64,000 nt of DNA from Spiroplasma corruscae. GTDB taxonomy: Bacteria; Bacillota_I; Bacilli_A; Mycoplasmatales; Mycoplasmataceae. The translations under genes were made by a program, and so were the position numbers. Below the pieces are notes generated by a model. It was not told the DNA's origin. It worked only from the letters and a program-made list of their open reading frames with translations, and ran no database searches. This document shows positions 1 through 64,000 of this stretch, in pieces; within the stretch, counting starts at the first letter, position 1, and each line of letters opens with the position of its first letter. Location: assembly GCF_002237575.1 (NCBI RefSeq), contig NZ_CP022535.1, positions 620,001 to 684,000 of the forward strand. The letters are read 5' to 3'.

Positions 1-63
1 TTCCTTTCAAAAATTATTTGAGCAAATAAAAAGCTGACAATAGCTAGTTCATGAATTAATTAA

Positions 64-98
64 ATAAAAAAACAGAGTACTAGTATCGCTAGCGCTCT
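64..98 (-). terminator. Rho-independent terminator of cassette 1
   Basis: Read on the minus strand, a 10-bp imperfect stem (AGAGCGCTAG / CTAGTACTCT, loop CGATA) is followed by a T-run. It lies just downstream of the coiled-coil ORF ending at 127. A near-identical terminator follows the second cassette at 808-844. Confidence 0.7.
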
Positions 99-126
99 AT
101 TTGCTTATTAATATAGTAACATAAAT

Positions 127-537
127 TTACATTTCAAAACTATTATCGACTAACTTATTAATTTTTTCTTTTAACATATCAATTTCTTTATCTCTTTCAA
201 GATTCTTTTGTTCTCATTCTTTATCTCTTTCAAGTGTTTTTCGCTCTCACTCTTTATCTCTTTTCAATAATGCATTTTCAACTGCTATTTTAACTTCTTT
301 TGCACATTTACTATTCATTAAAAAATACTCCTTACATTTAGAATAAACCGATTCTTTTTTTCTTCCATTTATACTATTATTATAAAAGATTTTATCTTCA
401 ATAGTCATATTCTTTACATTTAATGCAATATGTACTTCTTCAACACTACTGGATTTTTCAGAAATTTAAAAGTATTGTTTCCCACCCTTTTCATCATTAA
501 TTAATTCAAAAATGATTTTTATATTATTTTTATTCAT
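127..537 (-). pseudogene. Small coiled-coil protein gene, copy 1 (broken by an in-frame TAA)
   Basis: One minus-strand frame runs from ATG at 537 to TAA at 127 but carries a TAA codon after about 22 residues (near 471). Downstream of that stop an ATG at 318 has a good AAGGAG site about 9 nt upstream, so a 63-residue product could still be made. That product is charged and helical, with the heptad-like repeat RDKEWE(R/Q)K followed by ERDKEID and a C-terminal NSFEM. The Trp codons in the repeat are TGA. The start overlaps the stop of the ORF at 530-703. I do not recognise the function. A shorter relative lies at 873-1016, so this is part of a duplicated cassette. Confidence 0.55.
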
Positions 538-703
538 CAGACATTCCCCCTAATTCCTTTAACCCTTTTTCCAAAAGTTGAAATATCTTGTTTGCTTCTA
601 TTTGAGATAATTTATTGTTTTTTACTAAATTAATTATGTTTTTAAAACCCTCTTCATTAGATATTTTAATTAATTCATCATTAATTTTTATATAAATATT
701 CAT
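530..703 (-). CDS. Small hypothetical protein, 57 aa
   Basis: Minus-strand ORF from ATG at 703 to TAA at 530. It begins MNIYIKINDELIKI and ends in a helical segment (LLEKGLKELGG). It overlaps the start of the next ORF (ATG at 537), an arrangement typical of translational coupling. A degraded relative (KVDEGLIKLAIAKDSS...) is visible at about 1080-1175, upstream of the second coiled-coil ORF, which supports a duplicated two-gene cassette. The AGGAGG upstream (around 730) is about 25 nt away, so the true start could be a non-ATG codon a few residues earlier. Function unknown. Confidence 0.4.
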   Translation of the reverse strand: MNIYIKINDELIKISNEEGFKNIINLVKNNKLSQIEANKIFQLLEKGLKELGGMSDE

Positions 704-750
704 ACCATATACTTCTTTTTCTATTTATTTACCTCCTATTTTCATTTCAG

Positions 751-812
751 AAATTATCAGAGCAAATAAAATACTAGCAATAGCTAGTTCATTATTAAAT
801 TAAATAAAATAA
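751..812. repeat. Direct repeat between coiled-coil cassettes (middle copy)
   Basis: The stretch AGCAAATAAAA...TAGCTAGTTCAT..TTAAATAAA occurs three times: about 10-70, 751-812 and 1221-1283. In the second and third copies it is joined to the AGGAGG-containing upstream region of a cassette. These copies delimit units of roughly 470-740 bp, consistent with tandem duplication. The left-most copy sits at the window edge, so a further unit may lie outside. Confidence 0.65.
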
Positions 813-844
813 AAAAAATAGAGTGCTAGTATTGCTAGCGCTCT
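808..844 (-). terminator. Rho-independent terminator of cassette 2
   Basis: Minus-strand hairpin AGAGCGCTAG / CTAGCACTCT with a CAATA loop and a following T-rich run; the homologue of the terminator at 64-98. Confidence 0.7.
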
Positions 845-872
845 ATTTGCTTATTAATATAATAACATAAAT

Positions 873-1016
873 TTACATTTCAAAACTACTATCCACTAAC
901 TTATTAATTTTTTCTTTTAAAATATCAATTTCTTTATCTCTTTCAAGATTTTTTTGTTCTCATTCTTTATCTCTTTTCAATAACGCTTTTTCAATTTCTG
1001 CAGAACATTTACTCAT
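873..1016 (-). CDS. Small coiled-coil protein, copy 2 (47 aa)
   Basis: ATG at 1016 has AAGGAG upstream and the ORF ends with TAA at 873. The product is MSKCSAEIEKALLK followed by one RDKEWEQKNLE unit, ERDKEID and the same C-terminus (SSFEM) as copy 1. It has one heptad repeat fewer than copy 1 and is predicted to be entirely helical. It was probably derived by duplication of 127-318. Function unknown; the charged coil resembles the C-terminal tails of mobile-element nucleases, but no nuclease domain is present here. Confidence 0.5.
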
Positions 1017-1275
1017 ATTAATCAAAAACTCCTTAAAACATTTTTTAATACTTTTATTATAATCTTTTTTTTAAAAATATTCATTTATTTACATCTATAA
1101 AATCATATATCTCTGATGGACTGGAACTATCTTTAGCAATAGCAAGTTTAATAAGTCCTTCATCAACTTTTTTCAATTCCTATTATTATATCTATTTTAT
1201 CCTCCTATTTTCCCTTGTGAAAGTTTTTTGAGCAAATAAAAAGCTAATAATAGCTAGTTCATGAATTAATTAAAT

Positions 1276-1414
1276 AAAAAAATAGGTATAAAACCTATTT
1301 TTGCTTTTGCATAAAGCAACATAATTCTTGCTAGTATATTCGTCAACACACATAGAATTATGTAGACCGATGTTTCAACCAGTCCCTATTGTGAAAACCA
1401 AGTATTTAACTTGC
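1276..1414 (-). ncRNA. Candidate structured small RNA with its own promoter and terminator
   Basis: No ORF fits this stretch. On the minus strand a strong sigma-A-type promoter (see 1421-1449) is followed by about 140 nt with several local hairpins: CAAGT/ACTTG, GACTG/CGGTC, CATA/TATG, AGCAA/TTGCT and GCTTT/AAAGC. The transcript ends in an ATAGGT/ACCTAT stem with a T-run at 1276-1302. It does not show the SRP RNA, tmRNA, RNase P or tRNA signatures I know. It could be a mollicute-specific regulatory RNA or the long leader of a lost gene. Confidence 0.55.
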
Positions 1415-1420
1415 ACTTTT

Positions 1421-1449
1421 ATATTATCAAATAGAATTATCATAATCAA
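1421..1449 (-). promoter_or_regulatory. Promoter of the candidate ncRNA
   Basis: Minus strand: -35 TTGATT at 1449-1444, 17-bp spacer, -10 TAATAT at 1426-1421. Predicted start is near 1414. Spacing and hexamers are close to consensus. Confidence 0.6.
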
Positions 1450-1483
1450 CATATTATATAAAAAATATTAAATTTAAAAGAAA

Positions 1484-2932
1484 TTACTTAATATTTATAG
1501 ATTTAATATCTGATAACTCTAAATCAATTTCATTATTAAATTCTATTCTATTAAAGTCTTTTACAAAAAACCTTGATGTGAATACCGTTTTATAATCATC
1601 TGCGAATAATTCAATTGAAGATGAATCTATAAATACTTCTACTGTTTGAGATCTATTTTTTATTTTTCTTAATGCATATCTAGGGGTTTCAAACTCTCAC
1701 TCGACTTCACCAGATTGCTTAGATCTATCAAGTATTATTTCATCATTTGTAAATTTTACCAAAATATACTCATTTTTATCATTTAGTATCTTGAACTCTA
1801 AGTTACCGTCTAAAGTAAATTTGAGATGTTTTGATTTATGAATTTTAACATAGTTTGTATGTTGTATTTTTTTGTTATGTAATAGGTTGTTAGTAAATTC
1901 ACTAAATGGTTTTTGTAATAAATCATCACCTTCTAAATTAAGTTCTCTTGGAATTGTTAACATTGAATGCCATGAGTACTCATCTGTTGGATATTGAACA
2001 TCACAAACTCCTAATCAACCAAATCATAATAATTTATTATCCATTCAATAAGTTTGAGGAGCATAAAAATCATGACCATAATCAACAGTTTTCATAGGAA
2101 AACGTTCATTAAGATTAGTGCTATTAACATCAACTTTGTCTAAAACAGAATATACAACACTTCTAGAATTATTTAATTCATATTTATTATTTTTATCATA
2201 GTATCCCTCTGCTGACATAAAAAATAAATACTTATTATCAACTTTATCTAAGTTTGGACATTCTCACATATATCCATAAGTGTTATTTTTAATACTTGGT
2301 TTTAAAACAGTTTTATACTTAAATTTATCAAAGTCTAACATTTCATAAAAGGCTAAACCACCTTTATCATCTTTTGTTCTTACACCAAATATCATATACA
2401 TTTTATTATCAAGTTCAAATATTTTTGGGTCTCTTACATGGGGTGTAAATTTATCCCCATCTCAAGGTACGGCAATTCTTTTATTAATTATCTTATTATT
2501 TTCAAAATCAGCAACTAATTGAACTTCTTCTGTCATATTTCCATTGCCATCTTCCATATTACCAGTATAATAAATTTTAATTTTATCATCAAAATAATAG
2601 GCACTACCAGAAAATGAACCAAAAGCTTCCTTTTCAAAATCTGGTGTAATTGAAACACCGTGATCTTTATAGTTTATAAAATCATGTGTTGTTACATATC
2701 TTCAATGTTTAAAACCATGATATGGTTCTATTGGTGTTCATTGATAATGAATATGATGAATTCCATCTTTATATAATAAACCATTAGGGTCATTCATTAA
2801 TCCATTTGGTGGAGCAATATGGTATAGTGGTCTATAAAATTTATCACTTTCTACTAGTTTATTTGCAATATCATAATATTTTTTATCAATTTCATCTCAT
2901 TTTTTTCATTCTATTTCTTTAATTCTTTTCAT
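1484..2932 (-). CDS. scrB: Sucrose-6-phosphate hydrolase (GH32)
   Basis: 482-aa glycoside hydrolase family 32 enzyme, expected to split sucrose 6-phosphate imported by the upstream PTS into glucose 6-phosphate and fructose. Visible motifs: LMNDPNG with the nucleophile Asp near residue 48, the RDP motif (HVRDPKIF, about residue 167) and the WECPNL motif carrying the acid/base Glu (about 223), followed by a C-terminal beta-sandwich. The length fits the family. The start at 2932 overlaps the end of the EIIBC gene by 14 bp, so the two are cotranscribed. Several Trp codons are TGA. The cytosolic form (no signal peptide) contrasts with the membrane-anchored GH32 protein at 30070-31635. Confidence 0.93.
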
Positions 2933-4562
2933 TGTTTATTTCCTCTTTTTTAATTTCTTTTTTTACAATCTTATTTTTTTTAGTTGAAAATTCAACTCCA
3001 GGTATAGACGAAAAGTCTCTATCCAATATTTGTTTTGTAGTATTTTTAAAATATTTTAATCTTGACAATAAAATAGTTGCAAAAAATGTTGTAGTGATCG
3101 TTGCAACTAGTGCAATCGCCATTCATAAAAACCCTGTTCCAGCTCAGGTTGTCATATTGAATTTATCAACAACACTAGCTTGTGGAATAATAGTTAAGAA
3201 AACCAATAACGAACAAGGACCCATTGTTGTTAATACTCCTGATGCAGTTGTGATAATTACTCCAACTGTTGTACCAATACTTACAGCAATTACAGGAAAT
3301 AAAAATCTTAATGCTACTCCAAATAAAGCTGGTTCGGTAGAACCACCAACAAATGCTATTAAATATGATGGAACAGCTGTTTTTTGTAGTTCTTTATTTT
3401 GTCTATTAATTATTGAAAATGCTAACACACTTGTTGCAACAGCGACATTAAGTTGTGTAAACATTGGGTTAATAGAAGTAGCATTATAAGTCATAAATTG
3501 TTGTAGAGCAACAACTACAAATATTTGAATAAACCCTGTTACAACAAGTCATGGAAGCATAATCGCAAATAATGGATTAAATATATACTTAGCAATCTCA
3601 TGAGTTGTTGCTCATAAAACTGCAATATTCATACCATATGTTAATAACATTCCAATTGGTGCTAGTAGTAATTCACCAACAAAAAAGGATAATAATGTTA
3701 CCATTGGCATTCCAAATATTTCCTTAACAACTCCTCATTTTATTTTTCTTACCAATCTTTCTAAATATACAGCCATAAAACCAATTAATACAAGTGGTAA
3801 AATTTGACCTTCATATGATATTTTTCAAGGATAACCATTTGCTAAATTTGAAAATGACCAATCAAAATCCTTTCCACCAACTTCACCAGTTTTAGCTCAT
3901 TCGAATAGCGGTCTACCTGAACCCATAAAATCATTTGTAGATGCCATGTCCTTAGCACATAAAACTACTCCGATTGAAATTCCTATTGATTCACTACCTT
4001 TCATAAGTTTAAAAATTGATCAAGGTATTAATATACTAAATGCTAATGCTAATGCTTTTTGTAGTGATGTAGTAAGATTACCTAAAGTTTTAGCAAACTC
4101 ACCAGTTTTTGCTATTGTAGAACCATTAACTTCAATATTATTAATTATATTATCAATTGTTGATATTATCGATAATGTAATAAGGTAAGGTATAATTGGC
4201 ATCACTAATACACCAATACCATCGGTTAATGATTTAAAAAAACCTTTTTTTATTGTTACTTTAACATCAAATAAGTTAGGTACTCTCTTAATAGATATTC
4301 CTAATGTAGTCAAAAATTCTTTATTAAAGCTCTCTATATTTTTTTTAATAACTAATTGAACGAGATTGCCATTTACGACTACACCTTTTACTAATTCGTT
4401 TGTTTTTATTTCTTCTATCTTTACTATGGAAATGTCTTTTACTTTTATTCTCATCCTAGTAGAACAATGGCTAATATGGTCAATATTTTCAACATTCCCT
4501 AAATGTTCAGCAATATTTTTCACATTAGAATCAATGTTATTTTTCTCGCTAAATAATTTCAT
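2919..4562 (-). CDS. scrA: PTS sucrose-type EIIBC component
   Basis: 547-aa phosphotransferase permease that imports and phosphorylates a disaccharide, most likely sucrose given the adjoining GH32 gene. The N-terminal EIIB domain (about 1-85) carries the phospho-cysteine in HISHCSTRMR (Cys33). The EIIC domain of about ten membrane segments follows, with the GGSTEPALFGV loop. No EIIA domain is present, so a separate EIIA (usually the glucose type) must serve it. ATG at 4562 was chosen over the upstream in-frame ATG at 4574 because GGAGGG lies directly before it. A trehalose or other glucoside specificity is possible but less likely. Confidence 0.9.
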
Positions 4563-4584
4563 ACTTCCCTCCATTTAAATAAAA

Positions 4585-4603
4585 GTTAATTAATTTCATT
4601 AAC
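4585..4603. promoter_or_regulatory. Possible operator upstream of the sucrose operon
   Basis: Inverted repeat GTTAAT-N7-ATTAAC, 23 bp upstream of the EIIBC start. It may bind a sugar-responsive repressor, but no regulator gene is adjacent and such AT-rich palindromes arise by chance here. Confidence 0.25.
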
Positions 4604-4666
4604 TTCTAATCAATATTATTTAATCACAATTATAAGTTTATATAGTAGTTTTTTTATATTTTAAAT

Positions 4667-4699
4667 AAAAAATGGAAATATTTAATACTTCCATTTTTT
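4667..4699. terminator. Bidirectional terminator after the symporter gene
   Basis: AAAATGGAA / TTCCATTTT stem with A-run and T-run on opposite sides. It separates the symporter gene (minus, ending at 4706) from the sucrose operon. Confidence 0.7.
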
Positions 4700-4705
4700 A
4701 TATTA

Positions 4706-6373
4706 TTATTCTTTATTAGATTTTATTTTTTTAATTTCATCTTTATATGTTAATTTAATGTCTAAATATTTTAGTTTTAACTCATCTTCTGTAATTTTTT
4801 GATCTAATGCTATTTTTTTATTAGGATAAATACTTTTTAGTTCTTTTATCTTAATTGCCTTATCGTCTTTTGCTTTTAATATAAGGTTTACCTTTTCTTG
4901 GTAATGTGCTGCTTTCTTACTTAAAATATCAGTACTTTCACCAATCATTCCTTCGCTAAATGCGACAATTGTACTCACAACCATTGCAGCAATTATGTTG
5001 ACTGAAGTTCTACCAATATCATATATATCTTCTAAAACAAGCATTATAGAAAAGGCACCGTTTTTAAAACTAGGTACACCTAACGAACCTAATAAACTTG
5101 TTATAACTAATGTTGAAGTACCAGGGGTTCCAGGTATTCCTAAAGAAACAATCATTGTCATTAATAACCCTATGAATAAGAATAACCATATTCCTTGATT
5201 GTGAATTATTGATGAATCTGAACCTGTTCATAATAATGATACTATTAATCCACCTTCTGCTCCTGCTCCACCAATCATACCCATTGTTGTCGATAAGGGT
5301 ATTATTGTATTAACGCAAGATTCATCAACTTTCATTTTATCAACTAAAGATTTCATTGTAAAAGGTAAAGTAGCACTTGATGATTGTGTTACTAAACCTT
5401 GATAGGCAGGTCTTCAACCATATTTTCATCATTTATGTGGTTTAATTTTTGCAATTGCTAATATACCTGTTAAATAACCAATACAAATAAATAAACTAAT
5501 ATAACCAGCGGCTAATACTTTACCAACTGCTGTTAATGCTGTTAATGATTGAGTAATCATTAAGTTTGTAACTATTGACATTATTGCTAATGGTATTATT
5601 TTTATAAATCCATTAACTATTTTTAATATAATTTCTCAACTTGAATCCATTAATTTAACAAATGCTTCAACTTTCTCAGGTCTTTTTATTGATATCGCTT
5701 TAACACTTAATCCTACAATTAATGCCATGATTAAAACCGGAATTACAGCATCCTTACCCAAGTCAGCTATAAAGTTTTTTGGTAGATAATCAATTATCAT
5801 TGCAGGTATTGATTTAATAGCACTATCATCACCTGAAGTACTTTTATCAGAGAACTCGTCTAATACTTTTTTACCATCACTTGTGACACCAACTTTTAAT
5901 AATATACCAATTGCTGCTGCGATACAAAATGCAGCTGCAACGTTTAACATTAAAAATGTTATACCTTTACCAGTAATTCTACCTAACCTTTTAGTACTTT
6001 TTTTAGTAACAGATCTAAAGATTGATAAAAATATTAAAGGTATCATCAATAAAGTAATTGAAGTGATAAATATTTTTTTAAATAATACTGATCAAGAATC
6101 TAATTCAAATATTCAGTAAAATTCTTCTTTTCAATAAGATACACCATCTTCGTCTTTTTTTGTAAAACTTTCTGGGAATCCTACAATTGCTTGTATTATT
6201 AAACCATATAGTAAACCTAATACTAACCCTGAAAATAAATGTAAGAACTTATTCTTAAATCTTTTCAGAAAGAATCACAAACCAATTTGTAATCCAAAGA
6301 ACACTATAATAGCAATTGCCGACTTATAACTACTTATAGCTAAAAAGTCTTGTAATATACTTGTGTGTAACAT
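4706..6373 (-). CDS. Dicarboxylate/amino acid:cation symporter (DAACS/SDF family)
   Basis: 555-aa integral membrane protein of the glutamate/aspartate/dicarboxylate:cation symporter family. Evidence is the multi-helix profile and the substrate-site signature SSSATLPF in the hairpin region, followed by GAGAEGGL and GIPGTPGTSTL, close to the family's helix 7-8 elements. A charged cytosolic tail of about 90 residues, rich in Lys, is longer than usual. ATG at 6373 is preceded by AGAAAGGAAA. The gene sits behind a predicted attenuator whose leader peptide is rich in Asn and Asp codons (6483-6557), so aspartate or asparagine/aspartate uptake is the favoured inference; glutamate, cystine or dicarboxylates cannot be excluded. 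Confidence 0.85.
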
Positions 6374-6394
6374 ATTTTCCTTTCTTATAACCAT

Positions 6395-6460
6395 AAAAAA
6401 AAGAGTACATAAAATAATTTAAATTTATATTTAAACTTATTCTTATATACTCTTTTATGA
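6395..6460 (-). terminator. Attenuator terminator and antiterminator before the symporter gene
   Basis: In the minus-strand transcript a long hairpin forms from an AAAAGAGTA arm (about 6457-6448) and a TACTCTTTT arm (about 6408-6400), with AT-rich inner pairing and a run of T, 22-29 nt before the symporter ATG. The first arm, as CATAAAAGAGTA, is also perfectly complementary over 12 nt to TACTCTTTTATG at the end of the leader ORF (6507-6496). The two pairings are mutually exclusive, the classical antiterminator/terminator arrangement. Confidence 0.7.
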
Positions 6461-6482
6461 TTATTTAATTTTTATTTAACTA

Positions 6483-6557
6483 TTAATAAAGACAACATAA
6501 AAGAGTAAATCTATTATTATCATCATTATTAGTATTTATTAATTTAAATCTACTCAT
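6483..6557 (-). CDS. Asn/Asp-rich leader peptide (24 aa)
   Basis: A 24-codon ORF with a strong AAGGAG ribosome site starts at 6557 and stops with TAA at 6483. Codons 8-15 read NTNNDDNN; the C-terminus is RFTLLCCLY. The last codons contain the strand that can pair with the downstream terminator arm. Ribosome stalling at uncharged Asn or Asp tRNAs would leave this strand free to form the antiterminator; efficient translation to the stop would cover it and let the terminator form. Too short for homology; the call rests on ribosome site, codon content and RNA pairing. Confidence 0.65.
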   Translation of the reverse strand: MSRFKLINTNNDDNNRFTLLCCLY

Positions 6558-6559
6558 AG

Positions 6560-7240
6560 TATGTTCTCCTTAAATTTATAATAACATAATTATTTCTATT
6601 CTTATTATTTTTTTAATTTTTTATAAATTTACAATTATTTAATCCGTTTTTTTTATTAAATTATTTATTACTTTAATGAATAGATTTTAGTTCTCAATTA
6701 TTGTTTTTTATGAAGTGATTAATAAATAAATTAATAAAAACATTAACTATTAAGTAATAACCATCATTATCATTTCTTAGAAAATCATGAACTAACTAGA
6801 TTGTAAACCATGACATTCAACCAAGAATATATTACCTAAAATTTGAGTTCCATTTAAATGAGCTATTTGTACTTTCAAAGAAGATGAGGTATATTTTTCC
6901 TTATTTTACATTGCCAACTCATGCACTGTAATATCATTATATTAATAATTATTAATTCCTCTGATATACACTGCATTTTAATCATTTATAGTACTATGCA
7001 TAGTTATTATCTCATAAATTATATTAGATAAACTCACCTCTTATATATCTATTTTGAGACTTAGTTATTTTTGTTTGCATCTTTATAGTTTTTTGTAAAA
7101 GGTATCTTAAACATTATATTCATCATCAACATCATTTTGCATACTTTAGTATGTTAAATTATTTATCATTCATATCAATCTTCTTTGGAAGTAAACATTA
7201 AATATTTTTTATATAATGATTTATAACCTTTGAAATAAGG
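6560..7240. other. Intergenic region, no intact gene
   Basis: About 680 bp of very AT-rich sequence. The only coding-like trace is a minus-strand frame at 6792-6897 (reads ...LKVQIAHLNGTQILGN...LVECHG...), which lacks a start and is too short to identify. The part nearest 6560 must hold the promoter of the leader/symporter unit; I see no clear -35/-10 pair. Confidence 0.4.
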
Positions 7241-7486
7241 TTAAGAAGCTTTATCGGCATAATCATCAAGTTTACTAATATCAACTTCATACTTATATTC
7301 TATTTCACAAAATATTAACGTTGGGATTGAAAAAATAACAACGAAGCATTCATTGCTATAATAAATGTTTTCATTTTTAATCCCCTTTGTATTTAAATAT
7401 AAAGATATTCTAATTAATCTAACTGCTAATGCAAGATTATACAAAATAAAAATAAAGTATAGAAATAGTTTTATATAACAAAACAT
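7241..7486 (-). CDS. Hypothetical small membrane protein (81 aa)
   Basis: Begins MFCYIKLFLYFIFILY, one strong hydrophobic segment (residues 3-25), possibly a second weaker one around residues 50-60, and an acidic C-terminus (DISKLDDYADKAS). It follows the lipoprotein gene by 23 bp but has a poor ribosome site. No family recognised; it may be the remnant of a larger membrane gene. Confidence 0.35.
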   Translation of the reverse strand: MFCYIKLFLYFIFILYNLALAVRLIRISLYLNTKGIKNENIYYSNECFVVIFSIPTLIFCEIEYKYEVDISKLDDYADKAS

Positions 7487-7509
7487 ATATCATACTTTAT
7501 TTTTAAATA

Positions 7510-9633
7510 TTAATTACTTAATAACTTCATTTTTGATATTGTTAGGTAATTACCTTCATAAGTTAGAACTATTTCAAATTTATTTACATTACTAGTTATT
7601 TTATCTGTAACATTATATACAAAATCATTTGTACCATTAATTTCATATGTAACTTCTAAATCATTAAACTTAGAGTTAATAGTTTTTCTTACTTGTGATA
7701 ATTTATCTTTATAACTATTTATCAAGTCATTTATAGTATTAACAAACGCTTTTAATCAACCTAAATTTTCTTTAACAACTTGTTTTAGTATAGATAATGG
7801 TGAGTCTTCTTTAATTGTACCATCCTCATTTAAACCAAGGTGTTTAAATAAATTATTAGGATCTGATAACGCAGTTTTTAAATTATCATTTGTATACAAT
7901 GATTTAAAGAAAGTTGAAAATGTATCAAATTTAATAATGAATTCATTATCTTTATCACCATTAACTTTTGAACTAAGATTACTTACAATTTCTTTAACTG
8001 ATGAAGAAGTTAAGAATCCAAATCCTAAATCTTTTTGATTATCAAATACTTTTTCTTTATTATTAGAACTCCCTAAACCAAACAATGAAGAATTAAATAT
8101 ATTTTCTAATGGTTCAGATAACATCTTCTTAATTGATAAATTTAATTTAGTATTATTGTTATCATATAAGTACCCAATGTATTTACCTGGATCAATAAAA
8201 TATTTATTTCAATCATCTTCACCAATATTAGTAACAATATTTTTAATCATTTCAGGAAGTAAACTTGCTAATTGTGGAATTAAAGCCATTATACCTTTAA
8301 TCAAAGTTGACGAAGTTGTACCAAAACCTCAGTTTATAAATGATCTAATTAACGGGTCAGTAAAATAAATCTTAACTTTTTCTCCAGCCAAAGAGACTGC
8401 TAGTTGAGAAACTATATTAATTAATCCATTTTTATTACCTGAATATGATTTAGATAAATTAGTTCAATCACCATTATCTTGATTTTCAGCATCATCATTT
8501 GGAGTTCCTAATAATAATCCAAATAAATTTTGTAAGACTGTTGAACCTTTTTTATCAGTATCTTCTGTAATAAAACTTAATAAACTAACAACATTTTTAA
8601 AATCAAAAACATTATCATCACTTGATAGTTTTTTTATCCTAATTTGATTAATATCTTTCATTGTAAGGACTTTTGAACTAAAATTATCAACTTTTGCTGA
8701 ATTTAAATATACTAATAAAGTTCTAACAAAAAATAATATATTAGGTATTACTGATGCATCAGTTAAAATATCAAAACTAAAACTTTTAGTTCCATTAATT
8801 AAACCCATTAAGTTTACAGCGACACTTTTTGAAGCCTCATTTATATTTTTATTAATATCATCACTATTTTTATAAGTTAATGCTGTAGTAGTGCTATCTT
8901 TATTTATTAACTTATCAAAAGAATTTGATAATGCAATTATACTTGCACTCATAGCATCTTCATAAGAGAAAAACTCCCCTTGATCATCTTTATAAGCATC
9001 AATACTAAAAGCTTTTTCTAAATCTTTTAATACATCATTTGTTAAAATATTACCTAATGTTTTTAATAAATTAGTAGAAATTAAATCTGAAAACTTATTT
9101 GCAAGCATCGACATTAATGGTGCAAATGATTCAGGTTTTGATAACATATTTAAAATCATTGGTAGTGAACCTACTAATGAAGTTATTGTTGATGCCGTTC
9201 CATTTATCTCTGGTGCAATAACACCATCTTGATAGATTGAATCATCAACAGTTGTTTGATTTGAAACAAAGTTTGTGCTATTTTTAAAATACTTTTGAGA
9301 TACATCACTAAATCTACTATATTCATTTGTATCTATATTTTTAAAATCCTTTAAACCTAAATTTGATAAATAATTATTTTTAACTATATCATTCATTAGA
9401 TACGAAGAACTATAGTGAACTTTACCAAGTCCTTTATTAGTTTCGCTATCAGTCTCTGTTTCATTTTGATTTAAATATAAAGATTTTGAATACTGTGTTA
9501 AAAGTTTTGATATATTTGATTGATCATCACTATTATCAAAATTAACTGAATAAGTTTCACCACATGATGTAACAACAGTCAAAGATGATGTAGTAATAGT
9601 CAATATACCAATTAAGCTAATTAATTTTTTCAT
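7510..9633 (-). CDS. Large lipoprotein, MOLPALP-like
   Basis: 707-aa predicted surface lipoprotein. The N-terminal signal peptide ends in the lipobox VVTSCGE (Cys near residue 24). The mature part is rich in Ser/Asn/Asp with many hydrophobic helices of moderate length, for example around SLPMILNMLSKP. The sequence style and its position directly behind a GDSL lipoprotein match the mollicute MOLPALP lipoprotein family as I know it; the family call is from context and composition, not from a search. It is the third gene of a three-gene operon (start 16 bp after the esterase stop, with a GAGAGGGA site). Exact function unknown; probably surface-exposed. Confidence 0.75.
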
Positions 9634-9649
9634 TCTTTGTCCCTCTCTT

Positions 9650-10840
9650 TTATTCAGTTATAAAACTATCATCAATTAAAAGTTTATATACTAATTCAGA
9701 TACATATTTATGTCCAGCAGCTGTTGGGTGGACTTTATCAATAAAGAAAAAGTCATCAATATTTTTATCTTTATATTTTTCTCTAACTACTGCTTTAATA
9801 TCAATATTAGTAATATCTAAACCACCAAGATCAAATGCAGTTGATTCAGAATAATTGTTTTCTACATTAATTTCTTGTTTAGAGCTCTCACTTATGAAAC
9901 CGTCTAAAATAACTTTTAAATTTTGATATAAATTATAAACTTTTATAACATCATTTTTTTCATTAATTGCATTAACTATTTTTGTAATACTTGAATCAAA
10001 TTCTTTACATAATAAATTTATTTTTTTAAGTTCATCTTCACTATATTCACCCGAACCACCACTATCGGTATTTTTATTATTATAACCAGGTGTTAATAAT
10101 ATATCTGGTGGAGTAATAAATAATATTCTTTTAGCACCATTATTTATTAAAGTACAAAGTGCATTTTTAATATTATCAAGACCATTGCTCATTATTGATT
10201 TTTGTGTATTATAATCATTTCTTGCATCTGCTAAGGCGAATAAATCATTACCTCCAATTTCTAATAAAAATAAATCTTTATCGTTTATCTTTTGTTGTTT
10301 TACTAAAGCTTGTGCTTGTTTATAAATACCAGTATTACCCATTAAGAGTTTTCCAGTTAATCCATCTGATTCGTATGCAGTTGCTCCACCTACTGAATAA
10401 TTTCTTCCTCACGCTTTTTGAGTTGTACCATCAGCTTTAGTATAATCAATGTCAGCGTTATGAATTATATTTGAAGATTTAAATGTACTTTCTTCAAATC
10501 CTAATTTATCATTTATTATTTCAGCAACTCTTTTACCGTTACTAAACCCGTTATTATATAAACCACTCATTTTAGCATTGACACCTAGTTCATCTTTTGC
10601 AATAGTAACTAACCCACCATTATCACTTAAACTATCTCCAAGTGTAAAGAAATTAGAAACACCGTGATGGCTTTCTGGGTCAACACTTGTGTCTACAGCA
10701 TTAGATTTATCAATATTTTTTCCTATGCTTGGATCAAAGTCAAAATTAACTTGAGCTTGTTGGGGCATACATGAGATTACTGATGTTGTTGATGTTGTTG
10801 ATATAGTAAAAACTGTTAATAATGTTAATAACTTTTTCAT
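9650..10840 (-). CDS. SGNH/GDSL-family esterase lipoprotein
   Basis: 396-aa secreted, lipid-anchored hydrolase. The signal peptide ends at the lipobox VISCM (Cys24). Catalytic blocks are all visible: block I FFTLGDSLSDNG with Ser70, block III EIGGNDLF near residue 197, and block V DKVHPTAAGH near residues 376-385 with the Asp/His pair. The likely role is hydrolysis of host lipids or other esters at the cell surface to supply fatty acids. The ATG overlaps the stop codon of the preceding membrane-protein gene by 1 nt (TAATGA), indicating translational coupling; the MOLPALP-like lipoprotein follows. Confidence 0.88.
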
Positions 10841-11772
10841 TATTTTTTAGCTCCTTTCTTTTTATTTATTAATATAGTTGATGTTACAAAAAATACATAA
10901 CCAGGTATAACTACTATTAATAGCACAAAGAAGAAAATAACTCCAGCTCTTAAATTATCAAGTGTTTCAGTAAAATGTGGAGTATAAATTTCATCGGTTG
11001 TAACTTTATCTTTTGGCATATTTGAAGAATTTAATGATTTGTTTTTAAAAATACTATGTCCAAAAATATTTAAACCATATTTTATATTCTCAATTTGTTT
11101 GTTTAAATATCAAACTTTATTATTTACTACCAATGTTCCCAATGAATCATATATATCAGTTCCATCAATCCCAACTGAAGAAGAATTAATTTTTGAGTTA
11201 TATAACTCTTGATCGATAACTGTTTGGTTTCTTAATAAATCATCTCTAATTTCTGTTGAAAAAATTTCATTTAATCCATTTGAATGAAACATTCAAAATA
11301 TCCCAGGATTTACATATCCAAAACTTAGAAATTCTGTTGATACAGCCTTATCGAATTCCACTAAATCCATTCCTAGGTCATATAAATCTATATCTTTATG
11401 AGAAGTTTTATAATCTCCTCATCTATTTTCATATCAATCATTTGAAAACTTTTCATAATCTTTTCTTGTCTTGGCATATTCCTCATTTTCATAAGAGTTT
11501 AATGTTGAAACAGCATCTGCTGAATAAGCTTTTTTAACAACTGTATCTAAAACAACTTCATAAGATGGATCACTACCATCAATTTCATAAATACCTTTTG
11601 GCATTACATTACTTATTTGATCTTTAATACTATTAATAAACCTTAATGACTCTACTCCAACACCTGGAGTAACCATTAAAAAACTAAATAAAAAATAAAT
11701 AGCAAATGTGACCGAAATAACTATTCATTTAAGTTTAAGTTTTTCACTAAAAAAATTGACAAACTTCTGCAT
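10840..11772 (-). CDS. Membrane protein with large extracellular loop
   Basis: 310-aa protein with one membrane helix near residues 15-35 and one near 275-300, and a hydrophilic domain of about 240 residues between them that should face outward. No catalytic motif recognised. It is first in the operon with the GDSL esterase and the MOLPALP-like lipoprotein, so it may organise or export these surface proteins. ATG at 11772 has AAGGGT upstream. A (TAA)n microsatellite lies at about 11790-11812 in the 5' leader. Confidence 0.7.
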
Positions 11773-11911
11773 ATTTTTAATACCCTTCTATATAAATAAT
11801 AATAATAATAATTAATTCTATAAGAATTTAATATTATTTTATATGTTTTAAATAAAACCCTAGATAATAAATTATTCTTAAAAATTATTTACTTAATATA
11901 AAAATAATTTT

Positions 11912-11940
11912 ATTATACAAGTTATAAGTTTGTTTATTAA
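11912..11940 (-). promoter_or_regulatory. Possible promoter of the esterase/lipoprotein operon
   Basis: Minus strand: TTAATA at 11940-11935, 17-bp spacer, TATAAT at 11917-11912, giving a leader of about 130 nt. A closely similar block occurs at about 17870-17890, because this region is part of the tandem duplication. Confidence 0.4.
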
Positions 11941-11943
11941 AAA

Positions 11944-11974
11944 ATAAAAAACCAACCATTAGCCATAGTTGGTT
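11944..11974 (-). terminator. Terminator of lipoprotein copy 1
   Basis: Minus strand AACCAAC / GTTGGTT stem followed by a T-run, just after the stop codon of the lipoprotein gene. Confidence 0.75.
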
Positions 11975-11992
11975 TATAATATCATTTTTATT

Positions 11993-14062
11993 TTAACTAT
12001 TTGTATATTCTATGATTGCTTTATATCGCATTTTTGTATCTCAGAATATTTTATCTACTCTAAAATTAATTTTCATAAAATCTAGTTCAAAATACATATT
12101 TGTGTATCTATTATCATTACCACCATAGTAACCATCTGCAATTATACCATATTCTGTTTTTCCATCTACAATTGTATTTTCAGTTGGTAAGACTTTATTA
12201 ACTCTTATTTGTGGTCTAAATCCAAAAGTAGTATCAAAATTTCAACTATAATGTGATTGATTTCCATTACTTAGAAGTAAATTATTTGCTATCTTTTGTT
12301 CTTGAGAACCAACACCATTTTTTTGCGATAAACTTAAACTTTCATTAAATTTTCCTAAAAACTCACCATATAAAAGATACATTAATCCATTTTCACCAGT
12401 TGGACAAATATAATTTGGATCAAATGCAAATTTTCATATGTTTAATTGTTGTCCTTCGATTACACCGCCCTTTACTTTTCCACTCATAGCAGTTAAAGCA
12501 TCTTCATTTCAAGTATTAGTTGTACCGAAAGTATCATGATACGATTGTATTCCCTTTGTTAAGTTAGCTAGTACAGATTTATACGTAACAAAATCTTTAT
12601 TATCTTTTAATGTAGATAAATCTTCTTCTTTATTTATAGTATAACCCATTGCAATATCGATATTATCAATCGAAGTTGTAATTCCTCCGTTGTCATTTCC
12701 ACCATTAATTTCTAAAACTAATCCATTTAATTTAAATGTACTAAATTTAACGGTTTTGTTAATTTTTTCTTCAAATTTAGCTCTATCTAAATCAGTATAT
12801 AGTTTAAAAATACTTTCTTTATAGTCATTAAATCATGTTTCAAGTTTATCACCACTTAAATAGTTTTCAACTGGATTAACACCATCGCCACTGGTTGTTA
12901 CTTGGTTTCTAAAAATATAGTTATAAAGATCAGGATTTCCTACAATACTGTCATCTTTTCAATTAATCTTATCATTTTTTCAAGAATAAATACTTTCTTT
13001 TGAATTTAATGCATTAAAAGTATTACTTCAATTATTATTATCGTCTAAATCATCGATTATTTTATCAACTGTTGTTTTAATTTCTACATTTGAAATACCA
13101 TCTGTTGGTTTTAAATCATTTGATAAACTTGATTTAAGAGCATTTATCGATTTTTTAAAATTACTATTAGAATCATTTAACTTATCATTTGATTCAAATT
13201 TATCATCTTCATTAGATATTCCTGATTCAATTAAAGTTGCACCACTATCAAAATACTTATATTTTAATTCTTTGGCTTTATTTTTTACATATTCAACAAC
13301 ATTATCTTCAGTTGTTATTTTATATGCAAAATTAAAAATATTATTTGCAGGTGGGTTTACTAACTGTGTACCATCTTTAGATTTATAGTTAAAATTAATT
13401 GTTATTTGGGTATCATCTAACGAAGCCAAATAAGTACTCTTAGGTTCATCACTATTTGTTTCAGTAGTACCGCTTTCATATAAAGTTAGAGTTGCTTTTT
13501 TATCATCTGAATTATTATTATTAAGTGTTGATAAACTAATTTCTACTAGATTGTTAACATTATTAGTTAATATTGAATACTCAATTTTTTTAGCTATATT
13601 TGATATTTCAGTTTTTATAGCATCAAAATTTATTTTTTTAGCAATATCTTCAAAAAATTTATTTTTATAGTCAGTGTTTTCTTGTTTATTGAATGCTTCA
13701 TCAAGATTTACTTTATTAGTTTTAGAATTTAATTGACCATCATTTACAATTTCTTTATTTGCATTAACAAAGTTTTTTAGAGTATCAATACTAAAGAATT
13801 GGTTTTGGTTATTACCATCACTTGTTGCTTCAATTCAATTTGATCTTGTTGCACTTATAATACTATTTGTTATTGCATTCACTTCTTTAAGATAACTATC
13901 TCTTACAGTTTCGTAAGAAACTGTATCGTTATTTGGATCTGGAGTTTCTTCAGAAATATTACTATCACTACTTTGATCATTACTATCACCACAAGAAACA
14001 ATACTAAATACCGGAGAAATAGTAAAAGTTAATGATGATAATATTAACACTAATTTTTTCAT
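11993..14062 (-). CDS. Surface lipoprotein, duplicated copy 1 (689 aa)
   Basis: Signal peptide with lipobox SIVSCGD (Cys near residue 24), then an acidic, Ser/Asn-rich linker and a long globular part; family not recognised. It is strikingly similar along its whole length to the gene at 17955-20003: both share stretches such as NNVNNLVEISLSTLNNN and end in WKAIIEYTNS or RYKAIIEYTNS. The copies differ in the linker (SSDSNISEETPDPNND versus SEEEPDPNKD) and toward the C-terminus. The paired membrane-protein gene lies upstream, separated here by an IS element. Probably surface exposed, and the pair may contribute to antigenic or substrate variation (inference). Confidence 0.8.
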
Positions 14063-14272
14063 ATTAATTTCCTTTCATTAATTTAAATATACAAATATAT
14101 TATAACAAAATGAATTATAAGTGTACTATATTTTAAACTTTTTTTAATATCAGTATAATATTCAAAAAAAAAAAAAAAATGAATGTTACTATAAATATAT
14201 ATAATTTTAGAATAACGGAATTTAAATAGACCATTTGCAAATATAATAAATGGTCTTTTATATATTAAAATT

Positions 14273-15174
14273 TTATTTTATTTGTTGTAAATTATTGTAA
14301 ATATTTGAGAACTTCTTAGAATAATAATAAAAATTTTCCTTATTTTCAAATCTATTACCAAAAGTTTTATAAAATTTTTGTATAAATCATCCATTTAGAC
14401 TTTCGGTTGGTGCATTATGTTTAAAGCCTTTTTTAGACATAGAATGAACTATAAAATCATTTTGATTTACATAGTTAAAAATAAGCTCATTAGCAAAGGC
14501 AGAACCTCTATCAGATTGTATTATCTTTTGATTTGCTTTTTCAATGGCATAGTTATTTGTTTCTTTAAAAACAGATAATGCACTATTTGAATTTTCACTT
14601 TTATTAAAACTATAACTAACTATAGTTCTTTTTTCTCAATCATATAATATTAAACAATTAATTTTACTTCTATTTTTCCATTATTTAAAAATATCTTAAA
14701 GTTTGTTCCATCCATACCGGTTATATTTGGTCGACTATAATTCATTTCCACCAAGTCTTCTCTAACATAGATATTATGTTTTTTTGATTCTGATTTCTTT
14801 ACACTACGTTTCTTTCTACTTGGATTATTTAATATTAATGGATGATCTACTCTAATTTTTCTAATCATTTTTTCATATACTTTTACGCCTTTATTTACAT
14901 AAATTCACTTACTTATTAAATTTGCGCCGCTTGCTAAACTATTATTTTTTAGATTATAGTCTATTATTAGTTTTTTGGCTATTGTATATCTAGGACTATT
15001 AAAATTTGGTAAATCATTAAAATATAGACCATTTTTAAATATAATTATTGGGTTCTCTAAATTATTTTTTAGTTTAAACTTAGAAAATGTATTTTTATGA
15101 ATTTTAAAATAACTAATTAATCTATTAGTTCCCAAGCCATGCGCTTTGCAATAAAATAATATATTTGACAGCAT
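14273..15174 (-). pseudogene. IS3-family transposase orfB (DDE), frameshifted
   Basis: Two frames together encode the transposase. The N-terminal half runs from 15174 (HTH region, then ITGMDGTNFKIF with the first catalytic Asp). Near 14665 the frame shifts by one base and continues as ...TIVSYSFNKSENS..., IQSDRGSAF (second Asp) and NAPTESLNGWFIQKFYKTFG (catalytic Glu), ending at 14273. The DDE arrangement and spacing fit the IS150 group. The frameshift is not at a slippery sequence I recognise, so I take it as damage. Confidence 0.8.
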
Positions 15175-15627
15175 GCATAATGTTTATAAGCTTTTGTTGC
15201 CATTATCATTATCTTGTCCTTCATACTCATCTTCAACATGTTCAACATTATAGTTGCTGTGCAAGAAGGTATGGACTTTTCCAAAATTTCTTTACTTGCC
15301 ATTGCTAATAGCTTTTCTTCTTTTTCGAACCTTACTTGTTTTTCTAAAAGTGTAATTTTTTCTTTTAAAACTTTATTTTCTTTTTCTTTTGTTTTTAAAT
15401 CTTTAGATACAAAATCTTTTTTTAATTTTTTACTCATTATTTCAACTTCTTTGCATGTTTTAATTCTACTATCATAATGAGTAAGCTTACTTTTTTTATC
15501 TCAAATTCTTATTAATTGAGAACCAACCTTAATATTCATTTCTAAAGCAATTTTATCTAAATTCTCTCCTAACTAATACCTTTTTAAGGCTTTCTTTTTT
15601 TAAATCTTCACTATACTTTCTATGCAT
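15117..15627 (-). pseudogene. IS3-family orfA (HTH), frameshifted
   Basis: The start MHRKYSEDLKKESLKK at 15627 is a typical orfA opening. The frame breaks near 15575 and resumes as GENLDKIALEMNIKVGSQLIRIW (helix-turn-helix), then a Lys/Glu-rich leucine-zipper-like coil, ending at 15117. The end overlaps orfB by about 58 nt, as expected for -1 programmed frameshifting in this family. Confidence 0.7.
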
Positions 15628-15812
15628 ATTTTCCTTTCTAATATAAAAACCAGTTGTATATACAACTGGTCTACTTAGCTTCCTTTTTTCTTTTCCATTT
15701 TATATTATTATAAGTTTTACTTTATTATATTTTAAAATTCGGAACTAATATTTTTTTTATATAAAATGTAATTGGCTTTGTGATTGTATAAATAATTAAT
15801 CATCACTTTTTA

Positions 15813-17606
15813 TTAACCTATATCAGATTTTTTAAATTTATATAATGATATTAAAAACAATAATGATGTAAATATTATTAAAGAAACATTAAAATAAACC
15901 GGATTAACATAGTTATTATATGATAGTTTATTAATTTTATTAACTATTAATTCATAGTTAAATAAAATATATGGTAGAAAGAAGTTTTCTTGTTCATACA
16001 TTTTTATGTTTGAATCACTATTTATATCAAATCACAAATCATTAAAATACACACCACTATTCAATGTATAATAACTTCAAGTACTAAAAAATGGATTTAT
16101 AATAGAAGTAATATTATTTATTTTTTTATTTTTTATATACATTGTAAAATTATCATCTTGAATAATTGGGTAATTTGTTAAGTAATAATACTTAGTAGTA
16201 TAGTTTAAGAAATATTGTTCAAGCACTCTTGTAGAGAATAATAATGGGAAATTAAAGTTCTCATTAAAGAAATTAGAAATAGAACCACTATCACATAGAG
16301 CTAAACCTTCATCTTTAGTAATATCAATTTTTGCGACAGCTGATTTAAAAATGTTTATCAAATCATCCTCAGTGAAGTTTAATGATTCATTTTTTTCAGT
16401 ATTAAAGATAGTGTTTTTGTAGTTTTTATCAAAATAAATAAAGTCACCAAAATAACTATTCTTTTCTTTGTAAATATTAGGTATTTGACTAATAAGATCG
16501 TTAGTGAAATTATATAAATCATTTAAAATTAATTTATTATCTTCACTAATATCTCCTGTGTTAACTTTATCTTTTATATCTGATAAACCAATAAAATATG
16601 AATCTAATTTAAAAGATATTTCTACATGATTAGGTTTCTCATTATAATCATTATATGAACTTCATTTTTTACCTTTTGTTCCTGAAGATTGATTATTATT
16701 TTTTAAAATACCTTTTAAATTATATTTATGTGCATCATCACCCTTATTAATAACTCCAATACTGTCTCAAAAATTATTATATCTATATAAATATGGTTCT
16801 TTATTTGATGCATCATTCATATTTAGATACATTTTTAAAACTTCATCATCATCAAAGTTTGTTAAAAAAGAATTAATAGCCTTGCTTAGATATTTATACT
16901 TAATGTTTTCTTCATTTAATAGTTTTTCAAAATTAAATGTATCATACATTGTATTTGTTTTCATAATAATCGGTAAAGAGTTTGGCATTTTTATGTTCAA
17001 ATCTAAATTATCATTTTTTTTGTCATATAACTTATTTGGAATAATTGCAATAAACCCCATAGAAATTAATAAAGAAGTTATTATTAAAGTTGGTTGTGTA
17101 CCTAAAAATAATATTAAAAAAATAATTAAGTTAACTAATGAGTAAACTATAAATACTGAAAAAATTAAAAAGTAAAATGTTTTTCTAATGGTAAAGGTTT
17201 CAATTCCATTAATTATTATATTAATTATATTGAAACTTGCATATGAAAAAATTATTGTTGAAAATAATAATAATGAAATAGTTATATATTGTGTAATTAA
17301 ATATTGTGATCTAGAAATACTATTGGAAACAATAATAAATATAGTTTTATCTTCTTGTTTTTTCACAAAAAAGAAAATCAATATCCGTATAATAAATAAA
17401 AATGTTAAGATATTTAAATAAATTATTACATAAAAATCAAATAATTCATTTCTAACATATCCTGTTTTTATAATTGAAAAAAAAATTGAAATAACAATAC
17501 TAAATAAGTTTATCATTACAAAAAAAATCACAAATGATCTTTCATGAAATAAATTTTTAAACAAGAATCTAATTATACTTGTCATTTTAATTTTTTTATA
17601 ATTCAT
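15813..17606 (-). CDS. ABC-2-type membrane protein, duplicated copy 1 (597 aa)
   Basis: Several strongly hydrophobic helices in the first 200 residues (for example FVIFFVMINLFSIVISIFF), a hydrophilic region of about 340 residues and a final helix before FKKSDIG. This layout matches the ABC-2-type permease at 52999-55053, which has an ATPase partner, but no ATPase gene is near this copy. It is about 90% identical by eye to copy 2 (20267-22081). Copy 1 has one additional A in its first A-run, so the upstream ATG used by copy 2 is out of frame here and translation should begin at MNYKK. It may pair with the neighbouring lipoprotein for export or peptide transport; substrate unknown. Confidence 0.7.
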
Positions 17607-17675
17607 TGTTTTTTTTCATACCTACTAATAGATATTATAAACTAATATTAATAATAAGCAATACTAAAGAGACCA

Positions 17676-17830
17676 GGTTGAAAGAAATTATATGGGGTTA
17701 TTTAACTTTTAATTTAGTTTGACAGAGAGCCAAACTAAATTAATTACCCATGAATTATATTAAACTGCTAAAATAATTCTTATCTGAATTAGTAATATCA
17801 CATTATTTTATTAAATAATCTAAAAAAATA
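17676..17830. other. Junction between duplication units with a perfect hairpin
   Basis: About 155 bp not shared between the units. It contains a perfect 11-bp inverted repeat (AATTTAGTTTG / CAAACTAAATT, loop of 9) at 17711-17741. There is no T-run expected of a terminator and no ORF. It could be a short mobile-element scar or a protein-binding hairpin. Confidence 0.45.
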
Positions 17831-17903
17831 AATTATTCTTAAAAATTATTACTTAATATTAAAATAATTTTATTATACAAGTTATGAATTTGTTTTATTA
17901 TAG

Positions 17904-17936
17904 AATAAAAAAACCAACCATTAGACTTGGTTGGTT
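17904..17936 (-). terminator. Terminator of lipoprotein copy 2
   Basis: Minus strand AACCAACC / GGTTGGTT stem with a following T-run; homologous to 11944-11974. Confidence 0.75.
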
Positions 17937-17954
17937 TATAATATCATTTTTATT

Positions 17955-20003
17955 TTAACTATTTGTATATTCTATGATTGCTTTTCATCTCATTGCTGAA
18001 TTTCAAAATATTTTATCTACTCTAAAATTAATTTTCATAAAATCTAATTGAAAATACATATTTGTAAATCTATTTGGATTACCTCCATAGTAACCATCTG
18101 CAAGTACACCATATTCTGTTTTTCCCTCTGCAATTGAAGTTTCGGTTGGTAATATTCTATTAACTCTTATTGGTGGTCTATATCCAGGAGTACCATCAAA
18201 ATTTCAACTATAGTGTGATTGATTTCCATTACTTAGCAATGAATTTCTTACTATCTGTTGTTCTTGATAACCAAGACCATTTTTTTGTGATAAACTTAAA
18301 CTTTCATTAAATCTTGTTAAAAACTCAATATATAAAATTTCCATTCAATCATATTTAGCAGTTGGGTGAATATATTCCTTTTTAAATGTAAAATCTCAAA
18401 TGTTTAATTGTTCATTTTCAAATATTCCATTCTTACCTTTTCCAGTAAACGCAGTTATAGCATCAACATTTCGAGTATTAGTTGTACCAAAAGTATCATG
18501 ATATGATTGTATTCCCTTTTCTAAATTAGCTAGTACAGCTTTATAAGTAACCAATTCTTTATTATCTTTTAATGTAGATAAATCTTCATTTTTATTTATA
18601 GTGTAACCTATTGCGATATCAATATTATCAATCGGAGTTGTAATTCCTCCGTTTTCATTTCCACCATTAATTTCTAAAACTAATCCATTTAATTTAAATG
18701 TACTAAATTTAACGGTTTTGTTAATTTTTTCTTCAAATTTAGATTTATCTAAATCAGTATATAGTTTAAAAACACTTTCTTTATAGTCATTAAATCATGT
18801 TTCAAGTTTATCACCACTTAAATAGTTTTCAACTGGATTAACACCATCGGCACTGGTTATTACTTGGTTTCTAAAAATATAGTTATAAAGATCAGGATTT
18901 CCTACAATACTATCATCTTTTCAACCATTCTTATCTTTTTTCCAAGAATAAATGCTATCTTTTGAATTTAATGCATTAAAACTATTAGTTCAATTATTAT
19001 TTTCGTCTAAATCATCAATTATTTTATCGGTTGTTGTTTTAATTTCAACATTTGAGATACCTTCTGGTGGGTTTAAATCAGTTGATAAACTTGTTTTAAG
19101 AGCAACAATCGCTTTTTTAAAATTACTATTAGAATCATTTAACTTATCATTTGATTCAAATTTATCATCTTCATTAGATATTCCTGATTCAATTAAAGTT
19201 GCACCACTTTCAAAATACTTATATTTTAATTCATTAGCTTTATTTTTTACATAATCAACAACATTATCTTCAGTTGTTATTTTGTAAGCAAAATTAAAAA
19301 TATTATTTGCAGGTGGGTTTTCTAATTGTGTACCATCTTTTGATATATAATTAAAATTAATTGTAATTTGGGTATTATCTAACGAAGCCAAATAATTACT
19401 CTTAGATTCATCACCAGTTGTTTCATCAGTGCCACTTTCATATAAAGTTAGAGTTGCTTTATTATCATCAGAATTATTATTATTAAGTGTTGATAAACTA
19501 ATTTCTACTAGATTATTAACATTATTAGTTAATATTGAATACTCGAATTTTTTAGCTATATTTGATATTTCAGTTTTAATAGTATCAAAATTTATTTTTT
19601 TAGCCACATCTTGAAAAAAATTATCTTTATAACTTGAGTTTTCTTGTTTATTAAACACTTCATCAAGATTTACTATATTAGTTTTAGAATTTGATTCACC
19701 ATCTTTTGCACTTCCTTTATTTGCATTAACAAATTTTTTTAAAGTATTAATACTAAAGAATTGGTTTTTGTTATTACCATCGCTTGTTGCTTCAATTCAA
19801 TTTGCTTTTGTTTCACTTATAATACTATTTGTTATTGCATTCACTTCTTTAAGATAACTATCTCTTATTGTTTCGTAAGAAACTATATCTTTATTTGGAT
19901 CTGGTTCTTCTTCAGAATCATTACTATCACCACATGAAACAATACTAAATACCGGAGCAATAGTAAAAGATAATGATGATAATATTAACACTAATTTTTT
20001 CAT
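17955..20003 (-). CDS. Surface lipoprotein, duplicated copy 2 (682 aa)
   Basis: Paralogue of 11993-14062 with the same lipobox (SIVSCGD) and nearly colinear sequence; divergence is concentrated in the linker after the lipobox and in the segment about 150-200 residues before the C-terminus. ATG at 20003 was chosen because AAGGAAAT precedes it; the in-frame ATG at 20060 lies upstream of the promoter -10 element. A promoter is visible at 20040-20069. Function unknown, surface location expected. Confidence 0.8.
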
Positions 20004-20039
20004 TTCAATTTCCTTCCATTGATTTAAATGTACCACCTT

Positions 20040-20069
20040 ATTATAGCAAACTGAAACCATATGTGTACA
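20040..20069 (-). promoter_or_regulatory. Promoter of lipoprotein copy 2
   Basis: Minus strand TGTACA (20069-20064), 18-bp spacer, TATAAT (20045-20040). Copy 1 keeps the same arrangement at 14099-14127 (AGTACA, 17 bp, TATAAT), which supports function. Confidence 0.5.
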
Positions 20070-20266
20070 ATATTTAATCTTTTTTTTAAATTGATGTAAT
20101 ATTTAAAAAAAACATAAATTAAATGTTACTACAAGTAATCAATTATATTGCATTTCTATTATCTTAAGTTTACTTTATAATATTTTCAAATTAAGACTAA
20201 TAGTTTCTTTATAATAATTATCTAAATGCATTTAAAATTGAATAAATAATTAATTATCAAGTTATA

Positions 20267-22081
20267 TTACCCTATATCAGATTTTTTAAATTTATATAGT
20301 GATATTAAAAACAATAATGATGTAAATATTATTAAAGAGCCATTAAAATAAACTGGATCAATATAGTTGTTATATGATAGTTTATTAATTTTATCATCTA
20401 TTAAATCATAATTAAATAAAGTGTATGGTAAAAAGAAGTTTTCTTGTTCATACATTTTTATATTTGAATCACTATTAATATCAAATCAAATATCATTAAA
20501 ATACATACCACTATTCAATGTATAATAACTTCAAGTACTAAAAAATGGATTAATAATAGAAGTAATGCTATTTATTTGTTTATTTTTTATATAAATTGTA
20601 AAATTATCATCTTGAATAATTGGGTAATTTGTTAAGTAATAATACTTAGTAGTATAGTTTAAGAAATATTGTTCAAGCACTCTTGTAGAGAATAATAATG
20701 GGAAATTAAAGTTTTCATTAAAGAAATTAGAAATAGACCCATTATCATATAGAGTTAAACCTTCGTCCTTTTTAGCTATACCAATTTTTGCAACAGCTGA
20801 TTTAAAAATATTTATCAAATCAACCTCAGTAAAGTTTAATGAATCATTTTTTTCAGTATTAAAGATAGTGTTTTTATAGTTTTTATCAAAATAAATAAAG
20901 TCACCAAAATAACTATTCTTTTCTTTGTAAATATTAGGTATTTGACTAATAAGATCGTTAGTGAAATTATATAAATCATTTAAAATTAATTTATTATCTT
21001 CACTAATATCTCCTGTGTCAACTTTATCTTTTATATCTGATAAACCAATAAAATATGAGTCTAATTTAAAAGATATTTCTACATTATCAGGTTTGTTATT
21101 TTCAGAAAATGAACTTCATTTTTTACCTTTTGTTCCTGAAGATTGATTATTATTTGCTAAAATACCTTTTAAATTATATTTATGTGCATCATCACCCTTA
21201 TTAATAACTCCAATACTGTCTCAAAAATTATTATATCTATATAAATAAGCTTCTTTTCCTTTATCTGATACGCCATTCATATTTAGATACATTTTTAAAA
21301 CATCATCATCATCAAAGTTTGTTAAAAAAGAGTTTATAGCCTTGCTCAAATATTTATACTTAATATTTTCCTCATTTAAGAGTTTTTCAAAATTAAATGT
21401 ATCATCCATTTCATTTGTTCTTATAGAAAACGGTTCAATAGAATTTGGTAATATAATATTCAAACTTAAATTATCATTATTTTTGTCATATAACTTATTT
21501 GGAATATTTGCAATAAACCCCATAGACATTAATAAAGAAGTTATTATTAAAGTTGGTTGTGTACCTAAAAATAATATTAAAAAAATTATTAAATTAACTA
21601 ATGAGTAAACTATAAATACTGAAAAAATAAAAAAGTATAGTGTTTTTCTAATGGTAAAGGTTTCAATTCCATTAATTATTATATTAATTATATTGAAACT
21701 TGCATATGAAAAAATGATCGTTGAAAATAATAATAATGAAATAGTTATATATTGTGTAATTAAATATTTTGACCTAGAAATACTATTAGAAAGAATAATA
21801 AATATAGTTTTATCTTCTTGTTTTTTTACAAAAAAGAACATCAATATCCTTATAATAAATAAAAATGTTAAAATATTTAAATAAATTATTACATAAAAAT
21901 CAAACAATTCATTTCTAACATATCCTGTTTTTATAATAGAAAAAAAAATTGAAATAACAATACTAAATAAGTTTATCATTACAAAAAAAATCACAAATGA
22001 TCTTTCGTGAAATAAATTTTTAAACAAAAATCTGATTATACTTGTCATTTTAATTTTTTTATAATTCATTGTTTTTTTCAT
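20267..22081 (-). CDS. ABC-2-type membrane protein, duplicated copy 2 (604 aa)
   Basis: Paralogue of 15813-17606 with the same helix-rich N-terminus, long hydrophilic middle and single C-terminal helix (SLIIFTSLLFLISLY). The frame here includes the upstream start MKKTMNYKK at 22081. It lies 264 bp upstream of lipoprotein copy 2 and is probably cotranscribed with it or closely linked. No ATPase gene is nearby. The hydrophilic middle differs most between copies around residues 210-230. Confidence 0.7.
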
Positions 22082-22189
22082 ACCTACTAATAGATATTAT
22101 AAACTAATATTAGTAATAAGCAATATTAAAGAGACCAAGAAAAAATTATGTTTTTTCTTTTTTTTCTGCAAAAAAACTATTAATTTAAA

Positions 22190-22234
22190 ATAAAAAAAAA
22201 CATATATAATTTATCTTTAAATAATATATGTTTT
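22190..22234 (-). terminator. Terminator of the GH18 lipoprotein gene
   Basis: Minus strand AACATATAT / ATATATGTT stem with a following run of T, 22 bp after the stop codon at 22256. Confidence 0.7.
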
Positions 22235-22255
22235 AAAGTTCAAATAATTAAAATT

Positions 22256-25222
22256 TTATAATTTATTTGGGTTTTTTACACCATCATCTCATTTACCGTT
22301 AAATGCTTTTGCAAAGTCATATTCATTTAAGTAACCAAGACCATGGTTTATTAATGATTTAGGTCTAGCAATATTATTAATTTTACCTCTATCATCATTC
22401 ATTGATCACATTGCTATATATGATAAGTTAACAGCGTGTGCTCAATTGTATAATTCTTTTGCATCTTCTAATGTAAATACACCAGCAACTGTATCATTAA
22501 CCCCTATCATTGGAGTTGCTCCAATTAATCTATGAATTTCTCCGTTTGTTGGGTTTGAAATTCCATAATTATTCATAATTGATTTTGCAATGTTTTCTTT
22601 AGTACTTTCAATAGCTTGTTGTGCTAAATCAAAATTTGTTAATCCTTTGCTAATTGCTTCTAAATAAATTGGGTCACCATAATCCATTAACATTAAGTTA
22701 ATTACTGGCATATCTTTATATGATAAACCTGCTTCCTTATAAGCTTTAACAAATTTATCCATTACTTTATAACCAACACTAGTTAAACCACTTGGTAAAA
22801 CTGGAAGAGTAATTGAGAAGTTTCAACTACTATCATCTTTTTTCATGTTTGCAAGAGTCATTGCTAATACATCATTTGAATCATCATCATTTTGTGCTCC
22901 ACCTTCAATATCAAAGTCAATATTTTTAGGCATACTTAAAGTTTTATTACTTTCTGAAGCAGCATAGTCAGTTAAATCTTGGTTATATCCTTTTAATGCA
23001 GTTGCTAAACTAGAAGCGGCAGCATTTTTATCACCATTTGCTAATTTTAGTGCTAAATTTCATGGGTTTTTTTCAATATATCCACCAGTTGTAGCACCAC
23101 CATAAGCTACTTTAATATTTTCAAAACTATTAGAATCAATTAATGGTTTTAACGCTTTGCCATAAAGAATAGATTTTCTTCATCATTCAAATCCATCACC
23201 TTTATTTTCTATACCAGCAATTGATAAATCTAAACTATCGTTATGTGCATTAACCTGTTGTACAAATGCTAATGTTAAATGATTCAATCCACTACTATCG
23301 GTAACTGATTTTATATCATTACCTTCATATAAACCAGCATCTAAATATGGCGAGAAATATGTTGAACTATCAACGTTATTTATTTCAGAAATGCTACTTT
23401 CTCTATTTGGATTTGCATCTTTTCATTTTACATATAAATTTTGTGATGATACTGTAGGAGTAGTTGGGTTTACAACATTTCCGTCATTTGTTGAACCACC
23501 ATTTGATCACTGATTATCATTACCACCAATAACTCCATCTCATTGTGCAGCTCCTTGTTCTTTTTGGACTTCGTCAAGACTATTGTTGTTTCTTATGTCT
23601 TTATCATAATCCATAAATCCATCAAGGTCTTTGATATTATCTCCTTTTACTTCTTGTTTAGCTTTAGTTAGACTTCCATTTAATGCTTTTGCGAAAGTAA
23701 ATTTTTCATAACCTGAACCAGATCTAATATTTTGGTCTAATGCATTTTTATCAGCATAATTATTGGCATTGTCTCCAGTTAATTCTAATTTTGATGGATA
23801 ATCTCTTGTTAGATAAAACATTGAAACTTGTCCAATTTTCTTTTCATTAGCAAATTTTTTTAATTCAATTGCGTCATTTGCATCAAAATTATAGTAAGCT
23901 TTTTCTGCTCTAACTCCAATTCAAGGAGTAATAACCATTCTTGCGTAAGAATCTGATACTTCATATTTATTAACACCGTTTACATTGCTATTTAAAATTA
24001 ATCTTTGTTCAGCAACTGCTTCAATTGCTTTTTTCATCACAGGAAGTTCTCAATCTTCTTTACCATTAGCATTATTATAGTCTGATACTGTTAAATAAGG
24101 TAACACAACATTTAATCTAAAGTTCATTCCTAAAAATTTTGTAAACATATATAATGGAAACTCTTCATCAGAAAGTAAACTTATATCACCATTTCAACCT
24201 TCTTTAACACCATTACCTGAAATTCCATCTTTTGTTGAAACAACCAATGAAAGTCTAATGTCAAATTCATTGTCACTTTCTAATAATATTTTTAATGCCC
24301 CTGCTAATAATCTTTGTGAATCTGCATAACTCCCTTTATTTGATAAATATGGAGATGCAAAATAAAAATCAAATTTTTTAGTTCCATAGTTTTTAGAGAT
24401 TTCAGCTAATTTATCTGCAAGTTGTTCTTCATTATATCCATTTTTATAAGCTTCATGTCATAATGAATTTGCAAAAGGCCCAAATGAAATTGTAACTTTA
24501 GAAGCATCTAATTTATTTTCCCCATCACTTGGATTTGTTCATTTATCTCAACGTGCTTTAAATCAATCTGCTGATTTATTATCTGTTTTATTTGGTGCAG
24601 CATCTCACATTGGAACAAGTTCATTTTCATCACTTGCATTTTGCATAAACCCTAATGTAATTCCATCATTACCATCTTTTTTAAATAATGAACTATCATT
24701 TCATAATTTACCTAAATTATTATACTCATTATTTGCTGCTTTTGAAGAACCAAGATTAGCTTTATCTCTATAAGCTGAACCTAATCCTTTATTTTTTAAT
24801 AAATATTCTTTACTATCTTCAACTATACCTATGTCTGTATATGGATTGAAACCTGTTCCTGTTCCTAATTTATCCTTTAATAAATCTTTTAAAGCAAGTG
24901 TTGATCTTGTATCATCACTTGAACTTGCAAAACTTAAATTATTTACTGATGCACTTCTACCTAAACTTGCACCTTTACTTAAACTACTATAATCTGTTTT
25001 TAATACACTAGCCCAATTCATTTCCCTAGTTTTCATTAGATTTTCACTTGTTTGAAAATCTGTACCACCTTCAGCGTTAGGGTTTTTAAAATCGATCGGA
25101 TCATTCTGATTAGGATCAGAAAAACCGCTTGATTTATTAAACAATGGTGAACATGATGTTACCATTGTTGCTAATGGCGATACAACTAATACACCACTTA
25201 AAATTCCTAATAACTTTTTCAT
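22256..25222 (-). CDS. GH18 chitinase-like lipoprotein (988 aa)
   Basis: Large surface lipoprotein (lipobox MVTSCSP, Cys near residue 24). The C-terminal half is a glycoside hydrolase family 18 barrel: VAYGGATTGG (about residue 707, the SxGG strand), NIDFDIEGG (about 770, the DxxDxDxE motif with the catalytic Glu), PVINLMLMDYG, GATPMIGVNDTVAGVFTLED and the terminal MWSMNDDRG. The N-terminal half (about 190-470) looks like a degenerate second barrel (TISFGPFANSLW..., FDFYFASPYLS) without a DxDxE motif, and the two are joined by a Thr/Ser/Asn-rich linker. It likely degrades or binds chitin or another GlcNAc polymer of an arthropod host. AGGAGG and a strong promoter precede it. Confidence 0.82.
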
Positions 25223-25248
25223 AAGTTTATTTTTCCTCCTATATTTGA

Positions 25249-25277
25249 AATATAACAAATTTAATAATTCAATGCAA
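25249..25277 (-). promoter_or_regulatory. Promoter of the GH18 gene
   Basis: Minus strand TTGCAT (25277-25272), 17-bp spacer, TATATT (25254-25249), about 27 bp before the start codon. Confidence 0.6.
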
Positions 25278-25548
25278 ACTATAGTGTTGAAAATAAGTAA
25301 AAAAACTTATAAAAACCTAGTGTTTAAGGGGCAAAAATAAAAAAAATAAAAAAAGTAAAAAAAAATTATTTTAATTATTGACTTAATTAATTTTTTTTGA
25401 GTGATTATGATTAAATTATTACTAAATTATAAATTTACTATACTATTCTAATTATATAAACTTTATTTTAATAATTATAAAGTAAAAAATTACCTTAAAT
25501 TAATATAATAATTATCAAATATGTACTCTAACTGTTAAAAAGGGCTTT
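25278..25548. other. Intergenic region, low-complexity
   Basis: A-rich tract at about 25330-25375 and otherwise AT-rich sequence; no gene, RNA or repeat recognised. Confidence 0.5.
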
Positions 25549-25989
25549 CTATAGGCACATTTTCATATCTATGTGTCTAATCCCATCTTCCATATATTCT
25601 TCACCAAATTCTTCAAAACCAAATTTTTTATAAAAATCTAGGGCATGGGTTTGTGCCTGAATATATACTTCACTGGCATATAGTTCTTTTTTTGAATATT
25701 CTTTTAAGAATTCTACAAGTTTTGAACCTACTTTTTTATTTCTAAATTTCTTGAGAACAGCAATTCTTCCTCAAAACCATCTATTACCTTTATTAAATAC
25801 TCTTGCACAACAAACTGTTTCATTTAATAAATAACCTACTACATGATAAGCTTTATCATCATAATCATCTATTTCTACTGATATATCAACATTTTGTTCA
25901 TCAACAAAAACTTCTTTTCTTATTATTAATGCATCAAAAAATACTTTATTGTCTACGTTAAAAACCGTTTTAAAATTAATACCTTCCAT
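25549..25989 (-). CDS. GNAT-family N-acetyltransferase (ElaA-like)
   Basis: 146 aa. The N-terminal block LIIRKEVFVDEQNVDISVEIDDYD resembles the ElaA/YjcF group, and the acetyl-CoA pyrophosphate loop is visible as VLKKFRNKKVGSKLVEFL (near residues 80-97), followed by QAQTHALDFYKKFGFEEFG. Expected to acetylate a small amine or protein N-terminus; substrate cannot be inferred. Single gene, start at 25989, stop TAG. Confidence 0.8.
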
Positions 25990-26375
25990 TTTGTGTTCTC
26001 CATATTTTTATTATAACTAATTTTCTTAAATCTTCAACACGACCAAGTAACATGAGCGATATAATTGATTAATAAATAAAACTAAATATTAGTTCAACAA
26101 TTACACATTTATATACATCATTTGAAATATTACCAACTAAATCATATACTACAAAAGCAATATTTTGATATATTAGCAATTGATATTTTTTAATATTATT
26201 AACATTAATCAACAAACAGTAGAATTAACATTTATTACGTCTTTTTGTTGCTATTTGTTAGATTTATAAACTTTTTTATTAAATTAACATTGTATATTTT
26301 TTATTTCGCCCTTTTTGTTATAATTATTATATAAGATTTTTGACTTATTTAGCATTTAATGATAAGAGGTAAGAT
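25990..26375. other. Intergenic region with start-site elements
   Basis: Divergent spacer between the acetyltransferase and the first J-domain gene. A TATAAT lies at about 26319-26324, roughly 50 bp before the plus-strand start, with only a weak -35. Nothing else recognised. Confidence 0.4.
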
Positions 26376-27860
26376 ATGAATAAAATCAGGATATTGAAGA
26401 ATATTATTTTGATTATACTTTTAAGCGTTGGATTGTCTGCTTGTCATTATCTTGAATATTTCCAACAAAGTAAAGAAAATTATCTTGAAGGAATTCTTAA
26501 TTTGTATAATTATGATCTTATAAATAATACAAAAACATTAAATTATAATGGGAGATTATTCTGAATTATATTAATAATATTTGTAATAGGAGTATGATTC
26601 ATTATTTATTCATTTTGAATGTTGGTTAATGGATTAATAAAAGATAAACAAATATTTAAAATAAATGTAGTTTATAGTTTTCTAGCATTTTTAACTGGTA
26701 TATCAATATTATCTTTTGATTATTTAATTTTAAATGTTTTTAAGGAAATATTTTCGGAATTTTCAGAGAAAATTATAATAATTAATTATGATTCAACCTA
26801 TATTATTATTAATTTTAAATATTTTTATATTACAATTTACTTCATTTGAATTATATTAGCTTTTATTAGGATGTTTAGTAATTCTTCACAAATAAAAATA
26901 TTTAGATACTTATCATTTAGATATAAAATTGATGATAATGAAATGATTAATAATAAAATAGTAAAAAAAGATATAAAAAATAATAGTTCAAGAGTAAATA
27001 AGTCTACTAATAATTTAAGGTATGAAAAAGTATCTGCTAACTTTAATAGAGTATATTGAGAACCTGAATTTAAAGGTGATATTATTCTTGAAGCATTTGA
27101 ACTTGAAGAATTAATCCAAAAATATAAAGAAACTTCTAGTTTCAAAAGTTTAATAGTATATAGTTATGAAAAAAAAATTAATATTTTTATTGCTGATGAA
27201 AACTTTAGTATTAGTCTATACCCCTCTTATGTAAATAATATTGAAAAGTCATATTTTGTAATTTCTTTATTATCAGAATACTCAAAAAAATTATTTATAA
27301 CATCATTTTATAAATTCATTTATCATGTTGCCGCTTCACTTGAAAACAGTTTAAATATAGTATATTTACGAATATCAACACAAATATTAAAATTCAAAGA
27401 ACTTGATAAAAAAATTCTTAATTTATTTTCAAAACATTTAATTGAGTTTATACAAAAATTATTTAACTCATTAAGACAGTTTGAAATATCAAATTATGAA
27501 AACTACTCAGAATGTTACAAGTTTATCGAAATTGGAAGAGAATTTTATAAAAACTTAACTTGAGAAATTTCTAAAGTATTTGAAAATACATATAACGAAA
27601 TTATAAAATTACAAGATGAAATGTATACAGGTGAATATTGTGAAGATTTAATAATTCATAAAAATGATAAGGTTAAAACAGCATTAGACTTTTTTGGATT
27701 AGAATATAATTCAACCTATAATGAATTTAAGGCAAGATATAGAGAGTATGTAAAAATGTATCACCCTGATGCAAACCATTCATATACAGATGAATTTGTT
27801 AGAAAAACAACACTAATAAATATTAACAAAGAAATATTAGAAGATTATTATACTAAATAA
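26376..27860 (+). CDS. Membrane protein with C-terminal J-domain, copy 1 (494 aa)
   Basis: The N-terminus is hydrophobic with a lipobox-like VGLSAC (Cys23); further helices lie near residues 63-85, 92-120 and 140-165. A cytosolic region of about 250 residues of unknown fold follows. The last 60 residues form a J-domain: FFGLEYNSTYNEFKARY, then REYVKMYHPDAN with the HPD tripeptide, then the third helix. J-domains stimulate DnaK-type Hsp70 ATPase, so the protein may recruit DnaK to the membrane (inference). Unlike DnaJ, the J-domain is C-terminal and there are no zinc or G/F regions. A diverged paralogue follows at 28507. Confidence 0.75.
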
Positions 27861-28449
27861 ATTATTTAATAATAAAAAAAATAAGTAATAGCTTTTACGA
27901 TATTTTATTAAGTCTTTTAAAGTTTCAGATAAGATAACTTCATTAAGACTTAATACATCATCATTAAAAAATGTATCTATTTTAAAAATAGATACATTTT
28001 TTAATTATATATAATTTTGTTAAATTGAATAAATAAAATAATGTTTTAAATGTATATTAAAAAAACGCATTAATCCAAATTTACTAATATATTCTATATA
28101 AAAAAACAATTGTAAGAATATAACCCTTTCTTGTAGTAAGTTAATAACTCATATTCTATTGATTTAAAAAATACTCTTCTTATTTGTTTAATGATCGTTT
28201 AAACTTGTTTTTTTTATTTAAACTACCCTCTTAAGATAAACGATCATTCCTAAGTGTAATTAGAGTTAATTGATTTAAACAAAAAACTGTAAATTTACTA
28301 TGTTTTTTTTGCTTTTTGCCATTTTATTTGAGTTATAATTTATAACTCTTTATAGATATATTATTAAAATATAGAAAATATAGTTTATATTTTAATAATA
28401 TAAAAGTGCTTATAATTATACCATACATTAATACATAAATATATTAATA
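27861..28449. other. Intergenic region with terminator and long inverted repeat
   Basis: About 590 bp without a gene. It contains the terminator at 27966-28002 and a perfect 12-bp inverted repeat, AATGATCGTTTA at 28190-28201 and TAAACGATCATT at 28237-28248, separated by 35 nt. GC content of the repeat is higher than its surroundings. Function unknown. Confidence 0.5.
27966..28002 (+). terminator. Terminator of J-domain gene 1
   Basis: Perfect stem AAAATGTATCTATTT / AAATAGATACATTTT with T-run, about 105 bp after the stop codon. Confidence 0.75.
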
Positions 28450-28478
28450 TTGAAATTTAAACATAAAAGTGTTATAAT
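28450..28478 (+). promoter_or_regulatory. Promoter of J-domain gene 2
   Basis: TTGAAA, 17-bp spacer, TATAAT: near-perfect consensus. Start predicted near 28485, with GGGAGGAAAAG as the ribosome site. Confidence 0.75.
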
Positions 28479-28506
28479 AGTTTTGTAATTTAGGGAGGAA
28501 AAGAAA

Positions 28507-30027
28507 ATGGCCAAATATAAATTGGCAAGGTCTATTTTACTATTAATTGTGTTAACTCTTACAAGTGTATCAATCATATTTATTCAAGTATACAATCTTA
28601 ATATTAATAAATTTGATTATTATGTAAAAGAGTTATTAAACTATGACGATAATAACGGAGGCACTGTTATTAACCAGAATTCAAAATTATTTATTTTACT
28701 TATATGTATTTTGGTGTGCTCACTATTTTATTTATTAACTTCTGTAACATACTTGTTTGATTTTTTACCAAAAAAACACTTAGTAAAAACAAGCCACAAA
28801 TTTGTTAATATTATCTATATATTTTATTTCTTTATTTCTGGATGTTTAATCTTATATTTTATATTCGAATTATATAATTTATACATTAAATCATTTTATT
28901 ATGTAAAGATAGATGATAGTAATCAAGAACTTGTATATTATAATTCAAAAGATGTTTTTAATACTTCGCTTAAGCTATTTCTTATATTTTTTGTATTATA
29001 TTTAACAACATTAGTAGTGCTAATACTTAATTTATTTTCATTAGATACTCAAGTTAAATTTTTTATACATATTTGTTTAATAACATTAACAAAAAGATTA
29101 TTCGAAAGAAAGCTTAATGATAATAATAGGTTTGATAAAAAATATGATTATTATGTAACTCAATCATTTAAATACTATAGACATTCAAGACTATTTAAAA
29201 TTGGGAAGTGAAACAAAGAATTTAGAGAAGATATAGTACTACAGAATAAAGAATTAGAAGACATAATAAAAAATTATGAATACAATAAATTTTGTAAGTA
29301 CTTACACAAGAACATTGAAAGTAACAATTATAATACTTATTTAGGTGATGAAAGATTTGAATTAACACTATTTCCTTTTTATGTTAAAAATATTGAATCA
29401 TCATTCTACTATATAAATTTATCAAATTATAATAGATTACTTTTTAAGGCAGCTTATTATAAGTTTGCAAATAATGCATCAATAACTTTAGATTTAAATC
29501 TAAGATTGATTAGTAACATTACAAAGATAAATATATTAACTTATAATAATTTTCACAAACAGATACTAAATGCATCTTCAACCATTTTAAGTGATTTTCT
29601 TTGTTTTCTATACAATGAATTAAGAAAGTTCGAATCAAATAATTATCAAGATTTTTACAGTATTTCAAAAATAATAGATTATGGTGAAGAATGATATTAT
29701 GAATTAATTGATAAAGTTATTAATAAGTTAGAAAAAAACTATAATGATTTTCAAAATAAACACAATAAAAAAACAGGATCTAAAAATAGTTCTAAAAATA
29801 GTTCTGAAAATAATTCATTAGATAGTGCATTTAAATATTTTGGATTAAATACAAATTGTTCATATGATCAATTTAAAAGAAAATATAGAACCTATGTAAA
29901 ACTATATCATCCTGATGCAAAAGTATTTTATGGTGGTGAAAGGTTTATTGATAAAGATATTGAAACTATAAATATTAATAAAAAAATTATAGAACATTAT
30001 TTTAAATCAAAAGAAAATATTAGATAA
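28507..30027 (+). CDS. Membrane protein with C-terminal J-domain, copy 2 (506 aa)
   Basis: Same design as 26376-27860: hydrophobic N-terminus (SILLLIVLTLTSVSIIFIQV), three more helices within the first 200 residues, a helical cytosolic middle, a short Asn/Ser repeat (KNSSKNSSENNS) and a J-domain at the very C-terminus (YFGLNTNCSYDQFKRKY, then RTYVKLYHPDAK with HPD). The middle sections share blocks with copy 1, such as LTLFPFYVKNIE versus ISLYPSYVNNIE, so the two arose by an old duplication. It has its own strong promoter, unlike copy 1. Proposed role as for copy 1. Confidence 0.75.
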
Positions 30028-30030
30028 AAT

Positions 30031-30064
30031 AAAATCCATTTTTTTAATAAATGGATTTTATTTT
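30031..30064. terminator. Bidirectional terminator
   Basis: AAAATCCATTT / AAATGGATTTT stem flanked by A- and T-rich runs; serves the convergent J-domain gene 2 and the GH32 gene. Confidence 0.75.
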
Positions 30065-30069
30065 ATCTT

Positions 30070-31635
30070 TTATAAAGTATAAACATCATATTTTATTTTC
30101 AATTCATCTCCAGCTTCAAAGTTTATTAATTCAATATCATTTTCATCTAAAAATTTAAGCATAGTGTAAACAGATCCATCAGGAAACTTCATTTCAATAA
30201 CAGTTTTATCAACTAATATCTCAATTTTATTTCTATATGGATTTTTTAAATTTACATTATACTCTCTAACTTTAGAAAATGGCTCATTATTCTTTAAAGG
30301 AGCAAATGATGAATCTCTTTTTACAGATATTTTATTATTTAAGAAATCTAACTTGACATTTGCATTATATAAATTAGCTTTAAAATTAAGAATAATCTCT
30401 TTATCATAATCAGTTAGATTTTCTAAATCAATTACCATTCTATAACTTCCACCTAATTCTGTAAAACTATTATTTTGATTTAAATAAACTGTCTTACTTA
30501 AATTAATGTTTTCAAATCCCATAAACTCAGAATTTATTATATAATTCGGATTAGATTTAGTACCTATATTTTGTAACTCTAATTCTCTAGCAACAGACAT
30601 CGATCCAATTCTACCATCATCTGGTAAATTATAAATATAATTCCAACTTCCTAATCAACCTGTTGAAATTAATTTATCTATATTTAAAATTGACTGTTGG
30701 TTTGCCATAAATTTTGCAGCGTAATAATCAGGACCAAAATCATATCTTTTAGTGTTTTGATTTTCATCTGGTATAAATACAAAGTTTTTGTCAATATCCC
30801 CTACAACATAATACGTACCAGTATATAAATTATCGGCACTATCACCTCATCCACCATTACCACCATAAAATAAGACATATTTTTTTTCATTTGAGTTTTT
30901 TACATTCATTTGATATAAATTAGGACACTCTAACATTGGGTGTTTCGCATAGTATTTACCAGTTTTAAAATATTCCCCTGTTGGCTCATCTGCAACCCAC
31001 ACACCAAAATTATCATTTTCCGCTAAATACATTATATATTTTCCATCCATTTCAAAAAAGAATGGATCTCTAAAATCACCAGGATTATCATGCTCTTGTT
31101 TTCTATCAATAATTGGAGTATTTTTTATTGGTAAAAAATTGTATCCCCCATCAATAGAATAATAACCCATTATATTTTGCTCGTTTCTTGCAAATGATGA
31201 AACCATAGCAATAATTGTACCAGCTCCATAATTAAAGAAATTATTTTTATCTTCAAAAATTGACCCTGATGAAATATCGTTATAATAAGTTAAATCTTTA
31301 TCCGCTGCAATACCAACATAATTTCAATTAATTCAATCCTTAGTTGTTACGTGATAAATTGTTGAACCTCATTTCCCATGATTATAACCATTATCATCAA
31401 ATATAGCTTGATTGTTATATAAATAATATACATGTCAATATCCATCACGATAAAAACTTCCTAAGATATCATTCATTAGACCACGCTCTTGCATTTGGGC
31501 ATGAAACTTATTATCAAATCTTTTTGAAAATGTTTTATCATAAACATTATATGAAGATACTGTTGCAAGTAAATATGCACCTATTGAAAAAATAATTAAT
31601 AAAAAACTTGTAATAATTCATCGAAATTTATTCAT
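30070..31635 (-). CDS. Membrane-anchored GH32 fructan hydrolase-like protein
   Basis: 521 aa with an N-terminal membrane anchor (WIITSFLLIIFSIGAYLL, no lipobox Cys), so it acts outside the cell. GH32 landmarks: RGLMNDILGSFY at the nucleophile strand (the usual NDPNG reads NDILG; the Asp is kept), DFRDPFFF (RDP motif), MLECPNLY (acid/base Glu) and a C-terminal beta-sandwich ending at Leu521. It could hydrolyse sucrose, levan or inulin outside the cell, feeding sugar transporters. Loss of the Pro-Asn pair may alter substrate range or activity. AGAAGGA precedes the ATG at 31635. Confidence 0.78.
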
Positions 31636-31965
31636 ATAGTGTCCTTCTATTTCATTAATACTAATAAGTAAATCACTTAAATTATTATATAGATTTATTT
31701 TTTTTAGTCATAATAATTTTGGTATTAAAACAAAATAAACCAGTTTATTATAACTAGTTTATATATAATTTATTATTATTCAGGAAAAAGTAAGTTAAGT
31801 AGACCAATGTTAATTTTGTTATACACTAATAACATTATTTAATAGTATGTGTATGTGTTTTATATATAAATTTAATTAAAAAATAACAACCAAGTATTAT
31901 GATATATTAAACAAAAAAACATATATTTAAAATATATGTTTTTATATTCATTTTATTAAGAATAA
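31636..31965. other. Intergenic region with an IS-end scar
   Basis: No gene. TAAGTAGACCA at 31796-31806 matches the terminal repeat of the IS3-type element at 14-15.7 kb over 11 bp, suggesting a solo IS end. A weak hairpin (AAACCAGTT/AACTAGTTT) lies at about 31738-31764. Confidence 0.4.
31913..31944. terminator. Terminator of the P-type ATPase gene
   Basis: AACATATATTT / AAATATATGTT stem with A-run on one side and T-run on the other; 22 bp after the ATPase stop on the minus strand. Confidence 0.65.
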
Positions 31966-34725
31966 TTATTGACTTTTTATTGCACTCTTATTTTTTGAAT
32001 AATAGCTTATAGTTTTTTTTAATAGGTTATATCCAAAATAAATAAATGGTAACTGAACAAATGAAAACAAGAAAAATAACAATCATAAATAATATGGCAT
32101 GTTTTCAGTTCTAAATTCAAAGAATGCATTAAGTTTTTCTATTGGTAATAATGTTATCACAGTTGTTATTATTGCTAAAAACATAAAACTTATTAAATAA
32201 TAATTAAGTTTAAATTTATCTTTTTTGGCAGTTTTGATTCTTAAACTAATTGGTAAAAATGTATCATTATATAATAAAGCATAAAATATTGGACCAAATA
32301 TGATTGCAATATAAACACCAGTTTTTGCAAAATCAGCTCTATATGGATTTGTCGTATCTAAAATTAAAAAAGTTAATTGATAATTTAAAAATGCAAATAT
32401 TGAATTAAATAATGTTGTTAAGGTTATTTGAAGTATTATACCTTTTAAAACGGACTCTTTTTTATTTAGTGGGGGTTTATTGTTCATTACCCCTTTTCTT
32501 TCCTTACCCATTCCAATTGGTATTGCAATAATTGTTTCAACAATAAAAATATGAAATAATATGTTAACTGAACTTAGGGCCAAATCTTTTTCAATCGCTA
32601 AAATTAATAAAATAGTAATTATTTGACTAATATTAGCTGCAATTAAAAATGAGATTGAGTACTTAATTTTTTCATATACATTTCTTCCTGAGTTAACACC
32701 TGAAATAATACTTTTAAAATTATCATCTGATAATATAACATCACTAACCTCCTTAGCAACACCACTACCATTTATACCCATAGCAATACCAACATCAGCT
32801 TTAACTAAACTAGGTGAATCATTAACTCCATCGCCAGTCATAGCTACAATGTTTTTTTCTGATTGTAAACAGTCAACAATCAACGCCTTATGTTCTGGAT
32901 TAACTCTAGCAAATACATTGGTAGTTTTTAATTTTATTTTTAAATCTTCATCAGATAATTCCTCTATTTCTTGACCAGTTATCACATCATTGTGTTCATC
33001 ATCAACAATTCCTAATCTAGAAGCAATTACATGTGCAGTTATTTTATGATCACCAGTTATCATAATTACTCTGATACCAGCATTACGAGCTATTTCAACA
33101 GCTTCCTTAACTTCAGGTCTAGGGGGATCTATTATCCCTAATGCACCTAAAAAAATTAAATCTTTTTCATACCTTTCTTTTGGCATTGTTTTTTCTTTGT
33201 ATGCAAGACCCAAAAGTCTTAGCCCTTGACTAGCAAAATTTTCAATCGTATTAATAATAACTTTCTTATCTTCCTCTGTTAACTTTGTTTTCACGCCATC
33301 AATTAATTTATAAGAACAGTTTTTTAACACGTAATCGAGTGCTCCTTTTGAATAAACAAACTTTTTATCATCAATCAAATTTAATGTAGTCATCATTTTT
33401 CTTTTGGAATCAAAAGGAATTTCATCAATTCTTTTATAATCTTTTCTAAGTTTTTTGTAATTACATTTTGCTTTTATAGCTAATTCAATTGAAGCTAATT
33501 CGGTTGGACTACCAAGTTTTTTCTTACTAATAACCGCATCACTACATAGAGCAATACAATTAAAGAACTCTTTATTATTTTCTAAATCAACTTCATTTAC
33601 TAAAGTTTCTTTAAAGTTGTAAAAAACTTTATCTACTGACATTTTATTTTGGGTTAGTGTACCAGTTTTATCAGTACAAATAACATTAATGTTTCCTAAT
33701 GTTTCAATAGATTTTGGATTTTTTATTAACACATTTTTTCTAGCCATTTTTTTAGTAGCAACCATTAAACATATTTTAACTATAATAGTTAATGACTCTG
33801 GAATGACAGAAATTGCAGCTGATACAGCAATAAGCATTAATCTATTTCAAGATCTGACACCTTCATCTAGATTATCTTTGAATAATCAAGATAATCCAAA
33901 TAAGATAAGACCTAAGATTAATGAAATTATACCAATAATGGTTGTTAATCTAATAACTTTTGCCTCAAGCGGTGTCTTTTCTTTATTTGATGTAGTAATA
34001 TTTGTTGCTATTTTCCCAATTTGAGAATCTTTACCAGTTCCAAACACTACTCCTAATAATTTACCTTCCATAACCAAAGTTGACATAAATGCTATATTTT
34101 TTTGATCACCTAATACTAGATTATTAGAAGTTATAGCTTCATCATCTTTTAAAACTGGTTCATTTTCTCCTGTTAAAGCTGATTCATCTATAAGTGCTAA
34201 TTGGTTTTCAATTATTCTAATATCAGCAGGCACAAAATCTCCTGCTTTTACATAAATAATGTCTCCTGGCACCAATTGTTCAATTGGAATTTCTTTTTTT
34301 ACAGAATCTCTTAATACTAGTATTACTTTTTTCTCCTTAGAGTCTAAAGAAGATACATAATTTTGAGATTTAACTTCTTGTACTGTAGCAATTATAGAAT
34401 TTATTATAACTATAAATGCAATTATTATTAAACCAACAATGTCTGGGGCTGTTAGTTTACCCACTACTAATGATATTATTAGTGATAAAACTCCTGCTAC
34501 AATCATTATTAAACTCAATGGATCTAAAAATGTTTTAAAAAATATTAATAAGATACTTGGTTTTTTAGATGATGGCAATATATTTTCACCAAAAATTTCA
34601 CGTTTTTTTAATACTTGATCTTTACTTAAACCTTTTTCAGGATTAACTTCTAACCTTTCAAATAGCGCATCATTTGATAATTGATACCATTCGAGGTCCT
34701 CATCAATGATAACCTTTTCTTCCAT
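31966..34725 (-). CDS. P-type Ca2+-transporting ATPase (PacL/SERCA-like)
   Basis: 919-aa cation pump, P2-type. Order of domains: cation-ATPase N-domain (about 10-75), helices M1-M2, actuator domain with LIDESALTGENEPV, M3-M4 with the ion-binding VIPESL (PEGL variant), phosphorylation site CTDKTGTLT (Asp near 351), hinge MITGDHKITA and MTGDGVNDSPSLVKADVGIAMG, then M5-M10. It likely expels Ca2+ (or Mn2+) from the cytosol. GAGGAG precedes the ATG at 34725. Single-gene unit with its own terminator. Exact ion specificity is not certain. Confidence 0.9.
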
Positions 34726-35006
34726 GTTACATTCTCCTCAAATAGAATATTACTCCTTATAATAATAATTGCAAATAATAATTATAAGTTTTATTTCATA
34801 AAAACCCTATTTTATTGGGTTCAAGACTAATTTTAAATTAATTAGTTTTTTACTAAATTATAAAGATTAATATAATCAAAACTACTAAATAAATAAAATT
34901 TATTATATGATGAATATAAAAAAATAAGCTAATTTAGAAAAATATAATAATTCTTGTATTTTACCCTATTTTTTATATAAATATTAGTTAAATATAATAT
35001 ATCATT
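34726..35006. other. Intergenic region with terminator
   Basis: AT-rich spacer between the aldolase and ATPase genes. Minus-strand hairpin AACCC/GGGTT with a T-run at 34795-34821 probably terminates the aldolase transcript. A second hairpin (ACTAATT/AATTAGT) lies at about 34831-34852. Confidence 0.5.
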
Positions 35007-35639
35007 TTATATATTATTAACCTTATTAACATATTTTCTTGCTATATTTACTATTTCTTCATAATCCAAACTTTCAGAAGCACCACCAAGATCAGCTGTT
35101 ACACCACAACCAATACAACCAGCCTTAATAAATTTATCTACATTTTCATAGTCTATTCCACCAGTTGCTAATAATTCAAAATTAGGATGTGGATTATGAA
35201 TTAATTGAATATAATTCATAGGCATTGAAGTAGCTGGAAAAAATTTGATTAGTTTTGCCCCATTTATATGTAAATTATACATTTCTGTTGGAGTTAATGC
35301 TCCAGCTACAAATAAGATATCATTATCATTTGATCATTTTAAAATTTCGATATTTGAAACTGGAGAAACCAAATATTGCGCCTTATTTTCTACCGCTTTT
35401 TTTGCTTCTTCTAAAGTTAACACTGTTCCAGCACCTATAAATAAGTCAGGGAAATCTTCGCGACAAGTTTTAATCAATTTATATGCATCAGGTATTGTAA
35501 GTGTTAACTCTATAAATTTTATCCCAGCTTCATGTGATGCTTTCACAATCCTATAAGCATTATTATAAGAATCAGTTCTCACGATTGTAGAAATACGATA
35601 TTTTTTAAATTCTTCAATATGTTTTTTTATATTTGACAT
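35007..35639 (-). CDS. KDPG/KHG-family aldolase, possible oxaloacetate decarboxylase
   Basis: 210-aa class I aldolase of the 2-dehydro-3-deoxy-phosphogluconate / 4-hydroxy-2-oxoglutarate family. Visible are the catalytic Glu in FIELTLTIP (Glu44), GAGTVL, the Schiff-base Lys in KLIKFFPATS (Lys132) and the phosphate/carboxylate loop ATGGID. Such enzymes (E. coli Eda) can also decarboxylate oxaloacetate. Because it abuts a complete citrate lyase locus and no Entner-Doudoroff genes or other oxaloacetate decarboxylase are visible, converting the oxaloacetate made by citrate lyase to pyruvate is an attractive inference. It is divergent from citG with a 43-bp gap. Confidence 0.8.
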
Positions 35640-35682
35640 TAATTATATTTCCTTTCAATTATAATTTTATAGAGGTAATCAT

Positions 35683-36480
35683 ATGAAAAAAGTACTTAAT
35701 AATGCACTTAAATCAATAAAAACAGAAATTACTTTTTATCCTTGTTTAGGATTAGTATCAAAAAAGAACTCTGGTAGTCACAATGATATGAATTATAAAA
35801 CTTTTTTAAAAAGTTACAAAATATTAAAGCAATATTTAAAAGAGATAAATAATAAATTTAACACTATAAAGAATTTTGAAAATCTTAAAAATATTGGATT
35901 AAAGTATGAAATTGAAATGTTCAAAAAAACTAATAATATTAATACTCATAAAGGATTAATATTTGCTCTAGGTATTTTTTATTATTGTTACATAACTTAT
36001 AATAAAAAATATAATAATCTAAAAAACTATATAAAAAGTTTTTGTAAAACTTTAGATAATTTTGATTATAAAAATATTAATACATATGGTTCTAAACTAT
36101 ATTTAAAATATAAAGTTAAAAGCGCTAGACATGTTGCTTGTGATGGTTATAGCGTAGTATTTGATATTTATAGTTTTTACAAAAAGAAAATTAAAGACTT
36201 AAAGTTAAAACATAATTACAAGTTATTTTTTTTACTTATAAAATGTTGTTTAGAAATTGATGATACAACATTAATAAATAAAATAGGATTTAATAATTAT
36301 AATAAAATAAAAACCAAGATGAATAATATTTTGTTATTAATAGATAGAGATAAATTTGATAAAAAATTTTATTTAGAGATTAAAGAATTTAATGATTATT
36401 CAATACATAGAAATATTTCACCCGGTGGTGCTGCTGATATACTTGTTTTAGTTTTATTTCTTATTAAGAATAAGTATTAA
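35683..36480 (+). CDS. citG: Triphosphoribosyl-dephospho-CoA synthase CitG
   Basis: 265 aa. CitG makes the precursor of the citrate lyase prosthetic group from dephospho-CoA and ATP. Motifs: CLGLVSKKNSGSHNDMNYKTF near residues 21-40, TNNINTHKGLIFALGIF near 85-101, and the C-terminal ISPGGAADILV. Length fits the family (about 290) on the short side. It has an AGAGGT ribosome site. It is the only plus-strand gene of the cit locus and its stop overlaps the end of citC by 4 nt. Confidence 0.9.
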   Translation: MKKVLNNALKSIKTEITFYPCLGLVSKKNSGSHNDMNYKTFLKSYKILKQYLKEINNKFNTIKNFENLKNIGLKYEIEMFKKTNNINTHKGLIFALGIFYYCYITYNKKYNNLKNYIKSFCKTLDNFDYKNINTYGSKLYLKYKVKSARHVACDGYSVVFDIYSFYKKKIKDLKLKHNYKLFFLLIKCCLEIDDTTLINKIGFNNYNKIKTKMNNILLLIDRDKFDKKFYLEIKEFNDYSIHRNISPGGAADILVLVLFLIKNKY

Positions 36481-37502
36481 TTTTTTTTATATATATTTTT
36501 ATCAATCATTCTTTTATTAAGATTTATTTTACTAATTATTTTTATTGTAGTATTAGGAACTAAATAATTTCATTCTTTGTTCTCATAAATGTTTTTTCTA
36601 ACTTGAGATGCTGAAACAACTTCACCATTAATTTTTTGTCTTTCTATTTCTAAAAAAGAAATTTCGTTTTTATTTAGAATTTTATCTAAAACTTTATTAT
36701 ATAGATTAGTTGTTCTTGAGAATGGCTCATTACCTACTAATCTCGTAATAAATCTTTTCTTACTTTCAAATAGATTTACAAAAATTTTTGCATCAATCTC
36801 TGCCTGCGATAAGACAACTTCATTTTCATTATTTAAAAAATAACTTGGAAAAGTTACATTAGAAACAAGATAATTAGACCCATTTATTAAATCAACATTT
36901 TTAAAACTTTTAATATATGTAAGAATCATTTTTTGTCTTTCGTTATAAGTGAAAAGTGAAACATCTTCTTTAACTGGTATAATTAAAACCTTTTCAAAAT
37001 TTTTTGATGCGTAGTCAATCAAAAATGCATGACCGTGAGTTAATGGGTTGCAATTCATCACTAATATACAAGTTTTATCAGCTGTAATAGATTTTAATAA
37101 ATAATTTTTATATTTTAAATAATTGTCATAATTATTAGTCAAAAATACTACATTATCAGTTGTAACAATACTTTTAAAATTTAAATCTTCAAAGATATAT
37201 TTATTTTTCTGTTTAGTATATACAAATATTTCTTTTTCGCCTTGAGAATAAATTAATCTTGATATTTCAGTAATTAATTTGTTTAATAAATTTTGATTTA
37301 AATAGTTTTCACTTACTGCAACACATTTTATTACGTTATTTAATTTACTACAAGTAGCAATTATATTTTGATTTTCATTTTTTATAACTAATGTAGCATC
37401 GACTAGGTTATAATCTAGATTAAATTTATTTAAAAATTCTTTCACTCTATTTACTTCAATTTTATTTTCTAAATCAATATAGTAAGTTGTTATATTATTC
37501 AT
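36477..37502 (-). CDS. citC: [Citrate (pro-3S)-lyase] ligase CitC
   Basis: 341 aa. Acetylates the thiol of the citrate lyase prosthetic group, activating the enzyme. A GNAT-like N-terminal domain is followed by a nucleotidyltransferase domain with CNPLTHGHAFLIDYA (HxGH motif) and later VVSASQVRKNIYE. Last gene of the minus-strand operon; its ATG lies inside the end of the citX-gntR gene (8-nt overlap). Confidence 0.9.
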
Positions 37503-38643
37503 TTTCCATTACCTTTATTATAATTTTTTGAATATCTTCAAAATATAACTCTATTGATTTATTTAATTCTTTGAAACTTTTTGTTAGTAATGCAATGCAT
37601 ATATTAATATGTTGTTCGTGTATAACATAAAAATAACTTTCAGCTTTTTTGCTAATTAAATATCTTACATTAGAAAATAATATTTCAAATTTATTAAAAA
37701 GGTTTTTGGTAAAATATTTATCTGAAATTGAAAATAATAAAGCATAAAACTCTTCATTTCATTTTTTTAATAAATCTAAATTAGATCTATCAAGAAATTG
37801 TAAGTATTCTAAAACTCTTTCTACAACAACTCTATGGTCTTTGTTTTTTATTTTTTCAAAAATATCTTTAAAGATAATTAACTTTGCACATTTTCTTAAT
37901 TCTATTACTTCTGTTAATTCTGCATAAGTTAATTGTTTTACTATAACTCCAATATCTTTTCTTCAAGCTAATAAACCATATTCAGTTAAAGTAGCAATAA
38001 CTTCTCTTATTTTTGTTCTTGATACATTATATTTTTTTGAAAGTTCTACTTCTTTTAATCTATCTGAAGGAGATAATTTTCCTTCTGAAACATCATTAAT
38101 TATATCGTGCATTATATACTGTTTTGAAAATGCAAATGCTATTTCTAGATTTAATAAATTATCAACAACTTTTTCTAATTCTTCAATTGGATGTCTTTGT
38201 TTGAAGGCACAATTTTTTGCAAATTCATCACAAATCAAACATACCCTGGGTAACTTTGCTAGATTTTCTCTTGTAATTTTTTTGGTAAGCGAAAGATAAA
38301 CATCAATATCTACTAAGCTTGAATGTTTTCCTAATATATCTTCAAAATCAAGGGCTAGTTTTTTTACTTGATATGGATCACCTTTTGCAACTTCAATGTA
38401 ATATATGTATCCTGCTTCATCTTCAAAGAAATCGAAGTTTATTGTTTCATAAAACTTTTTCAAATTACTTAAATATTCATAGAAACATTTTTGGATGAAC
38501 TTTAATTTTAAATCTCCTTTTTTACTTATTCCAGGAATATTGAGAGACAAGGTTACTACAAACTCTGAGTTTTCTAGTTTTGATTTTAATATCCTAGTTC
38601 TATTTTCACGTGCATCTAAAATTTTTTCTAGTAATTGTTGCAT
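37495..38643 (-). CDS. citX: CitX fused to a GntR/FCD-type transcription regulator
   Basis: 382 aa in one unbroken frame. Residues 1-165 are CitX (apo-citrate lyase phosphoribosyl-dephospho-CoA transferase): ARENR at 11-15, TLSLNIPG, a DIDVYL segment, and PRVCLICDEFAKNC near 132-145 followed by HPIEEL. Residues about 176-245 are a winged helix typical of GntR regulators (GKLSPSDRLKEVELSKKYNV and SRTKIREVIATLTEYGLL), and 250-382 are an all-helical FCD-like effector domain. Enzyme and regulator are thus one chain. Two perfect ATTGTATACAAT palindromes in the operon promoter fit the GntR/FadR consensus, so autoregulation is likely (inference). CitX-CitG fusions are known; I am not aware of a described CitX-GntR fusion. 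Confidence 0.85.
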
Positions 38644-38646
38644 TTA

Positions 38647-40194
38647 TTATAATTCCTTAACTTTATATATTATATCTATAATTGTCCCATCTCTATACTC
38701 AACTACTGCAACTGGTTTTGAATAATCGTACTCTATTTTTTTAGGTTTTCCAACTATACTATAAGCAAAGTCCATCATTTCTTTTAATGAAACTGTTTTG
38801 ATGTTCTTGTTGTTTAAACTTTCTATAATATCTTTTCTTTTAGGATTTACAGCAATTCCATAATCAGTAACAATAACATCGACAGATGAACCAGGTGTAA
38901 CAATTGAAGTTACCCTATCAACAACGCAACTCATTCTTCCTCTTATTAGTGGTAATGCTACAATTGTAATTTTAGCACCTTGAGCTGTATCTGGATGACC
39001 ACCTTGTGCTCCTCTTATTACTCCATCACTACCAGTTATTACATTTACATTAAAATCTAAATCTACCTCTAATGCACTTAAGATAACATAATCAAGTTTA
39101 TTTACAAATGGTGATTTATTATGTGCATTAGCATACATTGAAGCTGATATTTCAATATGATTTTTATTATTTGCAATAGAATTAACCGCTAGTGTATCAA
39201 AACATTGAGTATCAAATAAAGCTGTAGTTAATCCATCTTCTAATCATTTTACTTGATGTCCTGTAATACCTCCGAGACAAAATGACGATTTAATATTTTT
39301 TGCAATCATATTGTCAGTTAACGCTTTAATTGCTGATAATGAAGCTCCTCCAGTACCCATTTGAATAGAGAAACCGTTTTTAAATAATTCTGTATTTACA
39401 ATTACTTTTGATATAAAATCTGCAATAATTTCTTCTTTTGGAGCAGAAGTCAATCTTATCTCTTTTGAAACTATTTTATTAGGATCTCCAATTTCATCTA
39501 CAACAACCACATAATCAACTAAACTTTGTGATATTGATATTACTTTATTTGGATAATCAACCAAATGATCAGTTATTATAATAGTTTTTAAAGCATATTG
39601 AGCATCTACCATTCCATAACCCAAACTACCACAAGCAGATTTTCCGATTACTCCATTACAATTTCCCATTTCATCAGAAGAACTAGCTGCAATAAATGCC
39701 ACATCAATTTTCAAATCACCAGATTCAATAGCTCTAGCTCTACCACCATGACTTCTTATGATCATTGTATTTTTAAATTCTCCAGATGAAACAAATTTAC
39801 CTAATTCATCTCTACAACCTGATGTTTCTAAACCAGTTACAACACCTCTTTTAATATAATCAACTAAGAAATTATGTGCGTCAGTAAAACTACTACTAGC
39901 AATAGTTATATCTTTTATTTTTAACTTATCAATTATTTCCATTACAAGTTTAATAGTTTTATCACCACTTCTAAAATGATGGTGGAATGATATTGTCATT
40001 CCACTTTTTAATCCTGAATTTTTAATTGCTTCTTCAAGAGAAACAATTTTACTACGATTAACACCATAATTTGGTAGAGAAGTTTTATTTGTTGAAAAAC
40101 CTGAAGTTTTTAATTCTTGAGGATTATATGCTTTAAGTTTATAACTTATATCTTTAATTTTATCTAATTCGGTTTGTTTTAATTTATCACTCAT
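38647..40194 (-). CDS. citF: Citrate lyase alpha subunit (citrate:acetyl-ACP transferase)
   Basis: 515 aa. Exchanges citrate for acetate on the acyl carrier protein. Family landmarks: SFHHHFRSGDKTIKLVMEII, IIRSHGGRARAIESG, VAFIAASSSDEMGNCNG and VITGSDGVIRGAQGGHPDTA. Length matches CitF (about 510). Starts 1 bp after the citE stop and ends 3 bp before citX-gntR, a tight operon. Confidence 0.95.
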
Positions 40195-40195
40195 T

Positions 40196-41104
40196 TTAAT
40201 AATCCCCTTTCTTAACTAAATCAAAATCTTCTGCTAACTTTAATATTTCTATTTGTTTTTCTACAACAGGTTTATCAACCATTGTTCCTCTAAATAAAAA
40301 GACTCCTACACCATCTTCAACACTCTTGTTAAATGCTTTTACCATTTCAAGAGCATACTCTACTTGATCTGGAGTTGGTTTTAATATTTCATTTATATAT
40401 CTAATTTGATTTGGGTGAATAACTGATTTACCATTAAATCCTAATGATTTTACAAATTTAAATTCTTTTACAAACCCATCTTTATCATTAACATTTGAAT
40501 AGACTACATCAAATACATCTAATTTAAGTGCTCTGGCAACATGCACAAGATGTTGTCTTGCATATAATAGTTCAGTTCTTTCAATTGTTTTATCACCTTT
40601 TAAATCTAGCAAGTAATCAAACCCACCAAGTGCTATTCCTTGAATTCTTTCTGATGATTTCGCTATTTCAAATGCATTTAATATTCCTAATGCACTCTCA
40701 AATGCTAAAAATAATAATACCTTATCTTCTCTATTGTATTTTTTTTCATATGTTTCTAAAGTTTTAACCGCATAATCAATGTCACTTACTTTTTCAACCT
40801 TTGGCAATCTAATCATATTCACATTAGATTGCACACAAGCTTCAATATCTTTCTCAAATCATTCAGTATCTATCCCATTAACCCTTACACAAGTTTCAAT
40901 ATTATATTTATTGTAATCCATATCAGTTAATATTTCTCTCAGTAAAATTCTTGTACTATCTTTTTCTGAATAAGATACAGCATCTTCTAAATCAAACATA
41001 ATAGTATCAGGTTTATAAAATACAACATCACGATACATCGCTGGTTTATCTGCCGGTACAAATAACATATGTCTACGACTACGATTTATTTTCCAATTTT
41101 TCAT
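40196..41104 (-). CDS. citE: Citrate lyase beta subunit (citryl-ACP lyase)
   Basis: 302 aa. Cleaves citryl-ACP to acetyl-ACP and oxaloacetate. HpcH/HpaI-type barrel with RRHMLFVPADKP at the N-terminus, IMFDLEDAV (metal-site Asp/Glu), CVRVNGIDTEWF, FLAFESALGILNA, and GFNGKSVIHPNQI near the C-terminus. Starts 3 bp after the citD stop. Confidence 0.95.
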
Positions 41105-41107
41105 AGA

Positions 41108-41371
41108 CTATGAACCTCATTTTTCAAGAGCTGCTATGACTCTTGCTCTAATAACCGCTGGGATAGCACCTTGGTCATTTATTTCTATTTTTAAATTATT
41201 TACATTTTTTGATTTACATACATCATTAACAATTGAATAAATTTCATCCTTGTATTGTTTTAGAAACTTAGATTTAACATCTATTTCTAATTTGTTATTT
41301 GTTGAGTTGGAAATTACTACCATCAAATCTCCAGATTCAACACTACCTACTGTAATCGAAATATCTTTCAT
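41108..41371 (-). CDS. citD: Citrate lyase gamma subunit (acyl carrier protein)
   Basis: 87 aa. Carries the phosphoribosyl-dephospho-CoA arm on the Ser of SVESGDLMV (Ser13). The ATG at 41371 is used because AAGAAAGGT lies just upstream; an earlier in-frame ATG at 41419 falls inside the transporter gene. The C-terminus reads EKWGS with Trp encoded by TGA. 13 bp after the transporter stop. Confidence 0.92.
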
Positions 41372-41384
41372 ATTTTTACCTTTC

Positions 41385-43376
41385 TTATAACAATCCCACC
41401 GGAACTGCTTCATTTGCATATATTGAGAAGAAAACTCCTGCTAATATTAAAATAACACTTCCAGCTATCCTGCAAGTTATTTGTCCTCAAGGCATTAATT
41501 CCATTCTATTACTTGTTCCCAGTACCATTATTGCACCCGCTCCACCTTGGGCAGTCATGCATAAACCACCCGCTATTGCTGATTCAACTCCATAGAATTT
41601 GAATAATTTAGCAGCAAATAGTGGAAAAATTGATGCACCAACAACAAACGATAAACATAAAAGCAATGTAGTAGGACTTAAAGCATTAACAAATTTATCA
41701 AAATTAATATATACCATTCCAACAGCAAACATTAACAACCAAGTTGTTTGTTTGGAAATGAATATATTTACTTTACTAATTCCCTTTTTTATTTCTCTTG
41801 GAATTATATTTAATATATTTAAAGTTATACCAATTACAATCATTCAAGCATAGTTAGGTATTAGTATACCAATCATATCTTTTGTAAATACTTTATTTGC
41901 TAAAGTGTCTGATGCAATATAAATAATTCCAATAATTAATACAGCTACAGCAATATTTCTATCTTTTGCTTCTGATTTTCTTTCGGTTGTATGAATATCT
42001 TTTTTTACAAGTTTACCATCCCCAGATAATGATGGCCTAACTTTACCAATTGCTGATAAAATTCCAGCCATAATTACCGATAGAATAGAAGCAACAGTTG
42101 ATACAGTTAAAGCAGAAGACATTCAATCTTTTTTATTAAAACCATTTTGAGCAGCTATTTCACCAATTGGTTGAATACCACCACCATTACCACTACATAA
42201 AATTGGTAATCAATAATTTAATAAAAATTCCTTCATTGACAAACCGGTTGCTAGCATTCCTAATAAACCGACAACTGTAGCTCCCAATGTACCTATAATA
42301 ATAATGGCAAAAAAACCACCTGTTGCTTTAACAATCATTTTTTTTGGTATTAATATAACTGCACCAACCAATAAAACAGAAATATAGAATCCTACAAAAT
42401 CCTGCTCTTCAAATCAAACTTTTATCGATGTTTCAACCTCTGTTGGCAAAACATTAAACTTAACAAACAAACTACCAATAATCATACAACCAATAAGTGC
42501 TCCACCTAAATATTTATTTCAAATAGGTATTTTTGTGAATAATACACCAAATACTATCGATAAAGTTAGTAGAATACTAAAAGCATAGATCATTTTATCT
42601 GTAACTATACCAGTTATAAATGCAGCTACAACAACTCCAACCATAATCAATAATAAATATAATGGTATAGTGTAAATTCTTAAAGTAATCCAATCCTTGA
42701 ATGAATAATGCTTCATTTCAATCAATTGCTTTTGTTTCTTCAATTTCCATAATTCAAAATTCTCTTTTTTGCGTTGTTTTCAATTAATAAAAGCTAACTG
42801 AAAAGGAATATATTCCTTATTACTATTTTCATAAATACTTCTTTTGATTTCTAATAACCTTAATTTAAACTCCTTTTTATCAGTGTTTTTATTGATAATT
42901 TTACTTTTTTCTATTTTAAATTGTTTTTTAAAATCTATTTTAGCAAACTTTTTTTCAATTGATCTTATGTATACTTTTTCATTATAATTTACAGAGTTTT
43001 GAAACCCATCTTCTATGTCTTGCTTTGCTAAAACATAATTTTGTTCCATAATATCAAGATCTTCATCTAAATTTAATAATTTTTTTGAATATATTTCTTC
43101 AAGTGAGCTAAAATAATTATTATAATTAATATCATTTAATTTATTACTCTGATATTTTTCTTCTAGTACTTTTTTACTTAATTCAAGTTTATTTTTAAGT
43201 TTTTCTCTTTTATTTAAAAAACTAAGTTTACATTTTTGATAGTTTTTTTCCATTTTAAAGTACTCTTTTTCTTTATACGCATTTAATTTTTTGGATTTCT
43301 TCTCAAATATAACTAAAGAGTTACTCTTTTTACTAACATATTTTTCATTCTCTTCAGTCGTTAAAAACTTATACAT
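41385..43376 (-). CDS. 2-hydroxycarboxylate (citrate) transporter with extra N-terminal domain
   Basis: 663 aa. Residues about 222-663 are a 2HCT-family transporter (CitS/CitP/MleP): CSGNGGGIQPIGEIAAQ (first GGxG loop) and CMTAQGGAGAIMVLG...RMELMPWGQITCRIAG (second loop) are diagnostic. It should import citrate, by Na+/H+ symport or citrate/product exchange. The first 220 residues are an unusual Lys/Glu/Asn-rich, coiled-coil-like cytosolic domain (start MYKFLTTEENEKYV, with LEKKYQSNK-type helices). The frame is continuous across one TGA (Trp) codon at 42782 and lacks an internal ribosome site, so the two parts form one protein. Start 43376 with AAGAGAGG; first gene of the cit operon, directly behind the operator. 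Confidence 0.85.
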
Positions 43377-43396
43377 ACATACCTCTCTTTGAAACT

Positions 43397-43444
43397 ATTA
43401 TACACAATATTGTATACAATTATATATATTGTATACAATATTGT
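43397..43444 (-). promoter_or_regulatory. cit operon promoter with double GntR-type operator
   Basis: A perfect 17-bp inverted repeat with a 7-nt spacer (43404-43444) contains two ATTGTATACAAT boxes, at 43409-43420 and 43428-43439, centres 19 bp apart. Each contains TTGTATACAA, an exact match to the GntR/FadR-type consensus t.GTa.tAC.a. A TATAAT -10 lies at 43402-43397 and the proximal box fills the -35/-10 spacer, so binding should block RNA polymerase. The leader is only about 15 nt. Confidence 0.75.
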
Positions 43445-43484
43445 AAAAATAATTTATTTAATAATAAATAAAATTAAAGAAATA

Positions 43485-43514
43485 CAAAAAAATGTCATTT
43501 CGCTTACAATGACA
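43485..43514 (-). terminator. Terminator of the viperin operon
   Basis: Minus strand TGTCATT / AATGACA stem, 8-nt loop, then seven T. About 100 bp after the viperin stop codon. Confidence 0.75.
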
Positions 43515-43615
43515 TACACATTTTAATTGTTTTTATTGTTATAAATTTTTATTAGCTTACATTATATATTCTCTTTAACAACAAAGCATTATCATAACTT
43601 GTAAAATTACTAGAA

Positions 43616-44491
43616 TTAAATTTCTTTTCTATATCTTTCTAACTGTGATTTCAAGTTAAACCCACATTTATTAAATTCTTTTAATAAATCTACATTTTCT
43701 TCCAATAAGCTAATAGCATCTTTTCTAGTTGCTCAATTAGAATCGTAAAAAATACCTTCTCCATCAATCATTACATAACTCGTAAATACTGTCTCTTCAT
43801 CTTCAATAGAAGTTGAAAATTGGTTATTAGGTTTATCTAAGCTATTATTTTTAATAAAATACTCAAACTTTGCCTTAGTAATCTTATAATTAATAAACTC
43901 AGGTTGTTTAACATCTGTAACTTGCATAAGTTTTCATCTTTTAGGACCTAATTCTTTTATAAAATCTATTAGTTTTTCTTGGTAGTTCTGAGAATGTATT
44001 ACAGAGTTAATTTTAAAAATACATCCTGCTTTTTTAATTCTCTCTGCTATTAACTTATAATCATTCTTTGTTAATGAACTTTTACCTCCTATTGCTCTAC
44101 CTGAATTTTCATTATTAGATATTAAAGAAGAATCCATGCTTAAACCAACTGTATCAAAATTTCTCAGGACTTCTAGAACATCACTTTCTTCCTTTTTAGA
44201 AATTAGTGACCCATTAGTTATTAAACTTGTTTTAAGTCCTACTTCTTTGCTTCTTTTAGAAATGGATTTTAATTCATCTCAATATAATGTTGGTTCTCCA
44301 CCAGCAAAGTTTATTGCTTTAAATACATTTAATTTTTCTACTATTTTTATTCAATCATCTAACTTATTAACAACTTTTTTAGCCTTCGCTACTTCAACTG
44401 CATAAAAACAAAAATTACATCTCATATTACAAAACATATTAAAATGAAAGTTTACTTTTAATTTTTTTAATTCTTCTAGTGTATAATTCAT
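43616..44491 (-). CDS. Prokaryotic viperin (antiviral radical SAM enzyme)
   Basis: 291 aa, the usual size for viperins. The radical-SAM cluster motif is NMFCNMRCNFCFY (Cys21, Cys25, Cys28), matching the viperin form CNxxCxFCF. Further hallmarks in order: INFAGGEPTLY, SLITNGSLIS, VGLSMDSS with NNENSGRAIGG, KINSVIHSQNYQE, GPKRWKLMQV and the C-terminal SYVMIDGEGIFYDSN. Viperins convert a nucleoside triphosphate to its 3'-deoxy-3',4'-didehydro form, a chain terminator of viral polymerases. The ATG at 44491 has a weak GGGAAA site; an alternative in-frame ATG is at 44503, only 3 nt after the preceding stop. Last gene of a four-gene overlapping operon. Confidence 0.87.
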
Positions 44492-44506
44492 ATTTTTTCC
44501 CATTAT

Positions 44507-45321
44507 TTATTTAAGTTCAAAAATAAATTTATCTCCTTTAACTTTTACTTGTAAGGCTAATAATTCTTTGGAATTCTTAATTTTTTCTAAATTTTCAAAT
44601 AAGAAATTACTTAAATCTCCAATAAAAATATCATCAATTGCATTTACTATACCCCTACCACCCATTTGTGGTTTATAATGACTTTTTACAAGATCACATA
44701 TATTTAACAAGTTTTCTTTAAAATCAAGTTCTAAATTATGTTTAACCTGTAATGTTTTAGAAACTTTATTTAACTTACCTTCAATAATTTTAGAAATAAC
44801 CTTAGAGTCATTAATAAAGTTAAATGGAACTATATTTTTTTGACCAATTCTGTTTAATAGTTCAGGTCTTTTAAGTTCTGTTTTAAAATATTGCTCAACT
44901 GCATCAATAAACTTAGCTCTAACTAATTCTTCAGGTTGATCGTGTTTTACAGTGCTTGCTCCAATATTTGAAGTAAAAATAATGAATGTCTCGGAGAAAT
45001 CAACTAACTCCCCTTTACTTGAAGTTAATCTTCCGTCTTCTAAAATCTGTAAAAACTTATCTAGAATCTTACCATTTGCTTTTCCGACTTCATCAAATAA
45101 AAGAATTTAGAACGAATTTTCTTTAACTGCATTCGTTAACTCTCCACCACTATCATAACCAACATAACCTGGAGGAGCTCCAATTAATCTTTGATCTGAT
45201 TGTTCAGCACTATATTCAGACATATCAAATATTAACAACTTTCTTTCACCACCAAATACTTGTTCTGCAATTGATTTTGATAGTTCTGTTTTACCTATTC
45301 ATTTGTAGTTTTTATTTATCA
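44507..45321 (-). pseudogene. ClpB-like AAA+ ATPase fragment, nonsense-mutated
   Basis: The frame begins with ATG at 45321 inside the end of the exonuclease gene and continues straight into the second AAA+ domain of a Clp/Hsp100 protein: KWIGKTELSKSIAEQ (remainder of Walker A, its first Gly missing), APPGYVGYDSGGELT, ILLFDEVGKANGKIL (Walker B), FIIFTSNIGA, KRPELLNRIG and the D2-small domain YKPQMGGRGI. An in-frame TAA at 45110-45108 replaces the residue before ILLFDEV (relatives have a Ser-like residue there). The N-terminal domain and D1 are absent. Both faults point to a dead gene, although operon position and overlaps are kept. Confidence 0.75.
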
Positions 45322-45890
45322 TATAACTCTTTAAATCTTTTAATTCTTGTTTTTGAAGAATTAAGAGCTAAATTGAATGAAGTATCATTATTAAAACATT
45401 TTAATAAAACTTTTGAAGTTGCTTCAGAATCAGCTAAAGCATCATGGTGATTAAAAGTTATTCCTAATTCTTTTGCTAAAACTCCAAGTCCGTGTTTTGA
45501 AAATCTTCCAGGAAATGAACTTCTTATAAGATCAACACTACATGCATAATCGAACATAAAAGGACTAATGTCGTGTAATCTTAATGCTCTTTTTAATACA
45601 CTCATATCAAAACCAGCATTATGTGCAATAACAATATAACCTTGCGTTAGTTTTTCTCTTATAATTGGTAATACTTGTTGAAAATTTGGTTGTCCTATTA
45701 AGTCTTTATTAGTAATTTTATGTATTTCTGTAAATTTTGGATGTATAAAAACTCCTCTTGGAAGACTAATCAGTGATTGATAGCGATCAACTATTTCACC
45801 ATTTATACATGTTACTATCCCTACTTGACACGGAATTTGCATTCAATTAGCCGTCTCAAAATCTATAACCACAAAACTAGGTTTCTTCAT
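45312..45890 (-). CDS. DEDDh 3'-5' exonuclease (DnaQ-like)
   Basis: 192 aa. DnaQ/epsilon-type fold with VVIDFETAN (Exo I Asp/Glu), YIVIAHNAGFDMSVL (Exo II Asp) and FNHHDALADSEAT (Exo III, His plus Asp of the DEDDh class). It removes nucleotides from 3' ends of DNA or RNA. The start lies 14 nt inside the end of the helicase gene and the stop overlaps the Clp-like frame by 10 nt. It could be a repair enzyme or an effector of the neighbouring viperin-containing module; the sequence cannot decide. Confidence 0.85.
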
Positions 45891-47967
45891 AAATATTTAA
45901 CTCCTTAAAAAATTGTTCATCTGTTTTAATACTATCTTGTATACATTTATATTTTAATAAATCATATAATATATGTTCAAACTTATTAAAATCTATTTTT
46001 AACTCTCTTATTTCAAGTTTATAAATATCAAATAAATAAATATGTTTAACTTCTTTACCTGAATTTTTTAGCATATATGCATACATAATTGTTTGAAAAT
46101 ACATTATATCATCAATATCTTTTGTTAGTTTAAATTCTCATAAAGTTTTTTCTTTTTCATTATATCCATCACAACGTCCATCAATTCTTAATTCGATAAT
46201 ATTTAATTCATTAGCAACTTTTATTAATATATCATTGTTATTATTATCAATATATAATTGCTTTTCAAAATATATATTATTATTTGGATCTATCTCTTCA
46301 ATTAATTTTATTGAATCATCAAAAAACTTATCTGATAATCATTCAAAATTAGTTTGTTTTAATTGTAGATATTTATAGTTTCTTCCAGACTGCACTGTAT
46401 CAATTACACAAGCTATTTCAGTTAGTTCTGTTATCGATAAAGTTTTCTTAGATAATATTTCATTTATTCTATCAACTTCTTTATTTAAATGAAAGTTTAT
46501 ATCTTGTGCTTTTCTCATTTCTATAATTTTGTTTATTCAAGATAATATTTCATCATTAAAGTTACCCTTATTATAAAGTTGTATATAAGTAATCAATGAA
46601 CCATTAAATGCGGATACATCTTCTTTAATTATTTTTTCTTTATATTCAACTGTTTTATTAAATGGAGTTTGTGAAAAATCTACTTGATTATTATTAGTAA
46701 ATTCAAATATTTCAATATTTAATAATTTAATAAAGTTATAAAAAACTGAAGCATCAATATACTCTGTTAAATCAGTAACATCAAATCATCGGTCATTACT
46801 TTTAAATTCTTTTACTAACTCACACGCTTTATACAAATGACTTTTATTACCAATTACATTTGTAGTACTAGTTATTTTTTTTATATCTAAAAAACATAAA
46901 GGAGCACTTCATTCTGATTGTAATAGAATTACTTTTTGTTTTGCTCTTGTAATTGCTACATAAAACTTATCACAAGGTAATAAATTATTTTCATTTTTAG
47001 CATAACCTTTAAAATAAAAATCATCAAAACCATAAATGATAACTAAATCTTTTTCACGTCCTTTAGTTGAATTCATAGTTGTAATTTCTATTTTATTTTT
47101 TTTTAATGATTTATCTTTTCTAATTAAATTTTCTTTTACATATATTGCATAGTTTTGGTTTATCAAATTAAGAATATTATTTAATGGATTTGAAGTATTA
47201 CTAGTTTTAGTTGTGTTAGAAAGTAAAAAAGTATTTTCTATTCCATATTTTTCAATTTCATTAATTATACTTTTACTTACATTATTTAAATTATAAGGAT
47301 CATAAATTATATAATCTATTTCTACATCAGTAGTTTTAGTTGAATAAATAAAATCATATTTATAAAATACTTTATTTATAAAATCACATACTTTATTTGG
47401 AACTCTAAAACTTAATGATAATTTTAATCTTAATCAAGGTTTATCGTTAATTAAAAATATTTGATCTGCTTTTTCTAAATAACGAAAATCAGAACCATTA
47501 AATTGATAAAGAGTTTGTTTACGATCACCTAGTACACAAAGTGAAATATTTTTATTATTAAAATCTTTTACTAATTTAACAATTAATTTGTAGTAATGTA
47601 TTGTCATGTCTTGAACTTCATCAAGAATAATAACATCAGGTATTTTAAAATTTTGTAGTGTTATTTTTTCATCTAATACTTTTAAAATTGCACTATCATC
47701 TTTACCATTCTTTATTCCATAATAATTTATAGTAAGTGAATGATAGTTTTCAACAGTAATATTATACAAATTATTATTTTTAACTTTTTTTCTAGTATCT
47801 TCTTTTAATCCTGCATTATAAGTTACTAAAAGAAATTCCTTATCTGGATATCTTTTAGCCATCTCTAACGCAGTTGTAGTTTTTCCACTACCTGCAACAG
47901 CTTCAACAATTATGTTATTGTTAATAATATTTTCAATTATATTAATTTGTTCATCTGATAGTTTCAT
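45877..47967 (-). CDS. SF1 (UvrD/Rep-like) helicase with PD-(D/E)XK-like domain
   Basis: 696 aa. Helicase motifs in order: I VEAVAGSGKTTTAL, II VIILDEVQDM, III CVLGDRKQTLYQFNGSDF, IV LSLSFRVP, V EITTMNSTKGREKDLVIIYG, VI FYVAITRAKQKVILL. The C-terminal part contains a RecB-type nuclease-like block: ELRIDGRCDGYNEKEKTLWEFK (Asp, then E-x-K) followed by QTIMYAYML. Smaller than UvrD or AddA, so a single-chain helicase-nuclease. First gene of the operon leading to viperin. Confidence 0.87.
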
Positions 47968-48050
47968 TTAAATTTCCTAATAATATTCCTTATTTTACTT
48001 GCTTTTTAATATTAACATATATTGTTTATTGATAGAAATAGATTTAGAAC

Positions 48051-48075
48051 AAAAAAAAGACTTTCGTCTTTTAAA
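48051..48075 (-). terminator. Terminator of the alcohol dehydrogenase gene
   Basis: Minus strand AAAGAC-GAAA-GTCTTT hairpin with a stable GNRA-type tetraloop and eight T. Confidence 0.8.
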
Positions 48076-48100
48076 ATAGAATAGAGTTTTATTTTTTTTA

Positions 48101-49144
48101 TTAAAATTTAATTAGCACTTTTAATGCTTTGTTATCTTTAGCGTTTTTAAATACATCAAATGCTTTTTCTATTTCACTAAAATTAAATCTATGAGATATT
48201 AACTTATCAATAGGAATTTTGTGTTCGTCAATATTTTTAATTAATTCTAATGATGAATAAGCATTTACTAGTCCTGTAGTAAGTTTGATGTTTTTGATTC
48301 ATAAGTCTTGTAAATTAAATTCTACTGACTCACCAAATACACCAACAATCGCAATGTTACCTGCTATTGAAACTATTTTTTGAGCTAAATCAAATGTAAA
48401 TTTAGTTCCGATTGCTTCAATAACAACATTCGAACCTTCGTTATTAGTCATATTCATTACTTCTTTAATTGCTTCATCGCCTGTTGCACAAATTATATCT
48501 GTAGCACCATTTGCTTTTGCAAAGTCTAATCTTGATTGATCTAAATCAATCATAATTATTTTTTTAGGATTTTTTTGTTTGGCTGACATTAATCCAGCTA
48601 ATCCAATTGGTCCTGCGCCAATTATAGTAACAATATCTCCTTCTTTAATTTCACCATTTAGCACACCGATTTCATATGAAGTTGGAAATATATCACTAAT
48701 TAGTACTAGATTCTCAAAACCAGGTTTAGATGAATCTACTTTATGTAATGAGTTGCTTGCATGTGGCACTCTTATATATTCAGAATGAGTTCCGTCAATT
48801 AAGTGACCAAATATTCAACCACCATCAATACAATGAGATTGATAATTTTTTTTACAATATTTACAAGTTCCACAACTTGTTATACAAGATATTATTACAA
48901 CATCTCCTACTTTATGGTTTTTTACATCACTACCTAATTGTTCAATTACACCAATACCTTCATGACCTAATATACAATTATCAGGAACTTCAGGAACATC
49001 TCCTTTAAGAATATGTAAATCTGTTCCACAAATTGTTGTATACATCATTTTTACTATTGCATCAGTTTGTTTTTGAATTACAGGTTTTTCAACATCTTTA
49101 ACCACGTATTTTAAACTATTTTTTTCAAAGCACGCTGCTTTCAT
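48101..49144 (-). CDS. Zinc-dependent alcohol dehydrogenase
   Basis: 347-aa medium-chain dehydrogenase/reductase. Catalytic zinc ligands in TTICGTDLHIL (Cys) and LGHEGIG (His/Glu); structural zinc cysteines in SCGTCKYCKKNYQSHC; NAD-binding IIGAGPIGLAG with Asp in MIDLD suggesting NAD(H). Most similar in style to secondary-alcohol or 2,3-butanediol-type dehydrogenases. May regenerate NAD+ during fermentation. Single gene. Confidence 0.88.
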
Positions 49145-49516
49145 ATTATCACCCTTATTAATAATATCACTTTCAAGGGTCTTATAAATAAAAACTTGGA
49201 ATTTTTTTTAATTAATTTATATAAATGGAAAATATTTTAATAAGTTGATAAACTTATTTTAGAATATATATCTTAGAAAATTAATTAAGTGGTGTTTTCT
49301 GATTGAAGACATTGTCAATTTATTTTCTAATCTTTTTAATCCATTATTTTGATGTAGTATCCTAAAAAATAATAAATCCTATAATTGGAATTGCTTAAAT
49401 TATAAATTATTTAGCACTAATTTGTCATCTTTAATATAATATTTGGTATTGATAGCTAGCGAAACACAAAGTGAATAACTAATAATTAATATAAAAGCTA
49501 AGGTAAAAGTTAATAA
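49145..49516. other. Intergenic region, nothing recognised
   Basis: AT-rich, no ORF of note. It contains the promoter of the alcohol dehydrogenase at its left end; no clear consensus pair seen. Confidence 0.4.
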
Positions 49517-50114
49517 TTAACAATAAAAATTATATGAAATAAACTCTTCCTTATTAATTAGATCAAATTTAAAAGTTAAAGATACTCAAACAATATATCC
49601 AATAATTAAAAATAAGTTTATAAATATTAATGGTTTGATTATCACTTTTCTTTTATTAATTCCATTTAATTGCTAATTATTTTCGAAGTTGCTTTTAGTA
49701 TTTACTTTTTTTAAAGTTTAAAATATTTATTAAATAGAAATATATTTATAAAACTTAAAAAAGTTAGTGATGATATAAACAAGGTTATTTTAATGTAAAT
49801 CATTATTTGATCAATCAAATAATGATTTTTAGCTTGTGCAGTAGTGAAACCAAATTACAGTAAATTATGAAAAAAATATAAAAACTTAATTACTATTAAA
49901 ATAATATATAAGTATATAAATTACCATTTCATAGCTTATTTATATGAATGTTGTCTGGATTAAAAGTATAATGAATTGCAAATCAGATCATTAAAATTCC
50001 TAAAATAATTAAGACTAATGAAAATAATTTAATAATAAACTCAAATTTTAAAACATTTTTGTTACCGATCGCTAATTTTGTAGAATCATCACTATTAAAA
50101 TTCTTATCGTTCAT
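49517..50114 (-). pseudogene. Decayed membrane-protein gene
   Basis: The start at 50114 with AAAGGAAAT gives MNDKNFNSDDSTKLAIGNK... and a helix (IIKLFSLVLIILGILMIWFAI), but the frame breaks near 49900. Coding then resumes in other frames with more hydrophobic stretches (LFISSLTFLSFINIFLF, LIFINLFLIIGYIVWVSL). At least two frameshifts and a stop. Within it, 49798-49827 is a near-perfect hairpin (ATCATTATTTGAT / ATCAAATAATGAT). No family recognised. Confidence 0.55.
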
Positions 50115-50275
50115 AATTATTTCCTTTCTTATATTAAAAATAATAATAAATTAATATTATAAAATAAGAAATAAGTGAAGTTAATATTAAATATGTAAAT
50201 AATAAATAATATAATATTTTTATAATGTGATTATTAGTTAAGTAAGTATAATAATTATTATAAAGGAAAAAAATA

Positions 50276-51763
50276 ATGGAAGATAATACTTTACCTAAAA
50301 AAGAATTAAGCAAAAAAGAACTTCGTAAAAGTTATATTCATGAACCTTTTGCAAAAATAACCACCCCTTTTTATAAGATTGAAAATGCAAAAGATATTTT
50401 TAGTATGGCTATACCAATATTTATACAGTTATTATTTACAATATTAATTACTCAAATAAATTTAATTGCTATAAATAATTATAAAGCTGGTGCATATGCT
50501 GAAGGAACTTCTAAAGCAGTATTAGCATATAATACTTTACAATTTGTACCAAGTTTAATTGCAACAGGAACTATAATTGTGGCCGGTAACTTAATTGGTC
50601 AGGGAAGAAAAGAAGAAGTATCAAGAGTTATAGTTACTGGTATACTAGTTAACTTATCAATTATGCTACCGATATTTATGATAATAACTATACTAAGTGA
50701 TACAATTGTTGGTTGAGTAGAAGCATCAGCAAATGAACCTATTAAAGATGTTAGTGGACAAGTTATCTTAGAACCAACTGAATTAAAATATGTTTCTGAT
50801 TATTATCGTTTTACCAATATTAACTTAGTTATGATGAGTGTCTATCAAGTATTTGTCGCTGGTTTACAATCAATTAAAAAAAGTAAAGTAGTTACAATCG
50901 GAACAATGATGGCAAACGTTATTGATCTTTGTCTTATATCAATCTTATTATATGGAACTAATATTGCTCCAGTATATAGTTCATTAGTACTACCAATTAC
51001 AGGATTATTTCAAATATTCTTTATGATGTTTATGTGTTTTAAGTATTTTGATTTTAAAATAAATCGACATAAACAACTAAGTTGAAACTATGCTAAAGAA
51101 ACATTAAGAACAGGTTTACCTATTACTATTGAAATGGGAGTTTGAAACTTATGTAACTTTGGCACATCAGTTGCGATAGGTCAATTACATTTAGGTACTG
51201 GTAATGTTTGAATAATATTACATAGAAATGCAAGTAGTATTGGACAATACTCATCAGCATTTATTCAAGCAATTGGTACTGTAACTGCTGTTTTTGTATC
51301 TAGAAAAATTGGAGAACAAGATAAACAAGGAGCTTATGAAATTGCTTTAAATTGTTGAAAGACCGCAATATATGTAACTATAATATCTAACTTAGTTATG
51401 ATTGCTATTAGTTATCCATTATTATGAATATTAAACTCTAAAGATACTGCTATTCCTTGAGGAGTTTCATTACTTACAATCTTTTCAGTAAAAATATTAT
51501 TTGATACTGTTAACATGACATTATTAAGATCATTATGAAGTGTTGGAGATTTGTGATTCCCTATTATTATTTCATTTATTACAATGGGTCTTGGTATGGT
51601 TATTCTTCCTTTTATAATTGTTAAAGGATTTAATATTGTTGAAGGACCAGGGTTATTATGTATTTATGCATCAGTAATTGTTGATCCTCTACTACGATCA
51701 ATTGTATATGTAAGAAGATGACTTAGAGGAAGATGACAAAAATATATTCATATGGTTAAATAA
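50276..51763 (+). CDS. MATE-family multidrug/cation efflux transporter
   Basis: 495 aa with about 12 membrane helices in two related halves. Typical MATE features: AIPIFIQLLFTILITQINLI near the first helix, TGTIIVAGNLIGQGRKEEV, and in the second half LPITIEMGVWNLCNFGTSVAIGQL and AIGTVTAVFVSRKIGEQD. Exports drugs or metabolites using a Na+ or H+ gradient. Isolated plus-strand gene; AAAGGAAAAA ribosome site. A Lys-rich N-terminal tail of about 40 residues is specific to this protein. Confidence 0.87.
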
Positions 51764-51847
51764 ATTATATTGGTTATTTATATTTAATAGCTTAATTTAT
51801 ATAAATACTTATTTTATACTTTATAAATTTTAAAAGATTAATAATTA

Positions 51848-52219
51848 TTAAATATTGGTGTTATTAATAAATCCAAACCCATTTTCAAAATTTGGATTAA
51901 ATTCATCACCTTTTATTTTGTTACATATAACATGCGTTATTTGTTTATTTTTTTTATCATTTACATTATATATATTTCTAAGATTTGCGTAATTAGTTAA
52001 TTCATTAAATCTTGATTTTGGAATAATATGATCAATATTTCATTTATACTGACTAGTTGGTTGACATGCTTCATAAGAATTAAAGATAATAACTTTTTTA
52101 CAAAGTGCACATAATTTATGATTAGATATACATTCATCTACTTCACAATCGCAATCTAGAGAATTATTTCAAATTTCTATATCCGTATTTGTTAGAAAAT
52201 AATAAGGGCTCTGGTTCAT
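51848..52219 (-). CDS. HNH endonuclease-like protein (123 aa)
   Basis: The start at 52219 has AAAGGATAAATT; Trp codons TGA are needed. Zinc-knuckle-like cysteines (CDCEVDEC, then HKLCALCKK) are followed by the HNH core KWNIDHIIPKSRF and NYANLRNIYNVNDKKN, which match the DHIxPxS...N+...N+ pattern. A stand-alone HNH nuclease could belong to a mobile element or a defence system; it is next to an ABC transporter pair, not an obvious partner. Confidence 0.75.
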
Positions 52220-52284
52220 ATAATTTATCCTTTCTTTAGGAAATTAATACGTTTTAATAAAAAAAATATTTGTTTTAATTATTA

Positions 52285-52983
52285 TCATTTTATAATACTT
52301 TTGTTTGTAAAATTTTCTTCTTTTATACCATCATCTTTGATATGATTTATAATTTTATCCCCTTTTTTGTAATTTTTAATATTAATTACTTTTGTATTCT
52401 TTATTACTAATAACTTGTTTATAAACCTCTCTAAAAAATCATATGAATGGGAAACAATTACGATTGTTAAACCTTTATTAATTAATTCACTCAATATATT
52501 TTTAAAAATTTTATTATAATCTTCATCTAAGTTATCAGTAGGTTCGTCATAAAAGAAAATGGTTTTTTTTATTATTAATTGGATTAACATGTAAACTCTT
52601 TTTTTCTCACCAGTACTTAATGTTTTCATATTATTATTTAGTAAATTATTTAAATTCAAATAACTTGCAACCTCATTTATTTTGGTTTTAATGTCTTTCA
52701 ACTTAATATTTGTTAGGTTACAATAGTGTTCTATAATTTCAATTGGTTTAACATTAGTAAACATATTTGAAACATCTGGAAAATAATTAAAATCTTTGTT
52801 TTCGTATATAATTTCTCCACTATCATACTTATTTAATCCAAGTATTATTTTTAATAAAGTTGATTTACCACTACCATTTTCACCAATTATTCCTATCACA
52901 TCTCTCTCATTTATTTCAAAAGTTACTTCATCCAAAATAATTTTATTTTTAATTTTTTTAGTAATATTATTTATTTTTATCAT
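52285..52983 (-). CDS. ABC transporter ATP-binding protein
   Basis: 232 aa. Walker A IGENGSGKSTLL, signature LSTGEKKR, Walker B TIFFYDEPTDNLDED, switch His in VIVSHSYDF. The gene follows the large ABC-2 permease by 15 bp, so the two form one exporter or surface-complex system. Substrate unknown. Confidence 0.88.
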   Translation of the reverse strand: MIKINNITKKIKNKIILDEVTFEINERDVIGIIGENGSGKSTLLKIILGLNKYDSGEIIYENKDFNYFPDVSNMFTNVKPIEIIEHYCNLTNIKLKDIKTKINEVASYLNLNNLLNNNMKTLSTGEKKRVYMLIQLIIKKTIFFYDEPTDNLDEDYNKIFKNILSELINKGLTIVIVSHSYDFLERFINKLLVIKNTKVINIKNYKKGDKIINHIKDDGIKEENFTNKSIIK

Positions 52984-52998
52984 CTTTTTAAGTCCTTT

Positions 52999-55053
52999 CT
53001 AGATGTTGTTTTCAAATCTACGAATAAATAAAAAATAAGTACATATGTCTAATGTTGATAAAATTATAAACCAAGGCAATATTAAAGCAAAGTAATTTAA
53101 AATTTGACCTTTTTTATTTGTAGAAAAATAATTTTCACTATAAATATCAATTTTATAATTATCATCTATAATTGAAGAATCACCTAGAAAATTTGTATCT
53201 TTATCATTAGAATAAATTAGTAAATCATCTTTTGTGGGTTTATTATAACTATCTTGTGCATCTCTGTATTGAGAAACATAAACATTTTTCAAGTTACAAA
53301 TAGAGTAATTTTGATTACTATAGATCTCACTTATTGATTTAACTGACTCGGCCTTGCAAATAGTTGGTGGTTTTTCAACTCCTTTTGGAGGCTCTATATT
53401 AAACAATACGGTTCAATATTTTTTATCTAATGATGAGAGTGGATATTCACTCATTATCATTTTATTTGTAACTTTAATCAGTTCTTTTAAATTAGAATTG
53501 CTTGCTCAATATTTTTCTTGAAAAATCGTAGATCTATATTTAAATTTATTATTTAGTGAACTGAACTTATTATAATCATAAGTAAAGTTATAAGAAAAAT
53601 ATCTATATTTATTTAGATTATTAACATCATTTACAAGTCTTGTATATTTCAAATTGCTTATTGGTCCAAATATTTGATTTGCAATAAAATAATCATACCT
53701 TTCATCATTAAAACCATATAACATATTAGATAAATGGTTCAATAAATTAAATCTAATTGCATTAAAATAGGCATCATTAAGGTCTGTTTGTTCTATGTAG
53801 ATTTTAAATATATCAGTATTATAATTATTCTCTTCATTTATGTTGTAGAATTCATCTAAAATACTTATATATAAATTAATTAATATTGCGATTTCAGGGT
53901 TATTTTTTATTGTTGTGTATCCATTATCTTTTACATCAGCAACTTCTGAGTTATTTTTCTCATCATCAAAATTATACTCATTTGGGATTAAATATTTAAA
54001 TGTTTTATTGTTTCTATTTATATTATTATCATTTATTCTATTAATATAATTATCATATAATTTCTTATAAAAAATATTATCGGTTACTTTATAAAAGTTA
54101 TTTCAAATACTTAAAATTAAATTATCTAGCTCATTATCTGATAAATATTTTATTTCATTTAATTTTAAATTAAAAATAGATTTATTATTCTTTATAGAAT
54201 TTAGTTCGTTTAAAATGAACTTTATAAAAATATTGTCTTTGTTTTTATTTATATATTCATCATTAAATATATAACTATTATAATTAAAATTATTATTAAA
54301 ATTATATTCAATATAATAGTCAAGTTTAAGATCAATCAAAGATTTTATTAAAGTAGTTGTATCAAGATTATTATTTTCTCTAAAATTATTATAGTTATTT
54401 AAAACATTATTTATCATTCTATAAGATGTATTAATTTTAACCTCACCATACCCATTTGTATCGTTTTTTTTAGTTAAACTATTAAGTAGTAATAAGGATG
54501 CCATTATTATGGAAGTCAAAAAAACTAATAATGTTATGAAAGTTTCTTGTTTTATGAAAAGAACTAACATATGATAAATTAAATCTAAAATGAAGGATAC
54601 AAAAAATAAAAAAATTCAGAAAAATAATCTTTGAGAAATTAGTAAAGGCTGGTAGTCCTTATTATAGAATATTAATAATATATTGACTATTATCATTTGT
54701 ATTATTATTGTTAATGTAATAAAAATTTTTTGTGATAATAATTTAGAAAATCATATAATTTTTTTATTATAACCATTGATTATTTCCATGCTTACTTTTC
54801 CGTTTTTCAATGAATCATAAAAATTCTTATTATTAAGTATTATAGTCATAACAGTTAAATAAACAATATTTATTAAAATAAAATAAAAAGTTATCTGTAG
54901 ATTTACAATTTTTTGCTCATACTCTTCATCCTTACCTATAAAAATTAGTAAAGAAAAAGATACTATATTAGTAATTATCATTAAAGTTAAGACTATACTA
55001 AAGAATTTATTTTTTATATTAATTTTTGAATAAATTTTAATTAAATTCTTCAT
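52999..55053 (-). CDS. ABC-2-type permease with large extracellular domain
   Basis: 684 aa. About six helices in the first 165 residues (such as FFSIVLTLMIITNIVSFSLLIF), a Asn-rich hydrophilic domain of roughly 450 residues and a final helix (FALILPWFIILSTLDICTYFLF) before RRFENNI. The layout equals that of the orphan membrane proteins at 15813-17606 and 20267-22081, making these three a family. The start at 55053 has GAGGTG before it. Partner ATPase is the next gene. Confidence 0.75.
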
Positions 55054-55141
55054 AAACACCTCATAGTTTTATAATATCACTTATATGTTAAATATTAATA
55101 AATCAACCCTATAAATTAGTAAATTTTTTTATAAATAATAC

Positions 55142-56580
55142 GCGATTATGTAACAACAATTAACCAGCGATTATGTCACAAGTATAATTTTACTTGGAGG
55201 TAATTATATGAAAGGAATTAGTTTAGACATAATGAAACAAATAAAATTAAGCGTAATTAGAGACCTATCAAATAAATTAAATGATATTAACACTAACGCT
55301 CAGAAACTCGGTTGATCTAAAAGACATATATATCGTAAACTTAATGGACTTAGAACTATTGGACCTAAGGCTTTTATTCATAAAATCAATGGTAAAACAC
55401 CAAAAAAATAAGATAAATAAAAGTACTAAAGTTGAGATTATAAAAATTTTTAAAGATAAGTATTTTGACCTTAGTATGTTTGATTACTGAGAAAATTATT
55501 GAAAAAATAAAGTTAGTTATTCATAATTAAGAAATATAATGAAAGAAAATAACAAAATTAATTTTACAATGCACAGAAAAACAAAAAGAGAAATTAAATT
55601 AAGAAATAAGTACTTAAATTTAATGAATGATATTCCAAATAAAAAAACACCCCTTATACCTATCTTGAAACACCCACGTCCATCTTAAAAAAGAGAGCAA
55701 AACTTTGTTCTGTTTTTAAAGCCGATGCTTCAAATCAAGAATGAATAAAAGGTTTTAAAACACAATTGAACATTGTAATCGATAAATCTACTAAAAAATA
55801 TTAGCAGGTTATTTTAGTGAGCAAGAAACTATAGAGATTTATTATCAAATATATAAAGAAGCTTTTATGAAATATGGTATTCCAATGAAAAATGTTATAG
55901 ATAACAGAAATGTATTTAGCTCTGAAATAAATAGAGACTCTGAAGGCTATTCAGAGTCTCGTGCTAAATTTCAGTTTATTTTTAATTCTTTAAAATTGCA
56001 ACAAAATAGACTTCAATATCACAAGAAAGAGCTTTGATTGAACGTACTTTTGGCACACTTCAAAAAGATGACCACAAAGTATTAGAATAAAAACATTAAA
56101 ACAATTGAAGAGCTAAATGCATATCTTTCAATACTAATTCAAGAATATAATGAATTATTTTCAACTCCTATTAATTACTCTAAATCACTTATTTGAAAAT
56201 TTACAGAAAATCCCAATATTGTTTTCTCATATAGATCAACAAGAATTGTTAATAATGGTTCCAGCATAAATTTTGATAATAAAAATGATTTGTATGTTTT
56301 GGGTTTAAACCATTATATTTAAAACCAAAACAAATTCATTATTATGAAAACACAAGATAATAAATATTATTATTCAATTGGTAATGATGTTTATAACCTT
56401 ATTGAAATTGAAGACCCTAGAATCCATGGGAATAAATATACTGTTGATAATGAAGGTTATATTAAGATGCAACCTCCAAAATGGAGAGTCCATGAAAATA
56501 TAGTAATTAATACTTTTCAATAACAAAAGAAAAAATACAAGAAGTGTATATTAAATTCTTGTATTTAGTGAAATAATCGC
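55142..56580 (+). mobile_element. IS1202-like insertion sequence, decayed
   Basis: Ends carry GCGATTAT-type repeats: two copies at the left (55143-55157 and 55166-55182, GCGATTATGTCACA) and an inverted copy at the right (about 56565-56580, AATCGC). The interior encodes a transposase of the IS1202/ISNCY type with several frameshifts and stops. A short homologous remnant of its left end lies at about 58407-58520. Confidence 0.7.
55209..56523 (+). pseudogene. IS1202-type transposase, multiply broken
   Basis: Starts MKGISLDIMKQIKLSVIRDL after a TTGGAGGT site, with an HTH (NAQKLGWSKRHIYRKLNGL). After frame changes near 55405 and 55660 the catalytic core is visible: VFKADASNQEWIKG (first Asp), TKKILAGYFSEQETIEIYY, KYGIPMKNVIDNRNVF (second Asp region), and, after another shift near 56025, a remnant of the ERTFGTLQKD block bearing the Glu. 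C-terminal KWRVHENI near 56480. Clearly inactive. Confidence 0.7.
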
Positions 56581-56970
56581 TTACAATTTACAAGAATTAA
56601 ATATTTTCAAATAGCATTATCAATACAGATACAAAAATTTGTTATAAAGGATCTTATTTTATTAGCATTTATTAATGCATTAAAAATTAATATTACCTTC
56701 CATTATCGGAATGAATAATAGGATTTTTATAAATATTATTTCTATGAAGTAAAGTTTTATCAAGAAAAAATTTTTAAACATTTTATCGTTTTTTAAAGAT
56801 AATTTACGACACTATACATTAAGTATTTTCATCACTGTTTACTATTGATAAATTTTGAAATATAAATTCTGCAACACTTTCTTTTGTATATTTTATATTT
56901 AATAGTTTAAAAAGCAATTTAAATTTATTATTTATCAACCTAATATGATAAATAATTATTAAATAATATA
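56581..56970. other. Intergenic region with an IS3-type transposase scrap
   Basis: On the minus strand around 56700-56750 one frame reads LHRNNIYKNPIIHSDNGR, the HSDNG block of IS3-family transposases, with the surrounding frame broken and no start or stop context. Otherwise empty. Confidence 0.5.
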
Positions 56971-57870
56971 CTATTCATAATCAATATCATACTCACCAAT
57001 CAAGAAATTAGATGTAGGAGTAGCTTTTACATTAATTTTTTGTAAATTTCCATTTCCATATTCATCTTGATCTAATCAAGTTATATTAAGTACATAATCA
57101 ACATCAATTTCAAGAATCTTATTATACCTTTTTACCCAATAAACAAAATTCTGTTCAACATATCCATAATCACAATAACCAGACCCAAGATCTAGTGTTT
57201 CTTTACTAGGGAAATTATACCTTGTTGATAAATCAATAGGTTTGATATTTCATGTATGATTTGTTTGACCTTTAAAATAAAGTGCATTTTTTTTAACTTC
57301 TACTGTGAACACCGCACCCTTTATAACATTTCCATTTACTACAAACTTATCATCATATTTAATTGTTAAATCAGATTCCTCAATTTTTTTCATAGATTCT
57401 CTGCTTGGCTTTCTTGGTCGAATTTGCAACAAGCCTAATACAATAGAATATTTAATATCTTCAAGTGTCATATTTGCTAATCATCAAGTTTCATCTTTGT
57501 TAAACGAACTATTTATATCAATAAAACTTGAAACTAATATATTACTGATTCCCTTATAGTAAATATTGTCATTAATTATTGAAATACTAAAACTTATGCC
57601 CCCTTTTAAGAAATCATTATTATCAACTAACTGATTTAAATTATTAATTTTATAATCTATACCATAAACAATACCATTGTAAAATGAAGTTATATCTTCT
57701 TTGATTTCTTTAAATGATGTGCCGGCTATAAAGTTAATTTTTGAAAAGTCAATATCTTTTAAGTCTATTTTCTCCTGAGATTTATTGTAAGGATCTGTGC
57801 AAGCTATTGATGTTAATGTTAAAGAACTTAAACTTGAAACTTGAAATAATATTATAAAAATCTTTTTCAC
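56971..57870 (-). CDS. Hypothetical lipoprotein (299 aa)
   Basis: Signal peptide with lipobox TSIACTD (Cys near 24). The mature part is rich in Ile, Asn and Lys and appears to contain two related beta-rich stretches (YGIDYKINNLNQL...NIYYKGISN and DLTIKYDDKFVV...ALYFKGQTN), suggesting an internal duplication of about 110 residues. No family recognised; surface location expected. Confidence 0.7.
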
Positions 57871-57991
57871 TTTAATAATCTCCTTTTAATTTTATTGAAA
57901 TACTTATTGAAAATTTTATTAATTAATTTATTGTAATGTTTATTAATTTCTACCTTAATAGTTTTTATAATTTAAAATATTACTATAAATT

Positions 57992-58145
57992 TTAATACAT
58001 CTGTTCAAAGTTTGTATCTCCAATACCCATTAACCCAGAAGATTTAGCTCAAGCTGGATTTCAACCAAAAGCTTCTGCTCCAATATATAATTTAAAACCA
58101 ACTTCTAATGTATAATAATTTATTCATTTGTAGATTATTCCATTT
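57992..58145 (-). pseudogene. 3'-terminal fragment of an unidentified gene
   Basis: A coding-like frame without a start reads ...LEVGFKLYIGAEAFGWNPAW, then AKSSGLMGIGDTNFEQMY and TAA at 57992. Two TGA=Trp codons sit at plausible positions. No homologue recognised; probably the tail of a lost gene. Confidence 0.4.
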
Positions 58146-58406
58146 TACACTTTTATTTTCTAAATTAAAAACTCCTTATGTTTTAATTTTTTGATTAGTA
58201 GAATTTAAAAATACATTTGTTCATGATAAAACAATAGTAATATCGCTAAGTAAACTTAGCATTTATTAATTAAATTTTTCCTTCTTTCATGTATTTATAT
58301 TAATTTTTTTATAACTTATGTACACTTTAATATGTACATTTTTATTATATACTTAGCATAAAGTAAAATTAAATATATATTAAAAGTAAAATTTATTTTA
58401 TTTATA

Positions 58407-58520
58407 ACAGGCTATTATGTAATAGGTATAATTTACTTAAAGTTAATCTCTTAAAAGCAATTATATCAAACATAATAAAACACACAAAATTTAATATAAT
58501 TAGATACCTATGATTAAATA
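58407..58520 (+). repeat. Remnant of the IS1202-like left end
   Basis: GGCTATTATGTAATAGGTATAA and the following 90 bp align by eye with 55166-55275 (same order, many substitutions, start codon lost). An older, decayed insertion of the same element. Confidence 0.55.
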
Positions 58521-58594
58521 TATTTTAAATAAAAAGACTTTTAGCTAATTTTGAAATGTAAAATCTAAATTATTAAATTCTATGCTTTATAAAA

Positions 58595-58636
58595 TCAAAA
58601 AAAACTCTGCACTAGTAAAATTTTCAGAGTTTTTTA
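58595..58636 (-). terminator. Terminator of the small lipoprotein gene
   Basis: Minus strand AAAACTCTG / CAGAGTTTT stem with long T-run. Confidence 0.75.
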
Positions 58637-58658
58637 AATTATAATAATTAAATTGCTT

Positions 58659-59243
58659 TTATGATAAAGTTAATGAAATATTTTTGTGGAATACTTTTTC
58701 CATTGAACCACCTAAACTTTTATTATCTTTATCAATTTTAGTTGAAACTTTATAAATATTTAAAATAAAAGTTAGATCATCTTTATTACCTTTTATAGAA
58801 GCATTATAAAAGGTTACATTTAAATTTTCGCCATCTTTAGTTGAAGTTGCTTTTAAATCAGCTATTTCTTTATATATTGTATCGAAGTCTCCAAATAGAC
58901 TTTTTCCTTCTTCAAAACTACCATCAATAAAGTTTAACAAACTCCCTTCGAAAGTTCCTATACTAGTTCCATCAACAATATTAGAAGAATCCAAATCATG
59001 GTAATCTTTCCCGAGTTTTTTATCAACTATACTTAATTGTTCATATTTTTTTGTTTCTAAGTTATATACCCCAACTTTTAATGGGTTTGTTAAATATTCA
59101 ACAGCATCACTATCCTTTTTGTTATCTTGATATGTTAATTCTTTTGATGTATCACTATCACCGCATGAAACAACGTTCATAGACAAAGATGAAGAAGTTG
59201 TAACCAAACCAATAGAACTTAATAAACTTAAAATCTTTTTCAT
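58659..59243 (-). CDS. Hypothetical lipoprotein (194 aa)
   Basis: Signal peptide with lipobox NVVSCGD (Cys near 27), as in many spiroplasma-type lipoproteins. The acidic mature part begins DSDTSKELTYQ and ends HKNISLTLS. Followed by a good terminator; the start at 59243 has GGGGAAAA before it. Function unknown. Confidence 0.7.
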   Translation of the reverse strand: MKKILSLLSSIGLVTTSSSLSMNVVSCGDSDTSKELTYQDNKKDSDAVEYLTNPLKVGVYNLETKKYEQLSIVDKKLGKDYHDLDSSNIVDGTSIGTFEGSLLNFIDGSFEEGKSLFGDFDTIYKEIADLKATSTKDGENLNVTFYNASIKGNKDDLTFILNIYKVSTKIDKDNKSLGGSMEKVFHKNISLTLS

Positions 59244-59433
59244 TTTTCCCCTTATTTACACTTTTATTCTATCATAGAATAAGTTTAAAAGTAAGTAATA
59301 AATTAGAAGTGGTTTAAAAAAACTAAAATATATAATTATAAATAAAAAAAATTTTAATAATATTTTACTAATTAATTTATTTGAAAAAGAATTAATACTA
59401 TTAGTTAAAAATAGATTCAAGATCAATATTTTC

Positions 59434-61712
59434 TTATACTCCATTTATAAAGAAACCCTGGAACTTAAACACTTCTTCATTTTTTATATCATTTTGATTA
59501 CTCGCTGCTTCAATGGTTATATTAAACATATTACCTGCATTAGGTTTATTTTTATTAATAGCCGTTCCACTCTTTAACAATATTTTATTAATCTTTATTA
59601 GATTTAAATTTTTATTTAGAATAATAAAGTATTTTAGTATTGCATTAGTTATTTTAGTTTTATCTGTTAAATCATTTAATTTAATATTATTAATATATTG
59701 TCCTTCAAATCTTAATTGGTTCTCTCTATTAGATAAATCTATTGGACTTGCTCTAAAAAATACATCGACAAGTTTTCCTTTTACTACTTTAGAGTTTAAT
59801 GATGATGATAAATTAAACTTACGGTTTATCTTTTGTCCTTGAATAGAGTGAAAGTTATTTAATGATAAATCTATTATATATTTTTTATACTCATTATTTA
59901 CATAACCATTTAAATTAAATAACTCAGATATTAATTTCTCTTTATCATCAATTGTTAAATCAGAGTCTTTATTTTTATTTTCAAATCCTTCAACATAATC
60001 CATTTCTATTTCAAATTTACTTATATCAAATAAATATGTTATGGTTACTTTAAATGAACTATCAATAGCATTTTTATATTTTAATATTATAGCTGTAGAA
60101 CCAATTGATAATGGTTTAACCGTTAGTTTACTAATATCATCATCATAAGTTACATTATCTATATTTGGTGAGTTATTATCAACACTTAGTTTTTCTCCAG
60201 TAATTTTATTTTTATATTAACAGTTTTGATTAATGAGTCATCTTTAATTGATAATTCAATATCATCAACCTTATCAATAACTAGAGTATAAGTTTCTGTT
60301 ACAGTAACTTTCAAATATTCTGATTTAGTACCATTAGATGCATAAATTCTAAAGTATCACTTCCATCTTTTACTGCTTCAATAGTAATGATAGATTCATT
60401 AATAATTACTTTTATAAAAATAGAATTTGTTTTAAGTTTTAGATCTATAACTTGATTATTATATTTAACAATTTCTTTTGATTTAACTCCATCAATTATA
60501 TTTAATATTAATTCATTTTTACTTAAGTTAATATCAAACTTAGCATCATCTTTATAAACTATAACTAATAAACTTTCTTTTAATGTGTTTGATAAACTAA
60601 AATCATTTATAGTCTCTCCTACTTCATTAGCTATTAAATTTACTATAAAGTTATTATTATCAATTGTTGCATTAATAATATTACTTTCAGAATAAGAATC
60701 TATTTTTAAATTAATTACATTTTTATTGTAATCAACTTCTAGATTACTTCCATAAGAAATTCTAATTGGTGATAAACTATCTTTAAATATTTTTTCAGAT
60801 TCAGTAACTTTAATGTTCAATCTCTCTCTTGTATTGTATATATTAGTGTTGAAGTTAATATAATAATTACCAACTACTGTATTTTTATTAATCTCTAGGT
60901 TAATTAAATGATTTATGTTAACAACATTTACTATAAACTCATTATCAAACTTTTATCGTGTACTTCTAAATAATTTATTAAACTATTATATGAAACACTC
61001 TTGTTTGTTCCTACTTTATTTATAAGATACTTCATTATTATTTAGTATATTTATTTCTTTTTCTTTATCATTAACTTCATCAGTTGATCTTGGTAGATTA
61101 ATAAATAATGTAACAGCTGATAAAAATGCAATTAATAATATTAATAAAAGTAGTAATATAATTCAAATAATTTTTTTTCTTATTATTATTTTTAATACCA
61201 ATATTATTATGCTTATTTCTATTAAGAACTTCAGCATTTACACTGCTATTATTATTAAATATTTTATCTTGATTATATGTTTTATTAGTTTTTCTAATTC
61301 TTTTTATTCTATTGGTTTATTAAAAGTTTTTTCGACTACTTCTTGATTATTATTAATATCTAAATTATTATAATCAAAATTATTTTGATAACTATAATTA
61401 AATAATAATTTAAAATATATTCATAAATTACATATTTCTAATAAAGCTATGCTATTAATCGCAAACTTATAAATAAAATTATATTGTGTTATTGTTATAT
61501 AAACTGGTATTTTAATAAGAATAATATAAACCATAGTTCTATGATCATTGCTTATATATAAATCTTTTATATAAGAATATGCATCTTTTAAAAAATTAAA
61601 TCCAATAAAATTCTAATATTTATAATATTTACAACATAATAATAATCTTGAATTAAAATTCAATACAAAATCTCTTCTACTAAATCTTATATTATTATTA
61701 AATTGAAATTAT
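59434..61712 (-). pseudogene. Large membrane-anchored surface protein gene, multiply frameshifted
   Basis: A coherent protein can be read only by changing frame several times. N-terminal part (61712-61310): NNNIRFSRRDFVLNFNSRLL, a TAG, then DLYISNDHRTMVYIILIKIP with helices. Next an Asn-rich linker, a strong membrane helix (IIWIILLLLLILLIAFLSAV near 61130), then a long Asn/Lys/Ile-rich region that resembles repeated beta domains (60820-60311 and 60200-59434). Frame breaks lie near 61315, 61160, 61025, 60950, 60340 and 60215. It looks like a decayed adhesin-like or signalling surface protein; no family recognised. Confidence 0.6.
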
Positions 61713-61734
61713 AAAGTTTGTTGTAAGAATATTA

Positions 61735-61761
61735 AATAAAAAAAACTATTAATAAATAGTT
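61735..61761 (-). terminator. Terminator of the AAA ATPase gene
   Basis: Minus strand AACTATT-TATT-AATAGTT hairpin followed by eight T. Confidence 0.75.
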
Positions 61762-61784
61762 ATTCAATTAAGTTTTATTTAGTG

Positions 61785-64000
61785 TTAATAATTATTATTA
61801 TTTATATAACTTATAATTTGTTTATATAGTTCTATTATATTTTCAATATCTAAATCGATTAATGGTTCATACATAAAGGAATTAATATGTATTAATTCGT
61901 TTGTCATTGATAATGCTTTTCTAACAATGAATCTTAAATCATCCGGATAATTTTTGTTATTTCTTAATAAAGAATGTAAGGAGCTTAATCTATATTCTTT
62001 AATTTTAATTTCTTCTTTTTCCAATAATATGACAAGACATTTTTCAACCAGTAATCTTATTGAGATTGATAATATTATTTTTCTTTTCAACAAATCATAT
62101 ATTGGTAAAGAGTTAAAATTATTTTCCTTAATTATATTATTTGAGTTATTAATAATAGTATCAATTATATTATCATTTAGAATAATAACTTCATTCAATT
62201 TTATACCTCATCTAGAGTAAATTTTAGTAAGATCTAATCATTTTTTATTCTGGCAACTATAATAGTGCAAAGATTCATCTAATAAATTACTATCATCAAC
62301 AATACTATTTATATTTCTTAAAACAGGAAGTAATGCTGTTACAATATATTTTTTATTATCAGAGTTTTGTAAATTATCTATTCAATTTTTAAATACTTTA
62401 ATAGCATTATCTTTATTATCATATAATTCTTTACTATCTTTATCAAAGAAATCACAAAAGTCTAGAAGACCTGTAGTTTTATTTTTCGATACCATAATAG
62501 TTTTAGTTTTGTTCAAGTCATACTGGCATGACCTAATAAAATCAAAATTATGAGATAGTATAATTAATTTGTTTTTTTTATTATCATGTATAAAATCAAA
62601 TAGATATTTCAAAATTGAATGTTTATTTTTATAATCAAATGATTCTACTAAATCATCCAATATTAGTAAAATAGGACTTTCATTTTTATATTTCTCTTTA
62701 ACAATATTAATAGAGAATAATAACTCAAGGAAGAATACAACTTTTTTTTCTCCTGAACTAAGAGTGTCGTCCATTAATGAATCAAAATTTTTGTTTACAT
62801 TTCCTTCACTATCCTTAACTTCAAAAACAAATTGTGGTGAATCATAACCTAATATAGAATTATATCTATTTTCAATTCTAACATCAAATGGAAAATCAAA
62901 TAATTCATTATAATCTTTTATTATTTTGTCTCATTTTGTGTCATCATACTCGTTAATTAATTTCTCCTTACTTTTAAAATATTCTTCTACATTCTTAACT
63001 TCATTTAAATATTCAATGATAATTTCCTTTTGATCTGAGAAAACTGATTCAAAATAGTCAATTAAAAAATTATCAAGGTTTTCGGTTTCCTCAAATACTC
63101 ATGAGTTGTTCTCATTTATCATATAACTAACTATTTTTTTTGATACTGAACCAGTTAATTCTTTTTCTATAATTTTTATAAGATTTAAAGTATCCTCGGA
63201 CTTATATATATCATTTAATACTCTATTATATAAATCATTTAATTTATATTTATTATCAATAATCTCTTCAATGTTATTTACTAAATCCTTAATTACTAAT
63301 TTATTTCCTACATTAAAAAATTTTTTATTTTTATCGCTAAAAAGTTTGTGTATTTGTTCTAACTCATTAAATGTAAATGAATCATTAGTATAATGAGATG
63401 ACTTTTTAGTAAATATATGTTCTCTATATGCTTTAATTTTATCAGAGTTTTCCATAAAAACTTTTACCTTATTGTCTAACAAAATCTCTAACAGTTTACA
63501 ATCTAAATTCTTATCAATAAACTTATTTTCTCATTTTCTAGCTCTAAGAAAATCAATGACTTGTTTTCAATCTAATTCTTTATTTGCATTTGTAATTCTA
63601 CAAATAATATTATTAACTTTTGAATTGTCCCTAAAATTGAATTTTGACTTTAGAATTTTATAAAGCTTGTCAACTGATATTTTTCTTTTTTCTCACTCTT
63701 CTTCAATCTCTTTTTTAAGAAAATCATTTTTTATTAATGAAACAATTCCTTCAATATTAGATAATTTAACTTTATCATATTCATTAACAAAACAAATTAC
63801 TCTATCATCTGAATCTGATTTAACATTTGTGTAATTTTTATTAAAAATAGTAACGTCATAATCAGGCATTTTATGAAATCATCTCTCTTCAATCTCTTTT
63901 GAATTAGTTATATTTTTTAAAGCTTTTACCAATGATGTTTTCATAGTTCCATTATTTGCATAAATTAATGAGCATTTATCTTTAGATAAGTCTAAAGATT
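61785..64000 (-). CDS. AAA ATPase of the NGTMKTS (RecF/SMC-like) group, 5' end outside window
   Basis: At least 738 residues; the N-terminus lies just past the window edge. Walker A is SLIYANNGTMKTSLVKAL, followed by a long helical insertion, an ABC-type signature (TLSSGEKKVVFFLELLF), Walker B ILLILDDLVESFD and the switch ILSHNFDF. This combination is that of AAA_13/OLD/RloC-like chromosomal ATPases, several of which act in restriction or phage defence. The C-terminal 200 residues are helical (SLHSLLRNNKNYPDDL) and of unknown function. No effector nuclease is visible inside the window, so its role is open. Confidence 0.75.

Follow-up and report, generated by a model that had tools for sequence, protein, structure and literature searches.

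How can a cell that has lost most of its transcription factors and most of its amino acid biosynthesis, as mollicutes have, still adjust the uptake of one kind of amino acid to its needs? The question is raised by a locus on the minus strand of the 64-kb stretch of Spiroplasma DNA analysed here (the window), where the gene of an SDF-family (dicarboxylate/amino acid:cation) symporter of 555 aa (6373-4706) follows a short open reading frame containing a run of Asn and Asp codons. All coordinates given below for this locus are on the minus strand of the window.

The leader ORF comprises 24 codons including the stop (6557-6483) and encodes MSRFKLINTNNDDNNRFTLLCCLY when read with code 4; TGA specifies Trp in the host genome, and the symporter gene itself contains nine in-frame TGA codons; the leader has none. 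A Shine-Dalgarno sequence, AAGGAG (6571-6566), lies 8 nt upstream of the leader ATG, and codons 8-15 read NTNNDDNN, within which AAT AAT GAT GAT AAT AAT (6530-6513) forms the putative regulatory run. Further on, wholly inside the ORF, is a segment that we call arm 2 (6508-6487). Part of it (6507-6496, TACTCTTTTATG) is a perfect 12-nt complement of arm 3 (6459-6448, CATAAAAGAGTA), and the two would form an antiterminator. Arm 3 can instead pair with arm 4 in the stem of a predicted intrinsic terminator (6456-6395), which ends in a run of eight T (6402-6395) directly before the symporter gene. The original prediction, made from this DNA alone, had described the ORF with its ribosome site, the eight codons, the 12-nt complementarity to the first arm of the terminator and the terminator's position before the symporter, and all of these were recovered. 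The symporter start is corrected from 6394, beside the terminator T-run, to the conserved ATG at 6373, which is preceded by its own Shine-Dalgarno sequence AAGAAAGG (6386-6379; GAAAGG in all five orthologs).

About 23 nt separate the leader ORF from the A+T-rich terminator hairpin. Its long A+T-rich stem is visible by folding, which pairs 16 positions besides those of an inner hairpin of 9 bp. A generic terminator scanner reported no terminator, being limited to loops of 3-8 with three or more G-C pairs near the loop. At the other end of the leader, TGNTATTAT/TGNTAATAT align as an extended -10 element in all five orthologs, at a constant distance from the leader Shine-Dalgarno sequence. In the window this presumed promoter (TG-T-TATTAT) is at 6586-6578, from which the leader transcript would be expected to start near 6571. 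A generic promoter scan gave no excess over shuffled sequences. A transcription start downstream of 6483, which the original prediction had named as evidence against itself, looks unlikely given this conserved element upstream of the leader ORF. Directly 3' of the symporter gene, the fold of 4575-4712 contains a terminator-like 17-bp hairpin (4701-4659), so that the unit is probably monocistronic.

We propose that the locus is a ribosome-mediated transcription attenuator that senses the charging of Asn- and Asp-tRNA, and we put the probability of this reading at roughly 77%. RNA polymerase would start a few bases 5' of the leader Shine-Dalgarno sequence. When charged tRNA-Asn and tRNA-Asp are plentiful, the whole leader would be translated and the ribosome would come to sit on arm 2, the TTTACTCTTTTATG part of the ORF; arms 3 and 4 would then be left to pair, and transcription would terminate before the symporter. 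When either Asn- or Asp-tRNA is scarce, the ribosome would stall within the six Asn/Asp codons, a run that ends one Arg and two variable codons ahead of arm 2. Arm 2 would thus stay free to pair with arm 3, the terminator would not form and the symporter would be transcribed. If no ribosome loads, arm 2 is predicted, in several species, to fold back onto arm 1, which consists of the Shine-Dalgarno sequence and start-codon region of the leader ORF itself (6572-6550), closing the leader and permitting the terminator.

How far could such an arrangement arise by chance? Among 11 terminator-like sites found on both strands of the 64 kb, only this one has an upstream copy of at least 11 nt that could take arm 3 as its partner. 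The corresponding count in first-order Markov sequence was 1 of 44 terminator-like sites, so the 12-nt copy taken alone is modestly rare and weak as evidence. Asn and Asp make up 15.4% of the residues in the window's proteins, and at that frequency the probability of a run of at least six in a 23-codon ORF is about 2e-4. We regard comparison between species, and not these estimates, as the decisive support.

Orthologs of the symporter occur in 5 of 320 genomes of the order, all five in one genus, and the window's copy is 69-75% identical to the other four. Each of the five ortholog loci (L004-L008) has the leader: MSRFKLINTNNDDNNRFTLLCCLY in the window and MSKFNHLNNDNNNRFTLLLCL, MSKFILTNNNDDNNRSTLLCCLY, MSKLFLLSNNDDNNRLALLCCLY and MKSKSLLNNNDDNNRAALLFCLS elsewhere. 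Because these species belong to a single genus, the five leaders are related sequences and do not count as independent. Equivalents of the leader Shine-Dalgarno sequence are present throughout, as GGAG or GGGG, and the arm 3 segment TAAAAGAGT is likewise found in all five. The search for leaders before orthologous symporters, suggested with the original prediction, therefore found one in every case; the loss of ORF and arms from close relatives, which would have counted against it, is contradicted by the same five loci.

Conservation is concentrated in the part of the leader that the proposed switch would use. From the Asn/Asp run to the stop, 71% of the alignment columns are invariant; the figure is 19% for the early part of the ORF and 18% for the linker, and it drops to 8% in the sequence preceding the promoter. 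Six Asn/Asp codons are present in each species, as NNDDNN in four and as NNDNNN in one (G016, with a single Asp). Codons 3, 4 and 6 of the run vary between species, and only by synonymous change or by exchange of Asp and Asn. In the arm 2 Leu codons CTT TTA, and in the TGT CTT that follows, no base varies, not even silently, while neighbouring residues do change. In the run, then, the amino acids are kept and the bases are not, whereas in arm 2 it is the RNA that is kept, which is what an attenuator requires. Such a dual constraint, as read from these alignments, is predicted neither by a chance ORF nor by a purely RNA-based switch. It also bears on the idea that the terminator is governed by an RNA-binding protein, a small RNA or constitutive partial read-through, the leader ORF being incidental. 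Terminator and antiterminator do exist independently of the ORF, but the retention of reading frame, Shine-Dalgarno sequence and Asn/Asp identity with synonymous changes in five of five species makes this improbable, and no Rfam family (T-box or riboswitch) was detected in the window at the gathering threshold.

The attenuator reading depends on three alternative pairings that share arms: 1:2, 2:3 (the antiterminator) and 3:4 (the terminator). We judged their conservation from duplex energies, also with arms exchanged between species. The 3:4 duplexes have energies of -16.4 to -18.4 kcal/mol in the five species, with 0-1 of 500 shuffles as good, and a stretch of 7-8 T directly follows the stem in every one. 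Exchanging the 3:4 arms between species mostly weakens the pairing, since the stems have diverged while the pairing was kept. The 2:3 duplexes range from -12.4 to -17.3 kcal/mol; 0-6 of 500 shuffles did as well in four species and 27 of 500 in G016.

The 1:2 pairing, between the leader's Shine-Dalgarno and start region and the end of the ORF, was not part of the original prediction and is added here. Its energies are -15.7 to -20.8 kcal/mol (0-8 of 500 shuffles as good); in the window the value is -17.9 kcal/mol, and one of 500 shuffles pairs as well. In G012, the most diverged species, where the peptide begins MKSK in place of MSK, arm 1 reaches -15.7 kcal/mol with the arm 2 of the same species but only -7.8 to -10.2 with that of the others, indicating at the sequence level that the two sides have changed together. 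The leader ribosome site is covered by this pairing in all five species. This last fact suits a different explanation, that the leader mainly tunes translation or RNA stability, with 1:2 modulating translation of the leader and the hairpin before the symporter protecting the mRNA rather than terminating it. We consider this highly improbable: the symporter's own Shine-Dalgarno sequence lies outside both alternative pairings, and in every species the 3:4 stem runs straight into 7-8 T, as is typical of an intrinsic terminator.

The 1:2 pairing also accounts for the conserved C-terminal codons of the leader, which at first resembled a cysteine sensor. We rejected cysteine sensing through the CC codons: the residues are CC, LC or FC depending on the species, and the codons are explained by pairing with the Shine-Dalgarno sequence. 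The same variation of the C-terminal residues (CC/LC/FC, then Y, S or none), explained by RNA pairing, speaks against a peptide that acts in the exit tunnel. By that account the leader would be a nascent-chain arrest or destabilising peptide responding to a free ligand or another stress, and not to tRNA starvation, with the same RNA switch downstream. Its length and composition are compatible with an arrest peptide. Ribosomes may pause or become unstable on an acidic stretch early in an ORF, and EttA is described as relieving the pausing that acidic residues cause in leaders of this type (PMC11282234, PMC8092293). The run here is, however, mostly Asn, which is not acidic, and that of G016 contains a single Asp, so we think an arrest peptide unlikely.

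For sensing of tRNA charging, the position of the ribosome has to decide between the pairings. The original prediction had proposed folding the leader RNA with and without a stalled ribosome, and we modelled both situations. In a footprint model, in which the ribosome covers 16 nt downstream from the first P-site base and no pairing spans it, arm 2 pairs with arm 3 for stalls up to the penultimate Asn/Asp codon in all five species. Past that codon there is little or no 2:3 pairing, and none after the following Arg, again in all five. In this model the Asn/Asp run thus extends exactly to the limit beyond which arm 2 would no longer be free. With the ribosome placed at the leader stop codon, arm 2 is covered and the terminator forms. 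Once bases on either side of the ribosome were allowed to pair, several stall positions retained 1:2 instead of 2:3, which is the main soft point of the switch as modelled. In folds of the nascent RNA without a ribosome, 1:2 is preferred in G000 and G012 and 2:3 in G007 and G014; the untranslated default state is not uniform, since the preferred fold differs between species. In the complete RNA the terminator is in every case the most stable structure at equilibrium, so antitermination must be kinetic and decided during transcription, as in known attenuators.

Beyond these five loci, we searched 60 genomes of the family with a profile (R1) built from the five leaders, and only these same five were recovered at E<1e-7. 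Weak matches (E 0.1-0.55) proved to be gene starts in G008, G006 and G018 and an unrelated short ORF in G216. A pattern search for a ribosome site, an ATG and an Asn/Asp run in all 320 genomes gave no further leader beyond four of the five symporter leaders; that of G012, with GGGG as its ribosome site, therefore escaped the pattern. Other matches of the pattern were N-termini of long proteins, low-complexity ORFs and chance. A second Asn/Asp candidate in G000 and G016 (L060, L066) was rejected as the start of a protein of 426-435 aa. Two other short ORFs came to our attention. One, in L062 from position 1513 (G014:C1 near 552931), is a free-standing ORF of 30 codons, nearly all of them for Asn (MNSNNNNNNNNNNDNNSCNCNNNNNNNNNN). 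It has a ribosome site of its own, is followed by a hairpin and T-run, and apparently faces a gene on the other strand. The other, MIKFLFKSQINFYWCLLI, in L091 near 1500-1600 (G216:C1:616755-616839), has a ribosome site, stands shortly before a membrane protein gene and could be a leader of a different kind.

A paralog of the symporter (L009-L033; 37-42% identity within the genus) is widespread in the family, and its loci have no such leader in front. In nearly every copy inspected it lies shortly after another gene, and this arrangement without a leader suggests a constitutive copy beside the presumably regulated symporter. That preceding gene looks by eye, in most genomes, like the C-terminus of a lipoamide/NADH-type enzyme. 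Leader, antiterminator and terminator thus accompany all five orthologs and are absent before the paralog, a distribution that supports the leader-peptide attenuator first predicted.

What the symporter imports can be approached from its own sequence. It matches PF00375 (E 2.3e-72) and aligns with GltPh and GltTk (E to 1e-28), and its TM8 motif D-x-G-R-T-x-x-N is aligned with D-M-G-R-T-M-V-N of GltTk. The equivalents of GltPh Asp394, Arg397, Thr398 and Asn401, the TM8 residues that bind aspartate in GltPh, are retained by all five orthologs and by those paralogs that were examined, so that an acidic substrate would fit. The TM7 sodium-site motif NMDGT is absent from the five orthologs, which have GMIGG instead, and the coupling ion may therefore differ. 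The most likely substrate is aspartate or another acidic amino acid, and the hint of Asp/Asn in the leader codons fits these residues; the substrate of the symporter would in effect be predicted from the codons of a 24-residue peptide. AsnA, which converts Asp to Asn, was found in each of the 11 genomes tested from the genus, and all five leader-bearing genomes have a proper asparaginyl-tRNA synthetase; Asp taken up by the cell can thus serve as the source of both amino acids. A single import step feeding both sensed tRNAs would explain why the run mixes Asn and Asp codons.

The closest known counterparts are the trp, his, phe, thr and ilv attenuators of enterobacteria, which share with this locus a short translated leader with a run of relevant codons, the 1:2, 2:3 and 3:4 pairings and a terminator right before the first gene. 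Every defining feature of attenuators that can be checked from sequence was found here, in line with the enterobacterial-type arrangement originally claimed for this mollicute transporter, and the closed 1:2 leader resembles the protector 1:2 hairpin of the trp attenuator. There are also differences: the controlled gene is a single importer and not a biosynthetic operon, Asn and Asp would be sensed, arm 1 includes the leader Shine-Dalgarno sequence and start codon, arm 2 lies wholly inside the ORF, the arms are A+T-rich and the host is a mollicute. The nearest documented Gram-positive case that we found, in a low-G+C relative, is the ribosome-mediated Leu-rich attenuator of Staphylococcus aureus ilvD, proposed from a leader peptide and a terminator and supported by genetics and reporters (PMC5794164). 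It uses Leu/Ile codons before a biosynthetic operon, and we claim no sequence relationship to the present leader. T-box riboswitches regulate amino acid transporters in Firmicutes (PMC2494555) and, like the proposed switch, make antitermination before a transporter gene depend on tRNA charging. They bind uncharged tRNA directly and without translation, unlike this leader, at which Rfam detected no T-box at the gathering threshold. Other leader peptides of transporters, mgtL/mgtA among them, resemble this locus in that a short ORF acts on the transporter gene by way of alternative RNA structures. Those leaders respond to Mg2+, proline or osmotic state, often by means of Rho, whereas this locus has an intrinsic terminator and Asn/Asp codons.

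To our knowledge, no Asn/Asp leader attenuator is known elsewhere. Our search of mostly open-access literature turned up no description of a leader of this kind in Spiroplasma or any other mollicute. Attenuation is not mentioned in a study of how Mollicutes control transcription (PMC5138195). The odds seem to us about even that this is the first Asn/Asp-sensing leader-peptide attenuator, one that controls a mollicute importer and in which the leader's ribosome site is itself the first arm. Opening of the leader would then require a ribosome to load before arm 2 has been transcribed, and importer expression would thus need both translation capacity and a shortage of Asn or Asp. If the attenuator reading is right, mollicutes would retain specific nutrient control without a regulator protein, by means of a self-contained, conserved RNA switch.

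Several other features of the window deserve mention. A second transporter, of the 2-hydroxycarboxylate (citrate/malate) type (PF03390), belongs to a region at 36480-43376 (minus strand); its adjoining genes look by eye like those for citrate lyase subunits and assembly proteins, which is unusual for a mollicute. A tandem duplication of about 4.5-6 kb with lipoprotein and membrane protein genes lies at 11946-22081, its copies being 87-96% identical where they were compared. A prokaryotic viperin gene of the radical SAM type (PADLOC pVip, E 9e-61) is present in this mollicute genome at 43622-44503 (minus strand); the viperins of other bacteria synthesise antiviral ddh-nucleotides. About 1.4 kb from the viperin gene, at 45883-47967 (minus strand), is a gene for a UvrD/GajB-like helicase with a Cas4-like nuclease end (PADLOC), and the two are possibly a small defence region.
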